The notes beneath the pieces were generated by a model. It had not been told where the DNA came from. It ran no database searches and was given only the letters and a program-made list of their open reading frames with translations. Positions 1 through 64,000 of a stretch of 64,000 nt of DNA are shown here, in pieces (position 1 is the first letter of the stretch; each line of letters starts with the position of its first letter). The stretch spans positions 1,302,001-1,366,000 of the forward strand of contig NZ_JACCBM010000001.1 of the NCBI RefSeq assembly GCF_013409865.1, written 5' to 3'. The position numbers and the translations under genes are program-made. Source of the DNA: Herbiconiux flava (GTDB taxonomy: Bacteria > Actinomycetota > Actinomycetes > Actinomycetales > Microbacteriaceae).

Positions 1-663
1 GGGGCGACGGCGCGCTCGGTGCTGCTCGTGCTGCAGGGCATGGACACCTCGGGCAAGGGCGGCGTGGTGAAGAAGGTGGCCGGCTCAGTCGACCCCCAGG
101 GGGTCTGGCACCACGCCTTCAAGGCGCCGACGGAGGAGGAGCGGGCGCATCCGTTCCTCTGGCGCGTCGAGCGGCAGCTGCCGGCGCCCGGGCAGATCGG
201 GGTGTGGGACAGGTCGCACTACGAGGACGTGCTGGTGCCGCGGGTGCGCGGCACGCTCTCGACCGCTGCGATCGACGACCGCTACGCGACCATCAACGCC
301 TTCGAGCGGCAGCTCGTCGAGGCCGGCACGACGATCGTGAAGGTGTTCCTGCACCTCGGGTACGAGGAGCAGCGCAAGCGGCTGCTGCGCCGGCTCGACC
401 GCGCCGACAAGCACTGGAAGTTCAGCCCCGGCGACGTCGACGACCGCGCGCACTGGCCGGCCTTCCAGGAGGCCTACGAGGCGGCGCTGTCGGCCACCAA
501 CACCGAGCCGGCGCCGTGGTTCGTGGTGCCGGCCGACCACAAGTGGTTCTCGGCGCTCGCCGTGCAGCAGCTGCTCGAGGAGGCGCTCACCGGGCTGCAG
601 CTGCGATGGCCGACGGCGTCGTTCGACGTCGAGCGGGAGCGGGAGCGGCTGCTCGCGACCTGA
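1..663 (+). CDS. Polyphosphate kinase 2 family (PPK2), 5' truncated
   Basis: The reading frame is open from base 1, so the gene starts outside the window; the first internal ATG/GTG codons near base 19 are not the true start. PPK2 enzymes transfer phosphate between polyphosphate and nucleotides in the cytoplasm. Visible are the P-loop GMDTSGKGG shortly after the window edge, the Walker B-like stretch IGVWDRSHYEDVLVPRV, the run HLGYEEQRKRLLRRL and the DKHWKFSPGD lid-like segment, all typical of PPK2. Family members are about 270-300 residues, so roughly 50-80 N-terminal residues are missing. It ends in TGA and is followed after about 50 bp by the hydrolase on the same strand. Substrate (ADP, AMP or GDP) cannot be decided. 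Confidence 0.9.
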   Translation, partial: GATARSVLLVLQGMDTSGKGGVVKKVAGSVDPQGVWHHAFKAPTEEERAHPFLWRVERQLPAPGQIGVWDRSHYEDVLVPRVRGTLSTAAIDDRYATINAFERQLVEAGTTIVKVFLHLGYEEQRKRLLRRLDRADKHWKFSPGDVDDRAHWPAFQEAYEAALSATNTEPAPWFVVPADHKWFSALAVQQLLEEALTGLQLRWPTASFDVERERERLLAT

Positions 664-715
664 TCGACGCGGGTGGGCGCCTGCCGCTCGCGACCTGACC
701 GGGTATCGTTCGAGA

Positions 716-1609
716 ATGAGCCAGGGCCTGCGCCGCCGCATCGCCCTGCGCGACGGACGCGGGCTGGCCTACCGGGTCTACGGCGATCCGCACGGGTCGC
801 TCGTGCTGAGCTGCCACGGTGGGCTGATGAGCGGCCTCGACGCCGCCACCGGGGACGCGGTCGCCCGCTCGCTCGGCATCGCCCTCGTCTCGCCCGACCG
901 CCCGGGCATCGGCGGCAGTTCGCGGAGCCCCGGCCGGACCCCGCTCGCCTGGGCCCGGCAGGACGTCGCCGCCCTGCTGGAGCACCTCGCGTCGCCCGCC
1001 GGCGGATCCCTCGACACGGATCGCTTCGCGGTCACCGGCTGGTCGGAGGGTGGCCAGTACGCGCTCGCCGTGGCCCGCGCGTTCCCCGACCGGGTGTCGG
1101 CCGTCGCGGTCGTCGCGGGTGCGCTGCCACTCGCCGACCCGGCCGTGTTCGCCGAGCTCAACCGCACCGACAAGCGCGTCGCCGGGCTGTCGTTGCGGGC
1201 GCCGCTCCTGGCCGCCGTGGGCTTCGCGGCCACCCGGCGCATCGCCCGCGCCTTCCCTCGACTGACCGCCGAGGCCTCGGGCGCGGCCCTCGACGCGAGC
1301 GACACCCGGCTGCTCGCCCGCCACTCGTCCTGGTTCGCCCGCTGCGTCGCCGAGGGCGTCGCCGACCCGCTCGGGGCCGTCGACTCGTACCGCGCCTTCG
1401 TGGGGCCGTGGGGCTTCTCGCCCGCCGAGGTGCCGGTGCCGGTGGTGGTGCACCAGGGCTCGGCCGACCGCCTCATCCCGGCGGCGTGGGCCTCCCGCCT
1501 GGTCGACGAGCTCCCGGATGCCCGCCTGCGCCGCTATCCGTCCGAGGGCCACTTCATCGTGCTGAGCCGCCGCGCCGACGTCCTGGCGTCCCTCGTCACC
1601 CCCGTGTGA
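716..1609 (+). CDS. Alpha/beta-fold hydrolase
   Basis: 297-residue single-domain hydrolase of unknown substrate. The catalytic triad is readable: nucleophile Ser110 in the elbow GWSEGG, Asp251 in GSADRLIP and His279 in PSEGHF; the oxyanion-hole HGG is at residues 34-36. There is no signal peptide, so it is probably cytoplasmic. The start is the first ATG after the PPK2 stop. Its 3' end overlaps the convergent MFS gene by 14 bp. Epoxide hydrolase, haloperoxidase-like or esterase roles are all possible; I would not choose between them. Confidence 0.85.
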   Translation: MSQGLRRRIALRDGRGLAYRVYGDPHGSLVLSCHGGLMSGLDAATGDAVARSLGIALVSPDRPGIGGSSRSPGRTPLAWARQDVAALLEHLASPAGGSLDTDRFAVTGWSEGGQYALAVARAFPDRVSAVAVVAGALPLADPAVFAELNRTDKRVAGLSLRAPLLAAVGFAATRRIARAFPRLTAEASGAALDASDTRLLARHSSWFARCVAEGVADPLGAVDSYRAFVGPWGFSPAEVPVPVVVHQGSADRLIPAAWASRLVDELPDARLRRYPSEGHFIVLSRRADVLASLVTPV

Positions 1610-2855
1610 CCGGCTCGGCCGGGGTGGGGACGCGGGGGCGGAGGCAGAGAGCCAGGAGGAGGGCGCCGACGACGGCGCAGCCGACGTAGACGAAGGAGAG
1701 GGGCACCTGGTCGCGGTCCGGCAGGCCGGCCGCCCCGGCCATCGTCGCGGCGACGACGAGGTAGCAGACGGCGCTGGTGAGGCCTCCGATCAGGCCCAGG
1801 TTGCGGTCGAAGAGGCCGAGGGCGAGGCCGTAGGCGAGCGGGCAGAGTGCGCCGCAGCCGACCATCACGAGCATGCCGCCGATGGTGATCAGCAGGATGT
1901 CGGGCCCGACCGTGAGACCGCTGACGAGCAGCACCGCGGTGCCGGCGACGAAGAAGGCGAACGCCGAGAAGCCGATCACCCGCGACGACAGCCGGGTCGC
2001 GAAGGCGCCGGTCGCGAGCTCGCCGCCCAGGTTGGCCGCGCCGATGACCAGCGCTATGGCGCCGTACTCGGGCGCCGACAGTCCGAGTGTCTTCTGGTAG
2101 ATCAGCGGGGCGATGATGCCGAACAGCAGCTGGGCGCTGGCGAACACCGCGAACGCGAGCGTCAGGCCGACGAAGATCTTCTGCCGGAGAGTGCTGCCCA
2201 GCACCCGGACGATCGCCCTCGGCACGATCGGCTGGGCGTCGGCCGGGTCGAGCGTCTCGGGGAGCATCCGCCACACCACCAGCAGCGCGATGCCCGCGAG
2301 CACCGCGACGAGCACGAAGATGCCCCGCCAGGTCACGGCGTCCACGAGGAAGCCGCCGATCGCGGGCGCGATCACGGGGGCGAGGCCCCACGAGGCGCCG
2401 AGCAGGCCCGAGAGGGAGGTGAGCTTCGGGCCCCGGGTGGTGTCGGCGGCGACGGCGTAGACGAGGACCATGCACGCGCATCCGCCCACCCCCTGGAAGA
2501 AGCGCAGCACCAGCAGCACCGCGATGTCGTTCGCGAAGGCGATGCCGACGCTCGTCACGAGCAGCAGGGCGAGGCAGGTGAGCAGGGTCGGCCGGCGCCC
2601 CTTCGCGTCGGCGATCACGCCCACCGGGATGAGGCCGAGGCTCATGCCGAGCACGTAGACCGCCACCGAGGTCTGCACGAGCGACGACGTGGTGTCGAGC
2701 TCGGTGATCATCGTCGGGATGGCCGGCGTGTAGATGTCGATCGGCGCCTGGCTGAGCGGGATGACCCCCAGCAGGATCGCGACGAGCACCCGTCGGCTCG
2801 GCATACGAGGGCCCGACCGCTGGGGGCCGCGGCGCGTGGTGGTGCTGTCGGTCAT
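1596..2855 (-). CDS. MFS transporter, Bcr/CflA drug-exporter type
   Basis: 419-residue inner-membrane transporter with about 12 hydrophobic segments. The loop 2-3 signature of MFS exporters is seen as GVIADAKGRR (residues 79-88), and helix 1 carries the PIDIYTPAIP stretch typical of Bcr/CflA drug:proton antiporters. The frame stays open far upstream, but the ATG at 2855 is chosen because an AGGGGAG Shine-Dalgarno lies about 7 nt upstream and the protein then begins with a short polar tail followed by helix 1. It is transcribed divergently from the SDR gene at 2979. Exported substrate unknown. Confidence 0.88.
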   Translation of the reverse strand: MTDSTTTRRGPQRSGPRMPSRRVLVAILLGVIPLSQAPIDIYTPAIPTMITELDTTSSLVQTSVAVYVLGMSLGLIPVGVIADAKGRRPTLLTCLALLLVTSVGIAFANDIAVLLVLRFFQGVGGCACMVLVYAVAADTTRGPKLTSLSGLLGASWGLAPVIAPAIGGFLVDAVTWRGIFVLVAVLAGIALLVVWRMLPETLDPADAQPIVPRAIVRVLGSTLRQKIFVGLTLAFAVFASAQLLFGIIAPLIYQKTLGLSAPEYGAIALVIGAANLGGELATGAFATRLSSRVIGFSAFAFFVAGTAVLLVSGLTVGPDILLITIGGMLVMVGCGALCPLAYGLALGLFDRNLGLIGGLTSAVCYLVVAATMAGAAGLPDRDQVPLSFVYVGCAVVGALLLALCLRPRVPTPAEPVTRG

Positions 2856-2978
2856 CCGGTCTCCCCTGGTCGCTGCGGTCAGCCTAGGGGCGGGGGCGGT
2901 GGGCGGCCTGCCCCAGAAGGGGTGCAGCTCCCGACTCCTGATGGAAGGGTTCGGGCCGGGCGGGTGTTGACTCGAGGC

Positions 2979-3803
2979 ATGGCACAGAAGACATGGTTCA
3001 TCACCGGAGCGTCCCGCGGTTTCGGCCGCGAGTGGGCGCTCGCCGCCCTCGAGCGAGGGGACAGCGTGGCCGCGACCGCGCGCGACACCTTCACCCTCGC
3101 CGAGCTGGTCGACCGCTACGGCGACCGATTCCTCCCGCTGCAGCTCGACGTGAACGACCGCGAGGCCGACTTCGCCGCCGTCACCGAGGCGTACGACTAC
3201 TTCGGACGCCTCGACGTCGTGATCAACAACGCCGGCTACGGACAGTTCGGCTTCATCGAGGAGCTCAGCGAGAAGGAGGTGCGCGACCAGTTCGAGACGA
3301 ACGTGTTCGGCGCGTTCTGGATCACGCAGGCCGCCCTGCCGTATCTGCGCGAGCAGGGGTCGGGCCACATCATCCAGGTGTCGTCGATCGGCGGCATCTC
3401 GGCGTTCCCGAACATCGGCGTCTACAACGCGTCCAAGTGGGCGCTCGAGGGGTTCTCGCAGGCGCTGGCCCAGGAGGTCGCCCCGTTCGGCGTGCACGTC
3501 ACGCTGGTGGAGCCGGGTGGGTTCAGCACCGACTGGGGCGGAGCATCCGCCAAGCACGCCGAGCCGCTCGAGGACTACGCCGCCGTGAAGGAGGCCGCCG
3601 CCGAGGCCCGCAAGTCGCGGGTCGCCTCGCCGGGTGATCCCACGGCGACGGGTGAGGCGATCCTGCGGATCGTCGACGCCGAGAAGCCGCCGCTGCGCGT
3701 GTTCTTCGGGCGCACCCCGATCGAGACGGCGAAGGCCGACTACGCGGGGCGCATCGCGGAGTGGGAGCAGTGGAACGACGTGTCGGTGCTGGCGCAGGGT
3801 TGA
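2979..3803 (+). CDS. Short-chain dehydrogenase/reductase (SDR)
   Basis: 274-residue NAD(P)-dependent oxidoreductase. Classical SDR motifs are present: cofactor motif TGASRGFG (9-16), NNAG (83-86), catalytic Ser at 135-136, and Tyr149/Lys153 in VYNASK. The frame is open upstream of the ATG at 2979, but starting there places the first beta strand directly at the N terminus as usual. It sits head to head with the MFS exporter and ends 4 bp before the convergent flavoprotein gene. Substrate unknown; the sequence resembles the broad SDR group often annotated as oxidoreductases of aromatic or aliphatic alcohols. Confidence 0.88.
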   Translation: MAQKTWFITGASRGFGREWALAALERGDSVAATARDTFTLAELVDRYGDRFLPLQLDVNDREADFAAVTEAYDYFGRLDVVINNAGYGQFGFIEELSEKEVRDQFETNVFGAFWITQAALPYLREQGSGHIIQVSSIGGISAFPNIGVYNASKWALEGFSQALAQEVAPFGVHVTLVEPGGFSTDWGGASAKHAEPLEDYAAVKEAAAEARKSRVASPGDPTATGEAILRIVDAEKPPLRVFFGRTPIETAKADYAGRIAEWEQWNDVSVLAQG

Positions 3804-3807
3804 AGGC

Positions 3808-4770
3808 TCACTCCTGCGGGGCGGGCCTGAGTGCTCGGGCGATGTCGTCCTGCACCAGGTCGTAGTTGATCACCGTGGCCGCGGTGAGCCCTGACGCCGC
3901 GGCCACGATGACGAGTGCGCCCGCGTTCGCCGAGTTGCCCGCCACCCACACCCCGGGCACCGAGGTGAGGCCGGTGGGGTCGGATGCGGTCCACTCACCC
4001 ATCGGGCCGGCGGCCGTCTCGGCACCCAGCTGTCTTAGCAGCTCGTCGTTCGGCACGAGCGCCCCGCCGGTGAAGACGACGTCGGCCTCGAGCGTGCTCC
4101 CGTCGTCGAGGGTGAGGCGGAGGGGTCGCTCCCGTGCTTCGTCGACGCGTTCGACGCGCACCACGTCGTTCTCTCCCACCCGGATGCCTCGAGCCGCGAA
4201 ACCGCGCAACGTCTCGGTCCCGAGTTCGGCGGTCACGCGGCCGACGATCGTGACGTCGTCGCTCAGCTGGCGCATCAGCTCGGCCTGGTGGGACGCGCGG
4301 GCGGAGGCGGCGATCACCACCACGCGGGAGTCGCGCGCCTCCCAGCCGTCGCAGTAGGGGCAGGCGACGGCGCCGCGGCCCCACTGCTCCTGGAGGCCGT
4401 CGATCGGGGGGAGCTCGTCGCGGAGTCCGGTGGCGATGACGAGGCGGCGGGCCTTCAGCGTGCGGGTCTCGCTGCCGGCGGTCTCGACCGTAACCTGGAA
4501 GGCGCCCGCGCTCCCGGTCGCGCTCACGGCGCGGCCCTGGAGGATCGTGGCGCCGTAGCCGCCCACCTCCTCGCGGCCGATCCGCAGCAGCTTGGCCGGG
4601 TCGAAGCCGTCTCGGGTCAGGAAGCCGTGCATGTGGGCGGTGAAGCGGTTGCGGGGCTCTCCGGCGTCGACCACGACCACGCGGCGGCGGGAGCGGGCCA
4701 GCACCAGGGCGGCGTTCAGGCCGGCTGCTCCGCCGCCGACCACGATCACATCGAATTCGTTCTCATCCAT
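3808..4770 (-). CDS. FAD/NAD(P)-dependent oxidoreductase, thioredoxin-reductase-like
   Basis: 320-residue two-dinucleotide-fold flavoprotein. The FAD-binding motif VVGGGAAGLNAALVLARS is at the N terminus, the ATG motif at 113-115, a redox-type CPYC at 137-140, and the C-terminal FAD motif is read as WVAGNSANAG. The second, NADPH-binding fold begins VVVIAASARASHQAELM, where the usual glycine-rich turn is largely replaced by alanines, so cofactor use may differ from true thioredoxin reductase. The start at 4770 (MDENEFD) puts the first beta strand near the N terminus; an upstream in-frame extension is rejected. No thioredoxin gene is adjacent. Confidence 0.82.
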   Translation of the reverse strand: MDENEFDVIVVGGGAAGLNAALVLARSRRRVVVVDAGEPRNRFTAHMHGFLTRDGFDPAKLLRIGREEVGGYGATILQGRAVSATGSAGAFQVTVETAGSETRTLKARRLVIATGLRDELPPIDGLQEQWGRGAVACPYCDGWEARDSRVVVIAASARASHQAELMRQLSDDVTIVGRVTAELGTETLRGFAARGIRVGENDVVRVERVDEARERPLRLTLDDGSTLEADVVFTGGALVPNDELLRQLGAETAAGPMGEWTASDPTGLTSVPGVWVAGNSANAGALVIVAAASGLTAATVINYDLVQDDIARALRPAPQE

Positions 4771-4867
4771 GGTTCTACTGTCGTCGCGGGCAGCGCTTGC
4801 GGCAAACCAGATTGCTGATCCGGCAAGGCTGGGCCCATGTCGGAACCGAGCATTCATCAGCTGTTTC

Positions 4868-4876
4868 TGATAGAAT
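4868..4876 (+). promoter_or_regulatory. Extended -10 promoter for the HNH gene (possible leaderless transcript)
   Basis: The stretch TGATAGAAT contains an extended -10 element (TG, one base, TAGAAT). Transcription would be expected to start 6-7 bases after it, at about 4883, which is the A of the annotated ATG. No Shine-Dalgarno is visible before that ATG and no convincing -35 box is present. The surrounding 30 bases are unusually A+T rich for this window. This is inferred from motif spacing only. Confidence 0.5.
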
Positions 4877-4882
4877 CTCAGT

Positions 4883-6244
4883 ATGAGTTCAGCTGCCCGC
4901 ATCCTTGAGATGGCCGCCGGTGTCTGCGGCCGTTCCGGCGCGGGGCTGACGGGTCTCGGTGATGACGAGTTGCTCGAATTGATGGCCGCCTACGAGGTGC
5001 TCGGTCGTGCGGTGTCGGCGCAGCAGGTTCGGTTTGCGGGTGAGGTCGGGGTGCGGTCGCGTTCGGAGCTCGGCGACGAGGGCCTGAGCCGGTCGCAGAA
5101 CTTCACGACACCCGTCGCGCTCGTCGCGAAGGTCACCGGCGCGTCAACGCGGGCGTGCAAGGCGCGGCTCGACCTCGGACGCACACTGCGGGGTGCGGTG
5201 CTGTTGGGTGGGGGCGAAGGGCCGGCACCGTTCCCGGTGGTCGCTCGCGTGCTCGATGAGGGCGTTCTCGGGGTCGAGGCGGCGGCGGCCATCGTGAAGC
5301 AGTGTGGGGTGCTCGCCGACCGTGGATGCTCCCCCGAGGTTGTGAGCCTCGCGGAGGAGACACTCGTCGACCAGACCATCTCGTGCCGACTGACAGCGGA
5401 CGAGACCTTCCGGGCCGCCATTCACCTGCGCGAGGTGCTCGACCCCGATGGTGCTGAGCCGCGGGACGAGGTGCTGCAGATGCAGCGGTCGCTGACCATC
5501 GCCCAGGCACCGGATGGGATGTACCGGGGGACGTTCGCCCTCGGGCCCGAGCAGGGCGGGGTGTGGATGTCGAGCATCCGGGCGATGCAGAGCCCACGCG
5601 TGGCCGGGCCGCGTTTCGTCGACGAAGACGAGTACGTGATCGCGGATGGTCGCACGCAGGCGCAGAAGAACGCTGACACCGTCACTGAGCTGATCGCCCG
5701 CGCCGCTGGCGCCGAGGACATGCCCCGCATCAACGGGGCCATCGCCACGGTCAACGTGCACATGACGCTTGATGACCTTTTGGCGGGGCGGGGTGTCGGG
5801 TGGATCGACGGCATCGACCAGCCCGTCCCCGCCTCCACCGTTGCGCAGCTGCGGTGCTCATCCCCGGTCGCGGCGACGCTGTTCGGCGACAAGGGCGAGG
5901 TGCTCTACCACGGCAAGGCCAAGCGCCTTTTCACCGCGGCGCAGAACCGGGCACTCGCAGCCCGAGACGGCGGCTGCGTGTGGCCCAGCTGCGATCGGCC
6001 ACCCTCGTTCTGCGAAACACATCACGCGAACGAGTGGGTCTCAGACGATCATCCGCCCGGCCGCACTGATATCGACAACGGGATTCTGCTCTGCCACTTC
6101 CACCACTCACATCTGCACAAGTCACCGTGGAAATTGACCATGCACGATGGGGTGCCTCACTTGATTCCGCCGAGGTGGGTCGACACGGAGCAGAAACCGA
6201 TCCCGACCACTCGGCGTCGCACCATCCAGCGACCCGCCGCTTAG
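4883..6244 (+). CDS. DUF222 (13E12 repeat) protein with C-terminal HNH nuclease domain
   Basis: 453 residues. The N-terminal two thirds match the actinobacterial DUF222/13E12 family; the C terminus is an HNH nuclease module with zinc-knuckle cysteines C365/C370, the ETHH stretch around 378-381, the DIDNG core around 396-400 and a second metal cluster CHFHH at 404-408. HNH proteins of this type are multicopy in actinobacterial genomes and their biological role is unsettled; nicking activity is inferred from the domain only. The coding sequence is noticeably richer in A and T than its neighbours, with codons rare elsewhere here, suggesting acquisition. It is followed by a long inverted repeat and probably read from a leaderless promoter. 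Confidence 0.88.
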   Translation: MSSAARILEMAAGVCGRSGAGLTGLGDDELLELMAAYEVLGRAVSAQQVRFAGEVGVRSRSELGDEGLSRSQNFTTPVALVAKVTGASTRACKARLDLGRTLRGAVLLGGGEGPAPFPVVARVLDEGVLGVEAAAAIVKQCGVLADRGCSPEVVSLAEETLVDQTISCRLTADETFRAAIHLREVLDPDGAEPRDEVLQMQRSLTIAQAPDGMYRGTFALGPEQGGVWMSSIRAMQSPRVAGPRFVDEDEYVIADGRTQAQKNADTVTELIARAAGAEDMPRINGAIATVNVHMTLDDLLAGRGVGWIDGIDQPVPASTVAQLRCSSPVAATLFGDKGEVLYHGKAKRLFTAAQNRALAARDGGCVWPSCDRPPSFCETHHANEWVSDDHPPGRTDIDNGILLCHFHHSHLHKSPWKLTMHDGVPHLIPPRWVDTEQKPIPTTRRRTIQRPAA

Positions 6245-6261
6245 CCGGCCACCGCATCCGA

Positions 6262-6317
6262 GGGCAAGCGCGAAGCGCGCGGCAGTACACGGCTGCCGCG
6301 CGCTGACGCGCTTGCCC
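6262..6317 (+). terminator. Long hairpin after the HNH gene
   Basis: A 24-nt arm (6262-6285, beginning GGGCAAGCGCG) and a 25-nt arm (6293-6317, ending CGCGCTTGCCC) are complementary except for a 1-versus-2-nt internal bulge, around a 7-nt loop. It begins 18 bp after the HNH stop codon. There is no T tract, as is common for actinobacterial terminators. It could equally be the remnant of a repeat element that travels with this gene family. Confidence 0.65.
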
Positions 6318-6376
6318 ACGATGGTCATGGCTGAGTCGTCGAGGAGGACAGGGCCGGGCGGGCCACAGAGAGGGAG

Positions 6377-6628
6377 CTAGGCGACGCCGCCGAGGGCGCC
6401 GATCAGGCGCAGCTGGTTCTCGCGGTCGACGCCTTGGGCGTGGAACTTGCCGTCGGGCGTGAAGTAGGCCACGAGACCGTCGGGGTTCGGGTGGCCCCAG
6501 GTCCTGAGGTGCTTCTCGAGGTCCTTGACGTAGTAGCGGGCCTCGCCCTCGACGGTGCGCTTCTCGGTGTGCTCCGAGGCGTCGAGCTGCTGGGCGCTGG
6601 GGCGGGGGAGGTCGTCGTGATCGCTCAT
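6377..6628 (-). CDS. Conserved small hypothetical protein
   Basis: 83-residue acidic protein that I do not recognise. It has no signal peptide, membrane segment or cysteine. The middle carries a charged helical stretch (YYVKDLEKHLRTWGHP) followed by a strand-turn-strand-like YFTPDGKFHAQG. Codon usage with G/C third positions and a clean ATG-to-TAG frame support a real gene. It is divergent from the XRE regulator, with 42 bp between the two starts, so the regulator could control it; that is inference. Confidence 0.6.
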   Translation of the reverse strand: MSDHDDLPRPSAQQLDASEHTEKRTVEGEARYYVKDLEKHLRTWGHPNPDGLVAYFTPDGKFHAQGVDRENQLRLIGALGGVA

Positions 6629-6670
6629 GCTGCGAGCCTAGAACCCGTCGGGGTGCGGCAGGATGGGAGC

Positions 6671-7255
6671 GTGGTCACCGAGTCGCAGGGCGCACGCATC
6701 GGCGCCCGGCTGCGTTCCGCGCGCACCGGGCGCGAGCTGACCCTGGCCGCGCTCTCGGCCGGCACCGGCATCTCCGCCAGCACCATCTCGCGCCTCGAGG
6801 CGGGCAAGCGGCAGCCGAACCTCGAGCTGCTCATCCCGCTGGCCGCAGCCCTCGAGGTGACCATCGACGAACTGGTGACGGATGCGGTGCCCGACCCGCG
6901 CATCCGGGGTCGTCACACCCACCGGCCGGGGGTCACCACCGAGCTGCTCTCCCGCGAGAACGCACCGATGCAGACCGTGCGGATGACGCTGCGGCCGAGC
7001 TCGGAAGAGGTCGCGCTGCGCACGCACGAGGGCTTCGAGTGGCTTTACGTGCTGAACGGGCGGCTGCGGCTGCTGCTCGGCGACCACGACCTGGTGCTCG
7101 CCGAGGGCGAGGCCGCGGAGTTCGCGACACGGGTGCCGCACTGGCTGGGAAGCGCCGACGACCAGCCCGTCGAGCTGATGTGCATCTTCAGCCGGGACGG
7201 GGAGCGCATCCACGTGCGGGCGCAGACCGAGCCCGACCGGCGCGCGGGACGCTGA
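6671..7255 (+). CDS. XRE-family regulator with C-terminal cupin domain
   Basis: 194-residue one-component regulator. Residues 9-70 form a Cro/cI-type helix-turn-helix (TLAALSAGTGISASTISRLE), and residues about 105-180 form a cupin_2 barrel that probably senses a small ligand. The GTG at 6671 is chosen because it starts the protein just before the HTH and has a purine-rich AGGATGGGAG stretch upstream; the frame stays open further upstream without homology. Family members commonly regulate a neighbouring metabolic or transport gene. The nearest candidate is the small divergent gene at 6628. Confidence 0.85.
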   Translation: MVTESQGARIGARLRSARTGRELTLAALSAGTGISASTISRLEAGKRQPNLELLIPLAAALEVTIDELVTDAVPDPRIRGRHTHRPGVTTELLSRENAPMQTVRMTLRPSSEEVALRTHEGFEWLYVLNGRLRLLLGDHDLVLAEGEAAEFATRVPHWLGSADDQPVELMCIFSRDGERIHVRAQTEPDRRAGR

Positions 7256-7314
7256 CGGCCTGCCTCACCGACGGGCTGGGGGCCGTTGTCAGCCGTGCGC
7301 CGTACGCTCGGGGG

Positions 7315-7992
7315 ATGGAGCGAACGCGAGCGACAGAGGCGGCCGGGGTCGCCGGGGCCGGGGCGGCCGGCAGCGGTGAGCTGCGCTTCGAGGGCCGCAT
7401 CGCGGGGTTCGGTAGCGCATCCGGAACCCGCGTCGTGATCGGCCTGTGGGAGCGCTCGCCGTTCGGCCGCTTCGCCGACGCCATGATCGAGAACGCCGCC
7501 GGCCACCGCACCCTGCTCGCGCCCTCGGAGGTGGTGGCGGCGTTCGTCTCCGAGACGTACGAGTTCGACGAGGTGCGGGTGGTGCCGGTGTCGTCGCGAC
7601 GCATCTCGGGTGGCCTGGCCGTGCGGGCGGGCGACGACGGCTCGGCGCTGACGGCGCGCATCGCGGTGGGCGACGTGCCCCCGCTCGGACGGCTGCTGCG
7701 CTCGGTGCCGCGACGGCTCGCGACCGACGTGCGCTGGCTCAGGATGCTCGACCCCATCGCCTCACGCCTGGTGCCCGGTGTGCACACCGCCGGTTCGGCC
7801 GGGCACGGGCGTCGTGAGTTCTACGGGGTCACGACGATGCGGCGCATCGCCTGGGCCGAGGCGACGGTCGACGGCGAACCGCTCGGCGCCTTCGCGGCGC
7901 TCGACCCGCCCGTGCGCTTCGGCTTCGGATCGGCGCCGCCCGAGCCGCACCTGGTCGACCTCACGACGGTCATCCGTCTGCCGCGTCGCTGA
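7315..7992 (+). CDS. Conserved hypothetical protein
   Basis: 225 residues, not recognised. There is an Ala/Gly-rich N terminus, then a region of alternating strands (ELRFEGRIAGFG, RVVIGLWERSPFGRFADAMIE) without a signal peptide or membrane helix. The motif SPFGRFADAMIE and the later HGRREFYGVTTMRRI look conserved-type rather than random. The start at 7315 is an ATG with the purine-rich GGGG just upstream; a longer frame overlapping the XRE gene is rejected. It is convergent with the GGCT-family gene. Confidence 0.6.
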   Translation: MERTRATEAAGVAGAGAAGSGELRFEGRIAGFGSASGTRVVIGLWERSPFGRFADAMIENAAGHRTLLAPSEVVAAFVSETYEFDEVRVVPVSSRRISGGLAVRAGDDGSALTARIAVGDVPPLGRLLRSVPRRLATDVRWLRMLDPIASRLVPGVHTAGSAGHGRREFYGVTTMRRIAWAEATVDGEPLGAFAALDPPVRFGFGSAPPEPHLVDLTTVIRLPRR

Positions 7993-8006
7993 CCGGTCGC
8001 ACCGGC

Positions 8007-8073
8007 GGCTCAGGCGGGGAGCTGCTCAGGCGGGGAGCCGTTCGGGCGGGGGAGCCGCTCAGGCGGGCGAGCC
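8007..8073. repeat. Four imperfect 16-17 bp tandem repeats
   Basis: Units start near 8007, 8024, 8040 and 8057, with the core GCTCAGGCGGGGAGCC. The last unit runs into the 3' end of the minus-strand GGCT-family gene and supplies its stop codon; the other three fill the gap between the two convergent genes. This looks like local slippage duplication of the gene end. Confidence 0.75.
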
Positions 8074-8430
8074 CGCGAAGACGTAGACCCAGGCCAGCTC
8101 GCCGGTGTCGAGGGGCAGTTGCACGCGCTCGTAGTCGTCGACCTCGTAGGCGTCGGCCGCGGCGAGCTCAGCGGGCGTGAGTTCGAAGACCGTGCCGGGC
8201 ACGGGCGGGGCGGTGGGGTCGGGCACGAGCAGCGGATGCCGGTCCGAACCACTCGCGGCGATCACCGCCGGGTCGGAGATCGCCAGCCACTCCTGCGAGT
8301 ATCCCACGATCGACGCGTCGCGGCCCTCGATCAGGCGGCCGAAGACGGCCTGCTGCACAGACTCCTGGCGGAGGGTGCCGTAGGAGAACAGCAGCTGCGC
8401 ATCCGTCGCCCGTCCGGTCTCGTCGGTCAT
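8059..8430 (-). CDS. Gamma-glutamylcyclotransferase (AIG2-like) family protein
   Basis: 123-residue protein with the diagnostic YGTLR motif (17-21), which binds the glutamyl moiety in GGCT-fold enzymes, followed by GTVFELTPAELAAADAYE, where the catalytic glutamate of this fold normally lies. It probably cleaves a gamma-glutamyl-amine or related bond in the cytoplasm; the exact substrate is unknown. It lies 34 bp downstream of the SDR gene on the same strand and may be cotranscribed with it. Confidence 0.82.
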   Translation of the reverse strand: MTDETGRATDAQLLFSYGTLRQESVQQAVFGRLIEGRDASIVGYSQEWLAISDPAVIAASGSDRHPLLVPDPTAPPVPGTVFELTPAELAAADAYEVDDYERVQLPLDTGELAWVYVFAGSPA

Positions 8431-8464
8431 GCAGCGAGTGTACGGTGCACCGGCCGGGACGACC

Positions 8465-9271
8465 TCAGATGGTCGCGACCGAGCCCGCGTCGACGCGGTA
8501 GTTCGAGCCGTTCACGAACGAGGCGCGGTCGGAGCAGAGGAACGCGATCACCGCGGCTACCTCCTCCGGCTCGCCGCGGCGCTTCAGCTCGAGGTAGGGC
8601 CGCTCCTCGTCGAGGAACGACGAGATCGCCTCGTCGACCGAGCTGCCCTGCTGCTCGGCGCGCTTCTGCATCATCGCGTCGGTCATCGGCGTATGGATGA
8701 ACGCGGGCGAGACCGCGTTCACGAGCAGCCCCTCCGTCGCGTAGCTGCGTGAGAGGCCCTTGGCGAGCGCGAGCACGCCGGCCTTGGCGGCGCAGTAGGG
8801 GAGCTCGTCGTCGTAGGGCTGCACCGCGTCCTCGCTCGCGGTCAGCACGATCCGCCCCCAGCCGCCTTTCCGCAGCGACGGCAGGAACGTGCGCACGAGT
8901 CGCACCGGCCCGAGCAGGTCGGTCTCGATGGTGCTCGTCCAGCCCTCGTCGTCGATCTCGTGGAACAGGCCCTGCGCCCCGGTGATGCCGGCGCACTGCA
9001 CCAGGATGTCGATGTCGCCCACCGCATCCTTAACCCGCTCGTGCAGCGTCGCGAGGTCGTCGAGGCGCGTGATGTCGGCGGGGAACCCGTGCAGGGTCGC
9101 ACCCTCGCGCGGAGCCGGGAGCTCGGCGAGGGCCCCCTCGAGCTTCGAGGGGTCGCGGTCGGTGACGACGACCGAGGCTCCCTCCTCCAGCAGCAGCTTC
9201 GCGGTGTGCCAACCGATGCCCGAGTCTGCACCGCTCACGAGGGCGGTCTTGCCGGAGATGCCGAGATCCAT
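8465..9271 (-). CDS. Short-chain dehydrogenase/reductase (SDR)
   Basis: 268-residue classical SDR: cofactor motif SGADSGIG (13-20), CAG in place of NAG (93-95), catalytic Ser near 146 and Tyr159/Lys163 in YCAAK. The acidic Asp38 after the second strand suggests NAD(H) preference. The frame extends far upstream, but the ATG at 9271 gives the usual N terminus (MDLGISGKTALV). It is transcribed divergently from the acyl-CoA-dehydrogenase-like operon across a 135-bp intergenic region and could be functionally linked to it. Confidence 0.87.
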   Translation of the reverse strand: MDLGISGKTALVSGADSGIGWHTAKLLLEEGASVVVTDRDPSKLEGALAELPAPREGATLHGFPADITRLDDLATLHERVKDAVGDIDILVQCAGITGAQGLFHEIDDEGWTSTIETDLLGPVRLVRTFLPSLRKGGWGRIVLTASEDAVQPYDDELPYCAAKAGVLALAKGLSRSYATEGLLVNAVSPAFIHTPMTDAMMQKRAEQQGSSVDEAISSFLDEERPYLELKRRGEPEEVAAVIAFLCSDRASFVNGSNYRVDAGSVATI

Positions 9272-9406
9272 GCGGCCGACGCTACGCCGGGCCGCGCGGG
9301 CACGCACGGGGTGGGCGCTCAGGCTTTCGGCGGGTGGGCGGCCTACCGGGCCGGGCCCGATCGGGGTTCGATGAGAAGTGGATGCCCGAACACGGAAGGT
9401 GGCGCC

Positions 9407-10516
9407 ATGCAGCAGGGAGTCACGCTCGACGGCCGGTCCGGGGGCGACGCCGCCCTCGACGCGCTGTTCGCGTCGGCGCTCGCGGCGGCGGGCCCTCAGG
9501 ACGCCGGGCCACATGCGGCGGTCGAGTTCGCCCGGCGGCAGGGCGCGGATGCCCCGGCGCCTGGGCGGGGCCGCACGGCCCGATACCTCGAGACGTTGGC
9601 GACGCTGGGAGCGGCGGACGTGGCTCTGGCGAGGGTCGTCGAACCGCAGCTGGACGCACTGGCCATCCTCGCCGAGTGCCCCGACCCGATCGACCTCGTC
9701 GGCATCGGAGCCGACTCCGACAGCACCTGGGGTGTGTTCGCGGCCGAGGGCCCCGGGGTGCGGCTGACGGCGGTTCCGGATGCACGGGGCTGGACTCTGA
9801 GCGGCACGAAACCCTGGTGCTCCCTCGCCGGTGACCTGAGTCACGCGCTGGTGACGGCTCACGTCGAGCTGCCCGACGGCGCGAGCGAGCGGCGGTTGTT
9901 CGCGGTGGCGCTGCAGCGGGGTGGGGTCATCGTTCATCCGGAGGCCTGGGTCTCGCGGGGGATGCCGACGGTGCCGAGTGGCCCGGTCGACTTCGACGCC
10001 GTGCCGGCCGTGCCCGTGGGGGCGCCGGGGTGGTACCTGGAGCGGGACGGTTTCGAGTGGGGCGGCATCGGCGTGGCCGCGTGCTGGTTCGGTGGAGCGG
10101 TGGGTGTGGCGCGGCGCGTGCTCGACGCCGCCGGCCGCCGCGACGACGACCTCGGTGCGCTGCACGCCGGCCGTTGCGCGGCAGCTCTCTTCGCGGCCCG
10201 CTCCGTGCTCGCGGCGGCGGCGTCCCGCATCGACGCGGCCGGGATGGGGCGGGACGAGGCCCGGGAGCTGGCGCAGGGGGTGCGGAGCGTGGTGCGCGGG
10301 GCCTGCGAGACGGTGTTGCGCGAAGCGGCGCACGCGCTTGGGCCCGCGCCGCTCGCGCTCGACGCGGCCTACGCGGCACGGGTCGCCGACCTGGAGCTGT
10401 ACCTGCTGCAGGATCACGGCGCCCGCGACGAGCTGCGCCTCGGCCGGATGCTCGTCGAGCGCGCACGACGGGAGGCCGGCGCGGTGGCGCCGGGGGTCGA
10501 GGGAGGGATCCGATGA
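9407..10516 (+). CDS. Acyl-CoA-dehydrogenase-like flavoprotein
   Basis: 369 residues with the middle and C-terminal layout of acyl-CoA dehydrogenases: the SGTKPWCSLAGDLSHALVTA strand (usual GTKxWITN region) and the helical C terminus beginning GFEWGGIGVAACWFGGAVGVA. It is shorter and more diverged than beta-oxidation enzymes, and I cannot place a catalytic Glu with confidence, so the substrate may not be an acyl-CoA. A strong Shine-Dalgarno GGAAGG lies 7 nt before the ATG. First gene of a three-gene operon; its stop overlaps the start of the PIG-L gene by 4 nt (ATGA). Confidence 0.75.
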   Translation: MQQGVTLDGRSGGDAALDALFASALAAAGPQDAGPHAAVEFARRQGADAPAPGRGRTARYLETLATLGAADVALARVVEPQLDALAILAECPDPIDLVGIGADSDSTWGVFAAEGPGVRLTAVPDARGWTLSGTKPWCSLAGDLSHALVTAHVELPDGASERRLFAVALQRGGVIVHPEAWVSRGMPTVPSGPVDFDAVPAVPVGAPGWYLERDGFEWGGIGVAACWFGGAVGVARRVLDAAGRRDDDLGALHAGRCAAALFAARSVLAAAASRIDAAGMGRDEARELAQGVRSVVRGACETVLREAAHALGPAPLALDAAYAARVADLELYLLQDHGARDELRLGRMLVERARREAGAVAPGVEGGIR

Positions 10517-12012
10517 GCGGCTTCACGCATCAGGACGAGGGCACCGCCGAACCGCGGTGGGCCGACGTCTTCGCCGAACGCGGCGGCGCGCTGCCCGAGA
10601 TCAGCGTCGGCGAGCTGGCGGGGCTGGGGCACCTCGTGGTGGTGGCCGCGCATCCGGACGACGAGACGCTCGGCGCCGCCGGGTTGCTCGCCCGCGCCTA
10701 CGCCGCCGGGGTGCGCACGACGGTGATCGTCGCGACCTCGGGGGAGGCGTCGCACCCCGCGTCGACGACGCATCGGCCCGAAGAGCTCGCCCGGCTGCGC
10801 GAGGAGGAGACCACCGCTGCCGTGGCGTCGATCGACCCCGGGGCGACGGTCGCGTTCCTTCGCGCACCGGACGGCCGGCTCGGCGAGCCCGAGCACCGCC
10901 AGGCGCTCACGGCCGCGCTGCTCGCCGCGGTGCACGGCAGCGGCACCGGCACGAACACCGGCACCGCCACCGGCACCGACACCGCCACCGACACCGACAC
11001 CGGCAGCGGCCCCGCGGCTCCCGTCGCCGAGACCTGGTTCGTGGCCCCGTGGAGCGGCGACCGCCACCCCGACCACGAGGCCGCCGCCGACGCGGTGGCC
11101 GAGGCCGTGCGGCGGCTGGCCGACGAGGCGGGTGGGATGAGCATCCGGAGCCTGGCCTACCCCGTCTGGCTATGGCACTGGGGTGCGCCCGAGGGCGACG
11201 ACCTGCCGTGGGACGCGCTCGTGCGCCTGCCGCTCGACGATGCGACGCTCGCGGCGAAGCGCGGCGTACTCGCCGTGCACCGCAGCCAGGTCGAGCCGCT
11301 GAGTGATGCGCCGGGGGACGAGGTGCTGCTGCATCCGGGCATGCTGGCGCACTTCGAGCGGCCGTTCGAGCTCTTCGTCGAGGTGCCGGCCGAGGCGGCC
11401 GCGCACGACGACACCGCAGCCCGCTACTTCGACGCCCTGCACGAGTCGACCGACGACCCGTGGGGCTTCGAGTCGCGCTGGTATGAGGAGCGGAAGCGGG
11501 CGATCCTGCTCGCGAGCCTGCCCGATCGCGAGTACCGGGAGGTGCTCGAGGTCGGCACGTCGACCGGGGTGCTCTCACGGGAGCTGGCGGGGCGCGCATC
11601 CGCTCGTTTCGTCGGGGTCGACGTCTCCGAGGTGGCTCTGGCACGTGCTGCCGAGCGCAACCGCGACCTGCCGCACGCCGCATTCGAGCGGATGACCGTG
11701 CCCGCCGAGTGGCCGGACGGAACCTTCGACCTCGTCGTCGTGTCCGAGGTCGGCTACTACCTCGACCCGGCGTCGCTGACCGCGCTGTTCGACCGGATCG
11801 CGGCCGCCCTCGCCCCCGCCGGCGCCCTCGTGCTCTGCCACTGGCGGCACACCATCGTCGACCGCGCGCTCACCGGTGACGACGTACACGCCGTGCTCGA
11901 GCGGCGACCCGAGTTCGTGCGGCTCGCCCGCCACCTGGAGGAGGACTTCGTGCTCGATGTCGTCGTGCGCCCACCGGCCGTCTCGATCGCTTCGCGGGAG
12001 GGGCTCGCATGA
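10513..12012 (+). CDS. Bifunctional PIG-L deacetylase / NodS-like SAM methyltransferase
   Basis: 499 residues, two domains. Residues about 38-290 are a PIG-L (LmbE) zinc deacetylase with AHPDDE (46-51) and HPDH (185-188); such enzymes remove acetyl from N-acetylglucosamine-like groups. Residues about 300-490 are a class I methyltransferase like NodS: DDPWGFESRWYEERK, SAM motif VLEVGTSTG (344-352, with Thr where NodS relatives often have Cys), and DLVVVSEVGYYLD. A Gly/Thr/Asp low-complexity loop (141-167) interrupts the deacetylase between its two metal motifs. Start and stop each overlap the neighbouring genes by ATGA, implying coupled translation. The fusion implies deacetylation followed by N-methylation of one amino group; that is inference. 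Confidence 0.87.
   Translation: MSGFTHQDEGTAEPRWADVFAERGGALPEISVGELAGLGHLVVVAAHPDDETLGAAGLLARAYAAGVRTTVIVATSGEASHPASTTHRPEELARLREEETTAAVASIDPGATVAFLRAPDGRLGEPEHRQALTAALLAAVHGSGTGTNTGTATGTDTATDTDTGSGPAAPVAETWFVAPWSGDRHPDHEAAADAVAEAVRRLADEAGGMSIRSLAYPVWLWHWGAPEGDDLPWDALVRLPLDDATLAAKRGVLAVHRSQVEPLSDAPGDEVLLHPGMLAHFERPFELFVEVPAEAAAHDDTAARYFDALHESTDDPWGFESRWYEERKRAILLASLPDREYREVLEVGTSTGVLSRELAGRASARFVGVDVSEVALARAAERNRDLPHAAFERMTVPAEWPDGTFDLVVVSEVGYYLDPASLTALFDRIAAALAPAGALVLCHWRHTIVDRALTGDDVHAVLERRPEFVRLARHLEEDFVLDVVVRPPAVSIASREGLA
10933..11013 (+). repeat. Imperfect hexanucleotide repeat inside the PIG-L domain
   Basis: About 80 bp built on variants of ACCGGC/ACCGAC in tandem, encoding a Gly-Thr / Asp-Thr loop (residues 141-167) between the two zinc motifs. 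Six-base units preserve the frame, so copy-number change would alter loop length without inactivating the protein. Confidence 0.75.
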
Positions 12013-12722
12013 TCGGGGCGATCGACGTGGTGATCCCGGCGCGGGACGAGGAGGAGTCGCTCGGCGAGTGCATCCGCGCGGTGCTGGCGAGCCGGAAGGC
12101 GCTGCTGCACCTCGACCCGACCCCGCTGGTGCGCTGCCGGGTGGTCGTCGTGCTGGACGCCTGCGTCGACAACTCGATCGACGTCGCCGAGTCGTTCGGC
12201 GACGCGGTGACCGTGCTCGAGTCGACCGCCGGCAACGTCGGGCAGGCCCGCGGCATCGGCGTGCGGCACGCCCTCGCGGGCTTCGACCGGCCCGACGAGC
12301 AGTGGATCTGCACCACCGACGCCGACACCGTCGTGCCCGCCGAGTGGCTGATCGACCACCTCTCGGTCGCGCAGTCGGGGGCCTACGTGGGGCTCGGCCG
12401 GGTGGAACCGCGCGGTGACACGCTCCCGCCCGAGGCGCTGGCCGCCTGGCACCGGGCGCACGACGACGAGGCGGTGCGGCACGTGTACGGCGCGAACCTC
12501 GGCGTGCGAGCGGACGCGTACCTGCGGGCGGGTGGGTTCCCGCCGATCCGGGTGGGCGAGGACGAGGAGCTGGTGCGCGCGATCGAGGGGCTCGAGTCGC
12601 ACGGCGGCGAGCCGGCCGGCGGGCGCATCGCTACCGTAAACGGGGTCGCGGTGACGTCCGACCGCCTCGACGGGCGCACCTCGGGCGGCTTCGCGGGCTT
12701 CCTCCGCCGCCTCGTCGACTGA
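12009..12722 (+). CDS. Glycosyltransferase family 2
   Basis: 237-residue GT-A fold enzyme without membrane helices, so a soluble transferase. Visible are the nucleotide-sugar fold start VVIPARDEEESLGECI (8-23), the metal-binding DAD motif (104-106, TTDADT), the acceptor-side GANLGVRADAYLRAGGFP and the GEDEEL acidic motif. It overlaps the PIG-L/methyltransferase gene by ATGA and ends the operon 4 bp from the convergent SDR gene. Within the operon it would add a sugar to, or build the sugar acted on by, the deacetylase; donor and acceptor are unknown. Confidence 0.87.
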   Translation: MIGAIDVVIPARDEEESLGECIRAVLASRKALLHLDPTPLVRCRVVVVLDACVDNSIDVAESFGDAVTVLESTAGNVGQARGIGVRHALAGFDRPDEQWICTTDADTVVPAEWLIDHLSVAQSGAYVGLGRVEPRGDTLPPEALAAWHRAHDDEAVRHVYGANLGVRADAYLRAGGFPPIRVGEDEELVRAIEGLESHGGEPAGGRIATVNGVAVTSDRLDGRTSGGFAGFLRRLVD

Positions 12723-12726
12723 CGGA

Positions 12727-13869
12727 TCAGGCCGCCGACCAGCCGCCGTCGGAGGGGAGGATCGCGCCGTTGACGTTGACCCCGTCGTCCGAGAGCAGGA
12801 ACGTGATCGACGCGGCCAGCGCGTCGGCCTCGACCGCGTCGGGCAGGATCGCCATGGCCTGACGCACCCGCTCCGCGCCGAGGGGCGACGCGAACCGCGC
12901 CTCGATGTTCGTGATCGTCGGGCCGGGCGCGACCGCGTTCGCGCGGATGCCCGACGGCCCGTACATGAACGCCGTCGACTTCGTCAGCCCCGCGACCGCG
13001 TGCTTCGAGGCCGTGTAGGCGGCACCGGCGGCCGAGCCGCGGAGGGCCGCCTCCGAGGCCACGTTCACGATCGAGCCCGCGCCGCGTGCGAGCATCGCGG
13101 GGATCACCGCGCGGGTCAGCTTCATCGTCCCGGTCACGTTGATCGCGAAGACCCGGTTCCAGACCTCGTCGGTGACCTCGCCGACGGGCGTCATGTCGTC
13201 CATGATCCCCGCGACGTTCGCGAGGCCGTCGATCCGTTCGCCCGCGGCTGACACGATCGCCGCGACGGCCTCGTCCGAGGTGATGTCGCCCGCGACCGGC
13301 GTGATGTCGGCCTCGGGCAGCGAGGCGGCGAAGTCGTCGAGCCGTTCGGCCGAGATGTCGACGGCGATCACGCGCCCGCCCTCCCGCGCGATCCGCGAGG
13401 CGGTGGCCCGGCCGATGCCCGAGCCGGCGCCCGTCACGATCACGGTCTGGCCGGCGAAGCGCCCGCCGTCGAGCCGCTCGACCCACTCCGGCCGCTCGAC
13501 GGGCACGAGGCCCTCCTCGGTGCTGCCGAGGTCGCCGGCGCCACCGGCGCCACCCGAGTCCCCCGCCGTGCCAGAGCTTCCGGATGCTCCCGCGCCCCCG
13601 GCGGCACTCCCGGCCTCCCCCGAACCCGACCCGGCCGGCACCTCGCCGGCGGCGGCCCGCGCGACGAGCTGCTCCACGAGCTCCGCGGGGAACTGCCCCT
13701 TGCTCAGCAGGACCAGCCGCTTCAGCGCCAGGCGCCGCACCGGCCGCAGCGCGTCCGCGTCCTGCCCGCCCTGGGCAAGCAGCTCGCGCATGAGGGGGCC
13801 GCCGACCGGATGCTCGAGCCAGGTGGCGATCGAGGAGTCGGCGCTGAGGGGAGCGGAGGAGGACGGCAT
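12727..13869 (-). CDS. SDR oxidoreductase with extra N-terminal helical domain
   Basis: 380 residues. Residues 12-76 form a helical domain (IATWLEHPVGGPLMREL and LKRLVLLSKGQFPAELVEQL) that is not part of SDR enzymes; 80-118 is a Gly/Ser/Ala linker; 139-380 is a classical SDR with TGAGSGIG (146-153), Ser near 272 and Tyr285/Lys289. The ATG at 13869 is the start nearest the helical domain. It diverges from a TetR gene across 130 bp that contains a perfect palindrome, so it is likely the TetR target. Function of the N-terminal domain unknown. Confidence 0.82.
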   Translation of the reverse strand: MPSSSAPLSADSSIATWLEHPVGGPLMRELLAQGGQDADALRPVRRLALKRLVLLSKGQFPAELVEQLVARAAAGEVPAGSGSGEAGSAAGGAGASGSSGTAGDSGGAGGAGDLGSTEEGLVPVERPEWVERLDGGRFAGQTVIVTGAGSGIGRATASRIAREGGRVIAVDISAERLDDFAASLPEADITPVAGDITSDEAVAAIVSAAGERIDGLANVAGIMDDMTPVGEVTDEVWNRVFAINVTGTMKLTRAVIPAMLARGAGSIVNVASEAALRGSAAGAAYTASKHAVAGLTKSTAFMYGPSGIRANAVAPGPTITNIEARFASPLGAERVRQAMAILPDAVEADALAASITFLLSDDGVNVNGAILPSDGGWSAA

Positions 13870-13966
13870 GGTGGTCTCGCTTTCTCGGGAGGTGACACGG
13901 TCGGGCAGAGCAGGCCGGCGGACGTCGTCGACGCTCCGGCGGGCGGGGCGCCTCAGGGCGAGGAAC

Positions 13967-13982
13967 CGGACAACCTTGTCCG
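13967..13982. promoter_or_regulatory. Candidate TetR operator
   Basis: CGGACAACCTTGTCCG is an inverted repeat with 7-bp arms and a 2-bp centre, placed 17 bp before the tetR GTG start and about 97 bp before the divergent SDR start. Position and symmetry fit an operator for the TetR protein encoded next to it; binding is inferred. Confidence 0.65.
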
Positions 13983-13999
13983 CTAGTAGGCTACACGTC

Positions 14000-14557
14000 G
14001 TGCCCACGGCTCCGAAACCCAATCGCGGCCCGAGTGCGGGGCCCGGCAACCGGCGGGCGCTCATCGCGGCGGCCCGCGAGATCTTCGCGGGAGACGGCTA
14101 TGCGGCGCCCCTCAGCTCAGTGGCTCGTCGCGCCGGCGTCGGGCAGGGCAGCCTCTACCGCCACTTCCCCGATCGGGTGGCGCTCGCGATCGCGGTCTTC
14201 GACGAGAACATCACCGAGCTCGAGGCGCTGGCCGCGCATCCGGAGACCACCGTCGAGGCGCTGCTCGACGGCGTCGTGGCCCAGGCGCTGGTCTCGACGG
14301 CGATGATCGACATGATCCGCGCCGAGCGGGACGACGACCGGGTCGACCATCTGAGCGAGCGGATGCTGCGCGTCGTCGGCGAGGTCGTCACCCGCGAGCA
14401 GGCGGCCGGTCGGGTGCGGGCGGAGGTGTCGGCCGACGACGTGTTCCTCGTGGTGTCGATGCTGGCGGGGCTGCTCGCCACGACCCCGGAGGCGCAGCGG
14501 GCTGCCGCGGTCGCTCGCGCGCGCGAACTCCTGCGGCCGGGCCTCGACCAGCGCTGA
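14000..14557 (+). CDS. TetR-family transcriptional regulator
   Basis: 185 residues. The N-terminal HTH is readable (ALIAAAREIFAGDGYAAPLS, GVGQGSLYRHFPDRVALAIA), followed by a helical ligand-binding domain. The GTG at 14000 is chosen because it begins the protein about 20 residues before the HTH; the frame is open upstream but runs antisense through the SDR gene. The divergent SDR and the palindrome at 13967 suggest local autoregulation. Its 3' 441 bp lie opposite the tail of the signal peptidase frame. Confidence 0.87.
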   Translation: MPTAPKPNRGPSAGPGNRRALIAAAREIFAGDGYAAPLSSVARRAGVGQGSLYRHFPDRVALAIAVFDENITELEALAAHPETTVEALLDGVVAQALVSTAMIDMIRAERDDDRVDHLSERMLRVVGEVVTREQAAGRVRAEVSADDVFLVVSMLAGLLATTPEAQRAAAVARARELLRPGLDQR

Positions 14558-15157
14558 TCCGTGACCGTGACCGTGGCCCAGGCGGGCGCGGTGTGCGCGG
14601 CGGGTGCGGCGGCGCGTGAGCAGCGCCGAGGCGAAGGCCCAGGCCGCGTACCCGAACAGCGCCACCACCACGATCGGCACGATGAGAGCCCGCGCTTCGC
14701 CGTTGACCGCGGTGTTCACCCAGCCGAGCAGCGGAACGCTGTACCAGAGCACTCCCACGATCTGCACCTCGCGCACGGGCTGCTCGTCGACCGCGTCGTT
14801 GTTGTCGCCCTTGGTGCGGAAGGTCGTCGAGCCGTCGGTCGCGAAGGTCTTCTCGACCACGCGGTGGCTGACGACCCCCGGCTCGCCCGACTCGATCTGG
14901 TAGGTCACGACGTCCCCGAGCCGGATCTCGCCGACCGGCTCCGGCTTCACGATGATCAGCGTCCCGGGCGGCAGCCCCGGCTCCATCGACTGGGTCAGCA
15001 CGGTCAGCGGCCGCCCGCCGACCGCCAGCGGCAGCAGGATCGTCACCACCGCCAGCCCCAGCACGAGCACGAGCAGCCCCGCGCTCAGCCCGACCCCGAT
15101 CGCGTGCAGCATCCCGCGCTCGCGGGGCGGCACCTCGAGCACCCGCCGGCCGGTCAT
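14117..15157 (-). CDS. SipW-type (S26B) signal peptidase I
   Basis: Membrane serine peptidase that would mature the secreted proteins encoded upstream. After one N-terminal membrane helix (about 17-48) come the catalytic Ser57 in TQSMEP and His98 in SHRVVE, the histidine that replaces lysine in SipW/ER-type signal peptidases, then the TKGDNND box (116-121) and a second helix near residue 180. The family is usually about 190-230 residues; here the frame has no stop near residue 200 and runs 146 more residues antisense through tetR, giving 346 residues with a low-quality Arg/His-rich tail. The true C terminus is uncertain. It overlaps the upstream gene by ATGA and is last in the operon. Confidence 0.82.
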   Translation of the reverse strand: MTGRRVLEVPPRERGMLHAIGVGLSAGLLVLVLGLAVVTILLPLAVGGRPLTVLTQSMEPGLPPGTLIIVKPEPVGEIRLGDVVTYQIESGEPGVVSHRVVEKTFATDGSTTFRTKGDNNDAVDEQPVREVQIVGVLWYSVPLLGWVNTAVNGEARALIVPIVVVALFGYAAWAFASALLTRRRTRRAHRARLGHGHGHGSALVEARPQEFARASDRGSPLRLRGRGEQPRQHRHHEEHVVGRHLRPHPTGRLLAGDDLADDAQHPLAQMVDPVVVPLGADHVDHRRRDQRLGHDAVEQRLDGGLRMRGQRLELGDVLVEDRDRERHPIGEVAVEAALPDAGATSH

Positions 15158-15918
15158 CGTGGCCGCTCCGGGTCGTTCCGACGGGACCGGGCGGCGCCGA
15201 TCCGCAGGGACACGAGCAGGGCGCCGGCCACCGCCAGCGCCGCCCCCCAGAGCAGCGCGGCCAGCGGTGGAGCCGCCCCGGTGTCGGACAGCAGCCCGCC
15301 CGGACCCGAGGCCGGCCCGTCGGGCAGGCCCGGGATCGCGATCCCGGCGCCGCACGCGCCGGCGCCGGCCGCTTCGGCGGCCTCGTCGCGGAGGGACGCG
15401 GTGAAGTCGAGCGTGGCGCGCGCGTCGTGGCCGACCCGGTCGGGCGTCGCCGCCGAGAAGGAGAGCGAGACCGCGACGGCGACCCGTTCGCCGGGCTCCA
15501 GCACCGGACCGCGGAGGAGCACGGCGCAGTCGGCGGCGTCTCCGAAGGGCACCGCGCCGGCGTCCAGCGGGGGAATGGCGGCCGAGACCCGGAGGGCGTC
15601 GGCGAAGGCGGCGACGGTGGCCCGCGCATCCGTCGCATCGATGCGCAGCGTGGCCGGGACGGCGCCGTCGTTGCGCACCCAGAGCGTCTCGGTGACGACG
15701 TCGCCCGGCACGATCACGGGCGGCGCCGCGAACAACGGCTCGGCCGGGGCGTCGTCGTACCGGCTCCCGTCGACGCTCACCACGACGCCTCCGTCGTCGG
15801 CCGGGCCGGCCGCGATCGCACCGGGGGCTCCCATCGCAGCGAGCGCGGTCGCGCCCAGCGCGACCAGCACCGTCGCTGCCGTGACCGGCGCGGCCCTGGC
15901 GAGACGGCGGCGGCCCAT
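15154..15918 (-). CDS. Secreted wall-anchored protein of the SipW locus
   Basis: 254 residues. There is an N-terminal signal peptide (RRRLARAAPVTAATVLVALG, ending near AIAAG), a beta-rich middle with VRNDGAVPATLRI resembling the Ig-like fold of TasA-locus proteins, and a C-terminal LSDTGA motif followed by a hydrophobic helix and an RSRR tail, which resembles a sortase sorting signal. It begins 1 bp after the second substrate gene and overlaps the signal peptidase start by 4 nt. I infer a cell-surface role with the fibre-like proteins encoded upstream; no enzymatic motif is visible. Confidence 0.7.
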   Translation of the reverse strand: MGRRRLARAAPVTAATVLVALGATALAAMGAPGAIAAGPADDGGVVVSVDGSRYDDAPAEPLFAAPPVIVPGDVVTETLWVRNDGAVPATLRIDATDARATVAAFADALRVSAAIPPLDAGAVPFGDAADCAVLLRGPVLEPGERVAVAVSLSFSAATPDRVGHDARATLDFTASLRDEAAEAAGAGACGAGIAIPGLPDGPASGPGGLLSDTGAAPPLAALLWGAALAVAGALLVSLRIGAARSRRNDPERPR

Positions 15919-15919
15919 G

Positions 15920-16447
15920 TCAGGCGACCTGCCGGCCGTCGATCGAGAGCGTGAACGCCGCGGGCGCCGCCCCGGCCGCGGACGCCGGGGCCGATGCCGG
16001 CAGTGTCACGCCGACGCAGACCCGCGCCGTCCCGCCCGGCACCACCCGCACCGCGAGATCGGTGGGTGTCGACGACGCGAACGTCCCCTGCCAGGCCGTC
16101 GGCACCGCCGGGCAGCTGCCGCTGCTGATCGCCGACACGTGAACGGTCAGGGCAGAGGAGAAGGTGGTCGCCGTCCCGGTCAGAGCGAGCCCCGCGACCC
16201 GCACCGACAGCGGCACCTGTCCCGAGTTGGTCACGACGGCGGAGCCCGAGACGGTCGCACCCGGGTAGAGCGGGGTCGTGGCGAGCGACAGGGCCGTGCT
16301 GACTCCGAGTTCGGCCGTGCCCGAGCGCACGACCGCGCCGGGGCTGGTGGCGGAGGAGTTCAGCAGCGCGAAGGTGCTGCCCGAGGCGACGGTGCCGAGC
16401 AGCACGGCACCGCCGGCGAGAGCGGTCGCGACGAGCATCCGCTTCAC
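15920..16447 (-). CDS. SipW-dependent secreted protein (TasA/camelysin-like), second copy
   Basis: 175 residues. The signal peptide (KRMLVATALAGGAVLLG) ends in the TFALLNSSA stretch that parallels TFAFWNSTA in the next gene and is characteristic of substrates cut by SipW-type peptidases. The mature part is Ser/Thr/Ala-rich and beta-like, with two cysteines. I chose the GTG at 16447 because it gives a KR n-region directly before the hydrophobic core; an ATG three codons later is possible. Third from the end of a four-gene operon. Confidence 0.7.
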   Translation of the reverse strand: MKRMLVATALAGGAVLLGTVASGSTFALLNSSATSPGAVVRSGTAELGVSTALSLATTPLYPGATVSGSAVVTNSGQVPLSVRVAGLALTGTATTFSSALTVHVSAISSGSCPAVPTAWQGTFASSTPTDLAVRVVPGGTARVCVGVTLPASAPASAAGAAPAAFTLSIDGRQVA

Positions 16448-16530
16448 CGGGGAGGGTGACGCGGAGGGGCCACGGAGCGAGGATGGCCCCGGGCGACGCG
16501 CGCGAACGCGCCGCCCGGAGCCGTGGGGGG

Positions 16531-17124
16531 TCACGGGGTGACGGCGGGGGCGGTCTGCGACAGCGTGAGGGTGAGGTTGCTGAGGTTGACCGCGCCGAGC
16601 TTGGCCGCGTTCTCGGCGCCGGCGGTGTTCACGTTCGGGAACTTCAGCGCCACCGAGGCCGTGACGTTCTGGCTGACGCCCGCGGTGCCGGCGGTCACGG
16701 TGTACGTCGGGCCGGTGCCCGAGATGCCGGTGCCGGTCGCCGTCAGCGTGTTCGTGGCGCCCGCGTTCAGGTAGGCGGCCAGGGCGATGTCGGCGGTGTT
16801 GCCCGTGACGGCCGGGGCGATCGAGCCGGGCTGGATGCCGAGGGTCGCCACGAGGTTGTTGCCGACCGCGGTCACACTGAGGGTGTCGGTGTAGGTGAGG
16901 GTGTCGCCGGGCACGATGCGGTAGGTGGCGATGTTGACGACCGTGCCGTTCTGGTCGGTCCAGACACCGGGGCCGTCGGCGTTGGAGACCGAGAGGTTGC
17001 CGGCGGTGATCGTGCCGCCCGCGACCTGCGCGGTGGAGTTCCAGAAGGCGAAGGTCCCGGCCCCTCCGAGAAGGAGCACGACTCCGGCTGCTGCGGCGAT
17101 TGCGCCCTTGGTGAGCTTGTTCAT
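16531..17124 (-). CDS. SipW-dependent secreted protein (TasA/camelysin-like)
   Basis: 197 residues. The alternate-type signal peptide MNKLTKGAIAAAAGVVLLLG is followed by GTFAFWNSTA, the hallmark at the cleavage region of actinobacterial SipW substrates, and then a Gly/Thr/Asn-rich beta domain with no cysteine. By analogy with TasA and camelysin it may polymerise into surface fibres or act in biofilm matrix; that is inferred from family resemblance. The start ATG has AAAGGA about 10 nt upstream. It is the first gene of the operon 17124-14117, so the promoter should lie between 17125 and 17329. Confidence 0.78.
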   Translation of the reverse strand: MNKLTKGAIAAAAGVVLLLGGAGTFAFWNSTAQVAGGTITAGNLSVSNADGPGVWTDQNGTVVNIATYRIVPGDTLTYTDTLSVTAVGNNLVATLGIQPGSIAPAVTGNTADIALAAYLNAGATNTLTATGTGISGTGPTYTVTAGTAGVSQNVTASVALKFPNVNTAGAENAAKLGAVNLSNLTLTLSQTAPAVTP

Positions 17125-17329
17125 GAGGGGGAGATCCTTTCGCGCCGGTCCGTGCGGGCGCCTGGGGCGACAGGTGTCGCGTGGGTTGTGGCTCGAGTGT
17201 GACCAGCGGGGGCCGGCGTGGCCAAGGGCCTGGCGAGCGGATGTCGCACGGGTCATCGAAACTGTCGCCCACTGCACGGTGCCTCCGAATCGCTGGCCGC
17301 AGCGCGCAACCCGGCGTAGGCCTGATGGC

Positions 17330-18523
17330 ATGAGAGCACTCACCTGGCAGGGAACGATGAAGGTCACCGTCGAAGACGTGGCCGACCCCCTTCTGATCGA
17401 CGACACCGACGTGATCATCCGCGTCACCTCCACCGCGATCTGCGGCTCCGATCTGCACCTCTACGACGTGCTCGGGCCGTTCCTCGACAAGGGCGACATC
17501 CTCGGCCACGAGCCGATGGGCGTCGTCGAGCAGGTCGGCTCGGCGGTCACCCGGCTCGCGGTCGGCGACCGGGTGGTCATCCCGTTCGTGGTCGCCTGCG
17601 GCCACTGCTTCATGTGTCGGCAGGGCCTCACCACCCAGTGCGAGACCACCCAGAACAGGGCCACCGACACGGGCGCCTCGCTCTACGGCTACACCGAGCT
17701 GTACGGTTCGGTTCCCGGCGGCCAGGCCGAGCTGCTGCGCGTGCCGTTCGCCGACTTCAACGCGCAGAAGGTCGGCACGGAGCTGCCCGACGAGCGCTAC
17801 CTGTTCCTGTCCGACATCCTGCCGACCGCCTGGCAGGGCGTCGAGTACGCCGAGCTGCCCGAGGGCGGCACGCTGGGCGTCATCGGCCTCGGCCCGGTCG
17901 GCCAGTTCGTCGCCCGCATCGCGCGGCACCGCGGCCACCGCGTGATCGCCGTCGAGCCCGTCGCCGAGCGCCGCGCCATGGCCGAGCGGCACGGCATCGA
18001 GACGCTCGACCTCACCGACGACGTGGTCGACCGGCTGCGCGAGCTGACAGACGGCCGCGGCCCCGACTCGATCGTCGACGCGGTGGGCATGGAGGCGCAC
18101 GGCAACCCCGCGGCCTCGTTCGCGCAGTACGCGGTGGGCCTGCTCCCGGACGCGGTGGCCAAGAAGGCCATGCAGACCTTCGGCAGCGACCGGCTGGCCG
18201 CACTGCTGCTGGCCCTGGACGCGGTGCGGCGCGGTGGCACCGTCTCACTCTCGGGCGTCTACGCCGGAGCCGGCGACCCGCTGCCGTTCATGACCATGTT
18301 CGACAAGGGCATCACGCTGCGGATGGGCCAGTGCAACGTGCACCGGTGGCGCGACGACATCCTGCCCCTGGTCGAGGACCCGGCCGACCCGCTGGGCATC
18401 GACGACCTCGTGACGCACACGGTGTCGCTCGAGGAGGCGCCCGAGATGTACGAGCTGTTCAAGAACAAGCAGGACGGCTGCATCAAGGTCGTGCTGAAGC
18501 CGGGGCTGAAGGTCGCGGTCTAG
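17330..18523 (+). CDS. Zinc-dependent alcohol dehydrogenase, formaldehyde-dehydrogenase-like
   Basis: 397-residue medium-chain dehydrogenase. Catalytic zinc ligands Cys38 (ICGSDLH) and His60-Glu61 (GHEP) are intact, as are the four structural-zinc cysteines at 90, 93, 96 and 104. The NAD-binding VIGLGPVGQF follows near residue 185. Length and the insert HRWRDDILPL match the glutathione-independent formaldehyde dehydrogenase-like group. The ATG at 17330 is used; the upstream open frame is antisense to the secreted-protein gene. A diverged paralog lies at 34329. It ends in a 4-bp overlap with the convergent membrane-protein gene. Confidence 0.88.
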   Translation: MRALTWQGTMKVTVEDVADPLLIDDTDVIIRVTSTAICGSDLHLYDVLGPFLDKGDILGHEPMGVVEQVGSAVTRLAVGDRVVIPFVVACGHCFMCRQGLTTQCETTQNRATDTGASLYGYTELYGSVPGGQAELLRVPFADFNAQKVGTELPDERYLFLSDILPTAWQGVEYAELPEGGTLGVIGLGPVGQFVARIARHRGHRVIAVEPVAERRAMAERHGIETLDLTDDVVDRLRELTDGRGPDSIVDAVGMEAHGNPAASFAQYAVGLLPDAVAKKAMQTFGSDRLAALLLALDAVRRGGTVSLSGVYAGAGDPLPFMTMFDKGITLRMGQCNVHRWRDDILPLVEDPADPLGIDDLVTHTVSLEEAPEMYELFKNKQDGCIKVVLKPGLKVAV

Positions 18524-18948
18524 AAGCTGGACGAGAAGCTGTAGAGGAACTGCACGAGCAGCCCGTAGCTGAACGATCCGATCACCGAGACGAGCGCGGC
18601 GGCGCCGAGCGCGATGCCCGCCGCCGCGAACGTCTTGGAGAGCCCGGGCCGGGTGATCGCGACGATGCCCAGCACGATCGCCGCGATCGCCAGCAGCCCC
18701 GACAGCACGCCGTTCACCGCCGAGACCGCGCCGAGGGCCTGTGCGTCGGCCGTCGTGATCACCGCGGCCTGGATGACGAGGAACAGCAGCCCGAGCAGCG
18801 AGATCGCGGCGCCGACCAGCAGGGACGCGAGCCCGAGCGGGTTGCGGCCGGGCTTCGCGGGGCGATAGTCGTGCGGCTGCGGCTGCGGCTGCGGCTGCGG
18901 CTCGCCCTGCGGCTGCCGGTACTCGGGCTGCCGGTACTCGTCGCTCAC
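18520..18948 (-). CDS. Small membrane protein with Pro/Gln-rich N terminus
   Basis: 142 residues: a soluble N terminus with YRQPEYRQP and a PQ repeat (about residues 1-30), then three hydrophobic helices, similar in layout to DUF4190-type membrane proteins. Function unknown. The GTG start overlaps the stop of the EamA/DUF2945 gene by GTGA, so the two are translationally coupled. The PQ run is encoded by a hexanucleotide repeat. Confidence 0.65.
   Translation of the reverse strand: MSDEYRQPEYRQPQGEPQPQPQPQPHDYRPAKPGRNPLGLASLLVGAAISLLGLLFLVIQAAVITTADAQALGAVSAVNGVLSGLLAIAAIVLGIVAITRPGLSKTFAAAGIALGAAALVSVIGSFSYGLLVQFLYSFSSSF
18873..18902. repeat. Five perfect GCGGCT hexanucleotide repeats
   Basis: Five contiguous copies of GCGGCT on the plus strand, encoding alternating Pro-Gln on the minus strand in the small membrane protein. 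A second, 15-bp duplication (CTGCCGGTACTCGGG-like) encoding YRQPE lies just upstream in the same gene. Confidence 0.9.
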
Positions 18949-20099
18949 GAGCTGGTCTTCTTCAGCGCCTCGGGCTTGTGCACGGCCTCGCGGCCGCTCT
19001 TGTCGCTCTTCACGAGGTACTGCGGGTCGTCATCGGATGCCCGGACCGTCCGTCCCGCCGCCTCGGTGTCCGACGTGATCGACTTCTCGACCTCGCCGCT
19101 CGTGGTGGTGCCGTGGGTGGACCACTCGACGTGGTCGCCTTTCGAGAGTTTCTTCGCCATGGGCTGGACGGTACTCCCGTCGGGCCCCTCGCGCTCGAGC
19201 TTCACGAACACGACGCCCGCCACGATCAGTGCGCCGCCCATCAGCTGCAGCCAGGTCGGCACCTCGCCGAGCAGCAGCCAGGCGAAGAGCACCGCGAACA
19301 GCACCTCGACGAGCCCCACGAACGAGGCGACGCGGGAGCCGAGCCGGATGGCCCCGATGATGCCGGTGAGGTACGCGAACGCGGTGGCGACGAGAACGAC
19401 CACGGCCATCGGCAGCATCCACGACACCTCGCCGACGAGCGGCATGTCGACCGGGGCGAACGAGAACGTGAACGGCACGAGGCCCACGGCACCGACACCG
19501 CCGAGTGCGACGCCGCCGAGCACGAGCCCGGCGCTGACGAGCGTGACCGGGGGGAGATCGCCCGTCGGCAGGGCGGCGATCAGGTAGTAGCCGGCGAGGC
19601 AGAGCGCGGCGCACAGCGCGAACACGACGCCGAGCACGTCGAGTCCGCCGGCGCCCGAGGGGTTGATCACCAGGGCGAGGCCGGCGATGCTGAGCACCGC
19701 GCCGACGATCGTCAGCAGCGCCGGCGGGATGCGCGTGCGCCCCCAGGCGAGCAGCACCAGCAGGATGGGCGCGGTGTATTCGATCAGCAGCGCGATGCCC
19801 ACCGGCATGCGCGAGATGGCGGCGAAGTAGAACACCTGGGCGCCGATCACCGCGACGAGGCCGTAGGCCAGGACGAGGCGCCACGCCGCGAGGAGGAGAC
19901 CCCAGCGGCCGCGCAGGGCGACGAGGGCGGCGGGCAGCAGCACGAGGCCTCCGGCGAAGGCGCGCACGGCCACCGCGGCGGCGGGGGACCAGCCCGCGTC
20001 GAGCAGCGGTTTGACGAAGGGGCCGCTCGTGCCGAAGGCGGCGGCCGCCGCGAGGGCGATGATCAGCCCCGAGGCGCGGTGTGTCGCGGGAGCGGGCAT
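18945..20099 (-). CDS. EamA/DMT-family transporter fused to DUF2945 (tudor) domain
   Basis: 384 residues. Residues 1-300 form a ten-helix EamA-type exporter (two repeats of five helices, the second ending AWLLLGEVPTWLQLMGGALI). Residues 314-384 begin MAKKLSKGDHVEWSTHG and continue to AVHKPEALKK, the entire sequence of a normally separate DUF2945 (hypervirulence-associated tudor) protein, in the same frame with no stop between. The ATG at 20099 is preferred to the one at 20108 because GAGAGG lies 9 nt upstream. It diverges from the CGNR regulator. The fusion may be real, or a free-standing DUF2945 gene could start internally at 19160. Confidence 0.82.
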   Translation of the reverse strand: MPAPATHRASGLIIALAAAAAFGTSGPFVKPLLDAGWSPAAAVAVRAFAGGLVLLPAALVALRGRWGLLLAAWRLVLAYGLVAVIGAQVFYFAAISRMPVGIALLIEYTAPILLVLLAWGRTRIPPALLTIVGAVLSIAGLALVINPSGAGGLDVLGVVFALCAALCLAGYYLIAALPTGDLPPVTLVSAGLVLGGVALGGVGAVGLVPFTFSFAPVDMPLVGEVSWMLPMAVVVLVATAFAYLTGIIGAIRLGSRVASFVGLVEVLFAVLFAWLLLGEVPTWLQLMGGALIVAGVVFVKLEREGPDGSTVQPMAKKLSKGDHVEWSTHGTTTSGEVEKSITSDTEAAGRTVRASDDDPQYLVKSDKSGREAVHKPEALKKTSS

Positions 20100-20145
20100 G
20101 TCGCGCATCCTCTCGTCGAGAACTCGATCGTCGGGGGTTCGGCCG

Positions 20146-20199
20146 TGTCAGGAGTGTCAGGGCTTACGCTAGTGACAGTAACCCCCGAGCTGTCAGGAG
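20146..20199. promoter_or_regulatory. Repeated TGTCAG motifs before the CGNR regulator
   Basis: TGTCAGGAG occurs at 20146 and 20191, TGTCAG at 20155, and the inverse GTGACA at 20172, all in the 105-bp region between divergent EamA and CGNR genes. The last copy contains the Shine-Dalgarno AGGAG of the regulator gene. Clustering suggests an operator for the CGNR protein; not proven. Confidence 0.5.
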
Positions 20200-20204
20200 T
20201 CAAC

Positions 20205-20762
20205 ATGGTCTTTGCCTATGACACCGAAGCGACCCTCGCGTTCGCCTCGGCGCTGATCGACTCGACCGGGGGCATCTCGAACGGCAACCCCGAGGGCCTC
20301 GCCGACGTCGGCGACCTCGAGCGGATGCTCGACGAGCACGGCTACTCCGGACGGCGCGACCTCGATGCCGCCGAGCTCGACGAGGTGCGGGCGCTGAGGC
20401 CGGAGTTCCGGCGGTTCTGGGAGGTCTCGCGCGACGAGGCGGTGGGGCTGGTCAACGGCATCCTTCGTGACGCGAAGGCGCTGCCGCAGCTCGTGCGGCA
20501 CGACGACTGGGACTGGCACCTGCACGCCACCGAGGCCGACGCGCCCCTGGCGACACGGATGCGCGTGGAGTTCGCCATGGCGTTCATCGACGTCATCCGC
20601 TCCGACGAGTTCGACCGGCTGCGGGTGTGCGAGGCGAGCGACTGCTCGGCGGTGCTGGTCGACCTGTCGCGCAACCGCTCGAAGCGGTACTGCGACATCG
20701 GGAACTGCGGGAACCGGATGAACGTGATCGCGTATCGGGCGCGGCAGGCTGCGGAGGGGTAG
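20205..20762 (+). CDS. CGNR zinc-finger transcriptional regulator (ABATE domain)
   Basis: 185 residues. The N-terminal part is the ABATE-type helical ligand domain; the C terminus is a CGNR zinc finger with Cys142, Cys147, Cys163 and Cys168, with CGNR at 168-171 and the conserved RYCD before it. These proteins are thought to be actinobacterial DNA-binding regulators. AGGAG lies 5 nt before the ATG. Divergent position suggests control of the EamA exporter gene. Confidence 0.88.
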   Translation: MVFAYDTEATLAFASALIDSTGGISNGNPEGLADVGDLERMLDEHGYSGRRDLDAAELDEVRALRPEFRRFWEVSRDEAVGLVNGILRDAKALPQLVRHDDWDWHLHATEADAPLATRMRVEFAMAFIDVIRSDEFDRLRVCEASDCSAVLVDLSRNRSKRYCDIGNCGNRMNVIAYRARQAAEG

Positions 20763-20777
20763 TCCGGTCCGCCGCGA

Positions 20778-20798
20778 GCCGGGCCGACTCGGCCCGGC
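20778..20798. terminator. Bidirectional hairpin between convergent genes
   Basis: Perfect 10-bp inverted repeat GCCGGGCCGA / TCGGCCCGGC with a single central base, 15 bp after the CGNR stop and 12 bp before the lipid-kinase stop. It is placed to end transcripts from both sides. Confidence 0.7.
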
Positions 20799-20810
20799 GG
20801 GGCTATTGGG

Positions 20811-21857
20811 CTACTCGCTCGGCTGGGCGGGCTGGGCGGGCTGGGCCGGCTTGCCCGCCTCGCCGCTGTCCACGGTGTCGGCGGTCGGGCTGTCGAGCGT
20901 CACCGAGGTGCGGGGCGACAGACCGGGCGCCTGGGCGACGGGCACCGGGAGGCGCACGATGAGCGAGCCGGGGTCGACCCCGAAGCGGCCGCGGGTGGTC
21001 TCGCCGACGGGATCGCCGTCGAGCTCGGCCAGCACGGGTGCGTCGAGCTCGAACTCGAACTCGCGCCCCGGCCACTGCTTGAGCGAGGCCAAGCCGTTGC
21101 GGTTGCGGGTGGCGACGTCGATGGCCACTCCCACCCATCCGGCGACGATGTTCGGCTGCAGCATCACGAGCTCGAGGTCGCCGTCGTCGAGCACGGCGCC
21201 CGTCGCGATCTCGATGTTCGCCACGACCGAGCTGCAGTTGCAGGCGAGCACCATCAGGCACTTCGCGGGATCCTCGGTCTGGCCGTCGATCGTCAGCGTC
21301 GCCTCGAAGCCGCCCTTGAGGAGGGCGGGGGCGCCGGCGGCGACGTAGGCGCCCCAGCCGACCTTCTTCTTCAGCTCGTCGTCGGTCTTGTCCATGATCT
21401 CGGCGTCGAGGCCGACGCCGCCCATCACGACGAAGACGCGCTCCTCACCGTCGTCGAAGGTGGCGAGGCCGACGTCGATGGCGCGGTCCTGGCCGAGCAG
21501 GGCGATCTCGACGGCGTCCTCGAGCGACGTCAGCGGGATGCCGAGGTTCCGCGCGAGCAGGTTGCCCGTGCCGCTCGGCAGCAGGCCGTAGGGCACGGAG
21601 GTTCCGCGCAGCACCGCGGCCACCGCTCGCACGGTTCCGTCGCCGCCCATCGCGCACACCACGTCGGGCTCGGCCTCGAGCGCCGATTCCGCGGCGGCCG
21701 TGCCGGAGTCGTCGACGCTGGTCTCGAACCAGAGCGGCTCGTTCCAGCCCGCGCGCTGCGCGCCGGCGGCCGCGACCGCCTTCACGGCCTCGACGTCGTC
21801 GAACTTGCTCGGATTGATGACGACGGCGACAGTGCGCCGCCCGCTCTCTGCGCTCAT
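20811..21857 (-). CDS. Diacylglycerol kinase-family lipid kinase
   Basis: 348 residues. The catalytic-domain motif GGDGT is at 71-75 and the second motif PSGTGN at 94-99, as in DgkB/YegS-type lipid kinases; the C-terminal beta-sandwich domain carries MGGVGLDAEIM. It should phosphorylate diacylglycerol or another lipid at the membrane surface. The last 20 residues are a PAQ repeat encoded by a 9-bp GC-rich tandem repeat, with no known function. It is co-directional with the DUF1697 and TetR genes upstream. Confidence 0.88.
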   Translation of the reverse strand: MSAESGRRTVAVVINPSKFDDVEAVKAVAAAGAQRAGWNEPLWFETSVDDSGTAAAESALEAEPDVVCAMGGDGTVRAVAAVLRGTSVPYGLLPSGTGNLLARNLGIPLTSLEDAVEIALLGQDRAIDVGLATFDDGEERVFVVMGGVGLDAEIMDKTDDELKKKVGWGAYVAAGAPALLKGGFEATLTIDGQTEDPAKCLMVLACNCSSVVANIEIATGAVLDDGDLELVMLQPNIVAGWVGVAIDVATRNRNGLASLKQWPGREFEFELDAPVLAELDGDPVGETTRGRFGVDPGSLIVRLPVPVAQAPGLSPRTSVTLDSPTADTVDSGEAGKPAQPAQPAQPSE

Positions 21858-21941
21858 CCCTGAACTCTAGGCCGTCGCCCCTCCCGCGCCACCCGCCCTG
21901 TCCGCCGACCGCCGCGCCCCGGGCCTGCGACGCCTCCCGGT

Positions 21942-22469
21942 TCAGAGGAGCTTGCGGAGGGTGCGGAGGTTTCGGGTGGTGGTCGTGGCGCGGTACTGCG
22001 CGCGGGCGAGGTGCTTGGCGAGCGGGGTGTCGGTGCTCGAGCCGCGGGGGCATCGCCAGTAGAGGACACCGTCGCCCGGCTCCGCCCGCTCGACACCGTC
22101 GGGCGCGAGGGTGGCCGCGAAGGCGGTGACGTCGGCGTGCACGTCGGGGGCGGAGGCGAAGACGACGTAGGGATGGGTGGCGTCGTCCTCGGGGAAGGGG
22201 TAGGCCGCGACGGCCGCCGCCAGGCGGTCGTGGGGGAGGAGGACGATCCACGCGTCGTAGCCGAAGCGGGTGCCGAGGGCCGCCTCGATGGTCGGTTTCA
22301 GGGTGAGGGCGTCGCGCGCATCCGTCGTCTCGAACACGACGTTGCCGGAGGCGAGCACCGTTCGCACGTCGGTGAAGCCGAGCGTGCGGAAGAGCTCGGC
22401 GAGCTCGGCGCTCTTCACCGTGATGCCGTTGACGTTCACCCCGCGCAGCAGCGCCACGAACCGAGTCAT
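21942..22469 (-). CDS. DUF1697 family protein
   Basis: 175 residues with the family opening FVALLRGVNVNGITVK, then LASGNVVFE and the C-terminal TTTTRNLRTLRKLL; full length for the family. Function is unknown in the family as a whole. It starts 9 bp downstream of the tetR stop on the same strand, suggesting cotranscription. Confidence 0.85.
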   Translation of the reverse strand: MTRFVALLRGVNVNGITVKSAELAELFRTLGFTDVRTVLASGNVVFETTDARDALTLKPTIEAALGTRFGYDAWIVLLPHDRLAAAVAAYPFPEDDATHPYVVFASAPDVHADVTAFAATLAPDGVERAEPGDGVLYWRCPRGSSTDTPLAKHLARAQYRATTTTRNLRTLRKLL

Positions 22470-22478
22470 GCCCCGACG

Positions 22479-23072
22479 CTAGCGCAGCACCAGTGCGACC
22501 TGCTCGCGGATGTCGGCAGAGAGTGCGGCATCGCTCGCGGCGACGTTGAGCGGCGACGACAGCGTCACGAACATCGCCGCCGAGATCGTGCGGGCGAGCA
22601 CCGCCGCGTCGTGGGCCGAACAGCCGGCGTCGCGTTCGAGGATCTCGACGAACGCCTCGTCGACCCGCGCGATCAGCTCGAGCCCGACCCGGTGGTGCGG
22701 CTCCTCGGGATCGCCGAAGACGAGCTCGCGCAAATAGGTGCGGCCGTTCTCCACCTGCCGCCGGTTGCAGGCGACGACCGGTTCGATCAGCGCCATGATC
22801 GCGTCGAGCGGTGAGCCGGCGCGGGGGGCGGCGGACAGCCCGGCCTCGATCGCCTCGGCGTAGTGCACGTTCTGCACGAGCAGCAGCAGCTCGGCCTTGG
22901 TCTTGGCGTAGAGGAAGAGCGTGCCCGTGCCGATGTCGGCCGCGTCGGCGATCTGCTGCGTCGTGACCTCGTCGATGCCGTGGCGGTCGAACAGCTCGGT
23001 GGCGGCAGCGGTGATGCGCTCGAGCTTCTGCTGCTTGTTGCGCTCGCGGCGGCCGGGAGGGGTGGCGGTCAT
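22479..23072 (-). CDS. TetR-family transcriptional regulator
   Basis: 197 residues. HTH read as ITAAATELFDRHGIDEVTTQQIADAADIGTGTLFLYAKTK, with the usual TLFLY recognition-helix end, followed by a helical sensor domain. It diverges from a quinone oxidoreductase gene across 94 bp containing two overlapping palindromes, so it most likely represses that gene and the SDR after it. DUF1697 follows on the same transcript. Confidence 0.9.
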   Translation of the reverse strand: MTATPPGRRERNKQQKLERITAAATELFDRHGIDEVTTQQIADAADIGTGTLFLYAKTKAELLLLVQNVHYAEAIEAGLSAAPRAGSPLDAIMALIEPVVACNRRQVENGRTYLRELVFGDPEEPHHRVGLELIARVDEAFVEILERDAGCSAHDAAVLARTISAAMFVTLSSPLNVAASDAALSADIREQVALVLR

Positions 23073-23116
23073 CAGGTGGCGAGTCTACCGCACGCCCACT
23101 GTTGCTCATTTGCGAT

Positions 23117-23141
23117 CGTACTCGAATATGAGTACGCTCAT
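23117..23141. promoter_or_regulatory. Overlapping palindromes, candidate TetR operator
   Basis: CGTACTC (23117-23123) and GAGTACG (23130-23136) form a 7-bp inverted repeat with a 6-bp spacer; ATGAG (23128-23132) and CTCAT (23137-23141) form a second one overlapping it. The region is A+T rich and lies between tetR (start 23072) and the oxidoreductase (start 23167). Confidence 0.65.
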
Positions 23142-23166
23142 AAAAACGACGAGACGAGAGAAGACG

Positions 23167-24165
23167 ATGAAGGCGTTCAGCATCGACCGGTACCAGGGCG
23201 AGATAAAAGCGACGGATGCACGCGAGCCCGTCCTGGGCGCCCGTGACGTCCTGGTGCGAGTGCGCGCCGCGGGCACCAACCAGCTCGACGTGAAGCTGGC
23301 GGGGGGCGAGTTCAAGGCCCTGCTGAAGTACGAGCTGCCGCTCGTCCTCGGTCACGACCTCGCCGGAACCGTCGAGGCGGTCGGCGCCGCGGTGACCCGC
23401 TTCGCCGTCGGCGACGACGTCTTCGCCCGCCCGGCCGACTTCCGCATCGGCACCTTCGCCGAGCGCATCGCCGTCGACGAGGCCGACATCGCACGGAAGC
23501 CCGCGACGCTGAGCATGGTCGAGGCCGCGGCGCTGCCGCTCGTCGCGCTCACGGCGTGGCAGGCCCTGGTCGAGAAGGCGGGGGTGAAGCCGGGCCAGAA
23601 GGTGCTGATCCACGGCGGCGCCGGCGGCTTCGGATCGATCGCCGTGCAGCTCGCGAAGCACCTCGGGGCGCACGTCGCCACGACGGCCAGCGGCTCGAAC
23701 GCCGAGTGGCTGCGCGAGCTCGGCGCCGACGAGGTGATCGACTACCGCTCCCAGCGCTTCGACGAACTGCTCAGCGGCTACGACGTGGTGGTCGACAGCC
23801 TGGGTGGCGAGAACCTCGAGCGCTCGCTGCGCATCCTGAAGCCCGGCGGCATCGCCATCGGCCTCGCGGGCCCACCCGACCCCGACTTCGCTCGGCAGCT
23901 CGGCCTGAATCCGGCCGTGCGCCTGGCCGTCGGCGGTCTGAGCGCGAAGATCCGCCGGCAGGCGCGGCGGCTCGGGGTGCGCTACTCCTTCCTCTGGATG
24001 CGAGCGGATGGCGAGCAGCTCGCCGCGATCGCGGCGCTCGTCGACGCGGGTGCGCTGCATCCGGTGGTCGGCCGGGTCTTCCCGTTCGCCGAGACCCCGG
24101 CGGCGCTCGCCGCCCTCGGGCGCGGCGGCTTCCGCGGCAAGGTCGTCGTCGACCTCGCCGGGTGA
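23167..24165 (+). CDS. NADP-dependent quinone oxidoreductase (MDR, zinc-free)
   Basis: 332-residue medium-chain reductase of the quinone oxidoreductase class. It has the GHDLAGTVEAVG strand, no structural-zinc cysteines, and the cofactor motif VLIHGGAGGFGSIAVQLAK (about 149-167). It probably reduces quinones or reactive enones with NADPH. The ATG at 23167 follows a purine-rich GAGAGAAG. Regulated by the divergent TetR, by position. An SDR gene follows 52 bp later on the same strand. Confidence 0.87.
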   Translation: MKAFSIDRYQGEIKATDAREPVLGARDVLVRVRAAGTNQLDVKLAGGEFKALLKYELPLVLGHDLAGTVEAVGAAVTRFAVGDDVFARPADFRIGTFAERIAVDEADIARKPATLSMVEAAALPLVALTAWQALVEKAGVKPGQKVLIHGGAGGFGSIAVQLAKHLGAHVATTASGSNAEWLRELGADEVIDYRSQRFDELLSGYDVVVDSLGGENLERSLRILKPGGIAIGLAGPPDPDFARQLGLNPAVRLAVGGLSAKIRRQARRLGVRYSFLWMRADGEQLAAIAALVDAGALHPVVGRVFPFAETPAALAALGRGGFRGKVVVDLAG

Positions 24166-24217
24166 CGACGCTCGCACCCCACCTCACCCCACCACCCACC
24201 ACACCCGAGGAGACCCC

Positions 24218-24922
24218 ATGCCCACCCTCACCGGAGCCGTCGTGCTCGTCACCGGAGCCAACGGCGGAATCGGCTCGGCCTTCGTCGCCGAGGCCCTCGC
24301 CCGCGGAGCCGTCAAGGTCTACGCGACCGCCCGCACCCCGCGCCGCTGGGAGGACGACCGCGTCGTCCCGCTCGCTCTCGACATCACCGACCCCGCCTCG
24401 ATCGCGGCCGCGGTCGAGAACGCCCCCGACGTGTCGGTGCTGATCAACAACGCCGGCATGCTGCCGCCGACGGCGAACTTCCTCGAGCTCTCGGCCGACG
24501 ACCTGCGGGCGACGATGGAGACGAACTTCATCGCGCCGGTGCTCGTGGCGACGGCCTTCGCGCCGGTGCTGACCGCGCATCCGGAGTCGGTGCTCGTCGA
24601 CATGCACTCGGTCGCCAGCTGGTACGCGTTCGGCGGCGTCTACAGCGCCTCGAAGGCGGCCCTCTGGTCGGCCACGAACTCGCTGCGACTCGAGCTCGCC
24701 CGGATGGGCACGCACGTGGTCGGGGTGCACGTCGGCTACGTCGACACGGCCATGGCCGCGCACGCCGACGGCCCGAAGCTGGCGCCGGCCGACCTGGCGG
24801 GCCAGGTCTTCGACGCCGTCGAGTCCGGCTCCTACGAGGTCATCGCCGACGAGCTCACCGCCTCGGTCAAGAGCGCCCTCAGCGCCCCCGTCGAGGCCCT
24901 CTACCCCGAACTGAAGGGCTGA
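24218..24922 (+). CDS. Short-chain dehydrogenase/reductase (SDR)
   Basis: 234-residue SDR: TGANGGIG near residue 13, NNAG near 82, and VYSASK with the catalytic Tyr/Lys. The Shine-Dalgarno GAGGAGA is 5 nt before the ATG. It appears to form a two-gene TetR-controlled unit with the quinone oxidoreductase, consistent with detoxification of a carbonyl or quinone compound. A strong hairpin ends the unit. Confidence 0.87.
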   Translation: MPTLTGAVVLVTGANGGIGSAFVAEALARGAVKVYATARTPRRWEDDRVVPLALDITDPASIAAAVENAPDVSVLINNAGMLPPTANFLELSADDLRATMETNFIAPVLVATAFAPVLTAHPESVLVDMHSVASWYAFGGVYSASKAALWSATNSLRLELARMGTHVVGVHVGYVDTAMAAHADGPKLAPADLAGQVFDAVESGSYEVIADELTASVKSALSAPVEALYPELKG

Positions 24923-24947
24923 GAGCTGAGAACCAAGCGCTGAAAGG

Positions 24948-24994
24948 CGGATGCGCGGCACCCCGTCCCCGAGGGGAGAGGTGCCGCGCATCCG
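24948..24994. terminator. Bidirectional terminator hairpin
   Basis: Perfect 15-bp arms: CGGATGCGCGGCACC (24948-24962) and its complement (24980-24994). The 17-nt loop holds a further TCCCC/GGGGA stem. It lies 25 bp after the SDR stop and 35 bp from the convergent alkaline phosphatase stop. The arms contain the GGATGC/GCATCC word abundant in this genome. Confidence 0.85.
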
Positions 24995-25029
24995 GTGCAG
25001 CGGCAGAACCGCAGCGGCAGAACCGCGGG

Positions 25030-26955
25030 TCAGGCGGCGTGCTGGCGGCGGCGCTGGCGAACCAGGAGCAGCCCGCCGGCGGCGAGGAGCAGCGCGCCGA
25101 GCGTGAGGATCGGGGCGACGACTGCGCCCGTCGAGCCGAGCGCCGACGAGCCGGAGCCCGTGCCCGATCCCGAACCGGCCGAACCCGTGCCGCCCGAGCC
25201 GTCAGCGCCCGGGTCGCCCGCCGGAGCGGTCGGCGCCGGGGTGGGGCTCGGCGCCGGGTCGGCGCCCGCGGCGACCGTGAAGTCCACCGTGGCGGTCACG
25301 CCGCTCTGGCGGCCGCTGACCGTGAGCGAGTACGAGCCCTCCGCGGTCGGAGCCTCGAAGGAGAAGCGCGCCGCGCCGTTCACCGAGTCCTCGGAAGCGA
25401 GCTGCACCGCCGCCGACGTCGGGTCGAGCTGACGGTCGCCGCGGAAGCCGCTCGCATCGAGCACGAGCGAGTCACCGGGGGCGACGGTCGTCGCGTTCAG
25501 CGTGGCGGTCGCGCCGGCGCTGAAGCTCGCGGTGTCGCGGTTCAGGGTGAGTGCGTTCGCCATCGTGAAGAAGTTGTCCGTCTGGTCGGTGAGCCCGACG
25601 ACCTGCGCCGCGCCCGGTCCGAACGCCGCGATGCGGAGCTGGGTTCCGGTGTGCTGCTGCGATCCGCCGGCCTCGGCCGTGCCGTAGGCGACCTTCATGG
25701 TGGAGCCGTCGGCCGTGGTGAGCGCGGTGCTCAGGGTCGCGGGCGGGGCGTCGTCGACGATCTGGCTCGAGTGGGCGTGGTCGGCGGTCACGATGACGAG
25801 CGTGTTGCCGTCGGCGCGGGCGAACTCGAGGGCCTTCTGCACGGCCTCGTCGAGGTCGATGGTCTCACCGATCTGGCCGCACGCGTCGGCCGCGTGGTCC
25901 TGCTTGTCGATCGAGGCGCCCTCGACCTGCAGGAAGAAGCCCTCGTCGCCGGTGTTCAGCAGACCGATCGACTTCTCGGTCAGCGAGGCGAGCGAGAGGC
26001 CGGTGTCGAGCCGGGCCGGGTTCGGCTGGCAGGTCACGGGAGCCTCGTCGCCGCCGCCGACGGTCGCCGTGGTGGGCGCGTAGCGGGTGGGGAAGTTGCC
26101 GGGGGTGAACAGGCCGAGCACGGGCTGGTTCTGGTCGGCGACCGAGAGGCCCTTGAGCCCGTCGACGTCGCCCACGACCTGGTAGCCGCGGTCGGTGGCC
26201 TGGTCGAAGAGCGTCTCGCCGTTCCACTGACCCGCCTTGGCGGTCTGCTCGAACGAGGCCGAGCCGCCGCCGAGGGTGAGGTCGGCGCGGGTGTCGAGCA
26301 GCTGCTCGCTGATCGAGCCGAGGCCGCCGTTGATCAGGGCGTCGTCGCCGCACACCTCGCTGTCGGGGCCGTAGCACTTGCGCGCGTCGACGTGCGCGAC
26401 CTCGACTGCGGGAGTCGCATCCTGGATCTCGGCGGTCGACACGTTGCCCGTCTTCAGGCCGTTGGCCTTGGCGATCTCGATCAGGGTCTGCTGCGGGGTG
26501 CCGTCGATGTCGACCGAGATGGCGCCGTCGTAGGTCTTGGTGCCGGTCGACCAGGCCGAGCCGGTGGCGGCCGAGTCGGGCACGTAGTCGGGCAGGCCCT
26601 TCTCGTCGCCATCGTCGTGCAGCGAGTAGGTGGTGTACTGGCCGGTCAGGGGCAGCGCGTCGATTCCGGGCAGCTCGCCCGCGGCGCCGTAGGCGTAGTT
26701 GCGGGCGATGGTGATCTCGGAATCGCCCATGCCGTCGCCGATCAGCAGGATGACGTTCTTCGCCGGGCCGTCGACGATCGAGGCGCGCAGGTCGGCGGCC
26801 TTGTCGCCGCTGTTGCGCTGCGCTCCGCCGTTGACCGAGAGGTCGCCGTCGGCCGAGGCCGCGAACGCTGCGGCGGGCAGGCTGATGCTCGCCGCCGTGA
26901 GCAGCGCCGCCGCGGCGACGAGCGCCTTCCGGCGGGTGGGTGTGATGAAAGACAT
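25030..26955 (-). CDS. Secreted alkaline phosphatase (PhoA family) with C-terminal anchor
   Basis: 641 residues, much longer than E. coli PhoA (471). A signal peptide covers about 1-33. The catalytic domain has the metal site IGDGMG (72-77), nucleophile Ser128 in [23 protein letters not shown] and QHTGTQL. After it come a beta-sandwich of about 100 residues, a Pro/Ala then Gly/Ser linker, and LGSTGA plus a membrane helix and RQRRR tail, which resembles a sortase-type wall anchor. It would release phosphate from esters outside the cell. A PHO-box-like repeat lies 68-107 bp upstream, so induction under phosphate limitation is likely. Confidence 0.92.
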
Positions 26956-27022
26956 GGTGTTCCCCAGTGTTCAGTCCCGAAGGCGCCCGAGCGGGCGTCG
27001 AGGCCCAAGCTCATCGTCGCCC

Positions 27023-27062
27023 GGCCAACGCGGGGTGAACAGGGCCCGACTCGACGGTGAAG
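27023..27062 (-). promoter_or_regulatory. PHO-box-like direct repeats before the alkaline phosphatase
   Basis: Read on the minus strand, CTTCACC, GTTCACC and GTTGGCC start exactly 22 and 11 bp apart (plus-strand positions 27056-27062, 27034-27040, 27023-27029), with a degenerate unit between the first two. GTTCACC in 11-bp steps is the PhoP box pattern known from actinobacteria. It sits directly upstream of the phosphatase start at 26955. Confidence 0.7.
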
Positions 27063-27111
27063 CGGCGATGGAGAGCGGATGCACCCCGAACGGGGGCGGC
27101 GTGCCGCCGCC

Positions 27112-27771
27112 TCAGCGCCGGAACGCCTTGCGCGCCAGCCAGTTGCCGAGCGCCTGCACCGCCTGCACGAAGACGATGATCACGAGCACCGCCGCCCACG
27201 TCACGACCGGCTCGAACTGGCGGTAACCGTACTGGATGGCGAAGGTGCCGAGCCCGCCGCCGCCCACGAGCCCCGCCACCGCCGACATGTCGGTCAGCGC
27301 CACGAGGATGAAGGTGTAGCCCAGGATGAGCGGCCCGAGCGCCTCGGGCAGTACGACGGTGCCGATGATCCGCAGCCGGCTCGCGCCCACCGAGCGCGCG
27401 GCCTCGATCACCCCGGGCTGCACCGTCATGAGGTTCTGCTCGACGATGCGGCTGATGCCGAAGGCGGCGGCCAGCGAGAGCGTGAAGATGATCGCCGAGT
27501 TGCCGATGCCGACGCCCACCACGAGCCGGGCGAGCGGCTGCGCGGCCGCCAGGAAGATGATGAACGGGATGGGCCGGAAGATGTTGACCAGGATGTTCAG
27601 CACGGCGAACACCGGTCGGTTCGGGTAGAGGCTGCCGGGCCTCGTCGTGTACAGCCCGAGCCCCAGCACCAGTCCGCCGAGCCCGCCGAAGACGAGGCTG
27701 AGGGCGACGATGTAGAGGGTCTCGTAGGTCGCGGTCGCGAGCTTGGGCAGCAGCGGGATGAGCTCATCCAC
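27112..27771 (-). CDS. metI: Methionine ABC transporter permease MetI
   Basis: 219-residue permease with five to six helices and the EAA-type loop EAARSVGASRLRIIGTVVLPEALG. It forms the channel of the D/L-methionine importer with MetN and MetQ. The GTG at 27771 is chosen because it overlaps the metN stop by 8 nt, giving translational coupling; the longer frame is antisense-like. Last gene of metQNI. Confidence 0.9.
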   Translation of the reverse strand: MDELIPLLPKLATATYETLYIVALSLVFGGLGGLVLGLGLYTTRPGSLYPNRPVFAVLNILVNIFRPIPFIIFLAAAQPLARLVVGVGIGNSAIIFTLSLAAAFGISRIVEQNLMTVQPGVIEAARSVGASRLRIIGTVVLPEALGPLILGYTFILVALTDMSAVAGLVGGGGLGTFAIQYGYRQFEPVVTWAAVLVIIVFVQAVQALGNWLARKAFRR

Positions 27772-28840
27772 GAGGGCCCCCGTTCGCCAGGCGGGTGATG
27801 CCGACCCCGTCGGGGAGCGAGGCGAGCGCCTGCTCGACCACCGCATCCGGCCCCGTGAGCGCCAGCGTGAGGTGCCCGAAGACGCGGCCCCGGATGTCGT
27901 TTACCCCGCCGTAGACGAGTTCGAAGCCGAGCCCGGCTCGCGAGAGCGCCGCGAACACCTCGGCCTGGGTCGGGGCGGCCGCCGCGGCCGACGTGCCCGA
28001 CGAGCCCCCGTCGCTGAACGACAGCGTCACGAGCGCGCCCGGGTGCCGCACCCGCAGCACCGCCAGCTCCTCCTCAGTGGGCACCCCGCGCACCACCGTC
28101 GAGACGAACCGCCGCGACGACGCCTGCTGCGGATCGGAGAACACGTCGAACACGTCCCCCTGCTCGACGACCCGCCCGCCCTCCATCACGGCGACCTTGT
28201 CGGCGAGCGTCTGCACCACGTCCATCTCGTGCGTGATCACGATCATCGTCACGCCGAGCTCCTGGTTCACCCGCTTCAGCAACCCGAGCACCTCGTGCGT
28301 CGTCTCGGGGTCGAGGGCGCTGGTGGCCTCGTCGGCGAGCAGCAGCCGGGGGCTCGTCGCGAGCGCCCGGGCGATGCCCACCCGCTGCTTCTGCCCGCCC
28401 GAGAGCTGCTCGGGGTGGCTGTCCGCCTTGTCGGCGAGCCCCACGAACCCGAGCAGCTCGTCGACGCGGCGGGCGATCTCGGCGCGAGGAGTCCCCGCCA
28501 CGCGGAGAGGGTAGGAGATGTTGCCGCGCACCGTCTTGGCGGTGAACAGGTTGAACTGCTGGAAGATCATCCCGATGCCGACCCGAAGCCGGCGCAGCTC
28601 CCGTTCGGGCAGCCCGTTGAGTTCGACACCGCCGACGGTGATGCTGCCGGAGGTCACGGTCTCGAGGCCGTTGACGAGCCGCACGAGGGTGCTCTTGCCG
28701 GCGCCGGAGTAGCCGACGATGCCGAAGACCTCCCCGGCCTCGATGGCGAGGTCGACGCCGTCGACGGCGGTCACCGGCGGCGCCCCCCGGGTGGCGGCCG
28801 GGAAGGTCTTGCGCACGTCGCGCAGGCTGACGAGGGGCAT
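27764..28840 (-). CDS. metN: Methionine ABC transporter ATPase MetN
   Basis: 358 residues. Walker A GYSGAGKST (43-51), signature LSGGQKQR, Walker B LLLADEATSALD and the H-loop ITHEMD are intact. The C-terminal 100 residues form the NIL (ACT-like) domain that binds methionine and inhibits transport in this family. The ATG at 28840 lies 8 bp after the metQ stop. Cytoplasmic motor of the importer. Confidence 0.93.
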   Translation of the reverse strand: MPLVSLRDVRKTFPAATRGAPPVTAVDGVDLAIEAGEVFGIVGYSGAGKSTLVRLVNGLETVTSGSITVGGVELNGLPERELRRLRVGIGMIFQQFNLFTAKTVRGNISYPLRVAGTPRAEIARRVDELLGFVGLADKADSHPEQLSGGQKQRVGIARALATSPRLLLADEATSALDPETTHEVLGLLKRVNQELGVTMIVITHEMDVVQTLADKVAVMEGGRVVEQGDVFDVFSDPQQASSRRFVSTVVRGVPTEEELAVLRVRHPGALVTLSFSDGGSSGTSAAAAAPTQAEVFAALSRAGLGFELVYGGVNDIRGRVFGHLTLALTGPDAVVEQALASLPDGVGITRLANGGPRG

Positions 28841-28848
28841 CCGGCGGA

Positions 28849-29775
28849 TCAGCCCTCGTGCGCCTTCGTGTCGGCCTCGACCTCGGTGAGCGAGGCCTCC
28901 AGCTCCGAGACCGGGGTCTTCAGCAGCTCGGCGGTGCCGCCGGAGTTCTCGACCAGACCGTCGGTGACCGACGTGGTGTCCTGGAAGAGCTCCACCAGCT
29001 TGGCGTAGGTGGGGTCGTCCTTGTCCTCGGCGCGGGCGGCGAAGATGTTGACGTAGGGCAGGGCGTTCGGGTCGGACGGGTCGTCCTCGGCGATCGCGTC
29101 TGCCGCGGTGAGTCCGGCGTCCTGGATGAAGTCGTTGTTGATGATCGCCGCGGCGACGTCGGGCAGCGAGGTGGCGGTGAGCGCGGCGTCGAGCGTCGTG
29201 ACCTTCACCTTCGAGGCGCTCTCGTCGACGTCGTCGAGCGTCGAGAAGATGCTGCCGCCGTCCTTCAGCTCCACGAGGCCCGCCGACTGGAGCACGAGCA
29301 GGCCGCGGGCGAGGTTGCTCTCGTCGTTCGGCACGGCGACGGTGTCGCCCTGCTGGATGGCGTCGACCGAGTCGTACTTCGTCGAGTAGAGACCGAGCGG
29401 GTAGATCGCGGTCGAGCCGATCGGAACCAGGTCCTCGTCGGCCGCGACGTTGTACTGCGCGAGGTAGACGATGTGCTGGAACTGGTTCAGGTCGAGCTCG
29501 CCCTCGCTGAGCGCCGGGTTGGGCTGCGCGTAGTCGGAGAAGTCGACGATCTCGACGGGGATGCCCGCGTCGGCCGCGGCCTCCTCGTAGGTCTCCCAGT
29601 AGGGGTCGCTCGCACCCACGACGCCGATGCGCACCGGGTCGGACGAGCCGCCGGCGGCGTCGGAGCTGCCGGCGCACGAGGCGAGCCCGAGGAGCAGGGG
29701 CAGGGTCGCGGCGGCGGCGGCGAGCTTCCGGGTCGAGGAAGCGGGTGCGGTGGACGTGCGTGCGGTGATGGGCAT
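28849..29775 (-). CDS. metQ: Methionine-binding lipoprotein MetQ (NlpA family)
   Basis: 308 residues. The signal peptide ends in the lipobox LASC with lipidated Cys34; the mature part has the NlpA opening VRIGVVGASDPYWETYEEAA and the YAQPNPALSEGELDLNQFQH stretch that defines methionine-binding proteins. It delivers methionine to MetNI. First gene of the operon; the 140-bp upstream region is shared with a divergent flavoenzyme gene and contains a perfect palindrome. I see no SAM riboswitch there. Confidence 0.93.
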   Translation of the reverse strand: MPITARTSTAPASSTRKLAAAAATLPLLLGLASCAGSSDAAGGSSDPVRIGVVGASDPYWETYEEAAADAGIPVEIVDFSDYAQPNPALSEGELDLNQFQHIVYLAQYNVAADEDLVPIGSTAIYPLGLYSTKYDSVDAIQQGDTVAVPNDESNLARGLLVLQSAGLVELKDGGSIFSTLDDVDESASKVKVTTLDAALTATSLPDVAAAIINNDFIQDAGLTAADAIAEDDPSDPNALPYVNIFAARAEDKDDPTYAKLVELFQDTTSVTDGLVENSGGTAELLKTPVSELEASLTEVEADTKAHEG

Positions 29776-29856
29776 GGTGGTTCCTCTCGTGGTACGCCGT
29801 CGACGCTAGGACCGGACGCCCACCGCACGAAGCCGGCGCGTAACACGGCGGAACGC

Positions 29857-29875
29857 GGCGACACACTGTGTCGCC
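29857..29875. promoter_or_regulatory. Perfect palindrome between metQ and the flavoenzyme gene
   Basis: GGCGACACACTGTGTCGCC has 9-bp arms around one central base. It lies 82 bp before metQ and 41 bp before the divergent oxidase start, a position suited to an operator acting on both. The cognate regulator is not evident in the window. Confidence 0.55.
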
Positions 29876-29915
29876 CGGCGTGCATCGCGCCGAGGCGTCT
29901 GCCTACTGTCGCCCC

Positions 29916-31091
29916 ATGGCCACCTTCATCGACACGATCGTCGTCGGCGGCGGAGCCATGGGCTCGGCGGCCGCCTGGCAGCTCGCCGGCCGCGGCACCG
30001 AGGTCGCGCTGTTCGAGCGCTTCGACCCGGGCCACACCCACGGCGCCTCGCACGGTCGCTCCCGCAACTTCAACCTCGCCTACGCCGACCCGGTGCACCT
30101 CCGGATGCTCAGCGACTCCGCCCGGCTCTGGCGCGAGCTCGAGGCCGAGACGGGGCGCGCACTGCTGACCGAGACCGGGGTCGTCAGCCACGGGCACCAC
30201 CCGGGCTTCGACGAGATGGCCCGGGTGCTGCCGAACTTCGGCTTCGAGGCCGAGATCGTGCCACCCGCCGAGGCGGAGGCGCGATGGCCGGGCATCCGCT
30301 TCGACCAGCGCGCGCTCGTGGTGCCGCAGGCCGGGCGGCTCGACGCCGACGGCGCGGTCGCGGCGCTGCAGCAGGCGGCGGCCGGCCGGGGCGCCGTCGT
30401 GACGCACCGCTCGCGGGTCACGCGCATCCGGGTGCTCGGCGACGATCGCGCCGCCGTCGAGGTGACGCCTCAGGATGCCCAGGGCGACCCGGCGGGCGAC
30501 GCCGAGCTGTTCGAGTGCCGCCGCCTCGTCGTGACCCTCGGCGGCTGGACCACGCGCCTGCTCGGCCCCGTGCTCGTGCTGCCCCGCCTGACCGTCACCC
30601 GCGAGGAGCCGGCGCACTTCCGTCCCGTGGACGACACGGCGGTCTGGCCCGGCTTCAACCACGTCCCCGACCTGGGCGACGGCCGCTACGGCTACTGGCC
30701 GGCGCCGATCTACGGGGTGCAGACGCCGGGGGAGGGCATCAAGGTGGGCTGGCACGGCGCCGGCCCGATCACCGACCCCGATTCACCGGCCGCCCGCACC
30801 GACCGCCGCCGCTTCGCCCCGCTGCAGCACTACGTGCGCGAGTGGCTTCCCGGTGCCGATCCTTCCGACTTCGCCGAGATCAGCTGCACCTACACCTCGA
30901 CCCGCGACTCGGCGTTCGTCATCGACCGCGTGGGCCCGGTGGCGGTGGGCGCCGGCTTCTCGGGGCACGGCTTCAAGTTCGTGCCGGTGGTGGGGCGGAT
31001 GCTCGCCGACCTCACCGAGGGCATCCGCGCCCCCTCGATCTTCTCTCTCAAGCCCGCGCGGCGCTCGGGGCCGCAGCCGGCGCGGCGCTGA
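29916..31091 (+). CDS. Sarcosine oxidase / N-methyltryptophan oxidase-like flavoenzyme
   Basis: 391-residue monomeric amine oxidase. FAD motif VVGGGAMGSAAAWQLAG at 9-25, the GASHGRSR flavin loop (43-50), Cys324 in SCTYTSTRDSAFVID at the position of the covalent flavin cysteine of monomeric sarcosine oxidase, and the C-terminal GFSGHGFKFVPVVG. It would oxidise a secondary N-methyl amine, releasing formaldehyde and peroxide. Divergence from metQNI may link it to methyl-group metabolism; that is inference. Its 3' end overlaps the convergent acetyltransferase by 44 bp. Confidence 0.87.
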   Translation: MATFIDTIVVGGGAMGSAAAWQLAGRGTEVALFERFDPGHTHGASHGRSRNFNLAYADPVHLRMLSDSARLWRELEAETGRALLTETGVVSHGHHPGFDEMARVLPNFGFEAEIVPPAEAEARWPGIRFDQRALVVPQAGRLDADGAVAALQQAAAGRGAVVTHRSRVTRIRVLGDDRAAVEVTPQDAQGDPAGDAELFECRRLVVTLGGWTTRLLGPVLVLPRLTVTREEPAHFRPVDDTAVWPGFNHVPDLGDGRYGYWPAPIYGVQTPGEGIKVGWHGAGPITDPDSPAARTDRRRFAPLQHYVREWLPGADPSDFAEISCTYTSTRDSAFVIDRVGPVAVGAGFSGHGFKFVPVVGRMLADLTEGIRAPSIFSLKPARRSGPQPARR

Positions 31092-31755
31092 CGGCGAGCA
31101 GCGTCTCGCCCGGGGCGACCGCGGGATCGCCGGCTGCCCGGGCCGTCTGAGCGACCAGGCCGAGCCGCTTCGCCAGCGCGACCGAGCGCGTGTTGCGCGC
31201 ATCCGTCACCGCCGTCACCCGCTGCGCCCCGACGGTCGTCACCGCGAACTCGAGCAGGGCTGCCGCGGCCTCCGTGGCGTAGCCGCGGCCGCCGAGCGAC
31301 GGATGCACGACCCAGCCCATCTCGACCGTGCGCGTCGAGGCGGCCACCGAGCGCAGGTGGAGCGAGACGTCGCCGATCACGTGGCCGTCGAGCTCGACCG
31401 CGAGGGCCAGGAAGTCGTCGGCCTGCCAGAGCCGGGTGTGCCGGGTGCGGTCGCGCAGGTGCCGCGCCGAGCGGCGGGCGTCGCGCTCCGGCCACGGCAG
31501 GAACTCGCGCACCGCGGGCTCGGACTGGAGGTCGAGCCAGTCGGCGGCATCCGCATCGGTGAAGCGGTGCGGGCGCAGCACCAGCCGCTCGGTGCGGAGC
31601 ACGGGGGCGTCGACCGGATGCTCGATGCGCTCGCCGCGCAGGGCACGCGGGCGGTGCAGCCCCGCCGAGGCGAGGGCGTCCTTGACGGCGGGCAGCGGGT
31701 TCGACCAGACCGGAGTGCGGGGCCGGGTCGGGTGTCGGGCCGTGAGCTGGGTCAT
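31048..31755 (-). CDS. GNAT-family N-acetyltransferase (RimJ-like)
   Basis: 235 residues. The GNAT core starts LRTERLVLRPHRFTDADAADW and includes the acetyl-CoA site HPSLGGRGYATEAAAALLEFA and the ARNTRSVALAKRLGL segment, the pattern of RimJ/RimL-type acetyltransferases acting on N termini or small amines. An Ala-rich C-terminal tail overlaps the oxidase gene on the other strand. Substrate unknown. Confidence 0.87.
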   Translation of the reverse strand: MTQLTARHPTRPRTPVWSNPLPAVKDALASAGLHRPRALRGERIEHPVDAPVLRTERLVLRPHRFTDADAADWLDLQSEPAVREFLPWPERDARRSARHLRDRTRHTRLWQADDFLALAVELDGHVIGDVSLHLRSVAASTRTVEMGWVVHPSLGGRGYATEAAAALLEFAVTTVGAQRVTAVTDARNTRSVALAKRLGLVAQTARAAGDPAVAPGETLLAVSAAPAAAPSAARA

Positions 31756-31865
31756 GCGGAGACCGTAGACGTCCCCCGCATGAGGGGGTCATGAGATCAT
31801 TTGAGCTCCCTATGAAAAGGGTCGCTCGACTGGAGCCAGGCGTGGGCAGGGCGAACAATGGGGTG

Positions 31866-32642
31866 GTGACGACCCCTGCCCCCGACGACCTGCTCTCCTC
31901 GGGCCGCCGTCGCGCCGTGCTCGCCAAGCTGCCGCGGATGTACCGGGCCGACGGATCGCCCATCCGCGTGCTGCTCGTCGACGACGAGGCCGTGCTCACC
32001 AGTCTCGTCAGCCTCGCCCTCGGCTACGAGGGCTGGACGGTCGACATCGCCCACGACGGAGCGAGCGCACTGCAGGCCTACCGCGACGCGCGGCCCGACA
32101 TCGTGGTGCTCGACATCATGCTGCCCGACACCGACGGCATCTCGCTGCTGCGCCAGCTGCGCGAGCTCGAGGGCGGCGCCCCCACCCTCTTCCTCACCGC
32201 GCGCGACTCGGTCGACGACCGCATCGTCGGCCTCACGGCCGGCGGCGACGACTACATGACCAAGCCGTTCAGCCTCGAGGAGCTCGTCGCGCGGCTGCGC
32301 GGTCTCCTCCGCCGCTCGATCACGACGACCTCCGAGGACGACTCGCACATCGTGGTCGGCGACCTCACCCTCGACGAGTCCAGCTACGAGGTGACCCGGG
32401 GCGGAGACAGCATCGCGCTGACCACCACGGAGTTCGAGCTGCTGCGGTACTTCATGCGCAACCCCCGCCGGGTGCTCTCGCGGGCGCAGATCCTCGACCG
32501 GGTGTGGAACTACGACTTCGCGGGCAAGGCCTCGATCGTCGACCTGTACGTGTCGTACCTGCGCAAGAAGATCGACGCCGACCGGCCGTCGATGATCCAC
32601 ACCGTGCGTGGCGTGGGTTACGTGCTCAGGCCCGTCGAGTGA
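31866..32642 (+). CDS. Response regulator, OmpR/PhoB family
   Basis: 258 residues. Receiver domain with acidic pocket Asp39-Asp40, phosphoacceptor Asp83, Thr111 and Lys133; C-terminal winged helix with ELLRYFMRNPRRVLSRAQIL and the VRGVGYVLR end. The start is uncertain: GTG at 31863 or 31866 gives a 33-residue leader before the receiver; an in-frame ATG at 31791 or the internal one at MYRADG is also possible. The stop overlaps the kinase start by GTGA. It resembles the TrcR/MtrA group of actinobacterial regulators. Signal and targets unknown. Confidence 0.88.
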   Translation: MTTPAPDDLLSSGRRRAVLAKLPRMYRADGSPIRVLLVDDEAVLTSLVSLALGYEGWTVDIAHDGASALQAYRDARPDIVVLDIMLPDTDGISLLRQLRELEGGAPTLFLTARDSVDDRIVGLTAGGDDYMTKPFSLEELVARLRGLLRRSITTTSEDDSHIVVGDLTLDESSYEVTRGGDSIALTTTEFELLRYFMRNPRRVLSRAQILDRVWNYDFAGKASIVDLYVSYLRKKIDADRPSMIHTVRGVGYVLRPVE

Positions 32643-34201
32643 ACGGGGCGTCCGCCGCGGGCGATGAGACGGTCGGCCCCGTCACCTCGCGCGGCCGCCG
32701 CCCGTGGAGCATCAGCCGGCGGCTCGTGATCGGCACCGCCGCCGTCGTCGCCGCCGTGCTCGCGGCCGTCGGCATCCTCGGGGTCGTCACGCTCACGGCG
32801 TCGGTGACCACCGTGGTCGACTCCCAGCTGACGGGATCGATGTCGGCCCTGGACCACACGGTCGAACGGGTGCGCTACCCGAATGCGTCGGCGAGCGCAT
32901 CCGGAGACCAGAAGCCGGTGAAGCCCTTCGTCGACTACGTCGGTCACGGGCCGGGCGGCTTCATCGCCCTCATCTCGAACGGTGCGGTGGAGGATTCCGC
33001 GATCTTCTCCGACTCCGACGCGGCTCCGCTCGACGACGCCGTGGTGCAGCAGCTCGAGTCGGCGACCTTCGACGTGGGCGAGCACCAGAACGTCGACCTC
33101 GACGGTCTCGGCTCGTACCGGGTGGCCACCGAGCTCGACAGCCGCGGCAATCTGCTCGTCGCGGGCGTCTCGTTGGCCACCGTGCAGTCGGCTGTGATGC
33201 AGGAGGCGATCACCATCGGCGTGCTCTCGCTGGTCGGCCTCGCCATCATCATCGTGGGCGTCGTGGTGGTGGTGCGGCTCGCGCTGCGCCCGCTCGGCCG
33301 GGTGGTGGCGACCGCCGCCGAGGTGGCGTCGATGCCGCTCGACCGCGGCGAGGTGGCCATCACGCCGCGCGTCGACGCGGCCGACACCGACCCGCGCACC
33401 GAGGTCGGCAAGGTCGGCGAGGCGCTGAACCACCTGCTCGCGCACGTCGACGACGCGCTCGCGGTGCGCGCCGAGACCGACAAGCGGATGCGCCGCTTCG
33501 TCACCGACGCCAGCCACGAGCTGCGCACCCCGCTGGCCGCGATCCAGGGCTACGCCGAGCTCACCCGGCAGGACGCCGCGTCGCTGCCCGAGATGACCGA
33601 GTACTCCCTCGCGCGCATCGAGTCGGAGGCGAAGCGGATGAACTCGCTCGTCAGCGACCTGCTCCTGCTCGCCCGCCTCGACGAGGGGCAGGACCTGCAC
33701 CTCGACCGCGTCGACCTCGGCGAGATCGTCGTCAACGCGGTCAGCGACGCGGGGGCGTCCTGGCCCGGCCACTCCTGGTCGCTCTCGGTTCCGGATGAGC
33801 CGGTGCCCGTGCTGGGCGACCGGGAGCGGCTGCATCAGCTGGTGCTCAACCTGCTCTCGAACGCGGCCGTGCACACACCCGCGGGAACGCACGTGGCCAC
33901 GGCGGTCGCGGTCGTCGAGGGGGCGGACGCGCATCCGTCGATCGAGCTCACCGTCACCGACGACGGCCCCGGCATCTCGGCCGAGCTGGTGCCCGAGCTG
34001 TTCGAGCGCTTCGCCCGCGGCGACTCCTCCCGCTCGCGCCGCTCGGGCAGCACGGGTCTCGGCCTCGCGATCGTCTCGTCGATCGTGGAGGCGCACGAGG
34101 GCTCGATCACGGTCGACTCCTCGCCCGCCGGCACGACGTTCAGGGTGCGCCTGGCGCCGGTGCTCCCCGTGCGCGGCGCGCTGGCCGACGCGGCGTCCTA
34201 G
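32639..34201 (+). CDS. Sensor histidine kinase
   Basis: 520 residues. Two membrane helices (about 28-55 and 188-212) flank an extracellular sensor of about 130 residues with no cysteine and no recognisable ligand fold; a HAMP linker follows, then the HisKA motif DASHELRTP with phospho-His293, the N box LVLNLLSNAAVHTP and G boxes DDGPGI and GSTGLGLAIV. The GTG start overlaps the response-regulator stop. Together they form a complete two-component system. Confidence 0.92.
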   Translation: MNGASAAGDETVGPVTSRGRRPWSISRRLVIGTAAVVAAVLAAVGILGVVTLTASVTTVVDSQLTGSMSALDHTVERVRYPNASASASGDQKPVKPFVDYVGHGPGGFIALISNGAVEDSAIFSDSDAAPLDDAVVQQLESATFDVGEHQNVDLDGLGSYRVATELDSRGNLLVAGVSLATVQSAVMQEAITIGVLSLVGLAIIIVGVVVVVRLALRPLGRVVATAAEVASMPLDRGEVAITPRVDAADTDPRTEVGKVGEALNHLLAHVDDALAVRAETDKRMRRFVTDASHELRTPLAAIQGYAELTRQDAASLPEMTEYSLARIESEAKRMNSLVSDLLLLARLDEGQDLHLDRVDLGEIVVNAVSDAGASWPGHSWSLSVPDEPVPVLGDRERLHQLVLNLLSNAAVHTPAGTHVATAVAVVEGADAHPSIELTVTDDGPGISAELVPELFERFARGDSSRSRRSGSTGLGLAIVSSIVEAHEGSITVDSSPAGTTFRVRLAPVLPVRGALADAAS

Positions 34202-34210
34202 CTCGCGCGC

Positions 34211-34258
34211 GGCCGGCCGGCCGGCTGGTCGGCTGGCCGGCCGGCCGGCTGGTCGGCA
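34211..34258. repeat. Perfect 24-bp tandem duplication
   Basis: Two copies of a GGCC/CCGG-rich 24-mer (34211-34234 and 34235-34258) matching at 23 of 24 bases, 10 bp after the kinase stop. The GGCCGGCC cores can also fold as a strong hairpin and may act as the operon terminator. Confidence 0.8.
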
Positions 34259-34328
34259 AAGCCCTGCTCGGCGAGCCCCTGCTTGTCAACCCCCTGTCGC
34301 GCCCGGCGAAGCGGGGTGGGCTGGACGC

Positions 34329-35474
34329 ATGCGAGCGATGACGTACCGGGGCCCGTACAAGGTGCGGGTCGAGGAGAAGGACAAGCCGCGGATCGAGCAT
34401 CCGAACGACGCGATCGTGCGGGTGACGCTGGCCGCGATCTGTGGCTCGGATCTGCACCTGTATCACGGCATGATGCCCGACACGAGGATCGGCCACACCT
34501 TCGGCCACGAGTTCATCGGCGTCGTCGACGAGGTCGGCTCGTCGGTCGAGGGCCTCAAGGTCGGCGACCGGGTGATGGTGCCGTTCAACATCTACTGCGG
34601 CTCCTGCTGGTTCTGCGCCCGCGGCCTCTACTCCAACTGCCACAACGTCAATCCGAACGCCACCGCGATCGGCGGCATCTACGGCTACTCGCACTCCACG
34701 GGCGGCTACGACGGTGGGCAGGCCGAGTACGTTCGGGTGCCGTTCGCCGACGTCGGGCCGATGGTCATCCCGGACTGGCTGGCCGACGAGGACGCGCTGC
34801 TGCTCACCGATGCGTTCTCGACCGGCTACTTCGGTGCCCAGCTCGGCGACATCGTCGAGGGCGACACCGTCGTGGTGCTCGGTGCGGGCCCGGTGGGCCT
34901 CGCCGCCGCGCGCTCGGCCTGGCTGATGGGCGCCGGCCGCGTGATCTCGATCGACCAGCTCGACTACCGGCTCGAGAAGGCGGCCTCGTTCGCCTTCGCC
35001 GAGACCCGCAACTACACGCACTACGACGACATCGTGGTCGAGATGAAGAAGACCACGGGTGGCCTCGGCGCCGACGTGGTGATCGACGCGGTCGGCGCCG
35101 AGGCCGACGGCAACCTGGTTCAGCACGTCACGTCGGCGAAGCTGAAGCTGCAGGGCGGCTCGCCCGTCGCCCTCAACTGGGCGATCGACGGTGTGCGGAA
35201 GGGGGGAACGATCTCGGTGATGGGCGCGTACGGTCCGCTGTTCAGCGCCGTCAAGTTCGGCGACGCCATGAACAAGGGCCTGACGCTCCGGATGAACCAG
35301 GCGCCCGTGAAGCGGCAGTGGCCACGACTGCTGGAGCACATCCAGGCCGGGTACCTCAAACCGTCCGAGATGATCACCCACCGCATCCCGCTCGAGCACA
35401 TCGCCGAGGGGTACCACATGTTCTCGTCGAAGCTCGACGGCTGCATCAAGACCGTCGTCGTGCCGGGTTCCTAA
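34329..35474 (+). CDS. Zinc-dependent alcohol dehydrogenase, formaldehyde-dehydrogenase-like
   Basis: 381 residues. Catalytic zinc ligands Cys38 and His60-Glu61; structural cysteines 90, 93, 96 and 104 at exactly the same positions as in the paralog at 17330. Cofactor motif VVLGAGPVGLAAARSA. The conserved end DGCIKTVV is shared with the paralog. Here it heads a group with three small proteins of unknown function: the next gene starts 9 bp downstream with its own AAGGAG. Substrate not determinable. Confidence 0.88.
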   Translation: MRAMTYRGPYKVRVEEKDKPRIEHPNDAIVRVTLAAICGSDLHLYHGMMPDTRIGHTFGHEFIGVVDEVGSSVEGLKVGDRVMVPFNIYCGSCWFCARGLYSNCHNVNPNATAIGGIYGYSHSTGGYDGGQAEYVRVPFADVGPMVIPDWLADEDALLLTDAFSTGYFGAQLGDIVEGDTVVVLGAGPVGLAAARSAWLMGAGRVISIDQLDYRLEKAASFAFAETRNYTHYDDIVVEMKKTTGGLGADVVIDAVGAEADGNLVQHVTSAKLKLQGGSPVALNWAIDGVRKGGTISVMGAYGPLFSAVKFGDAMNKGLTLRMNQAPVKRQWPRLLEHIQAGYLKPSEMITHRIPLEHIAEGYHMFSSKLDGCIKTVVVPGS

Positions 35475-35483
35475 GGAGTTCCG

Positions 35484-36044
35484 ATGCCGTACACCGCAGA
35501 CAAGCCCGTCCCACCGCCCACCGCCGAGCAGCTGCGCGCCCGCGTGCCCGGCTGGGGCGCCGACCTCGACCCCGCCGACCGCCCGGCCTGGCCGAAGGAG
35601 CGCTTCGCCCCCGGCGTGAGCGGAGCGCACTGGGAGTATCCCGACGAGCAGCAGCCGCGCGAGGGCCGCGAGAAGAGCATCGAGCACCTGCAGCTCACGC
35701 CGGTGTTCGGCACCGCGCAACCGCTGCACGGGCTCTCCGGTGCCATCCGCCGCTACGCCTACGACCGCTTCAGCGAGGGCCGTGCCGCACACTGGCTGCT
35801 GCTCGTGGCCGGCGACCGCGTCGAGTCGACCGGCGCGCACCTGCGCTCGCTCGTCACCCTGCGCCCCGACAACCCCGTCACCGAGACGGGGTTGCTCTCG
35901 GAGCTGCACCGGCATCCGATCGCCTCGCGCCGCGGCCGCGTCGACGTGCGCCACCAGGTGCTCGACCCCGTGATCGTCGCGGGGCCGTGGCTCGTCGCGG
36001 GCGGGGTGGCATGGATGCTCGCCCGGCGCCTGCTCCGTCGCTGA
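35484..36044 (+). CDS. Hypothetical protein with C-terminal membrane helix
   Basis: 186 residues, not recognised. The soluble part is rich in charged residues with HLQLTPVFGTAQPLHGLSG and RRYAYDRFSEGRAAHWLLL; residues about 160-182 form a membrane helix (VIVAGPWLVAGGVAWMLA) ending in an RRLLRR tail, so it is probably membrane-tethered. AAGGAG lies 6 nt before the ATG. Its tight spacing after the zinc dehydrogenase suggests a shared role. Confidence 0.65.
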   Translation: MPYTADKPVPPPTAEQLRARVPGWGADLDPADRPAWPKERFAPGVSGAHWEYPDEQQPREGREKSIEHLQLTPVFGTAQPLHGLSGAIRRYAYDRFSEGRAAHWLLLVAGDRVESTGAHLRSLVTLRPDNPVTETGLLSELHRHPIASRRGRVDVRHQVLDPVIVAGPWLVAGGVAWMLARRLLRR

Positions 36045-36077
36045 CCCCTTCACCCACCCTCGAAAGGAATCTCCTCA

Positions 36078-36338
36078 ATGGATCTCGGAACCCTCGGCGG
36101 CTACCGCCTCCCCACCGCTCTGCAGAACGCCTACGGCGTCACCACCGCGCAGGAGCTCGCCGATCAGCTCGGCGTCACGAAGCGCCCGACGCCGGAGCTC
36201 GGCGGCGAGGCCGACGCGGCCTACCAGTCGCTCCGGCAGGGCGATCAGGGGCCGGCGCGGTCGCTGCTCGTCGAGAAGCTCGGCGTGAGCGAGGAGAAGG
36301 CCGACGAGGCGCTGGCGAAGCTTCCGTCGCTGACGTGA
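36078..36338 (+). CDS. Small hypothetical protein
   Basis: 86 residues, not recognised; soluble, predominantly helical, acidic. It begins MDLGTLGGYRLPTALQNAYG and contains two similar helix-turn segments, GVTTAQELADQLGV (about 14-27) and LGVSEEKADEALAKLPS, suggesting an internal repeat of a small helical unit. AAAGGAA lies about 8 nt upstream of the ATG. Its stop overlaps the next start by GTGA. Confidence 0.65.
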   Translation: MDLGTLGGYRLPTALQNAYGVTTAQELADQLGVTKRPTPELGGEADAAYQSLRQGDQGPARSLLVEKLGVSEEKADEALAKLPSLT

Positions 36339-36724
36339 GTCGGACGGGCGACGCCGGCGCCTCGACCGCCGCCGGCTCCTCCGCCCCCGCTCGGCTCGAC
36401 CTTCGTCGGGCCGAGCTGGAGCGTCACGCCGCCGTGCTGTTCGCCGCCGCGGCGCTGGTCATGGCGGTCATCTGCGGGTCGGTGATCGTCTCGGGCTGGT
36501 TCGCGGGCGTGCTCGTCGACAGCTGGGAGCGGCTGTTCTGGGCGGGGGCGCTGCTCGGTGGGCTGATGGTGGCGGTGTTCGCGGCGGCCGCCGTGCCCGG
36601 CGGGTCGGATGCGCGTCGCAGCGTTCTGCGGATCACGTGGCTGCTGCGGGCCGGGCTGCTGCTGTTCGTGCTGGCGCCGGCGCTGTGCATCGTGTCACTC
36701 GTGGGGGACTTCTACCGGCTGTGA
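36335..36724 (+). CDS. Small three-helix membrane protein
   Basis: 129 residues, not recognised. After a polar N terminus with an RRAELERHAAVLF stretch there are three hydrophobic helices (about 38-60, 68-88, 102-124). The GTG start overlaps the preceding stop by 4 nt, so translation is coupled. The 3' end overlaps the convergent MFS gene by 13 bp. Confidence 0.65.
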   Translation: MSRTGDAGASTAAGSSAPARLDLRRAELERHAAVLFAAAALVMAVICGSVIVSGWFAGVLVDSWERLFWAGALLGGLMVAVFAAAAVPGGSDARRSVLRITWLLRAGLLLFVLAPALCIVSLVGDFYRL

Positions 36725-38427
36725 GGGTCGGGAGCGGTCTCGGGCTGCTCGTTCTCGCGCTGCTCGTCGCGGTCGTCGGGCTGCTCGGCGTCGCGGTCGC
36801 GGCGTCCGAGTGCGGCCGGGCCGGCGCCGAGGCGCAGGGTGGCGAGGAAGCCGATGGCGAGGAACCCCGCCGCGGCGAAGGCCGAGTAGCGGGTGCCCTC
36901 CGAGAAGGCGGCTTTCGCATCCGTCGCCGCATCGGCCAGCGCCGGATCGTTCTCGAGCCCGGCGATCGCGGCCCCCGAGCTGTCGACGACCTGGCTGACG
37001 ATCTGCTGCCGCTGGGCATCCGGCACCCCGCTGTCGGCGAGGCGCGCGTCGAGCTGCAGCGACGCGGTCGTGAACAGCACCGTGCCGAGCACGGCGATGC
37101 CGAGGGCCGAGCCGATCTGCCGGGCCGTGCTCTGCGTGCCCGAGCCCTGGCCGCTCTGCTCGACCGGAACGTCGCGCAGCACGACCCCCGTCAGCTGCGC
37201 TGTCGCGAGACCCACGCCGAAGCCGTAGACGAACAGGAACGGGATGAGCAGGCCCCACGCCGTGTCCGGACCGATCACCAGACCGAGCCCCGCGACGCCC
37301 ACGATCTCGGCGGCCAGACCGACCCGCACGATCACCACGGCCCGGATGCGGTTGCCGAACGCCCCCGCGAAGCCCGACGCCACGAACGATCCCACGGCGA
37401 GCGCCACGAGGATGAACCCGGTCTGCAGCGCGTCGAAGCCGAGCACGTTCTGCAGCCAGAGCGGCAGCGAGAGGATGATGCCGAACTCGCCGAGCGACAC
37501 GATCATCGCCGCCAGGTTGCCGTTGCGGAAGCTCGGGATGCGGAACAGGTCGAACGCGAGCATCGCGCTCTTCCCCTGCTTCTCGCGGGAGCGGCCCCAC
37601 ATCACGAAGCCGACGCCGCTCGCGACGGCCACCGCGAACGCGATCGGCACGGGGGAGAGGGCGAACGGCCACGTCCAGCCGCCGAGCTGCGGGGCCGTGT
37701 CGGTGAGCCACCAGCCGTAGGTGCGGCCCTCGATCAGGCCGAACACCAGGGTCGCGCTCGCGATCACCGAGAGCAGGGCGCCGACGACGTCGACGCGGCG
37801 CGGGGTTCCGGACGCGGTGAGCGGCTCCTTCGACTCGCGCACGAACACGAGCACCCCGACGATGATCACCACACCGAGCGGGATGTTGATGCCGAAGGCC
37901 CAGCGCCAGGAGAAGTAGGTGGTCAGCCAGCCGCCCAGCAGCGGCCCGACGGCGGTCATTCCGCCGATCGTGGAGCCCCAGACGGCGAAGGCCAGGGCGC
38001 GCTCGCGACCGCGGAAGGTGGCGTTGATCAGGGAGAGGGTCGTCGGGAGCACCATCGCCCCGCCGACGCCCTGGGCGACGCGGGCCGCGATCAGCAAATC
38101 GCCCGTCGCGGCGGTGGCGGCCAGGATGCTCGACGCCGCGAACACGGCGACACCGATGATGAGCATGCGGCGGCGGCCGAAGCGGTCGGCGAGGGTGCCG
38201 AAGACGAGCAGCAGGGCGGCGAAGACGAGGGTGTACGACTCCTGCACCCATTGCACCTGGGTCGACGTTATCCCCAGGTCGTCGATGATCGACGGGATCG
38301 CGACGTTGACGATGGTGGAATCGACGATGATCAGCGCCACGGCGACGCTGATGAAGACGAGGCCCGCCCAGCGGGCTCGGGAGGAGGGGGCGGTGGGTGC
38401 TCCGGGTGTGGGGCGCGCGGTCGTCAT
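36712..38427 (-). CDS. MFS transporter, DHA2 (EmrB/QacA) drug-exporter family
   Basis: 571-residue exporter with about 14 helices. Helix 1 carries LIIVDSTIVNVAIPSI, the D1 motif of DHA2 transporters; motif A is GTLADRFGRRR and motif C is GPLLGGW. A cytoplasmic C-terminal tail is rich in Asp, Arg and Glu. The ATG at 38427 overlaps the upstream TspO-like gene stop by ATGA. Likely extrudes hydrophobic cations or drugs by proton antiport. Confidence 0.9.
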   Translation of the reverse strand: MTTARPTPGAPTAPSSRARWAGLVFISVAVALIIVDSTIVNVAIPSIIDDLGITSTQVQWVQESYTLVFAALLLVFGTLADRFGRRRMLIIGVAVFAASSILAATAATGDLLIAARVAQGVGGAMVLPTTLSLINATFRGRERALAFAVWGSTIGGMTAVGPLLGGWLTTYFSWRWAFGINIPLGVVIIVGVLVFVRESKEPLTASGTPRRVDVVGALLSVIASATLVFGLIEGRTYGWWLTDTAPQLGGWTWPFALSPVPIAFAVAVASGVGFVMWGRSREKQGKSAMLAFDLFRIPSFRNGNLAAMIVSLGEFGIILSLPLWLQNVLGFDALQTGFILVALAVGSFVASGFAGAFGNRIRAVVIVRVGLAAEIVGVAGLGLVIGPDTAWGLLIPFLFVYGFGVGLATAQLTGVVLRDVPVEQSGQGSGTQSTARQIGSALGIAVLGTVLFTTASLQLDARLADSGVPDAQRQQIVSQVVDSSGAAIAGLENDPALADAATDAKAAFSEGTRYSAFAAAGFLAIGFLATLRLGAGPAALGRRDRDAEQPDDRDEQRENEQPETAPDPHSR

Positions 38428-39305
38428 GCGCGGGTGCCGGTGAAGCCGGAGCGGGCGGTGCCACCGGTGCGGCTCGCGTCGGTGCGGTCGGGCCCGGTCG
38501 TGCTCGTGCTCGCGGTGCGGCCGAGGGCGAGGCGGATGACGACGGTGGCGACCACGAGCGAGATCGCCACGATGGCGGCGGTGGTGGCGACGGGCGCCGA
38601 GACGAGCTCGCCGGCGGTGCGCGAGACGGCGACCCAGGCGAGGCCCCAGGCGAGTGACGCCGTGGGCGAGAGGCGGCCTCGGCCGTACAGGGCGAGCGCG
38701 AGCCCTGCGAGGCCGGCGACCACCACGATCAGAATGCCCCAGGCGTCGGGCGCCCACCCGAAGCCGTCGAAGCCGACGGTCTGCAGGCCGGCGGTGAGGT
38801 TGGCGGCCGTGGCGATCGACACCCAGCCGAGGTAGAGACCGACGGTGCCATCGAGCACGATCGATTCGACGATGCCCTGCGGGCGGCGGCGCGTGCGCAG
38901 CACGAGCACGAAGGTGACGAGGAGGGCGACTAGGAGCACCACGATCACGACGCAACTGAGCCAGAGCAGTCCGGCCTGGACGCTGAGGATCCAGGCGGCG
39001 TTCAGCACGAGCGTCACGGCGATCGGATAGCCGAGCCGGCGATTGCGCTCCCGCGCGGCCTGCTTCGGCAGCGCCTGCCAGATCGCGTACGCGATCAGGC
39101 CGGCGTAGATGACCGACCAGATCGAGAAGGCCGGCCCGGCGGGCGCGATCAGCGTGGAGTCGGCGCTCAGTGCGCCCCCGGCGGCGCTCTGGATCGGCGT
39201 TCCTCCGGCAGCTCCCGACCCGACGAACGATCCGATGACGGCGAACACGGCGCTGGAGATGACGATGATCTGCCGCACCCGATCGGCTCTGCTCGGCTCG
39301 TTCAT
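38424..39305 (-). CDS. TspO/MBR-like membrane protein
   Basis: 293 residues with about eight hydrophobic segments. The stretch APAGPAFSIWSVIYAGLIAYAIWQ matches the first conserved block of the TspO/MBR (tryptophan-rich sensory) group, and DGTVGLYLGWVSIATAANL the later one; it is about twice as long as a canonical TspO, as is common for actinobacterial versions. AAGGAGAG lies 7 nt before the ATG. First gene of a two-gene operon with the DHA2 exporter. It may bind tetrapyrroles or lipophilic ligands; inferred from the family. Confidence 0.72.
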   Translation of the reverse strand: MNEPSRADRVRQIIVISSAVFAVIGSFVGSGAAGGTPIQSAAGGALSADSTLIAPAGPAFSIWSVIYAGLIAYAIWQALPKQAARERNRRLGYPIAVTLVLNAAWILSVQAGLLWLSCVVIVVLLVALLVTFVLVLRTRRRPQGIVESIVLDGTVGLYLGWVSIATAANLTAGLQTVGFDGFGWAPDAWGILIVVVAGLAGLALALYGRGRLSPTASLAWGLAWVAVSRTAGELVSAPVATTAAIVAISLVVATVVIRLALGRTASTSTTGPDRTDASRTGGTARSGFTGTRA

Positions 39306-39340
39306 GATCTGCTCTCCTTGTTCCGTCGGGCTATTTCGCT

Positions 39341-39373
39341 AACAACCTTAGTAACTTTATTACCTAGGTGGTT
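39341..39373. promoter_or_regulatory. A+T-rich inverted repeat before the TspO/exporter operon
   Basis: AACAACCTTAGTAA and TTACCTAGGTGGTT are inverted repeats (11 of 14 positions) separated by CTTTA, 36 bp upstream of the operon start. This is the most A+T-rich 30 bp in the neighbourhood. The architecture resembles MarR-type operators; no regulator gene is adjacent. Confidence 0.6.
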
Positions 39374-39423
39374 TCTCCGCCACCTCACCGCCGGTCGCCG
39401 TGCCGGAGGGGGAGACTGAGAGG

Positions 39424-39876
39424 ATGGCGCATCGGCAGCGGGTGAAGGCGGGGGAGGCCCGGTCGTCCGGGCAGGGCGGTCCGGGCGACGAGAAGACCTG
39501 CGCCGTCTGCGGGCGGCGGATGGAGTGGCGGGCCAAGTGGGCCGTGAACTGGTCCGAGGTGCGCTACTGCTCGGATGCGTGCCGGAAGCACGGCATCGGC
39601 GACGTCGACCGGCAGCTCGAGGCCACGATCCTGGAGCTGCTCGCCGCCCGGGCGGCGACCTCGACGATCTGCCCCTCCGACGCGGCGCGGGCGGTGGGCG
39701 AGGAGGACACCTGGCGCGACCTCATGGAGCCGGCCCGGCAAGCGGCTCGGCGGTTGGTCGCGGCGGGCGAGGTGGAGATCACGCAGGGCGGCTCGGTCGT
39801 GGATCCGTCCACGGCGAAGGGCCCGATCCGCATCCGTCGTCGTCGCGGGTCGGACCCGGGGCTCGACCGGAGCTAG
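39424..39876 (+). CDS. DUF2256 + DUF3253 protein
   Basis: 150 residues. The N-terminal zinc-ribbon-like DUF2256 has two CxxC-type pairs (CAVCGRRMEWRAKWAVNW and RYCSDACR); the C-terminal DUF3253 is a winged-helix-like domain (ILELLAARAATSTICPSDAARAV ... TAKGPIRIRR). Fused versions are known in actinobacteria. A nucleic-acid-binding role is plausible from the folds but not shown. I chose the ATG at 39424; the frame can also start at GTG 39400. Confidence 0.82.
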   Translation: MAHRQRVKAGEARSSGQGGPGDEKTCAVCGRRMEWRAKWAVNWSEVRYCSDACRKHGIGDVDRQLEATILELLAARAATSTICPSDAARAVGEEDTWRDLMEPARQAARRLVAAGEVEITQGGSVVDPSTAKGPIRIRRRRGSDPGLDRS

Positions 39877-40208
39877 CGGCCCTGGCGCTTGGGGTAGGGC
39901 TTGGGCTGGCCCTTGACGATAGGGGCGCGCCCCTTACCCTTCGAGGCCTTCGCCTTGCCGCCGGCCTTCCGCGTGGGGGCCGGGGCCTTCGCCACGCGAC
40001 CGCGCGCCTCGGCGCGGAAGGCGAGCCCCGCAGCCGTCAACCGCACGCCCTCGTCGTCGGCGATGACCAGCTGCTCCTGGCGATCGGCCTCGAGGGCGGC
40101 GACGGACGCCTGGATGGTCGCCCGCGAGACGTGCTCGGCGTTCGCGGCGCGCGACCAGTCGCCCTCGTCGGCGACGGCGAGGAAGTGACGGAGCGCGCTG
40201 ATGTCCAC
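39873..40208 (-). CDS. Stand-alone LysR-type HTH protein with basic tail
   Basis: 111 residues from a GTG start. Residues 1-60 are a LysR-type winged helix (MDISALRHFLAVADEGDWSR, SRATIQASVAALE), but the effector domain of about 200 residues is absent. Residues 72-111 are a Lys/Pro/Gly/Arg-rich tail (KAGGKAKASKGKG ... KPYPKRQGR) like those of histone-like proteins. It is therefore either a truncated LysR regulator that gained a tail or a dedicated small DNA-binding protein. Clean stop and codon use argue for a functional gene. Confidence 0.75.
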   Translation of the reverse strand: MDISALRHFLAVADEGDWSRAANAEHVSRATIQASVAALEADRQEQLVIADDEGVRLTAAGLAFRAEARGRVAKAPAPTRKAGGKAKASKGKGRAPIVKGQPKPYPKRQGR

Positions 40209-40217
40209 GGCCCCAGG

Positions 40218-41150
40218 CTACCGGGGTTCTCCGACGCGCCACGGTGCCCAGCGGTGGTCGCCGCGCTCGAGCCGCTCCCGTACCGGACCGGCGATCGCCG
40301 TGAAGGAGCCCGAACGGACGATGTCCGCGGTGCGGGTCGCGCTGTCGAGCACCCCGTCTCCGCCCAGCACCTCGGTCGTGAACTCCACCCCGTCGGGCGT
40401 CTCGCGCACCCGCTCCTGCACACGACCGGTGGCGGCGGCCTCGACGAAGGCTTCGAGCATCCGCACCCCGTCGTCGTCGGCGCCGAGACCGAAGAGCCCG
40501 CCGCCGAGTTCCACGCCGATCGAATCGGCCGGAGCGTCGCTCCTTGACCAGGACAGATGGGCGCCGGCCGCGTGCGGCGTGAAGCTGAGATTCGCCCCGG
40601 TCGAGGATCGCCCGATCACGCCGGCATCGCCCCAGTGCTGGTCGAGGTGGTCGGCGAGCGCAGCCAGCCGCACGCCGACCGGGTCGCCCGCCCGCCGCTC
40701 GGCGCGGTGGACGGCCTCGAGCCGCAACCGCTCCTGCGTCACGGCCTCGACGCTGCGCCGGTACTCGGGCAGGGCGGTGCCGTCGTCGGTCTCGAGGGTG
40801 ACGCGGTACTCGTCGGGCCCCTGGGCCCGGGCGGCGACGGTATCGAGCGGATGCGCGTCGCGCTCGCCCTCGTCCCACTCGTGCACCCGGGGCTGACCGG
40901 GGCGCTCCCGTCGCCCGTACCGCACGGCCTCGATCGTGACGACCCGGCCCGGCACCTCCCACTGCGGAACGTCCTCGGGGGTCTGGCCGTGGTGCTCCTC
41001 GATGAACACCGGGACGTGCGGCACGGCCTCGGTCGCCGTCTCGGGTTCAGGCCGGGCGGCATGCAGGCGGAACGCCACCGTCGCCCCGACGGCGAAGGCC
41101 TCACCGCAGCACTCGTGCTCCCACCCCGGAACCACGGCCTCGATCAGCAT
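40218..41150 (-). CDS. Hypothetical protein with DUF6578-like N terminus
   Basis: 310 residues. The first 70 residues (VPGWEHECCGEAFAVGATVAF ... VPVFIEEHHGQTPEDVP) recall DUF6578, with a vicinal Cys-Cys. The rest is an alpha/beta region without recognised motif, with LSFTPHAAGAHLSW and FVEAAATGRVQERV. No signal peptide or membrane helix. It ends 10 bp from the LysR-like gene start on the same strand. Function unknown. Confidence 0.6.
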   Translation of the reverse strand: MLIEAVVPGWEHECCGEAFAVGATVAFRLHAARPEPETATEAVPHVPVFIEEHHGQTPEDVPQWEVPGRVVTIEAVRYGRRERPGQPRVHEWDEGERDAHPLDTVAARAQGPDEYRVTLETDDGTALPEYRRSVEAVTQERLRLEAVHRAERRAGDPVGVRLAALADHLDQHWGDAGVIGRSSTGANLSFTPHAAGAHLSWSRSDAPADSIGVELGGGLFGLGADDDGVRMLEAFVEAAATGRVQERVRETPDGVEFTTEVLGGDGVLDSATRTADIVRSGSFTAIAGPVRERLERGDHRWAPWRVGEPR

Positions 41151-41305
41151 GCGCCCACGCTAGCGCCTGTCCACGACGGCCGGCCGGTGCGCGCCGCGGA
41201 CGCATACCCGCCGGCCCCGGCCGCCCTGGCCGGGCGGCGACCCCCTTGCCGCATCCGTCAGCCCCTCGTTCAATGGAGAGGACCGCCCACCATCGAAGGA
41301 GCCGC

Positions 41306-41593
41306 ATGTCGGATCTCGACGACCCCACCCAGCGCCCTCAGACCCTGCAGGCCCCGCGCGGCGGCATCGACGCCACCGCCGTCGTCTCGATCGTCGCCGG
41401 GCTCGCGGCCATCGTCACGCTCGTGGCGGGCATCCCCACGTGGCTGCCGCTGATCCTCGCCTCGATCGGGCTGTTCATCGGGATGATCTCGGTGCTGCGC
41501 TCGCGCCCGTCGGCGGCGCGCTGGGTGAGCACCGTCGGCATCGCGGCGTCGGCGATCCCGTTCATCCTGATGTTCTTCTACATCACGACCTGA
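41306..41593 (+). CDS. Small membrane protein
   Basis: 95 residues with a hydrophilic N terminus and three hydrophobic helices (about 30-48, 50-66, 74-94). GAAGGAG lies 5 nt before the ATG at 41306, so the longer frame is rejected. Not recognised; no enzymatic motif. Confidence 0.65.
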
Positions 41594-41653
41594 CCCCGAC
41601 CGCTTTTCGTCCACAGCCCCTTCAGCGGATGCGGCCGTCGGCTACCATGAACC

Positions 41654-41672
41654 CACTCCCGCCTCGGGAGTG
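41654..41672 (+). other. Hairpin in the cellulase leader
   Basis: CACTCCCG and CGGGAGTG form a perfect 8-bp stem with a 3-nt loop, ending 16 bp before the cellulase start and just ahead of its GGGGAAGGGGAG Shine-Dalgarno. It could be an operator or an RNA leader structure. The GGGAG half-sites recall CebR-type cellobiose operators but in inverted order. Confidence 0.45.
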
Positions 41673-41688
41673 CCGGGGAAGGGGAGTG

Positions 41689-43431
41689 ATGAGCGCACGC
41701 AACCGCATCGGGCGAAGGCTCGCCGCGTCGCTCGTCGCCGCTGCCCTGGTGGTCGCCGGGCTGATCGCGCCGACGGTGCCGGCCCCGTCGGCCCAGGCTG
41801 CCGCGCTGCCCGGCTGGCTGCACACGAGCGGCGCCCAGATCGTCACCGCCTCGAACACGCCCTACGTCGTCAAGGCCGCCGCCTGGTTCGGCATGGAGAC
41901 CTCGAACTGCGCCCCGCACGGCCTGTGGTCGATCTCGCTCGACGCGGGCATGGGGCAGATCGCGTCGATGGGGTTCAACACCATCCGGCTGCCGTTCTCG
42001 AACGAGTGCCTCGCGCAGGCGGCGCCGAACTCGATCAACGAGCAGGTCAACCCTGGCCTGTCGAAGCTGACCGTGCTGCAGCTGCTCGACCGGGTGGTGG
42101 CGCGGGCCAACGCCTACGGGCTGAACGTCATCCTCGACCGGCACCGCCCCGACTCGGGCGGGCAGTCCGAACTCTGGTACACGGGGCGGTACAGCGAGGC
42201 GAAGTGGATCGCCGACTGGAAGGCCCTCGCCACCCGCTACAAGTCGAACCCCGCCGTGATCGGCGTCGACCTGCACAACGAGCCGCACGGCAGTGCGTGC
42301 TGGGGCTGCGGCGACGCCTCCCGCGACTGGCAGGCCGCAGCGACGCGGGCGGGCGACGCCGTGCTCGCGGTCAACCCGAAGCTGCTCATCGTGGTCGAGG
42401 GCGTCGAGCGCCAGCCCGACGGCAGCTCCACCTGGTGGGGCGGCGGGCTTTCCGGCGTGGCGAGCAAGCCGGTCAGGCTCTCAGTCGCGAACCGCGTCGT
42501 CTACTCGCCGCACGACTACCCGTCGACGGTCTTCGCGCAGAGCTGGTTCCAGGCGTCCGACTACCCGGCGAACCTGCCGGCCGTGTGGGAGAAGAACTGG
42601 GGCTTCATCGCCACGAAGAAGATCGCCCCCGTGCTCCTGGGTGAGTTCGGCACGAAGCTCGAGACCCGCAGCGACCAGCAGTGGCTCGCGAAGCTGGTCG
42701 GCTACCTGTCCGCCAAGAAGCTCAGCTTCGCCTACTGGTCGTTCAACCCCAACAGCGGCGACACGGGCGGGCTCGTGAAGGACGACTGGGTCACCCCGCA
42801 GTCGGCCAAGCTCACCGCGCTCCGCCCCCTCCTCGGCGCCGGCGTCCCCGTCCCCACGCCGACCCCGGCGCCCACCACGCCCAAGCCGACCCCGAAGCCG
42901 ACGTCCACCCCGGTGCCCACGCCGAAGCCGACGTCGACGCCGAAGCCGACGTCCACCCCGGCGCCGACTCCGAAGCCGACGACGACCGCCACGCCCAAGC
43001 CCACCTCCACCCCGGCGCCCACGTCCACCCCGAAGCCGTCGACCACCCCCGCGCCCACGTCCACCCCGAAGCCCACGACCGCCCCTTCCCCCACCCCCAC
43101 CCCGAAGCCGACGGGCACCCCCGCGCCGGGCGCCCCGGTCGCGGCGGCCTGGGCGCTGCAGAGCGCGTGGGGCGAGGGCTACGTCGCCGACCTCACCCTG
43201 ACGGCGACGTCCACGGTCGCCGGCTGGACGGTCACCTGGCCCGACCCCACGGTCACCTCCGTCGCGAGCTCCTGGGGAATGAGCTGCACGGCGGTCCCGA
43301 AGACCTCGATCACCTGCACCGGCGCCGACTGGGCCGCCGCGCTCGCCCCCGGCCAATCCGTCCGCGTGGGCCTCCAGGTCGTGGCCCCCAAGGCGCCGAC
43401 CACCCCCACCCTCACGGTCACCGCCCGCTGA
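41689..43431 (+). CDS. Secreted GH5 endoglucanase with PT linker and CBM2-like domain
   Basis: 580 residues. Signal peptide 1-37 (cleavage after AQA), a GH5 catalytic domain to about 380 with acid/base Glu198 in DLHNEPHG and nucleophile Glu319 in LLGEFGT, a Pro/Thr/Lys linker from about 387 to 478, and a C-terminal CBM2-like cellulose-binding module with two cysteines ([17 protein letters not shown]). It should cut beta-1,4-glucan outside the cell. The ATG at 41689 is preferred because of GGGGAAGGGGAG 4-8 nt upstream; GTG 41686 and ATG 41647 are alternatives. No sugar importer is adjacent, though a sugar-binding protein starts at 62790. Confidence 0.92.
42850..43128 (+). repeat. Coding tandem repeats of the cellulase linker
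   Basis: About 280 bp of degenerate repeats built on ACGTCCACCCCG / CCGAAGCCGACG units encode [16 protein letters not shown] linker. Length variation between strains is to be expected. Confidence 0.8.
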
Positions 43432-43537
43432 CCACGGCCCGGTCGCCGCCCACGGTGCAGTGACCCGACCACCCTCACCCGCCCGCTAGTCGCGTCCCTC
43501 CCGCCCGCGGCCACGTGCGGTCATGCGCCGAGCTGCG

Positions 43538-43822
43538 TCAGGCGGGGAGGCCGGTGGTCGTGTAGTCGCGGGCGAGGTGCGCCGTGGCGCGGCCCCAGGG
43601 GCTCTCCGCCGCGCGCGACCGGTGGGCACGGAAGGAGGGTTCGCCGTCGAAGCGCTCCTCGACGGTCCAGACGAGCGGGTCGGCCGTCGGCGTCACCTCG
43701 AACGAGAGGCAGCCGGGCTCCGCGCGGGTGAGCGCGAGATGCGCCGGGAGGTGCTCGGCGACGATCGACGCGTCACGGGCATCCGCGCAGATGAGGCGGC
43801 CGGACAGGTGCACGACGGTCAT
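43538..43822 (-). CDS. Antibiotic biosynthesis monooxygenase (ABM) domain protein
   Basis: 94 residues, a single dimeric ferredoxin-like ABM domain: VVHLSGRLICADARD, LALTRAEPGCLSFEVTPT and EERFDGEPSFRAHR are the conserved blocks of putative quinol monooxygenases such as YgiN. Substrate unknown. It lies between the convergent cellulase and the divergent DUF2207 gene. Confidence 0.82.
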   Translation of the reverse strand: MTVVHLSGRLICADARDASIVAEHLPAHLALTRAEPGCLSFEVTPTADPLVWTVEERFDGEPSFRAHRSRAAESPWGRATAHLARDYTTTGLPA

Positions 43823-43905
43823 GCCCCCACTGTAGCCAGCGGCCGATGGGGCGGATGCGGCCGGCTTCTCGTAGGCTCGAGTGATGAGCCGCGGCCGCTC
43901 GGCGG

Positions 43906-46900
43906 GTGGGCCGGACGCGGTGGGCCGACGATGACGGGGGAGACGACATCAGCGACGACAGCAGTGGGCGCGGCGACGACCACCCCGACACGAATGCCGA
44001 GGCCGCGACCGGTTCGCCCGACGAGCGGGTGGCGGATGCTCCGCCGCAGCACACCGCCCTCTGGGTCGTGCTGTCGCGGTGGCTGCTCGCGGCCGAGGCG
44101 TGGCTGCGGTCGCACGGCGGCACGCGGCTGCGGAACGGGATCCGCGCGTTCTGGGCCCTGGTCGCCGTCGGCGGTCTGGTGCTGCTGTTCGGCCCGGTCA
44201 TCAACGAGCCGCTGAGCCTCGAGGACATCACCGGATCGGCCGACACCGCCACCGACACCTGGATCGCCCGCGACTTCGACGTCGACTACACCGTCGAGCG
44301 CGGCGACGACGGCCGCCTGACCGCCCACGTCGAGGAGACGATCACCGCGTTCTTCCCCGACGACGTCGAGGAGACCGGCATCCGGCGCGTTCTGGCGACG
44401 CATTACCAGGGCCACGCCCTCGAGCCGTCGGACGTCACGGCGACCGTCGACGGGGTGGCGGTCGAACCCCGCCGCAGCGAGACGTCCGACCAGATGGCCC
44501 TCGACCTCGAGGCGCCCGACACCACCGACGGTGCCGCCGGCGGCAGCGCCGTGCTCCAGGGCGACCACGTCTTCGTCATCACCTACGACCTCCACGACCT
44601 CGCCTACGTCACCACCCAGGCCGACGCCTCGAACACCGCCGACGACGAGAACCCCGACACCACCCCCGTCGACCTGCTCGAGTGGGACGTCTTCGGCCCC
44701 GACTGGCGCCAGGCCCTCGCCGGCCTCGACGTCTCGGTCACCCTGCCCGACGACGTCGACGCCCAGCTGCTGCAGCAGCCCCGCGGCACCCTGGCGTGGC
44801 TGCTCATCGGGGGCGGCGAGTGGCTCGCGCCCGAGCCCGGCCCGGATCCCGGCACCACGACCTACGGCTTCAGCAACGACCAGAACATGCCGCCCTACGC
44901 CCAGGCCCGCTTCCGGATGGTCTTCGAGCCCGGCACCTTCACCATGCCCGCGCCGACCGCGCTGTTCTGGCTGCAGACGTACGGACCGCTGGCGCCGCTC
45001 GCCATCCTGTCCGCCACCCTGCTGCTCGCGCTCGCCGCCCGCGCCGTCGCCTGGAGCGACGCCCGCGGACGCCCCTGGTTCATCGCCCAGTACGACCCGC
45101 CGAAGGGGGTCTCGGTGCGGATGGCCGCGCAGATCCTCCGCGAGCCCGCCGCCCTCGAGCTCGCCGAGGCGCTCGCCAAGGCCCGGTCGGCTCCCCGCGC
45201 GGCCACGACGAAGCGCCGCTGGGGTCGCCGCAAGAAGACCGGCACGACCGGCACGACCGCTCCGCCGGCGCCGAGTGCCGCGCGCCAGCGGCTGCTGCGC
45301 GAGGCGTCCCGCGTCGCCGCGCGCACGGGCCGCCTCGGTGATCGCCCCCGCGCCCTCAGCCGGTACCTCACGGCGTCGGAGCGGGCGGGGCAGCTGCGGG
45401 AGGGCATCCGTCGCCTACCCCGCGGCTTCGTGCGCGACCTCTTCATCGCCGCACCGCTCGCGCTGACCGTGGTGCAGTGGGGGCTCGTGCGGCAGCTCTC
45501 GCATCAGACCGTGCTCGCGGTGGTGTGGTGGCCGGTCGCGTTCGTGCTGCTCTCGTCGGCCATCGCCGTCGTCGTGCTGGCGATCGCCCTCACCTCGCGC
45601 CCGCTGACCCGCAAGGGCGCCCTGCTCAAGCAGCACCTGCGCGGCATCGGCGTCTATGCCGAGCGCACGCGGATGCTCGCCCGCGGCCCCCTCCGCGAAG
45701 ACGCCCTGGCCTACGCCGTGCTGCAGTCGCCGCCGCGCGAGGCCGGCCGCAGCGTCGTCGCCCTGATCGACCAGGAGCTCGGCGAGGACTCCAGCCGCGG
45801 CTGGCGGTCGAGGTCGTTCCTCGGCGGCGGCCGCATCGGTCTCCGGATGCTCGCCCTGCTCCTCGTGGCCGGCGCCGTCGCCGCGGTGGCCTTCCTGCCG
45901 TCGCCCTTCCCGCGCTCCTACGACTACGCCACCTATTCGGGCGATGTGCCCGGTGCCCTCTTCACGACGGTGCAGTCGCTCGACGCCGTCGCGGAGCTCA
46001 CGCGGGACGACGACGGCGCCGCCCGGCTCGCCGTCACCGAGACCCTCGACGTCACGTTCGACGACGAGGGCTCGCGGGTTCCGCAGTTCGCGCAGCAGTG
46101 GCCTCGCGAGGCCGGCGGGCAGGACCTCGGACTCCGCGTCGAGGACGTGCGGGTCGACGGGGGCTCGGTGCCCTTCGCCACGCGGCCCGACGGGGACACG
46201 CTGCTCGTCGTGACACGGCTGGTCGAGGTGCTCGACGGCTCGCACGAGGTGGAGGTCGATTACGTGCTGGGGTCGGCGGCGGTGGCGGCCGGGCCCGTGT
46301 CGGGTGGGGCGGCCGGTTCGGGTTCCAGCTCCGACTCCCGTGGTTCCGATGCGGTGGTCGACTCGGTGCGCTGGGCCGCCCTCCTCGAGTCGTGGGAGTA
46401 CGACTCCAACTGGGGCGACGACCCGGGCCTCGACCCGCTGCGCCTGGAGCTCCGGATGCCCGAATCCCTCGCCTCCGAGGCGGTCGCCGGCGGCTGGATC
46501 ACCCTCGACACCGACTCGGCCGACGAGCCGAGCCAGTGGGCCGAGGACGTGATCCCCTTCGGCTCGGTCGGCGAGGACCTCGCCCCGTCGAGCGACTCCA
46601 CCTCGACCGCCGACGACATGCGCTCCGTCGTGCTCGACCTGAAGCAGGACGGCGACGCCGGCTGGCCCTTCGAGCTGACGACCGACGACCTCGGGGCCCG
46701 CCTCGACTTCCCGGCCGGAACCTTCGCCGGCCCCGATCCCGACGCCCTCGCCGCGACCCGGGCCGCCGCCGTGCTCCCGGTCGCGGTGGTCGGCGCCTTC
46801 GGCGGCCTCGCGCTGCTCATCGGCCTCGCCGGCCTCCTGCTGCGGCGCCGGCACCTCGCGTCGCTCACGACCCCCGGCCTCGGCCGTGACCTCGTGCGCT

Positions 46901-47085
46901 GGCTGGCGCCGGCCCTCGGCCTCGCTGCGATCATCCTCTTCATCTGGATGACCATCGACATGCCCGACGACCGCCCCGAGTTCGCCCCCCTCGCCCTGGC
47001 GGCCCTCGCCGCGGCCGCGGGCACGGCCCTCGCCCTCACGGCCACCCGCCGCCCGCGCCCCACCCCCACCCGCACCCGCCCCTGA
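43906..47085 (+). CDS. Giant DUF2207-type membrane protein with two repeats
   Basis: 1059 residues. After a polar 50-residue N terminus there is a helix at about 78-98, then a DUF2207-type extracellular beta domain (FDVDYTVERGDDGRLTAHVEE ... GTFTMPAP), a helix near 365, a long cytoplasmic region with QILREPAALELAEALAKA and two further helices near 530-560, then a second helix-plus-DUF2207-like extracellular domain (TVQSLDAVAELTRDDDGAARL ... GTFAGPDPDA) and two or more C-terminal helices. Ordinary DUF2207 proteins are about 550-650 residues with one such domain, so this looks like an internal duplication. GTG start; ATG 43884 is out of frame. Function unknown. Confidence 0.78.
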   Translation: MGRTRWADDDGGDDISDDSSGRGDDHPDTNAEAATGSPDERVADAPPQHTALWVVLSRWLLAAEAWLRSHGGTRLRNGIRAFWALVAVGGLVLLFGPVINEPLSLEDITGSADTATDTWIARDFDVDYTVERGDDGRLTAHVEETITAFFPDDVEETGIRRVLATHYQGHALEPSDVTATVDGVAVEPRRSETSDQMALDLEAPDTTDGAAGGSAVLQGDHVFVITYDLHDLAYVTTQADASNTADDENPDTTPVDLLEWDVFGPDWRQALAGLDVSVTLPDDVDAQLLQQPRGTLAWLLIGGGEWLAPEPGPDPGTTTYGFSNDQNMPPYAQARFRMVFEPGTFTMPAPTALFWLQTYGPLAPLAILSATLLLALAARAVAWSDARGRPWFIAQYDPPKGVSVRMAAQILREPAALELAEALAKARSAPRAATTKRRWGRRKKTGTTGTTAPPAPSAARQRLLREASRVAARTGRLGDRPRALSRYLTASERAGQLREGIRRLPRGFVRDLFIAAPLALTVVQWGLVRQLSHQTVLAVVWWPVAFVLLSSAIAVVVLAIALTSRPLTRKGALLKQHLRGIGVYAERTRMLARGPLREDALAYAVLQSPPREAGRSVVALIDQELGEDSSRGWRSRSFLGGGRIGLRMLALLLVAGAVAAVAFLPSPFPRSYDYATYSGDVPGALFTTVQSLDAVAELTRDDDGAARLAVTETLDVTFDDEGSRVPQFAQQWPREAGGQDLGLRVEDVRVDGGSVPFATRPDGDTLLVVTRLVEVLDGSHEVEVDYVLGSAAVAAGPVSGGAAGSGSSSDSRGSDAVVDSVRWAALLESWEYDSNWGDDPGLDPLRLELRMPESLASEAVAGGWITLDTDSADEPSQWAEDVIPFGSVGEDLAPSSDSTSTADDMRSVVLDLKQDGDAGWPFELTTDDLGARLDFPAGTFAGPDPDALAATRAAAVLPVAVVGAFGGLALLIGLAGLLLRRRHLASLTTPGLGRDLVRWLAPALGLAAIILFIWMTIDMPDDRPEFAPLALAALAAAAGTALALTATRRPRPTPTRTRP

Positions 47086-47183
47086 GGCCGGCGTCGCCGC
47101 CGCGTCGCCCCGAACGGGTGGGGCGCGGCCGCGGCGCGGTTCCCCTACTGTGTGCACAGGGGCGAGGGCCGGAACGGGGTGCG

Positions 47184-48773
47184 GTGAGCGGGCACAGCGA
47201 CCACGGGCGTGCGAGCGACGCGCCCCCGGCGAGCGCCGCCGGCACGCCGAGCGACGACGGCATGGCCGAGTTCGGGTACCGCCCCACGCTCTCCCGCAGC
47301 ATCGGCCGCTTCGCCAGCTTCGCCGCCGGGGTCAGCTACATCTCGATCCTGACCGGCACGTTCCAGCTGTTCTACTTCGGCTTCCTCAACGGCGGCCCGG
47401 CCTACTGGTGGTCGTGGCCGCTGGTGTTCGGCGGGCAGCTCATGGTGGCGCTCTGCTTCGCGGAACTGGCCGCCCGCCATCCGGTGGCAGGATCCGTCTA
47501 CAACTGGAGCAAGCGCGTCGCCGGCCCCACCGTGAGCTGGCTCGCCGGCTGGCTGATGGTGATCGCGTCGATCGTCTCGCTCGCCGCGGTCGTGCTCGCC
47601 TACCAGGTGACGCTGCCGCAGCTCTGGAGCGGCTTCCAGCTGGTCGGCGACGGCACGGGCGCGAGCTTCGGTGTCAGCGCGGTGATCTGGGGAACGATCC
47701 TGGTCGTCTTCACCACCGTCGTGAACGCGGTCGGCGTGAAGCTGATGGCCCGCATCAACAGCATCGGCGTGATGATCGAGCTGGTCGCGGCCGTGCTGCT
47801 CGTCGTGGTGCTCGCGGTGAACGTCGTCAATCCGCCGTCGGTGCTCGTGGAGACCCAGGGCTTCGGCACCGGGATGCCCGGCGGCTACGCGGGCGCCTTC
47901 CTGATCGCGGCCATCGCGTCCGCCTACGTGATGTACGGCTTCGACACGGCGAGCTCCCTCGGCGAGGAGACGATCGACCCCCGCCGCACCGCGCCGACCG
48001 CGATCCTCCGGGCCGTCGTGGCGTCGTTCGTGATCGGCGGGCTGATCCTGCTCTTCGGCATCCTCGCCGCGCCCGATCTCGCCGATCCGGCCCTCGGCGA
48101 GCCCTCGGGCGGGTTGCAGCTGATCGTGCTGCAGGTGCTCGGCGGCCCGCTCGGCTCGGTCTTCCTCGGCTGCATCGTCGTCGCGATCACGGTCTGCGCG
48201 CTCGCGGTGCACACGGCGGGCATCCGTCTGGTCTTCGCGATGGCCCGCGACAACGCCCTCCCGGCCAGCGCCGCCCTCGCGAGGATCGACCCTCGCCGCC
48301 GCACGCCTCTTATCCCCGCGATCGTCATCGGCGTGCTCGCCGTGCTCATCCTGGCCGTGAACATCGGCACCCCGCAGATCTTCACCGCGGTCACGAGCGT
48401 CGCGGTCATCCTGATCTATCTCGCCTACCTGCTCGTCACGCTGCCTCTGCTCATCAGGCGCCTGCGCGGCGAATTCAGGTCGACGGATGCTCGTCCCGGC
48501 CGCTTCTCGCTCGGCCGACTCGGGCTGCCGATCAACATCCTCGCGGTGCTCTGGGGTGCGGCGATGGCGGTCAACCTGGCATGGCCGCGCGTGGAGGTCT
48601 ACGGCGACGACGGGCCGCTGCAGTACATCGCGGTGATCGTGATCGGCGCGGTCGTGGCGCTCGGGCTCGCGTGGTACCTGCTGCGGGGGCGGCACCGTGT
48701 CGGCACGCTGCCGGAGCACGCGGAGCAGACCCGGAATGCCGGCCGGACCCGGAATGCGGGGGAGGTCGGCTAG
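47184..48773 (+). CDS. APC-family amino acid/amine permease
   Basis: 529 residues with 12 hydrophobic segments. Helix 1 carries the SYISILTGTFQLFYFG region and the family block AELAARHPVAGSVYNWSKRV after helix 2; GFDTASSLGEETIDPRRTAP marks helix 6-7 as in GABA/polyamine permeases. The GTG at 47184 gives a 25-residue polar leader; a start at MAEFGYRP (47262) is possible. Proton- or gradient-driven uptake of an amino acid or amine is expected. Confidence 0.87.
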   Translation: MSGHSDHGRASDAPPASAAGTPSDDGMAEFGYRPTLSRSIGRFASFAAGVSYISILTGTFQLFYFGFLNGGPAYWWSWPLVFGGQLMVALCFAELAARHPVAGSVYNWSKRVAGPTVSWLAGWLMVIASIVSLAAVVLAYQVTLPQLWSGFQLVGDGTGASFGVSAVIWGTILVVFTTVVNAVGVKLMARINSIGVMIELVAAVLLVVVLAVNVVNPPSVLVETQGFGTGMPGGYAGAFLIAAIASAYVMYGFDTASSLGEETIDPRRTAPTAILRAVVASFVIGGLILLFGILAAPDLADPALGEPSGGLQLIVLQVLGGPLGSVFLGCIVVAITVCALAVHTAGIRLVFAMARDNALPASAALARIDPRRRTPLIPAIVIGVLAVLILAVNIGTPQIFTAVTSVAVILIYLAYLLVTLPLLIRRLRGEFRSTDARPGRFSLGRLGLPINILAVLWGAAMAVNLAWPRVEVYGDDGPLQYIAVIVIGAVVALGLAWYLLRGRHRVGTLPEHAEQTRNAGRTRNAGEVG

Positions 48774-48925
48774 ACGCCGGGACGGCCCCAGAGCGCCAGG
48801 ACGCTCAGCACCAGCGCGGCGACGGCCGACGCCGAGACCGCGAGGGCCTTCAGCGCCGACGAGCGGCGTTCGCGCACCTGGTGCCGTGCGATGTCGGGGT
48901 AAGCGGTGTGGATGTCGATCGCCAT
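48770..48925 (-). CDS. Very small single-helix membrane protein
   Basis: 51 residues: a charged N terminus (AYPDIARHQVRERRSS) and one helix (about 28-46). An AAAGGCGAG Shine-Dalgarno-like stretch precedes the ATG at 48925. It overlaps the permease stop by 4 bp. Not recognised. Confidence 0.55.
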   Translation of the reverse strand: MAIDIHTAYPDIARHQVRERRSSALKALAVSASAVAALVLSVLALWGRPGV

Positions 48926-49062
48926 GGGTTCTCGCCTTTGAGTGGGTGGCAACGGGTGGACGGATGATCCGGGTGGCCAGGGACCACGACGGACCCCGGT
49001 CACCCGATCATGCCATGACCGCCGCACTCGTGCGAGGGCGCTCGCGCGTGTCGGCAGGCCCG

Positions 49063-49428
49063 TCAGGCGCGATCGTGAAGCGTGATCTGGTAGCCGTCCG
49101 GGTCGGCGAAGGTGAAGGTGCGACCGAACGGGCCGTCGATCGGCTCCGCCACGATCGTCACGCCGGCCTCGACGAGGGTGTCGTGCACGGCCTGGGTGTC
49201 GGGGGTGTGCAGCCAGATGGCGACGCCGATGCCGGGCTGCGGGATCGCGTCGAGGTCGACCCCCGGGAGCGCGCTCCGCACCGCGAAGGCCGCCGGGACC
49301 GTCGCGAAGACGACGGCGTGCGGAGGGCCCGCCTGGCGGGTGAAGCCGAGGTGCGTCTCGTAGAACGCCGCGGACGCGTCGAGGTCGCGCACCTGGAGGG
49401 AGATGAAGCCGGGGCCGGAGGAGGTCAT
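49063..49428 (-). CDS. VOC-superfamily (glyoxalase-like) protein
   Basis: 121 residues, one pair of beta-alpha-beta modules: FISLQVRDLDASAAFYETHLGF and the end PFGRTFTFADPDGYQITLHD. Metal ligands are only partly conserved. Such proteins are often resistance or detoxification enzymes. It diverges from marR across 60 bp holding two operator-like palindromes. Confidence 0.85.
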   Translation of the reverse strand: MTSSGPGFISLQVRDLDASAAFYETHLGFTRQAGPPHAVVFATVPAAFAVRSALPGVDLDAIPQPGIGVAIWLHTPDTQAVHDTLVEAGVTIVAEPIDGPFGRTFTFADPDGYQITLHDRA

Positions 49429-49446
49429 GGGAACTCGCTTTCGTCG

Positions 49447-49464
49447 ATGTCAGTTTGTTGACAT
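49447..49464. promoter_or_regulatory. MarR operator, copy 1
   Basis: ATGTCAGTTTGTTGACAT: inverted repeat with 6-bp arms ATGTCA/TGACAT, 19 bp upstream of the VOC start. The same 18-bp framework recurs 26 bp away. Confidence 0.75.
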
Positions 49465-49472
49465 AGAAGAGT

Positions 49473-49490
49473 ATGTCAGAATACTGACAT
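49473..49490. promoter_or_regulatory. MarR operator, copy 2
   Basis: ATGTCAGAATACTGACAT: inverted repeat with 7-bp arms, overlapping the first two bases of the marR start codon, so binding would block its own expression. Confidence 0.78.
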
Positions 49491-49935
49491 GAAAAGCGAA
49501 TCCCCCGGTATCGAGTTGCCTACATCGGTCGGGTACCTGCTGAAGGAGGCGGCGACGGCGCTGAGGGTCTCGATGGAGGCGGTCCTGCGTCCACTCGGGA
49601 TGAGCGTCACGCACTACTCGTGCCTCGAGCTGCTCGCCCAGCGGCCGGGGCTGTCGAACTCGGAGCTGGCGCGCGGCGCCTTCGTGACGCGGCAGTCGAT
49701 GAACGTGCTGCTGCAGTCCCTGGAGCGGGACGGTCAGGTGACCCGTCCGGAGCAGCCGTCGTCGGGCCGCGTGCTGCCGACCGAGCTCACGCCGGAGGGT
49801 CGGGCCGCGCTCGCGCGGGCCAGCGCGGCGGTCCGAGGCGTCGAGGACCGCATGAAGTCGGGGTTGAGCGAAGCGGAGCAGGCGGCTTTCGCCGACTTCC
49901 TGCGCCGCAGCGTCGCCGCGCTGGCCGCCGGCTGA
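49489..49935 (+). CDS. MarR-family transcriptional regulator
   Basis: 148 residues: winged helix with SVTHYSCLELLAQRPGLSNSELARGAFVTRQSMNVLLQSLE and the RVLPTELTPEGRAAL wing. It probably represses itself and the divergent VOC gene through the two palindromes at 49447 and 49473. Ligand unknown. A 30-bp tandem repeat follows the gene. Confidence 0.9.
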   Translation: MKSESPGIELPTSVGYLLKEAATALRVSMEAVLRPLGMSVTHYSCLELLAQRPGLSNSELARGAFVTRQSMNVLLQSLERDGQVTRPEQPSSGRVLPTELTPEGRAALARASAAVRGVEDRMKSGLSEAEQAAFADFLRRSVAALAAG

Positions 49936-49971
49936 GCCGCACCGCACTGAGCCGCACCGCTCCGCACCGGA

Positions 49972-50031
49972 GCGCTCCGCACAGAAGCGCTCCGCTCCGG
50001 GGCGCTCCGCACAGAAGCGCTCCGCTCCGCT
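49972..50031. repeat. 30-bp tandem repeat after marR
   Basis: Two adjacent 30-bp units starting GCGCTCCGCACAGAAGCGCT (28 of 30 bases identical) plus partial copies on both sides, between convergent marR and the amidohydrolase. AGCGCT palindromes inside the unit allow hairpins, so it may serve as terminator. Confidence 0.8.
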
Positions 50032-50050
50032 GGCCGCTGAGCGCTCCGGG

Positions 50051-51289
50051 TCAGGCGCCGGGGAGGGCGCCCGCCACGACGCGGCCGCGCGAGACCACCG
50101 CGACGATGCGGGAGGTGTCGAGCTCGGCGAGGTCCTGCCAGGGCCGCCCCTCCATCACGAGGAAGTCGGCCGCCGCACCGGGAGCGAGGGTGCCGAGCCG
50201 GCCCTCTTCGCCGATCGCCTGGGCGGCGCGGGAGGTCGCCGACTCCAGTGCCCGCGCCGGCGACCAGCCGAAGGTCGCGGCCATCAGGCGCACCTCCTCC
50301 ATCTGGTCGCCGAAGTCCACGTGGTGGCCGTTCGCGTCGGTGCCCAGCACGAAGTCGACGCCGAGGTCGGCGGCCTCGCGCATCCGGGAGTCGCGCAGGG
50401 CGACGAGGTCGGCCGCCTTCTCGGCCTGCTCGGCCGAGACCCCGGCCCGGCCGGCCGCGATGCGGTCGTTGATGAGCAGGGTGGGGGCGACCGTGATGCC
50501 GAGGCCCACGATCCGGCCGGCCTGCGAGGCGCTCAGCAGCGTGCCGTGCTCGATCGAGTCGACCTCGTGCCAGATGGCCGCGTCGATGCCGGCCTCGGTG
50601 TGGGCGTGGGCGGCGACGCGCAGGCCCAGGGCGTGCGCCTCGTCGACGATCGCGTCGATCTCGGGGGCGGTGTAATTGCGCCAGGCGCTCTTGTCGCCCA
50701 CCGAGAGCACGCCGCCGCTGGTGGCGATCTTGATACCGTCGGCGCCGGCGCGCGCCCAGTGCCGCACCAGCTTGCGGCACTCGTCCGGGCCGTCGGCGAC
50801 GGGCTTCCGCAGCGGGAACGCCGGCGGGATGAAGAGATCGCCGTGCCCGGCGGTCATGCTGACCATGCCGTGCGCCTGCAGCCGGGGACCCTCCACGACA
50901 CCCTGCTCGAGTGCCCGCCGCAGCGAGAACTGGATGTCGTCGGCCGAGAGGTCGCGCAGCGTCGTGACTCCGCCGCGCAGGGCGGCGCGCGCGTTGGCGA
51001 GGCCGTGCAGGGTCTGCTCCTCGGGGCGGGTGGTGAGCGGCCAGGTGAGGAAGTCGGCGGTGCCGTGGCCGGCGTGGCCGACGAGGTGCACGTGGGTGTC
51101 GATCAGCCCCGGGATGATGCTCAGCCCGGCGGGCAGAGCGGATGCGGGCAGAGCGGATGCGGTCGTGCCGCCGTCCGCCGGCCGCAGCCCCGAGATGGTT
51201 CCGTCGACACCGTCGACCGTCCAGTCGAGGGTGACGGTGCCCCGGGCGGTGGTGCCGTCCCAGAGCTCGGCGGTGAGGGAGTGGTTCAT
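50051..51289 (-). CDS. Amidohydrolase (imidazolonepropionase / prolidase-like)
   Basis: 412-residue metal-dependent hydrolase: DTHVHL metal motif near residue 64, GADGIKIATSGG with the bridging lysine, downstream histidines in AAHAHTEAG and SIEHGT, and the catalytic Asp in LGTDANG. A 15-bp duplication containing GGATGC encodes SALPASALPA in the N-terminal beta domain. AGGA lies 4 nt before the ATG. Last gene of the operon with the BmpA-type ABC importer, so it should hydrolyse the imported compound or a derivative. Confidence 0.85.
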   Translation of the reverse strand: MNHSLTAELWDGTTARGTVTLDWTVDGVDGTISGLRPADGGTTASALPASALPAGLSIIPGLIDTHVHLVGHAGHGTADFLTWPLTTRPEEQTLHGLANARAALRGGVTTLRDLSADDIQFSLRRALEQGVVEGPRLQAHGMVSMTAGHGDLFIPPAFPLRKPVADGPDECRKLVRHWARAGADGIKIATSGGVLSVGDKSAWRNYTAPEIDAIVDEAHALGLRVAAHAHTEAGIDAAIWHEVDSIEHGTLLSASQAGRIVGLGITVAPTLLINDRIAAGRAGVSAEQAEKAADLVALRDSRMREAADLGVDFVLGTDANGHHVDFGDQMEEVRLMAATFGWSPARALESATSRAAQAIGEEGRLGTLAPGAAADFLVMEGRPWQDLAELDTSRIVAVVSRGRVVAGALPGA

Positions 51290-51340
51290 GGGGTCCTGAC
51301 GGGTGGTGAGCGCGGAACGTGGTGCGGGCGGGAGGGTGGG

Positions 51341-52630
51341 TCAGCTGCGGGAGGTGCGGCGCGGGAAGAGGTGGCCGAGGGCCGCCGGTGGGCGCATCGT
51401 GGTGCCCGCCACCACGAGCACCGCGAGGGTCACCAGGTAGGGCGCCGCCGTGGCGAGCTCGGGCGGCAGCGGCACGAACAGGAACACCAGCACGAGCACC
51501 GCGCCGAGCGCGAGCGGGGCGATGCCCGAGCGGCGGGCGCCGCGCCAGAACCGCAGGGCTCCGACGACGAGGAAGATCACCGCGAGGATGAACAGCAGCG
51601 CCCGGAACGTCTCGGGCCGCCCGAGCCCGACGGCGTCGGAGAAGCCGAAGAGCGACGATCCGAGGAAGACGCCCGAGGGCATCCAGTTGCCGAAGATCAG
51701 CGTCGCGAGACCGATGAAGCCCCGCCCCGCGGTCTGGTTCTCGACGTAGGCCTGCGAGATGAGCGCGAGGTAGCCGCCCGCGAAGCCGGCCAGGCCGCTG
51801 CCGACGAGCACGGCGATGTACCGGGTGCGGTGCACCTTGCCGCCGAGCGCCTGCAGCGCAGCCGGCTCCTCACCCGCGGCCCGCCAGCGCAGGCCGAACC
51901 TGGTGCGCCAGAGCACGTAGGCCGTGGCGGGGATGAGCAGCAGCCCGATCACGGCCGCGAGCGAGACGTTGTGCGTGAGCCCCCCGACGATGCCGCCGAG
52001 CTGCGAGACGACCGGGATGCCCGACTGCTCCATCGTGGCGGTGAGGTCGGGCGTGCCGAGCCCGCCCGAGAGGAACGGCACGCTGAGCACCGGCAGCGAG
52101 CCGTCGATGCGCGGCGAGCGGGCGATGGTGCCGCCGTCGACCCCGTTGAACACGATGTCGCTGGCGAAGCGCGCGGAGGCCCCGGCGATCACGTTGATGG
52201 CCACACCGACGACGAGCTGGTTCAGCCCCATCTCGATGCAGAGCACCGCCATCAGCAGCCCGAACACGAGGCCGCCGACGACCCCGCCGCCGAGGGCGGC
52301 CCAGGGGCCCCAGAGCCAGCCGAACACCCCGGCCATCCAGGTGCCGCCGATCATCATCCCCTCGAGGCCGACGTTGATGACTCCCGCGCGCTCGGAGTAG
52401 AGGCCGCCGATGGCGACCACCGCGATCGGCACGGTGAGCCGCAGCGCCGAACCCCAGGTGGCCGAGGCCGCGATGCCGGGCGCGTCGGCGACGTACTGGG
52501 CCACGATGACGAGGCCGAGGCCGAGCAGGCCCCAGCGGAGTCCGGCGCGCAGCCGCTGCCGACTCGGGGCGAGCGATCGCGGGGCGGCCGCCGGGGCGGT
52601 GGGGGCGGTGGGCTCGACGGTGTCGGTCAT
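51341..52630 (-). CDS. ABC permease, BmpA/nucleoside type (second)
   Basis: 429 residues with about 10 helices and the typical block IGGLYSERAGVINVGLEGMMIGG near residue 83, which marks NupQ/YufQ-type permeases partnering BmpA lipoproteins. The ATG overlaps the preceding permease stop by ATGA. The C terminus carries two extra helices beyond the usual length. Forms the heterodimeric channel with the permease at 52627. Confidence 0.87.
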   Translation of the reverse strand: MTDTVEPTAPTAPAAAPRSLAPSRQRLRAGLRWGLLGLGLVIVAQYVADAPGIAASATWGSALRLTVPIAVVAIGGLYSERAGVINVGLEGMMIGGTWMAGVFGWLWGPWAALGGGVVGGLVFGLLMAVLCIEMGLNQLVVGVAINVIAGASARFASDIVFNGVDGGTIARSPRIDGSLPVLSVPFLSGGLGTPDLTATMEQSGIPVVSQLGGIVGGLTHNVSLAAVIGLLLIPATAYVLWRTRFGLRWRAAGEEPAALQALGGKVHRTRYIAVLVGSGLAGFAGGYLALISQAYVENQTAGRGFIGLATLIFGNWMPSGVFLGSSLFGFSDAVGLGRPETFRALLFILAVIFLVVGALRFWRGARRSGIAPLALGAVLVLVFLFVPLPPELATAAPYLVTLAVLVVAGTTMRPPAALGHLFPRRTSRS

Positions 52631-53745
52631 CGCGAGGCCTCCATTCCGGTCGGCAGGGGAGCGGCGGGCGGCGGGGTCTCGCGGCGGCGGCGGCGGAGCG
52701 TGTTCCAGAGCGTGACGCGCTGGTCGGCGCGCTCGGTGAGCCAGTAGCCGACGGCCGAGCTGAGCAGGATGACGGCCATGAACACCGAGCCGACCTCGGT
52801 CGGCAGCTGCACGAGCCCCAGCACCTGCGAGCTGCGCTCGACGAAGGCGAGCACGAAGGCGCCGGCCGCGATGCCGATCGGATGCGAGCGGCCGAGCAGC
52901 GCGGCGGCCAGCCCCGTGAACATGAGGTCGGTGGGCAGGGTGCCGTCGAAGCGGAATGCGGTGCTCAGCACGTGCGGCATGCCGACGAGCCCGGCGATCG
53001 CGCCCGAGCCGAGCATTGCCCAGATGATCCGCCGGTTCACCTTGATGCCGGCCGACTCGGCCGCCTCGGGCGAGCGCGAGGCCACCTGCAGGGTGAAGCC
53101 GAAGACGGTGCGGTACTGGATCAGGTAGAACAGGATGCCCACCACGATCGCCACGACGAGGAAGCCGGTGATCGAGGTGCGGTTGCCGATGCCGAGGTCG
53201 ATCAGCACGGGCATCGCACCGTCCTCGCCGATGATCGCGGTGCCGGTGTTCTGGCCGCCGCCGGAGCGGAAGACGTCGGCCAGCAGGATGGCGACGACCG
53301 TGGTGGCGATCGCGTTCATCAGGATCGAGGTGATCACCTCGCTGACACCCCGGTAGACCTTCAGCAGGGCGGGCACGAGAGCCCAGAGGGCACCGGTGGC
53401 GCAGCAGACGATCAGGGTGATGGGCAGCCGGAGGTAGAGCGGCAGCGGCAGATTCGCGGCGACGACCGCGCCGGCCAGGGCGGCGACCCGGTACTGGCCG
53501 TCGACGCCGATGTTGAACAGGCCCATCCGCAGCGCGAAGGCCGCGGCGACGCCGGCGAGGTAGAGCGGAACGGCGTTGTTCAGCGCCGACACGAGCGAGG
53601 CGGGCTCGATGCCGTAGTTCCACATCACCTCGTAGGCGCTCGTGGCCGAGTAGCCGCCGATGGTGAGGAAGAGGGTGGTGACGAGCAGGGCGAGCAGCAC
53701 CGAGACGACGGGGCCGGCCAGGGTGACCGCGATGCGCCGGATCAT
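52627..53745 (-). CDS. ABC permease, BmpA/nucleoside type (first)
   Basis: 372 residues with about 9-10 helices and the block ALRMGLFNIGVDGQYRVAALAG typical of the NupP/YufP permease. Its ATG overlaps the ATPase stop by ATGA, so the transporter genes are coupled in order ATPase, permease, permease. Confidence 0.88.
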   Translation of the reverse strand: MIRRIAVTLAGPVVSVLLALLVTTLFLTIGGYSATSAYEVMWNYGIEPASLVSALNNAVPLYLAGVAAAFALRMGLFNIGVDGQYRVAALAGAVVAANLPLPLYLRLPITLIVCCATGALWALVPALLKVYRGVSEVITSILMNAIATTVVAILLADVFRSGGGQNTGTAIIGEDGAMPVLIDLGIGNRTSITGFLVVAIVVGILFYLIQYRTVFGFTLQVASRSPEAAESAGIKVNRRIIWAMLGSGAIAGLVGMPHVLSTAFRFDGTLPTDLMFTGLAAALLGRSHPIGIAAGAFVLAFVERSSQVLGLVQLPTEVGSVFMAVILLSSAVGYWLTERADQRVTLWNTLRRRRRETPPPAAPLPTGMEASR

Positions 53746-55298
53746 GCGGCACCTCCTTCGGCTGTGTTCGTCGTGTGGCCTCGTACCCCGGTCATGTACT
53801 CCCCGAGCTCCTGCGCATCCACCCGCCGCGGATCGAGCGCCCCTACGATGCGCCCGCGGTAGAACACGAGCAGCCGGTCGCTGAGCGCGAGCAGCTCGTC
53901 GAGGTCGGCCGAGATGAGCAGTGTTCCGAGACCGCGGTCGCGGGCGGCGGTGAGTTCGCTCCAGACCGCCGACTGGGCGCCGATGTCGACACCGCGGGTC
54001 GGATGCGCGGCGATCAGCACGCGCGGATCGCTGCCGAGCTCGCGCCCCACGATGAACTTCTGCTGGTTGCCGCCCGAGAGCGCCGACGCGAGCGTGGACG
54101 GGTCGCCGCCCCGCACGTCGAAGCGGCTGATGATGGCCCGGGCCTGGGCTGCGGCACCGGCCCGGCTGAACCACGGCCCCCGCTTCACCGGCGGCCGGCC
54201 GTGGTAGCCGAGGGCGGCGTTCTCGCGCAGCGCCATCGACAGCACGACGCCGTCGCGATGCCGGTCTTCGGGGATGTAGGCGAGCCCGCGGGCCCGCCGG
54301 GTCTCGGTGGGGAGGGCGTCGATGTCCTCTCCTCCCATGCTGATGCGCCCGGTGTGCGCGACGCGGCCGAGCAGGGCCATCAGGAGCTCCGACTGCCCGT
54401 TGCCCTCGACGCCCGCGATGCCCACGATCTCGCCGGAGTGCACCTCGAGCGAGACGTCGTCGAGCGCCGGCACCTCGCCGGCCTCCCCGACGGTGACCCC
54501 GTGCGCGGAGAGCACCACGTCGGTGCCCGGCGGAACCGCCCGCGGGGCGACCGCCGGCATCGCGACCTTGACCATCAGGGCGGCGAGGTCGGAGGCGGAC
54601 GATTCCAGGGGGGTCGTGTGCCCCACCACGGCGCCGGCGCGGATGACGGTGATCTCGTCGGCGAAGTCGAGCACCTCGTCGAGCTTGTGCGAGATGAAGA
54701 TGACGGCGGCTCCCGCCTCGGTGAAGCGGCGCATGGCGGCGAACAGCGACGCGGCTTCACTCGGCACGAGCACGGCGGTGGGCTCGTCGAGGATGATGAT
54801 CCGCGCGTCGCGGTAGAGCACCTTGAGGATCTCGACCCGCTGGCGGCCGCCGACCCCGACGTCGCGCACCACGGCGTCGACGTCGACCTCGAACCCGTTG
54901 CGCGTCGCGAGCGCGGCCACCCGTGACCGGGCGGCGGCGCTGTCGAGCCGGAAGGCCGATCCGGGTTCGTCGGCCAGCACCACGTTCTCCCACACGCGCA
55001 GCGCCGAGGCGAGCAGGAAGTGCTGGTGCACCATGCCGATGCCGGCCTGCTGCGCATCCCGCGGCGAGGAGAAGGAGCGCGGGGAGCCCGCGATCTCGAT
55101 CGTGCCCTCGTCGGGCCGCTCCTCGCCGGCGAGGATCTTCATCAGAGTGGACTTGCCGGCCCCGTTCTCGCCGACGATCGCGTGCACCGTGCCCGCCCGC
55201 ACCGTGAGGTCGATGCGGTCGTTCGCCACGAAGGCGCCGAAGCGCTTGACGATGCCCGTCAACCGCACCAGCACGTCGTTCTCGGCTGTCTCGCTCAT
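53742..55298 (-). CDS. ABC ATPase with two nucleotide-binding domains, BmpA/nucleoside type
   Basis: 518 residues. The first domain has Walker A GENGAGKST (43-51), a signature read as VGGRQRVEI and Walker B IIILDEPTAV. The second has a degenerate P-loop (GVEGNGQSE), signature LSGGNQQK and IAAHPTRGVD where the Walker B acidic residue is lost, as is normal for the RbsA/NupO family. Energises import. Separated from bmpA by 113 bp with a strong hairpin. Confidence 0.92.
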   Translation of the reverse strand: MSETAENDVLVRLTGIVKRFGAFVANDRIDLTVRAGTVHAIVGENGAGKSTLMKILAGEERPDEGTIEIAGSPRSFSSPRDAQQAGIGMVHQHFLLASALRVWENVVLADEPGSAFRLDSAAARSRVAALATRNGFEVDVDAVVRDVGVGGRQRVEILKVLYRDARIIILDEPTAVLVPSEAASLFAAMRRFTEAGAAVIFISHKLDEVLDFADEITVIRAGAVVGHTTPLESSASDLAALMVKVAMPAVAPRAVPPGTDVVLSAHGVTVGEAGEVPALDDVSLEVHSGEIVGIAGVEGNGQSELLMALLGRVAHTGRISMGGEDIDALPTETRRARGLAYIPEDRHRDGVVLSMALRENAALGYHGRPPVKRGPWFSRAGAAAQARAIISRFDVRGGDPSTLASALSGGNQQKFIVGRELGSDPRVLIAAHPTRGVDIGAQSAVWSELTAARDRGLGTLLISADLDELLALSDRLLVFYRGRIVGALDPRRVDAQELGEYMTGVRGHTTNTAEGGAA

Positions 55299-55353
55299 CA
55301 GGTGCTCCTGTCGGGGAGGGAAACGGGGGACGGAGGCGGCGGGGGAGTGGAAG

Positions 55354-55394
55354 CGCCCGACCGCCGGCGGTGTGGGGCCGCCGGCGACCGGGCG
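55354..55394 (-). terminator. Intra-operon hairpin between bmpA and the ATPase gene
   Basis: Arms of 17 nt (55354-55370 and 55378-55394) around a 7-nt loop. On the plus strand two positions mismatch as A-C pairs, but in minus-strand RNA both become G-U pairs, giving an unbroken 17-bp stem. The structure therefore suits the operon transcript, where it would partially terminate or protect the bmpA message and favour binding-protein excess. Confidence 0.7.
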
Positions 55395-55411
55395 CCGTCT
55401 GGGTGAGCGGA

Positions 55412-56452
55412 TCAGACCGCGCTCGGCACCTCGATGGTGCCGTCGATGATGTCCTGCTTGGCCTTCTCGAGCTGATCCGTGTACGCATCGAGGAAGTCGC
55501 CGCTCGTGGAGTAGCCGACGCCGTCGTTCGAGAGGTCGAAGTCCTGCTCGCCCGCCTCGAGGCTGCCGTCGAGGAACGACTTGATCGAGTCCTCGACCGC
55601 GACGTTCACGTTCTTGATCGCCGAGGTGAGGATGAACGGCTTGATCGACTCGTCCACCTGGTTGTAGACGTCGCCGTCGACCCCGATGGCCCAGTTCTTC
55701 TGCGCATCCGTCGACGAGGCAGCGGCCTGTTCGTAGACGCCCTGGCCCGAGCCGCCCGCGGCGGCGTAGATCACGTCGGCGCCACCGGCGTACATCGAGG
55801 CGGCGGCCTCCTTGCCCTTGGTGGGGTCGGAGAAGCCGGTGAAGTCGCCGAGGGGCGAGAGGTACGTCGTGTCGACCGTGATCGACGGGTTCACCGACTT
55901 GGCGCCGGCCTCGTAGCCCACGAAGAAGTTCTGGATGCTCGGCTGGTCGACCCCGCCGATGAAGCCGATGTGACCGGTCTTCGAGGTGAGGGCTGCGGCC
56001 ACGCCGACGAGGTAGGAGGACTGCTCGGCCGCGAACGAGATGGTCGTGACGTCGGGGATGGAGGTGCCCTTGTCGATGTCGACCGCCACGAACTGCGTGT
56101 CGGGGTGCTCGGTGGTCTGCTCCATCGGGGTGGCGTACTGGAAGCCGATGCCGATCGCGAGGCCGGCACCCTGCGAGATCGCGAGGTCGAGGCGGTCCTG
56201 GTAGTCGTCGGTGTTGGGGCTCGAGAAGTCGAGGGGGGTGAACGAGAACTCCGACTGCGCGTCGGTGAAGCCCTTGTAGGCGCTGTCCATGAAGGAGAAG
56301 TCGCCGGTGGTGCCGTAGAGCATCGCGACCTTCGGCAGATCGGCGTCGGCGCTCGGCTGCACCGTGGCGGTCTTGCCCGAGCAGGCCGAGAGCAGCAGGG
56401 CGGCGGTGAGTGCGGTGGCGCCGAGGGCGGCGGCCTTGCGCGAGAACGTCAT
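55412..56452 (-). CDS. BmpA/Med-family substrate-binding lipoprotein
   Basis: 346 residues. Signal peptide with lipobox LSAC (Cys24); mature domain with VAMLYGTTGDFSFMDSAYKGF and YAAAGGSGQGVYEQAA, the pattern of nucleoside/purine-binding BmpA proteins (PnrA, Med). It captures the substrate outside the membrane for the ABC importer encoded downstream. AAGGAG lies 4 nt before the ATG at 56452. A LacI-type operator lies 11 bp upstream. Confidence 0.9.
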   Translation of the reverse strand: MTFSRKAAALGATALTAALLLSACSGKTATVQPSADADLPKVAMLYGTTGDFSFMDSAYKGFTDAQSEFSFTPLDFSSPNTDDYQDRLDLAISQGAGLAIGIGFQYATPMEQTTEHPDTQFVAVDIDKGTSIPDVTTISFAAEQSSYLVGVAAALTSKTGHIGFIGGVDQPSIQNFFVGYEAGAKSVNPSITVDTTYLSPLGDFTGFSDPTKGKEAAASMYAGGADVIYAAAGGSGQGVYEQAAASSTDAQKNWAIGVDGDVYNQVDESIKPFILTSAIKNVNVAVEDSIKSFLDGSLEAGEQDFDLSNDGVGYSTSGDFLDAYTDQLEKAKQDIIDGTIEVPSAV

Positions 56453-56462
56453 GGGGCTCCTT

Positions 56463-56476
56463 GGAAATCGTTTGCA
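56463..56476. promoter_or_regulatory. LacI-type operator near bmpA
   Basis: GGAAATCGTTTGCA fits the LacI-family pattern TGCAANCGNTTGCA in 10 of the 12 fixed positions. It overlaps the leader just upstream of the bmpA Shine-Dalgarno, where binding would block transcription. Confidence 0.65.
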
Positions 56477-56585
56477 GAAACGTCGGGCGGGGGGAACGGA
56501 AACCGGTGCGAGAATCAGTGTTCGCCCGCGCCGTTGCCGCCGCATTTCTCGAATGTTTCTAGCATGTTTAACGTCGGCAAGGTTC

Positions 56586-56599
56586 TGCAATCGTTTGCC
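56586..56599. promoter_or_regulatory. LacI-type operator near lacI
   Basis: TGCAATCGTTTGCC fits TGCAANCGNTTGCA in 11 of 12 fixed positions. It is 45 bp before the lacI start and 123 bp from the bmpA-side operator, so one repressor could bridge both promoters. Confidence 0.75.
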
Positions 56600-56643
56600 T
56601 AAATTTGCCCGAGGCGGGGCCCCGGAGAGCCTATGCTGTCGGC

Positions 56644-57759
56644 ATGCAGACCCCCGAGCCGACCCTCGCCGACGTGGCCGCCCGCGCCGGCGTCAGCGTG
56701 GCCACGGCATCGCGGGCACTCACCGGGGCCCGGCCCGTCAGCGACACCCTGCACCGAAAGGTGCGCGACGCCAGCCGTGAGCTCGGTTATCGGCGGAACG
56801 CCGTGGCGAGCGCCCTTCGCCTGCAGCGCACCGAGACGGTCGGCCTGGTGCTGCCCCGCTACACCACCGGCTTCCTGTCCGCGCTGATCGAGTCGGTCAG
56901 CGACGGCCTCGAGCGCAACGACCTCTCGCTGGTGCTGCGCTACTCCGAACCCGACGCGCTGCACGACGTCGGCAACGTCGAGTCGCTGATGGCGCGCCGC
57001 GTCGACGGCATCATCATCTGCCCCTCCTCCCTCGAGGCGAGCCAGGAGTCGATCGAGGCCGCCGGTCCCGTGCCGATCGTGCAGGTCGGCCGCTTCGTCA
57101 TCACCGATCGCTCCGACTCGGTCGGCCTCGACGAGGACCGCGCGACCGCGATGCTCGTGGCGCACCTCGTCGAGCGGGCGGCCCGGCGCATGCTCGTCGT
57201 CGGGCTCGATCCGGATGCTCCCGCCGACGCCCGCCGCATCCGGGCCCTGCGCGGCGCCGCCGAGGGCGCGGCGGTCGTCGACGTCGCCCCCTTCACCCCG
57301 GCGGTGCTCGACGGCGGCATCCGTGCCGCCGAACGCGTGGTGGCGGCCGGACCGGCTGCCCTCCCCGACGCCATCGTCTGTGCCAACGACGACGTGGCCG
57401 CGGGCGTGCTGGCCGTGCTGCGGATGCGCGGCCTCGCCGTTCCCGCGCGGGTGCAGGTGGCCAGCCTGCTCGATCTGTCGCCCGGCCGGGAAGACCTGAC
57501 GGTGACGACCCTCCGGCATCCGTGGCCCGAGATGGGGCGGGAGGCCGTTCGCCTGCTGCTCGACTCGCAGCAGCGGGGGCGCGGACCTGGGGCCGAACCC
57601 GCCGCCGAGCGGATAGCCCGCCGGGTCAGTCTCGCCCCTCAGCTCGTGCCCGGCCAGTCGACCCGCGAGCACCCCGTGCCCGATGCCGCCTCGCCCGGGG
57701 CCGTGTCGTCCGCCACCGTCCCGACCGCCACCGTCCCCCACCCGAAGGAGATCCCGTGA
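56644..57759 (+). CDS. LacI-family transcriptional regulator
   Basis: 371 residues. HTH TLADVAARAGVSVATASRAL at the N terminus, hinge near residue 55, and a periplasmic-binding-protein-like ligand domain. A non-conserved tail of about 40 residues follows the usual end. The ATG at 56644 is the only start directly before the HTH. First gene of an operon with three catabolic genes; its stop overlaps the next start by GTGA. Likely induced by the imported compound. Confidence 0.9.
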   Translation: MQTPEPTLADVAARAGVSVATASRALTGARPVSDTLHRKVRDASRELGYRRNAVASALRLQRTETVGLVLPRYTTGFLSALIESVSDGLERNDLSLVLRYSEPDALHDVGNVESLMARRVDGIIICPSSLEASQESIEAAGPVPIVQVGRFVITDRSDSVGLDEDRATAMLVAHLVERAARRMLVVGLDPDAPADARRIRALRGAAEGAAVVDVAPFTPAVLDGGIRAAERVVAAGPAALPDAIVCANDDVAAGVLAVLRMRGLAVPARVQVASLLDLSPGREDLTVTTLRHPWPEMGREAVRLLLDSQQRGRGPGAEPAAERIARRVSLAPQLVPGQSTREHPVPDAASPGAVSSATVPTATVPHPKEIP

Positions 57760-58556
57760 CCCGAATCCTGCTGCTCGGCGAATCGTGGTTCGTGCACTCG
57801 ATCCATCAGAAGGGTTTCGACTCCTTCACCACCTCGGAGTTCACCCTCGGCGGCGCGGAGTTCAGCGCCGCGCTGCGCGAGGCCGGCCACGAGGTGACGC
57901 ACCTGCCCTGCCACGAGATCGTGGACGGCCTGCCCGCGACGCCCGAGGGGCTTCGTGCGATCGCCGACGTCGTCGTCATCTCCGACGTCGGGGCGAACAC
58001 CCTGCAGCTGCCGCCGGCCACCTTCGGCCGCTCCGAGACCTCCGTCGATCTGATCGAGGTGCTGCGGCGCTACGCCGAGCTCGGCGGCGGGTTGCTCATG
58101 GCGGGCGGGTACATGTCGTTCTCGGGAATCGACGCCAAGGCCCGGTGGGGGCGCACCGTGCTCGCCGAAGTGCTGCCGGTCGGCGTGCTCGACCGCGACG
58201 ACCGGGTCGAGCTGCCGGCGGGGGCGGCGCCGTCCACGGTGGCCGCCCATCCGGTGACGGCGGGCCTCGAGGGGGAGTGGCCGGCGCTGCTCGGGCTGAA
58301 CGAGGTCACGGTGCGCGAGGGAGCGGTGGAGCTCGCACGCTGCGCCGGGCATCCGCTGCTCGTGGTCGGCGGCTACGGCGAGGGGCGCACCGCCGCGTTC
58401 ACCTCGGACATCGCGCCGCACTGGGCGCCGCCCGGCTTCGTGCAGTGGCCGGGCTACGCCGCGCTGTTCGACCGGCTCGTGCGCTGGCTCGCGGGCGAGG
58501 AGCTGCCGGTGGCGTCCGATTCGGCAACGGGCGCGACGAGCGAGGTCTCGGCGTGA
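57756..58556 (+). CDS. Glutamine-amidotransferase-like protein (GATase1-like)
   Basis: 266 residues of the putative class I glutamine amidotransferase group (VTRILLLGESWFVHSIHQKGFDSF, VVVISDVGANTL, GGGLLMAGGYMSFSG). The nucleophile position typical of true amidotransferases (Cys in GxCxG) reads AGGYMSF, without cysteine, so amidotransferase activity is doubtful; a carbohydrate- or nucleoside-processing role is possible. GAAGGAG lies 6 nt before the GTG start. Coupled to lacI and the amidohydrolase by 4-nt overlaps. Confidence 0.78.
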   Translation: MTRILLLGESWFVHSIHQKGFDSFTTSEFTLGGAEFSAALREAGHEVTHLPCHEIVDGLPATPEGLRAIADVVVISDVGANTLQLPPATFGRSETSVDLIEVLRRYAELGGGLLMAGGYMSFSGIDAKARWGRTVLAEVLPVGVLDRDDRVELPAGAAPSTVAAHPVTAGLEGEWPALLGLNEVTVREGAVELARCAGHPLLVVGGYGEGRTAAFTSDIAPHWAPPGFVQWPGYAALFDRLVRWLAGEELPVASDSATGATSEVSA

Positions 58557-59998
58557 GCGGCGACGAGCGGATGCGCTCCGACTCGGTCACGCTGGCCGAC
58601 GGTTCCGACACCGTCGACACGGTCATCACGCCGGTCACCGTGCTGGCGGGCACCACGCGGCCCGCGCCGGGCTACCCCGACCTGCCGCGCGACGACGTGG
58701 CCGCCCGCGGGACGGCCACATTCCTCGAGGGGCATGCGATCGGCATCCGCGACGGGATGATCGCCTGGATCCGGCCGGCGGCCGAGGTCGAGGCCGCCAC
58801 CCTCGCGCAGGCGGCGGTGATCGACGGCAGCGGGCAGGTCGCCATCCCGGGCCTGATGAACTCGCACACCCACTCGCCGATGACGATGTTCCGCGGCTCG
58901 GCCGAGGACGTGCCCATCAAGGACTGGTTCAACAAGCACATCTGGCCGATGGAGGTGAACCTGACCGAGCGCGACGTCACGCTGGGCGCCCGCCTGGCCG
59001 TCGGCGAGATGCTGCTCGGTGGGGTGACGAACTTCGCCGACCACTACTTCTTCACGGATCGCATCGCCGAGGTCGTCGCGGAGAGCGGCGCCCGCGGGCA
59101 CCTCGCGTCGACGTTCTTCTCGTCGCAGGGCCCGGAGGGGCTCGAGCGCTCGGCGGCCTTCGCCGAACGGTGGAACGGTGCAGCCGACGGACGCATCACG
59201 ACCACGCTCGGCCCGCACGCGACCTACACCGTGACCGACGCCGACCTGGAGGCGACGGCCGAGCAGGCGCGACGACTCGGGGTGCGCACCCACATCCATG
59301 CCGCCGAGAGCATGAACCAGACGGAGTCGAGTCTCGAGCGGCACGGCCGCACGCCGGTGCAGGTGCTGCACGACACCGGCATCCTCGAGACGGGGGCGAT
59401 CATCGCCCACGGCGCGGGCATCGTCGAGAGCGACCTCGAGTGGCTGGTCCCGCACGCCGACCGCGTCGCCGTCGCGTCCTGCACCAAGGTCTACATGAAG
59501 CACGCGCACACCACGACTCCGGTGCGGATGCTGCACGACGCGGGTCTCACCGTGGGCCTCGGCACCGACGGGCCGGCCTCGCACAACACACTCGACGTGC
59601 TGGAGAGCATGCGGATGATGTCGCTGAAGCAGAAGGACGACCACCTCGACGCCACCTGGATGACCTCGGCCCACGCCCTCGACCTCGCCACCCGGCAGAG
59701 TGCGGCGGCGTTCGGACTTCAGGACTCGCTCGGGGTGCTCGCGCCGGGCTACAAGGCCGACGTGGTGCTGATCGACCTGCAGAAGCCGCACCTCCAGCCG
59801 ATGCACGACCTCGCGGCCGCCCTGGTGCTGAGCGTGAAGTCGAGCGACGTCACCACGGTGCTCGTCGACGGCCGGCTCGTGGTCGAGCACGGCCGTCTCG
59901 TGACGATGGACCTCACCGACACCATCGCCGAACTCAACCGCCGCCTGCCCGAGCTCTCCGACCGCACCCGCGGCACGATCCAGGACTACGCCCCGTGA
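58553..59998 (+). CDS. Amidohydrolase, MtaD/SAH-deaminase-like (TrzN/AtzA superfamily)
   Basis: 481 residues. Metal motif HTH at 105-107 in MNSHTHSPMTMFRGSAED, the DWFNKHIWPME block typical of methylthioadenosine/S-adenosylhomocysteine deaminases and s-triazine hydrolases, HIHAAES, and catalytic Asp in GTDGPASHNTLD. It should deaminate or hydrolyse a purine-like ring. The GTG start overlaps the previous stop by GTGA. Confidence 0.88.
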   Translation: MSGDERMRSDSVTLADGSDTVDTVITPVTVLAGTTRPAPGYPDLPRDDVAARGTATFLEGHAIGIRDGMIAWIRPAAEVEAATLAQAAVIDGSGQVAIPGLMNSHTHSPMTMFRGSAEDVPIKDWFNKHIWPMEVNLTERDVTLGARLAVGEMLLGGVTNFADHYFFTDRIAEVVAESGARGHLASTFFSSQGPEGLERSAAFAERWNGAADGRITTTLGPHATYTVTDADLEATAEQARRLGVRTHIHAAESMNQTESSLERHGRTPVQVLHDTGILETGAIIAHGAGIVESDLEWLVPHADRVAVASCTKVYMKHAHTTTPVRMLHDAGLTVGLGTDGPASHNTLDVLESMRMMSLKQKDDHLDATWMTSAHALDLATRQSAAAFGLQDSLGVLAPGYKADVVLIDLQKPHLQPMHDLAAALVLSVKSSDVTTVLVDGRLVVEHGRLVTMDLTDTIAELNRRLPELSDRTRGTIQDYAP

Positions 59999-60783
59999 GC
60001 GCCCCCCGCCCGCGCGCACACGCCGGAGGCCGTCCGATGACCCGCGTCGACGCCTACTCCACACCCTGGACCGACGTGGCGAGCCACCTCGCCGCCGGCG
60101 ACGGGCTCGTGCTGCTGCCGTTCGGCGCGCTCGAGCAGCACGGCCCGCACCTCCCGCTCGGCACCGACACGGCCACCGCCGTCGCCGTCGCGGAGCGCCT
60201 CGCCGACCGGCTCGACGCCCTGCTCTTGCCGCCGATCCACTACGGGGACACCTGGAACAACGCCGGCTACCCCGGCACCGTTTCCCTCTCGCCCGAGACG
60301 GTCACGTCGATCGCCGTCGACATCGGCCGCTCGCTCGCGGCCTCGGGCGCCCGGGCGCTGATCGTCGTGAACGGCGACTGGGGCAACCGGCAGCCGCTCT
60401 ACACTGCCGTGCGCCGCCTGAACGCCGAGCGCATCCTGCCCGCTCTCGCACTGGACTACCCGGGCATGGACGAGGCCGTCGCCGAGGTGCGCACGAGTCG
60501 CGGCGCCGCCCCGGGCCTCAACCACGCCGAGGAGGTCGAGACGTCGATCATGCTGGCCCTCGAGCCGGAGCACGTGCATCCGGAGCGCTTCGCCGCCGAG
60601 TACCCCGAGTTCCCGAGCGACTTCGGCACGCGGCCGATGCAGCTGCACCCGTTCTCGCCCTCGGGCGTCTTCGGCGACCCGTCGCACGCGACCGCTGCCA
60701 AGGGCGAGCACATCCTGGCAGCCACCGTCGAGGGCTCGCTCGCGGTGCTCGCCGACTTCATCGCCGGGCTGCCCCCGCGCTGA
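59995..60783 (+). CDS. Creatininase-family amidohydrolase
   Basis: 262 residues. Metal ligands in EQHGPHLPLGTDT (Glu47, His49, Asp58), the VNGDWGN loop and HAEEVETS near residue 175, all conserved in creatininase and related cyclic-amide hydrolases. The GTG at 59995 is chosen for its 4-nt overlap with the preceding gene; ATG 60038 is an alternative. The family opens cyclic amides such as creatinine or hydrolyses formamides. Last gene of the operon. Confidence 0.87.
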   Translation: MSAPRPRAHAGGRPMTRVDAYSTPWTDVASHLAAGDGLVLLPFGALEQHGPHLPLGTDTATAVAVAERLADRLDALLLPPIHYGDTWNNAGYPGTVSLSPETVTSIAVDIGRSLAASGARALIVVNGDWGNRQPLYTAVRRLNAERILPALALDYPGMDEAVAEVRTSRGAAPGLNHAEEVETSIMLALEPEHVHPERFAAEYPEFPSDFGTRPMQLHPFSPSGVFGDPSHATAAKGEHILAATVEGSLAVLADFIAGLPPR

Positions 60784-60801
60784 GGGGTGGAGCACCGGCA
60801 C

Positions 60802-62202
60802 TCACCAGTCCGCGGGCCCCGCGCTCCCCGCCTCGTACTCCTCGAGCGGCGTCTCGCCCGCGGCCCAGGCGGTGAGCACCGGCGTCACGATGCGCCAGCA
60901 CTGCTCGGCGATGTCGCCCCGCACCGACAGAAGCCGGTCGTGGGCCAGGATGCCCGCCAGCACCTGCCCGTAGGCATCGAGCTCGGCCTCCCCGGGCCGC
61001 GCCTCGAGCTGCACGCGCTCGAGCCGGTCGGTGTCGTCGGCGCTGTTCACGAACAGGTCGAGGTCGACGTCGCCGTTCAGGAGGGACATCCGCAGCACGG
61101 TGCCTTCGCCCGCGTCGGCCCCGCCGAGCCCCTCCGGCGGGGTCGACGGCCGGAAGTGCACCGCGACCTCGGCCCGCGGCGAGCCGATCGCCTTGCCCGA
61201 GCGCAGCACGAACGGCACGCCGGCCCAGCGCGGGGTGTCGACCTGCAGCAGCAGCTGGGCGAGGGTCTCGATGTCGTTGGCGGGATCCACGTCGTCCTCG
61301 TCGACGTACGACGGGAAGAACCGGCCGTCGACGCGCCCCTCGGTGTAGCGGGCGCGGCGGGCGGTGTGCGGGTCGTCGCGCCAGAGCCGCACAGCGCCGA
61401 GCACCTCGGCCATCCGGTCGTGCACGTCGTCGGCCGTGATGCGGTCGGGCCGTTCGAGCGTGGTCAGCGCGAGCACCATCAGCAGGTGGCTCTGCAGCAT
61501 GTCGCGCAGGGCGCCGGTGGAGTCGTAGAACGCGGCCCGGCCCTCGAGACCGAGCTCCTCGTCGAAGACGATCTCGACCTTCTCGATCTCGTCGGCGCTC
61601 CAACCCGACTCGAGCAGGCGATTGCCGAAGCGGAGGCCCAGCATGCCGAGCACGGTGGCGTTGCCGAGGAAGTGGTCGATGCGCCAGAGCCGGTCCTCGG
61701 GGATGACGGCGGCCAGCGCCTCGTTCAGCGAGCGGGCGTCGTCCAGGTCCTCGCCGAAGGGCTTCTCGATCGCCACGACGAGGTCGTCGGGCAGCTCGAG
61801 CTGCGCGAGCGACTCGGCGACGGCGTGCCCCATCGCGGGCGGCAGGGCCACGTAGAGCACGGGCGAGGACGGGCAGGCCGCCAGCAGCGCCTTCAGCTGC
61901 TCGGGGTCGGAGGCGTCGGTCGCCACGAAGCGCGCCGCCTTCGACAGGGCGTCGACGGTGGCGGGCGCGATCTGGGCCGCTTCGAGGCTGCGGCGCACGA
62001 GGCCCTGCCACTCCTCGTCGCTCTGCGGCGTGCGGGCGGCACCGATCAGCGTGAGCTCGAGCCCGCCGGCGAGCTCGGCGACCTTCCCCAGCCCGGGCAG
62101 CAGCAGCCGTTCGGTGAGATCACCACCGGCGCCGAGGATGGCGATGCTCCGCGGCTCGCGGCCGAGCGACTCGGCGTCGGGGATTCCGGGCTGATCCGAC
62201 AT
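60802..62202 (-). CDS. Glucose-6-phosphate dehydrogenase-like protein (divergent paralog)
   Basis: 466 residues, full G6PDH length. NADP fold GAGGDLTERLLLPGL (24-38), EKPFGEDL (146-153) and the second-domain RDMLQSHLL are present. The substrate motif, normally RIDHYLGK, reads RIDHFLGN: Asp176 and His177 remain but Tyr178 is Phe and the lysine that contacts the phosphate is Asn181. It is therefore probably not the housekeeping Zwf and may act on a different sugar or lack activity. No opcA or gnd gene is adjacent. Confidence 0.85.
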   Translation of the reverse strand: MSDQPGIPDAESLGREPRSIAILGAGGDLTERLLLPGLGKVAELAGGLELTLIGAARTPQSDEEWQGLVRRSLEAAQIAPATVDALSKAARFVATDASDPEQLKALLAACPSSPVLYVALPPAMGHAVAESLAQLELPDDLVVAIEKPFGEDLDDARSLNEALAAVIPEDRLWRIDHFLGNATVLGMLGLRFGNRLLESGWSADEIEKVEIVFDEELGLEGRAAFYDSTGALRDMLQSHLLMVLALTTLERPDRITADDVHDRMAEVLGAVRLWRDDPHTARRARYTEGRVDGRFFPSYVDEDDVDPANDIETLAQLLLQVDTPRWAGVPFVLRSGKAIGSPRAEVAVHFRPSTPPEGLGGADAGEGTVLRMSLLNGDVDLDLFVNSADDTDRLERVQLEARPGEAELDAYGQVLAGILAHDRLLSVRGDIAEQCWRIVTPVLTAWAAGETPLEEYEAGSAGPADW

Positions 62203-62373
62203 GGCTGACTCCTCGCTGATGCGGCCCGTGCAGCCGCCCCGAGCGCGACCCTACCCGGCCTTTCTGGCCATGGCCCGCCCCGCCCGCCCGCGGCCGGCCC
62301 GCTTCCGCGCCGCACTCGCCATGCGTCACACTGGCACCACGGCCGGCAGGAGGCCGACCACCAAGGAGGACCC

Positions 62374-62667
62374 ATGTCGTTCCAGGCCTACCTCGACACC
62401 GTCGAGAAGAAGACCGGCCTCACGCCCCGCGAGCTCGTCGCCCTGGCGACCGACCGCGGCTTCGGCCCCGACACGAAGGCCGGCCCCATCCTCGCCTGGC
62501 TCGCCGACGACTACGGCCTCGGCCGCGGTCACGGCATGGCGATGGTGCACGTCATCACCAAGGGCGATCGCATCGCGTCGAAGCACGTCGACTCCGGCAC
62601 CACCCACAGCGATCCGAACGACCACCTCTGGCTCGACGGCGTCGCGACGAAGCCTGACGGCTACTGA
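62374..62667 (+). CDS. DUF4287 family protein
   Basis: 97 residues. The DUF4287 pattern is seen in FQAYLDTVEKKTGLTPRELV and the WLADDYGLGRGHGMAMVHV block. Function unknown; members often occur beside stress or metal-related genes. AAGGAGG lies 5 nt before the ATG. Confidence 0.85.
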   Translation: MSFQAYLDTVEKKTGLTPRELVALATDRGFGPDTKAGPILAWLADDYGLGRGHGMAMVHVITKGDRIASKHVDSGTTHSDPNDHLWLDGVATKPDGY

Positions 62668-62710
62668 CCCGGGCCCGGGTTGAATCGTTACACCGCCAGA
62701 ACATCCGCGC

Positions 62711-62739
62711 TTGACACCGACCCCCCGCGTTCTTATGGT
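62711..62739 (+). promoter_or_regulatory. SigA-type promoter of the sugar-binding protein gene
   Basis: TTGACA (62711-62716) and TATGGT (62734-62739) are separated by exactly 17 bp, close to the vegetative consensus. The start of transcription is expected near 62746. Confidence 0.82.
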
Positions 62740-62745
62740 GGTCAC

Positions 62746-62759
62746 TTGAAGCGCTTCAA
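62746..62759. promoter_or_regulatory. LacI-family operator at the transcription start
   Basis: TTGAAGCGCTTCAA is a perfect 14-bp palindrome with the central CG typical of LacI-family sites. It coincides with the predicted transcription start of the promoter at 62711. The repressor is not in the window. Confidence 0.8.
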
Positions 62760-62789
62760 TTACGAAGGCTCGCACTTCAAGGAGGAATT

Positions 62790-64000
62790 GTGACCACAGC
62801 ACGCACCGCTCGTCTCCGCCGCTCCCTCGTCCCCATGGTCGCGCTGGCCGGTGCCGGCGCCCTGGTTCTGACGGGATGCTCGGCGGGAGGCGGAGGCTCG
62901 GAGGGTTCCGGCGACGGAGCCTCCGAGTTCACCTACCTGTCCCTCACCGAGAACACCGCGGTGGCCGACATCCTGACCGGTCTCAGCACCGGCGCCTGCA
63001 AGGCCGAGAACGACGCCCTGCCCCTGAAGATCACGAACCAGCCGCAGGCGAGCTTCGACCAGCAGCTCCAGCTGCTCGCCGGCCAGGACGCCCTGCCCAC
63101 GATCTTCGCCGCCGGCAACACCCCGCAGCTCGCCAAGGACCTCAACGACAACGGCCAGCTGCTCGACATCCAGAGCACCTTCGACGACCTGGGCGTCTCC
63201 GACGACCTCCTCCCCGCCGCGACCTCGACCATCGAGAGCCTCTACGGCTCGGTGATCGCGCTGCCGACCGAGTTCAACGTCGAGGGCCTCTGGTACAACA
63301 AGCAGATCCTCGAGCAGAACGGCATCACCCCGCCCACCACGTGGGACGAGCTGACCGACGCCGCCGCGACCCTGAAGGCCGCCGGCGTGCAGCCGTTCTC
63401 GGCCTCGGGCGAGCAGGGCTGGCCGCTGACCCGCCTCGTCGGCAACTACCTGTTCCGCACGATCGGGCCGGATGCGCTGCAGAAGGTCGCCGACGGCGAC
63501 GCGAAGCTCACCGACCCCGAGTACGTCGAGGCCGCAGCCGCCGTGGCCGAGCTGGGCTCCGAGGGCTACTTCGGCGAGGGCGTCGGATCGATCGACTACG
63601 ACACCTCGCTGAACACCTTCACCACCGGCAAGGCCGCGTTCCTCTACATGGGCAGCTGGGCGCTCAGCGCGTTCAACGCCGACACGAACGAGATCGGCGC
63701 CGAGAACATCGGCTTCGTGGCGTTCCCCGACGTCGCCGGCGGCGAGGGCTCGAACGCCCAGCTCGCCGCCAACGTGGGTGTGCCGATCGCGGTGTCGAAG
63801 AAGGCCTACAACGAGAAGGTCGGCGCGTGGCTGAGCTGCATCGCCGACAACTACGGCGCAGCCTCGCTGGGTGACCAGGGCGTGCTGAGCGGCTTCACGG
63901 TGAACGACGACGCCGTCGAGGTGCCGCCGCTGACCGCCGAGCTGCAGACCACGATCGACGAGTCCAGCGACAGCGTGCTCTGGTTCGAGGCCCTCTTCGA
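62790..64000 (+). CDS. Sugar ABC transporter substrate-binding lipoprotein, 3' truncated
   Basis: The frame runs from GTG 62790 to the window end without a stop. The signal peptide ends in lipobox LTGC with Cys30, followed by a Gly-rich spacer; the mature part has the family-1 solute-binding pattern, with LPTEFNVEGLWYNKQILEQNGI, TTWDELTDAA and FTTGKAAFLYMGSWAL. AAGGAGGAATT is an optimal Shine-Dalgarno. It probably binds a sugar or oligosaccharide; permease genes should follow. An arginine-rich frame at 62876-63874 is only its shadow. Confidence 0.9.
   Translation, partial: MTTARTARLRRSLVPMVALAGAGALVLTGCSAGGGGSEGSGDGASEFTYLSLTENTAVADILTGLSTGACKAENDALPLKITNQPQASFDQQLQLLAGQDALPTIFAAGNTPQLAKDLNDNGQLLDIQSTFDDLGVSDDLLPAATSTIESLYGSVIALPTEFNVEGLWYNKQILEQNGITPPTTWDELTDAAATLKAAGVQPFSASGEQGWPLTRLVGNYLFRTIGPDALQKVADGDAKLTDPEYVEAAAAVAELGSEGYFGEGVGSIDYDTSLNTFTTGKAAFLYMGSWALSAFNADTNEIGAENIGFVAFPDVAGGEGSNAQLAANVGVPIAVSKKAYNEKVGAWLSCIADNYGAASLGDQGVLSGFTVNDDAVEVPPLTAELQTTIDESSDSVLWFEALF

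Follow-up and report, generated by a model that had tools for sequence, protein, structure and literature searches.

A divergent gene cluster of Herbiconiux flava and its possible role in importing and degrading an adenosine-type nucleoside

Organization of the cluster

Within the window, i.e. the 64 000 nt stretch of the Herbiconiux flava genome that was analysed, an ORF check and a Pfam scan place nine open, back-to-back genes at positions 50051–60783 (Table 1). The minus-strand operon encodes an amidohydrolase (AH1), two permeases, an ATPase and a BmpA-type receptor (Bmp), and the plus-strand operon encodes a LacI-family regulator, a GATase-like protein (GAT), a second amidohydrolase (AH2) and a creatininase-like protein (CRE); the Pfam families represented are PF01979 (two genes), PF02653 (two genes), PF00005, PF02608, PF00356/PF13377, PF07090 and PF02633. 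The number of genes, their division into two divergent operons, the coordinates and the family labels given in an earlier note on this DNA are thereby all confirmed. Its statement that almost all of the genes overlap by 4 nt holds at five of the seven intra-operon junctions, the exceptions being AH1/perm2 and ATPase/Bmp, which are separated by 51 and 113 nt, respectively.

Table 1. Genes and putative operator sites of the H. flava cluster (positions within the window)
Feature	Description	Position	Strand	Remarks
AH1	Amidohydrolase (PF01979), carboxypeptidase/dipeptidase group	50051..51289	-	
perm2	BPD_transp_2 ABC permease (PF02653)	51341..52630	-	Likely start ATG 52630
perm1	BPD_transp_2 ABC permease (PF02653)	52627..53745	-	Likely start ATG 53745; 4-nt overlap at each end
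ATPase	ABC ATPase, two ABC_tran stretches	53742..55298	-	
Bmp	Lipoprotein (lipobox LLSAC); nucleoside receptor of the PnrA/BmpA type (PF02608)	55412..56452	-	Likely start ATG 56452, preceded by AAGGAG
O1	LacI-type site GAAATCGTTTGC	56464..56475	.	Immediately upstream of the Bmp ribosome-binding site
O2	LacI-type site GCAATCGTTTGC	56587..56598	.	Upstream of LacI; 123 bp from O1
LacI	LacI-family regulator	56644..57759	+	Likely start ATG 56644
GAT	PF07090 GATase1_like, without nucleophile Cys	57756..58556	+	Likely start GTG 57756
AH2	Amidohydrolase, TRZ/ATZ – MTA/SAH deaminase group, own subfamily	58553..59998	+	Likely start GTG 58553
CRE	Creatininase-family protein, NGD[WFY]GN-marked subfamily	59995..60783	+	Likely start GTG 59995

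Regulation and conservation

The scan for LacI-type sites covered 20 sources, of which L139, L199 and L201 were left out as apparent repeats of L022, L065 and L014, leaving 17. Twin sites 119–125 bp apart occur in the divergent promoter of seven of the ten sources that have a LacI orthologue (57 % or more identity) and in none of the seven that do not, the three sources with an orthologue and no pair being L014, L134 and L179; the twin-site alignment is made up solely of sources picked for having both sites. Within the window itself, there are four operator matches compared to an expected 1.40, a number reached in 5 of 100 shuffles and thus weak by window count alone. Since the twin sites follow the presence of the LacI orthologue, the regulator probably controls both operons as one regulon. 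No sigma-70 promoters or terminators were found in 56400–56700, a search that is uninformative for this organism. A neighbouring NMT1/PNP unit (L146) has no exact match to an O1/O2-type operator and one single-mismatch match that lies outside its promoter region, and its imperfect palindromes differ from the cluster operator; co-regulation of the cluster and this unit through a common operator is therefore not supported.

All eight non-regulator genes occur together in 7 of the 80 GAT loci that were fetched, and because of this recurrence the gene set is taken to be more than a chance assembly. The earlier note had proposed a search for the same genes elsewhere and had named the lack of conserved co-occurrence as grounds for refutation; the set is found, and both this recurrence and the twin sites bear out the picture of a conserved system whose operons are probably under joint control. 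Membership varies, as GAT and AH2 are absent from the otherwise similar loci L134 and L180. Among the open-access literature matches listed, no paper names the gene set or the catabolism of N6-threonylcarbamoyladenosine (t6A), in keeping with the note's remark that the genes match no named pathway.

A nucleoside-type importer

Bmp scores 176.8 bits against PF02608 (cut-off, 24.1), and the solved structures that match it best are Bmp/PnrA-type receptors. As described in PMC13325309, the nucleoside pocket of such receptors consists of two stacking Phe residues and, on the ribose side, Asp, Asp and Lys. When Bmp is aligned to Streptococcus pneumoniae PnrA, these residues are kept as F54 and F176 (stacking) and D125, D259 and K280 (ribose side), although we infer the carry-over to BmpA numbering. 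Together with the ATPase and the two permeases, Bmp would thus form a nucleoside-type ABC importer, and the earlier suggestion of such import is borne out, at the level of sequence, by the receptor family and the kept pocket residues. Like the PnrA/BmpA importers of Treponema pallidum (TmpC/PnrA), S. pneumoniae (PnrA) and Borrelia burgdorferi (BmpA/BmpD), the system has a receptor of this family with the aromatic sandwich and the residues of the ribose side, BPD_transp_2 permeases and a double ATPase; unlike them, it comes with two amide hydrolases and a LacI regulator. Import of vitamin B6 was also considered and rejected, as all four models of a putative B6 ABC transporter (NF047927-30) fall below their cut-offs (106.1 vs 400, 105.5 vs 465, 123.8 vs 400 and 442.3 vs 670).

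AH2 and the nucleoside-gene setting

In alignments that extend over approximately 400 residues, AH2 resembles the MTA/SAH-type nucleoside deaminases 4f0r, 4dyk and 4gbd of COG0402, and it keeps their HxH, H, E, H and D, which we take to be the catalytic residues of MTA/SAH deaminases. On the other hand, its active-site loop has KxYxK in place of the SNLK-type loop of these enzymes, and its scores lie far below all of the curated deaminase models, including PRK15493 (190 vs 779) and the best of them, PRK06038 (331.1 vs 609). As a candidate MTA/SAH deaminase (MtaD), AH2 has the catalytic residues but lies below the NCBIfam equivalog cut-off. Because of the low scores against every curated model and the differing loop, the substrate of AH2 may be something other than adenosine. 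A role in triazine degradation was discarded, since AH2 matches triazine/atrazine hydrolases less well than it does MTA/SAH-type deaminases.

The genes found beside relatives of the cluster are consistent with nucleoside metabolism. In L134, AH1, the importer, LacI and CRE are accompanied by an adenosine deaminase (72 % to one from Herbiconiux), with neither AH2 nor GAT present; this replacement, along with the deaminase residues of AH2, argues for nucleoside-type deamination, as had been proposed. Most Streptomyces loci have a single run of AH2-LacI-GAT-PNP-Bmp-ATPase-permeases, where PNP is purine nucleoside phosphorylase. The H. flava genome encodes a DeoD-type PNP at C1:1379944, approximately 17 kb to the right of the cluster, beside a second AH2-like enzyme (AH2'). 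The PNP of L016 passes NF004489 (259.7 vs 230), and the H. flava copy is assigned to the DeoD type through its 87 % identity to that protein. Since adenosine deaminase, PNP, nucleoside hydrolase and ribokinase genes are neighbours of the relatives elsewhere, purine-nucleoside chemistry with an additional amide cleavage is indicated.

CRE, AH1 and their linkage

CRE shares PF02633 with both creatininase and the mycofactocin protein MftE, but it is under the cut-offs of both models, scoring 126.2 against TIGR04448 (cut-off, 235) and 140.3 against TIGR03964 (cut-off, 172); it is accordingly not regarded as MftE. Compared to the creatininase of Pseudomonas putida (1j2t/3a6h), E34, H36 and D45 align with E47, H49 and D58 of CRE, whereas H120 and E122, assumed here to be metal-site residues, are replaced by Asp and Gly. 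Thus, alignment of CRE to creatininase chains shows NGD[WFY]GN in place of NGHYEN, as is the case for 120 of 120 CRE relatives among the matches listed. Given the missed TIGR04448 cut-off and the altered motif, degradation of creatinine or hydantoin by a true creatininase was set aside.

The closest solved relative of AH1 is the carboxypeptidase Cc2672, rather than a deaminase or cyclic amidase, and its closest characterised relatives carry a dipeptidase or carboxypeptidase annotation. Residues H66, H68, K187, H228, H248 and D318, presumably the usual binuclear metal-site ligands, are invariant in seven of seven aligned sequences, as in Cc2672 L-arginine carboxypeptidase and the prolidase-like amidohydrolases. 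AH1 departs from that group in standing beside nucleoside import and deamination and in missing the cut-off of the Xaa-Pro dipeptidase-type model NF051886 (224.6 vs 500).

Among 199 genomes of the family, all 13 that have CRE also have AH1, and all 15 CRE copies are within 11.1 kb of an AH1, although hypergeometric values on such counts ignore the relatedness of the genomes. The link is weaker outside the family; i.e. of the five CRE loci from other genomes in an order sample, L134 alone has AH1 nearby and L135–L138 do not, and in a class sample of 394 genomes, the sole other genome with both genes (G397) has them on separate contigs. H. flava itself has a second set (L119), containing CRE2, AH1b, an adenosine deaminase, Bmp, an ATPase and an adenine-deaminase-like gene.

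The neighbourhoods of 32 AH1 copies were surveyed in stretches of 13 to 20 kb, with same-strand ORFs that overlap by more than half being merged, such that gene counts are lower bounds and AH1 itself is recovered in 31 of the 32. An adenosine deaminase or AH2 gene is in the fetched stretch (up to 20 kb) for 20 copies and absent for 12, and a peptide-type SBP_bac_5 gene is near 10 of the 32 (two checked by Pfam); on both of these grounds, AH1-type enzymes may serve other substrates.

Interpretation

The reading that we prefer, at a probability of roughly one half, is that the cluster is one LacI-controlled regulon by which the cell takes up and degrades an adenosine-type nucleoside, probably one with an amide- or urea-linked group. 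AH2 would strip the 6-amino group, giving an inosine-type nucleoside, and CRE and then AH1 would successively process the amide-type substituent. CRE might generate a free carboxylate, either by opening a cyclic amide or by cutting an exposed one; AH1, whose characterised group members cut beside such a carboxylate, would then set free an amino-acid-like part. The DeoD-type PNP encoded beside AH2' would cleave the inosine-type nucleoside. If so, soil actinobacteria possess a pathway reserved for a decorated purine nucleoside, and a testable reaction can be assigned to each of two uncharacterised enzyme subfamilies, namely the creatininase-like proteins of the NGD type and the AH1-type enzymes. 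The environmental fate of hypermodified tRNA nucleosides would then also be open to direct testing.

The substrate of the two amide-cutting enzymes may be decorated nucleosides from decaying tRNA. In a rather improbable but specific form of this idea, the cluster would be devoted to breaking down the hypermodified tRNA nucleoside t6A, which contains a purinyl-urea bond, and its cyclised version ct6A, which has a five-membered ring. The free nucleoside would be taken up via Bmp, CRE would open the ct6A ring to give t6A, by analogy with creatininase acting on creatinine, AH1 would cut the purinyl-urea bond to yield threonine, CO2 and adenosine, and AH2 or adenosine deaminase would produce inosine, from which PNP would free the base.

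It is unlikely that the cluster serves plain salvage of adenosine or deoxyadenosine, i.e. import of unmodified purine nucleosides via Bmp, with AH2 as a redundant deaminase and CRE and AH1 as unrelated passengers. The pocket residues of Bmp are those of ordinary nucleoside receptors, and common salvage enzymes are neighbours elsewhere; against this, CRE and AH1 occur together in L179 and L181, where the importer and deaminase were not found, and again in the second H. flava set. Moreover, the 3.85 Mb H. flava genome already has three PF00962 deaminase genes, as well as two sets (L120 and L122) with Bmp, a deaminase-like gene and a nucleoside hydrolase that have no match to CRE or AH1.

Quite improbable is catabolism of peptides or cyclic dipeptides, in which CRE would open a cyclic dipeptide or lactam, AH1 would be a dipeptidase and the nucleoside genes would be a separate, neighbouring function. 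The annotation of the nearest characterised AH1 relatives and the SBP_bac_5 receptors in the AH1 survey fit that scheme, but the importer in the window is nucleoside-type, AH1 directly adjoins a co-directional adenosine deaminase gene in L195, L202, L204, L206 and L177, and a PucR-type purine regulator is near AH1 in L189.

The earlier note favoured stepwise deamination and opening of one N-heterocycle by AH2, CRE and AH1, a scheme that now appears very unlikely. At the family level, creatininase opens a cyclic amide. Nevertheless, two creatininase motif residues are missing from CRE and all of its listed relatives, AH1 is closest to carboxypeptidases, Pfam shows no oxidoreductase among the nine genes, and no ring-cleaving enzyme was identified. 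An amidohydrolase-family enzyme that opens a pyridine ring is on record (PMC7356986); since it acts as a dioxygenase and does not cluster with the deaminases, it was not used as a model. Most improbable of all is that the cluster imports and inactivates a puromycin- or ascamycin-like antibiotic, i.e. a peptidyl- or acyl-nucleoside, made by soil neighbours, a notion prompted by the pairing of amide-cutting enzymes with a deaminase and nucleoside importer in soil actinobacteria, for the Pfam scan detects no export or known resistance gene among the nine, and the purine-salvage genes that accompany the cluster in relatives suggest nutrition instead.

GAT, an optional member of the cluster

GAT passes the Pfam cut-off for PF07090 (GATase1_like) and the fold test. 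Of 41 aligned GAT sequences, 40 have Tyr at the nucleophile elbow and the remaining one has Phe, and none has Cys within four columns of the elbow, which agrees with the earlier description of an amidotransferase-like protein that lacks the expected Cys and leads us to reject a classical class I glutamine amidotransferase. The closest solved relatives of GAT are the Salmonella GATase1-like proteins STM1381 and STM3548 (3soz and 2gk3), and the literature matches listed for these proteins and for PF07090 contain nothing functional. Only two GAT loci (L069 and L092, both short contigs) have no nucleoside gene, many of the others being from Streptomyces and so not independent. GAT is an optional cluster member that occurs with nucleoside genes in many bacteria, and if the preferred reading holds, an orphan family that extends from Salmonella to Streptomyces gains a documented nucleoside setting.

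Gene organization and conservation

The nine genes that an earlier note on this DNA had claimed are all present as open reading frames within the interval it gave, 50051-60783 (see table), and they constitute a real, conserved nucleoside catabolic cluster, probably jointly regulated, whose novelty is that of a variant of known nucleoside-uptake operons. Neighbouring genes overlap by 4 nt at five of the seven intra-operon junctions, the remaining two being gaps of 51 and 113 nt.

Genes of the cluster and its flanks (window positions)
Gene	Position	Strand	Product and place
(left flank)	47118-48773		permease-like membrane protein; by-eye call from ORF list, not counted as part of the system
(left flank)	49063-49428		glyoxalase-like protein; by-eye call from ORF list, not counted as part of the system
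(left flank)	49489-49935		MarR-like regulator; by-eye call from ORF list, not counted as part of the system
AH1	50051-51289	minus	amidohydrolase, carboxypeptidase/dipeptidase group; fifth in transcription order
perm2	51341-52630	minus	BPD_transp_2 permease; fourth in transcription order
perm1	52627-53745	minus	BPD_transp_2 permease; third in transcription order
ATPase	53742-55298	minus	ABC importer ATPase; second in transcription order
Bmp	55412-56452	minus	PnrA/BmpA-type receptor lipoprotein; first in transcription order
LacI	56644-57759	plus	regulator; first of plus-strand operon
GAT	57756-58556	plus	PF07090 GATase1_like protein; second of plus-strand operon
AH2	58553-59998	plus	amidohydrolase, TRZ/ATZ - MTA/SAH deaminase group; third of plus-strand operon
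CRE	59995-60783	plus	creatininase-family protein; fourth of plus-strand operon
(right flank)	60802-62202	opposite to CRE	glucose-6-phosphate dehydrogenase; downstream of the set

A GAT search of genome contigs gave 146 confirmed relatives, 80 of which were kept as loci (L-numbers), and the closest named relatives belong to Herbiconiux (Microbacteriaceae). Co-occurrence of the gene set in other genomes, one of the checks proposed in the earlier note, was borne out, as the eight non-regulator genes stand together in seven of the 80 loci (L013, L065, L015, L016, L018, L021 and L022) and again in L140. Only L013 and L065, the closest relatives, also have the glucose-6-phosphate dehydrogenase gene next to the set. 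GAT occurs in 22 of 199 genomes of the family sample. Other loci carry the AH1-importer genes with LacI, CRE and an adenosine deaminase, without AH2 and GAT (L134), the AH1-importer genes with CRE (L180), CRE, LacI and AH1 (L179), or CRE and AH1 (L181). In Streptomyces loci, AH2, LacI, GAT and the Bmp importer form a single run, which in most includes a purine nucleoside phosphorylase (PNP), with no CRE or AH1 matches.

Probable regulation by LacI

Two near-palindromic LacI-type sites lie in the divergent promoter region: GAAATCGTTTGC at 56464, directly upstream of the Bmp ribosome-binding site, and GCAATCGTTTGC at 56587, upstream of LacI. The pattern GCAANCGNTTGC, with at most one mismatch, has four matches in the whole window versus 1.40 expected, a count that is weak by itself because 5 of 100 shuffles reach four; conservation of the pair is better evidence. 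Among 17 distinct cluster-bearing sources (20 less three duplicates), the pair occurs, 119 to 125 bp apart, in seven (the window, L013, L015, L016, L065, L183 and L187), all of which fall among the ten with a LacI orthologue (57% identity or more). In the same scan it was found in none of the seven sources without an orthologue, nor in L014, L134 and L179, which have one. An alignment restricted to the seven pair-bearing promoters has invariant first-site blocks AATCG and TTGC, a nearly invariant second-site core and a mean column identity of 69%. Both operons are predicted to be under LacI control.

Proposed nucleoside import, deamination and cleavage

In the proposed pathway, Bmp would import a nucleoside, AH2 would deaminate it and PNP would cleave the product; judged from sequence and setting, these are the best supported steps. 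The best solved matches of Bmp are Bmp/PnrA-type receptors, and, if the register to BmpA numbering is as we infer, Bmp retains as F54, F176, D125, D259 and K280 the positions for nucleobase stacking and ribose contact listed in PMC13325309. The 3.85-Mb H. flava genome has eight Bmp-type receptors, several of them with a deaminase, PNP or nucleoside hydrolase gene nearby (L120, L121, L122).

AH2, which scores below the cut-off of every curated model, aligns over about 400 residues to MTA/SAH-type deaminases with their catalytic residues retained. Whereas those deaminases have the loop CPESNLKLASG or similar, AH2 enzymes have K, Y and K instead (CTKVYMKHA in the window, APKGYLKLG in L146, CCPKVYLKHA in Streptomyces); K312, Y314 and K316 are invariant in all eight aligned, from the window, the neighbouring unit and Streptomyces.

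That neighbouring unit, a second purine unit of the same genome, lies beyond the right end of the window, at 15.7 to 23 kb from CRE (L146, C1:1366001-1386000; window-equivalent about 76.5 to 83.7 kb), and contains, besides a LacI gene, a second AH2-like enzyme (AH2'), a DeoD-type PNP and an NMT1-type ABC importer. The L016 counterpart of its PNP passes NF004489, and an NMT1-type importer accompanies PNP or deaminase genes in the fetched stretch of nine of the 80 GAT loci (L014, L015, L016, L019, L020, L021, L022, L023 and L064). In Cellulomonas and Actinotalea loci (L029, L032, L051, L054 and L055), GAT and a Bmp importer are accompanied, in differing combinations, by genes for nucleoside hydrolase, ribokinase, adenosine deaminase and PTE-family proteins. 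As raw counts over the 80 loci, many of them from Streptomyces, at least one gene for AH2, adenosine deaminase, PNP, nucleoside hydrolase, a ribokinase-like protein or Bmp lies within 10 kb in 78, a deaminase occurs in 55, and a PNP or nucleoside hydrolase in 50. Several nucleoside hydrolase matches stand in a row near GAT in L054 and L058 (Actinotalea and a Modestobacter MAG).

CRE, AH1 and the candidate substrate

CRE retains creatininase E34, H36 and D45 as E47, H49 and D58, but has Asp and Gly in place of H120 and E122; we take the aligned creatininase positions to be metal-site residues. The motif NGD[WFY]GN is present in all 120 relatives among the matches listed. Being under both cut-offs, CRE was rejected as a true creatininase or MftE, and is treated here as a putative separate amide-hydrolase-like subfamily. 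The binuclear metal-site positions of AH1 are retained in all seven aligned sequences, and its nearest solved relative is the L-arginine carboxypeptidase Cc2672. The earlier note had envisaged import followed by stepwise deamination and ring opening of one N-heterocycle: the nucleoside part is upheld by the Bmp pocket, the AH2 catalytic residues and the purine-gene neighbours, but these features of CRE and AH1 speak against ring opening.

CRE and AH1 belong together. The 199 family genomes contain 32 copies of AH1, spread over 28 genomes (matches with E up to 1e-105), and 15 copies of CRE, spread over 13 (E up to 1e-55). All 13 also have AH1, and every CRE copy has one at a distance of 0.8 to 11.1 kb. 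A paralogous set in H. flava (L119, C1:1720000-1739999) comprises CRE2 (54% to CRE), AH1b (55% to AH1), Bmp, ATPase, an adenosine deaminase scoring above the TIGR01430 cut-off (252.2 vs 216.55) and an adenine-deaminase-like protein under its own (341.8 vs 472.5); three PF00962 genes are present in the whole 3.85-Mb genome. An adenosine-deaminase or AH2-type gene is in the fetched stretch of 20 of the 32 AH1 copies, directly adjoining AH1 on the same strand in L195, L202, L204, L206 and L177. Against this, a deaminase is absent from the fetched stretch of the other 12, and 10 of the 32 lie near a peptide-type SBP_bac_5 gene. The CRE-AH1 link is weaker outside the family: in the order sample (396 genomes), AH1 is absent from the stretch at four of five CRE loci other than H. 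flava's own, and among the 394 genomes of the class sample each occurs in three, H. flava counted in both, G397 being the only other genome with the two, on separate contigs. In other Microbacteriaceae (L189-L198, L202-L206), AH1-type enzymes occur near importers of the SBP_bac_5 or NMT1 type, regulators of the PucR type and adenosine deaminase; these operons are unlike that of the window.

On an amide-linked substituent, CRE may act first and AH1 next, since a carboxylate would remain after a creatininase-type step, and characterized AH1 relatives cut beside such a group. In t6A, adenosine bears an amino acid via urea, and ct6A has a creatinine-like five-membered ring; for these reasons t6A/ct6A best fits that order among the compounds considered, although as the substrate it is speculative, and no paper on t6A catabolism was among the matches listed in the open-access literature.

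GAT and the family PF07090

The GAT structure model (pLDDT 91.7) matches STM3548 and STM1381 first, the latter being another PF07090 member, from Salmonella, and ThuA-like proteins next. Because residues including E9, H17, K19, H53, D77, D148, D149, R150, E152, D218 and H222 are invariant across 41 sequences, GAT is taken for a probable enzyme rather than a remnant. Elsewhere (L009-L012, L067-L091; Rhizobium, Roseomonas, Rhodococcus, Pseudonocardia and others), PF07090 proteins are encoded near LacI, ribokinase-like, BtpA/SgcQ, TenA or PTE-family genes, neighbours that suggest that the role of this orphan family is linked to ribose or nucleosides.
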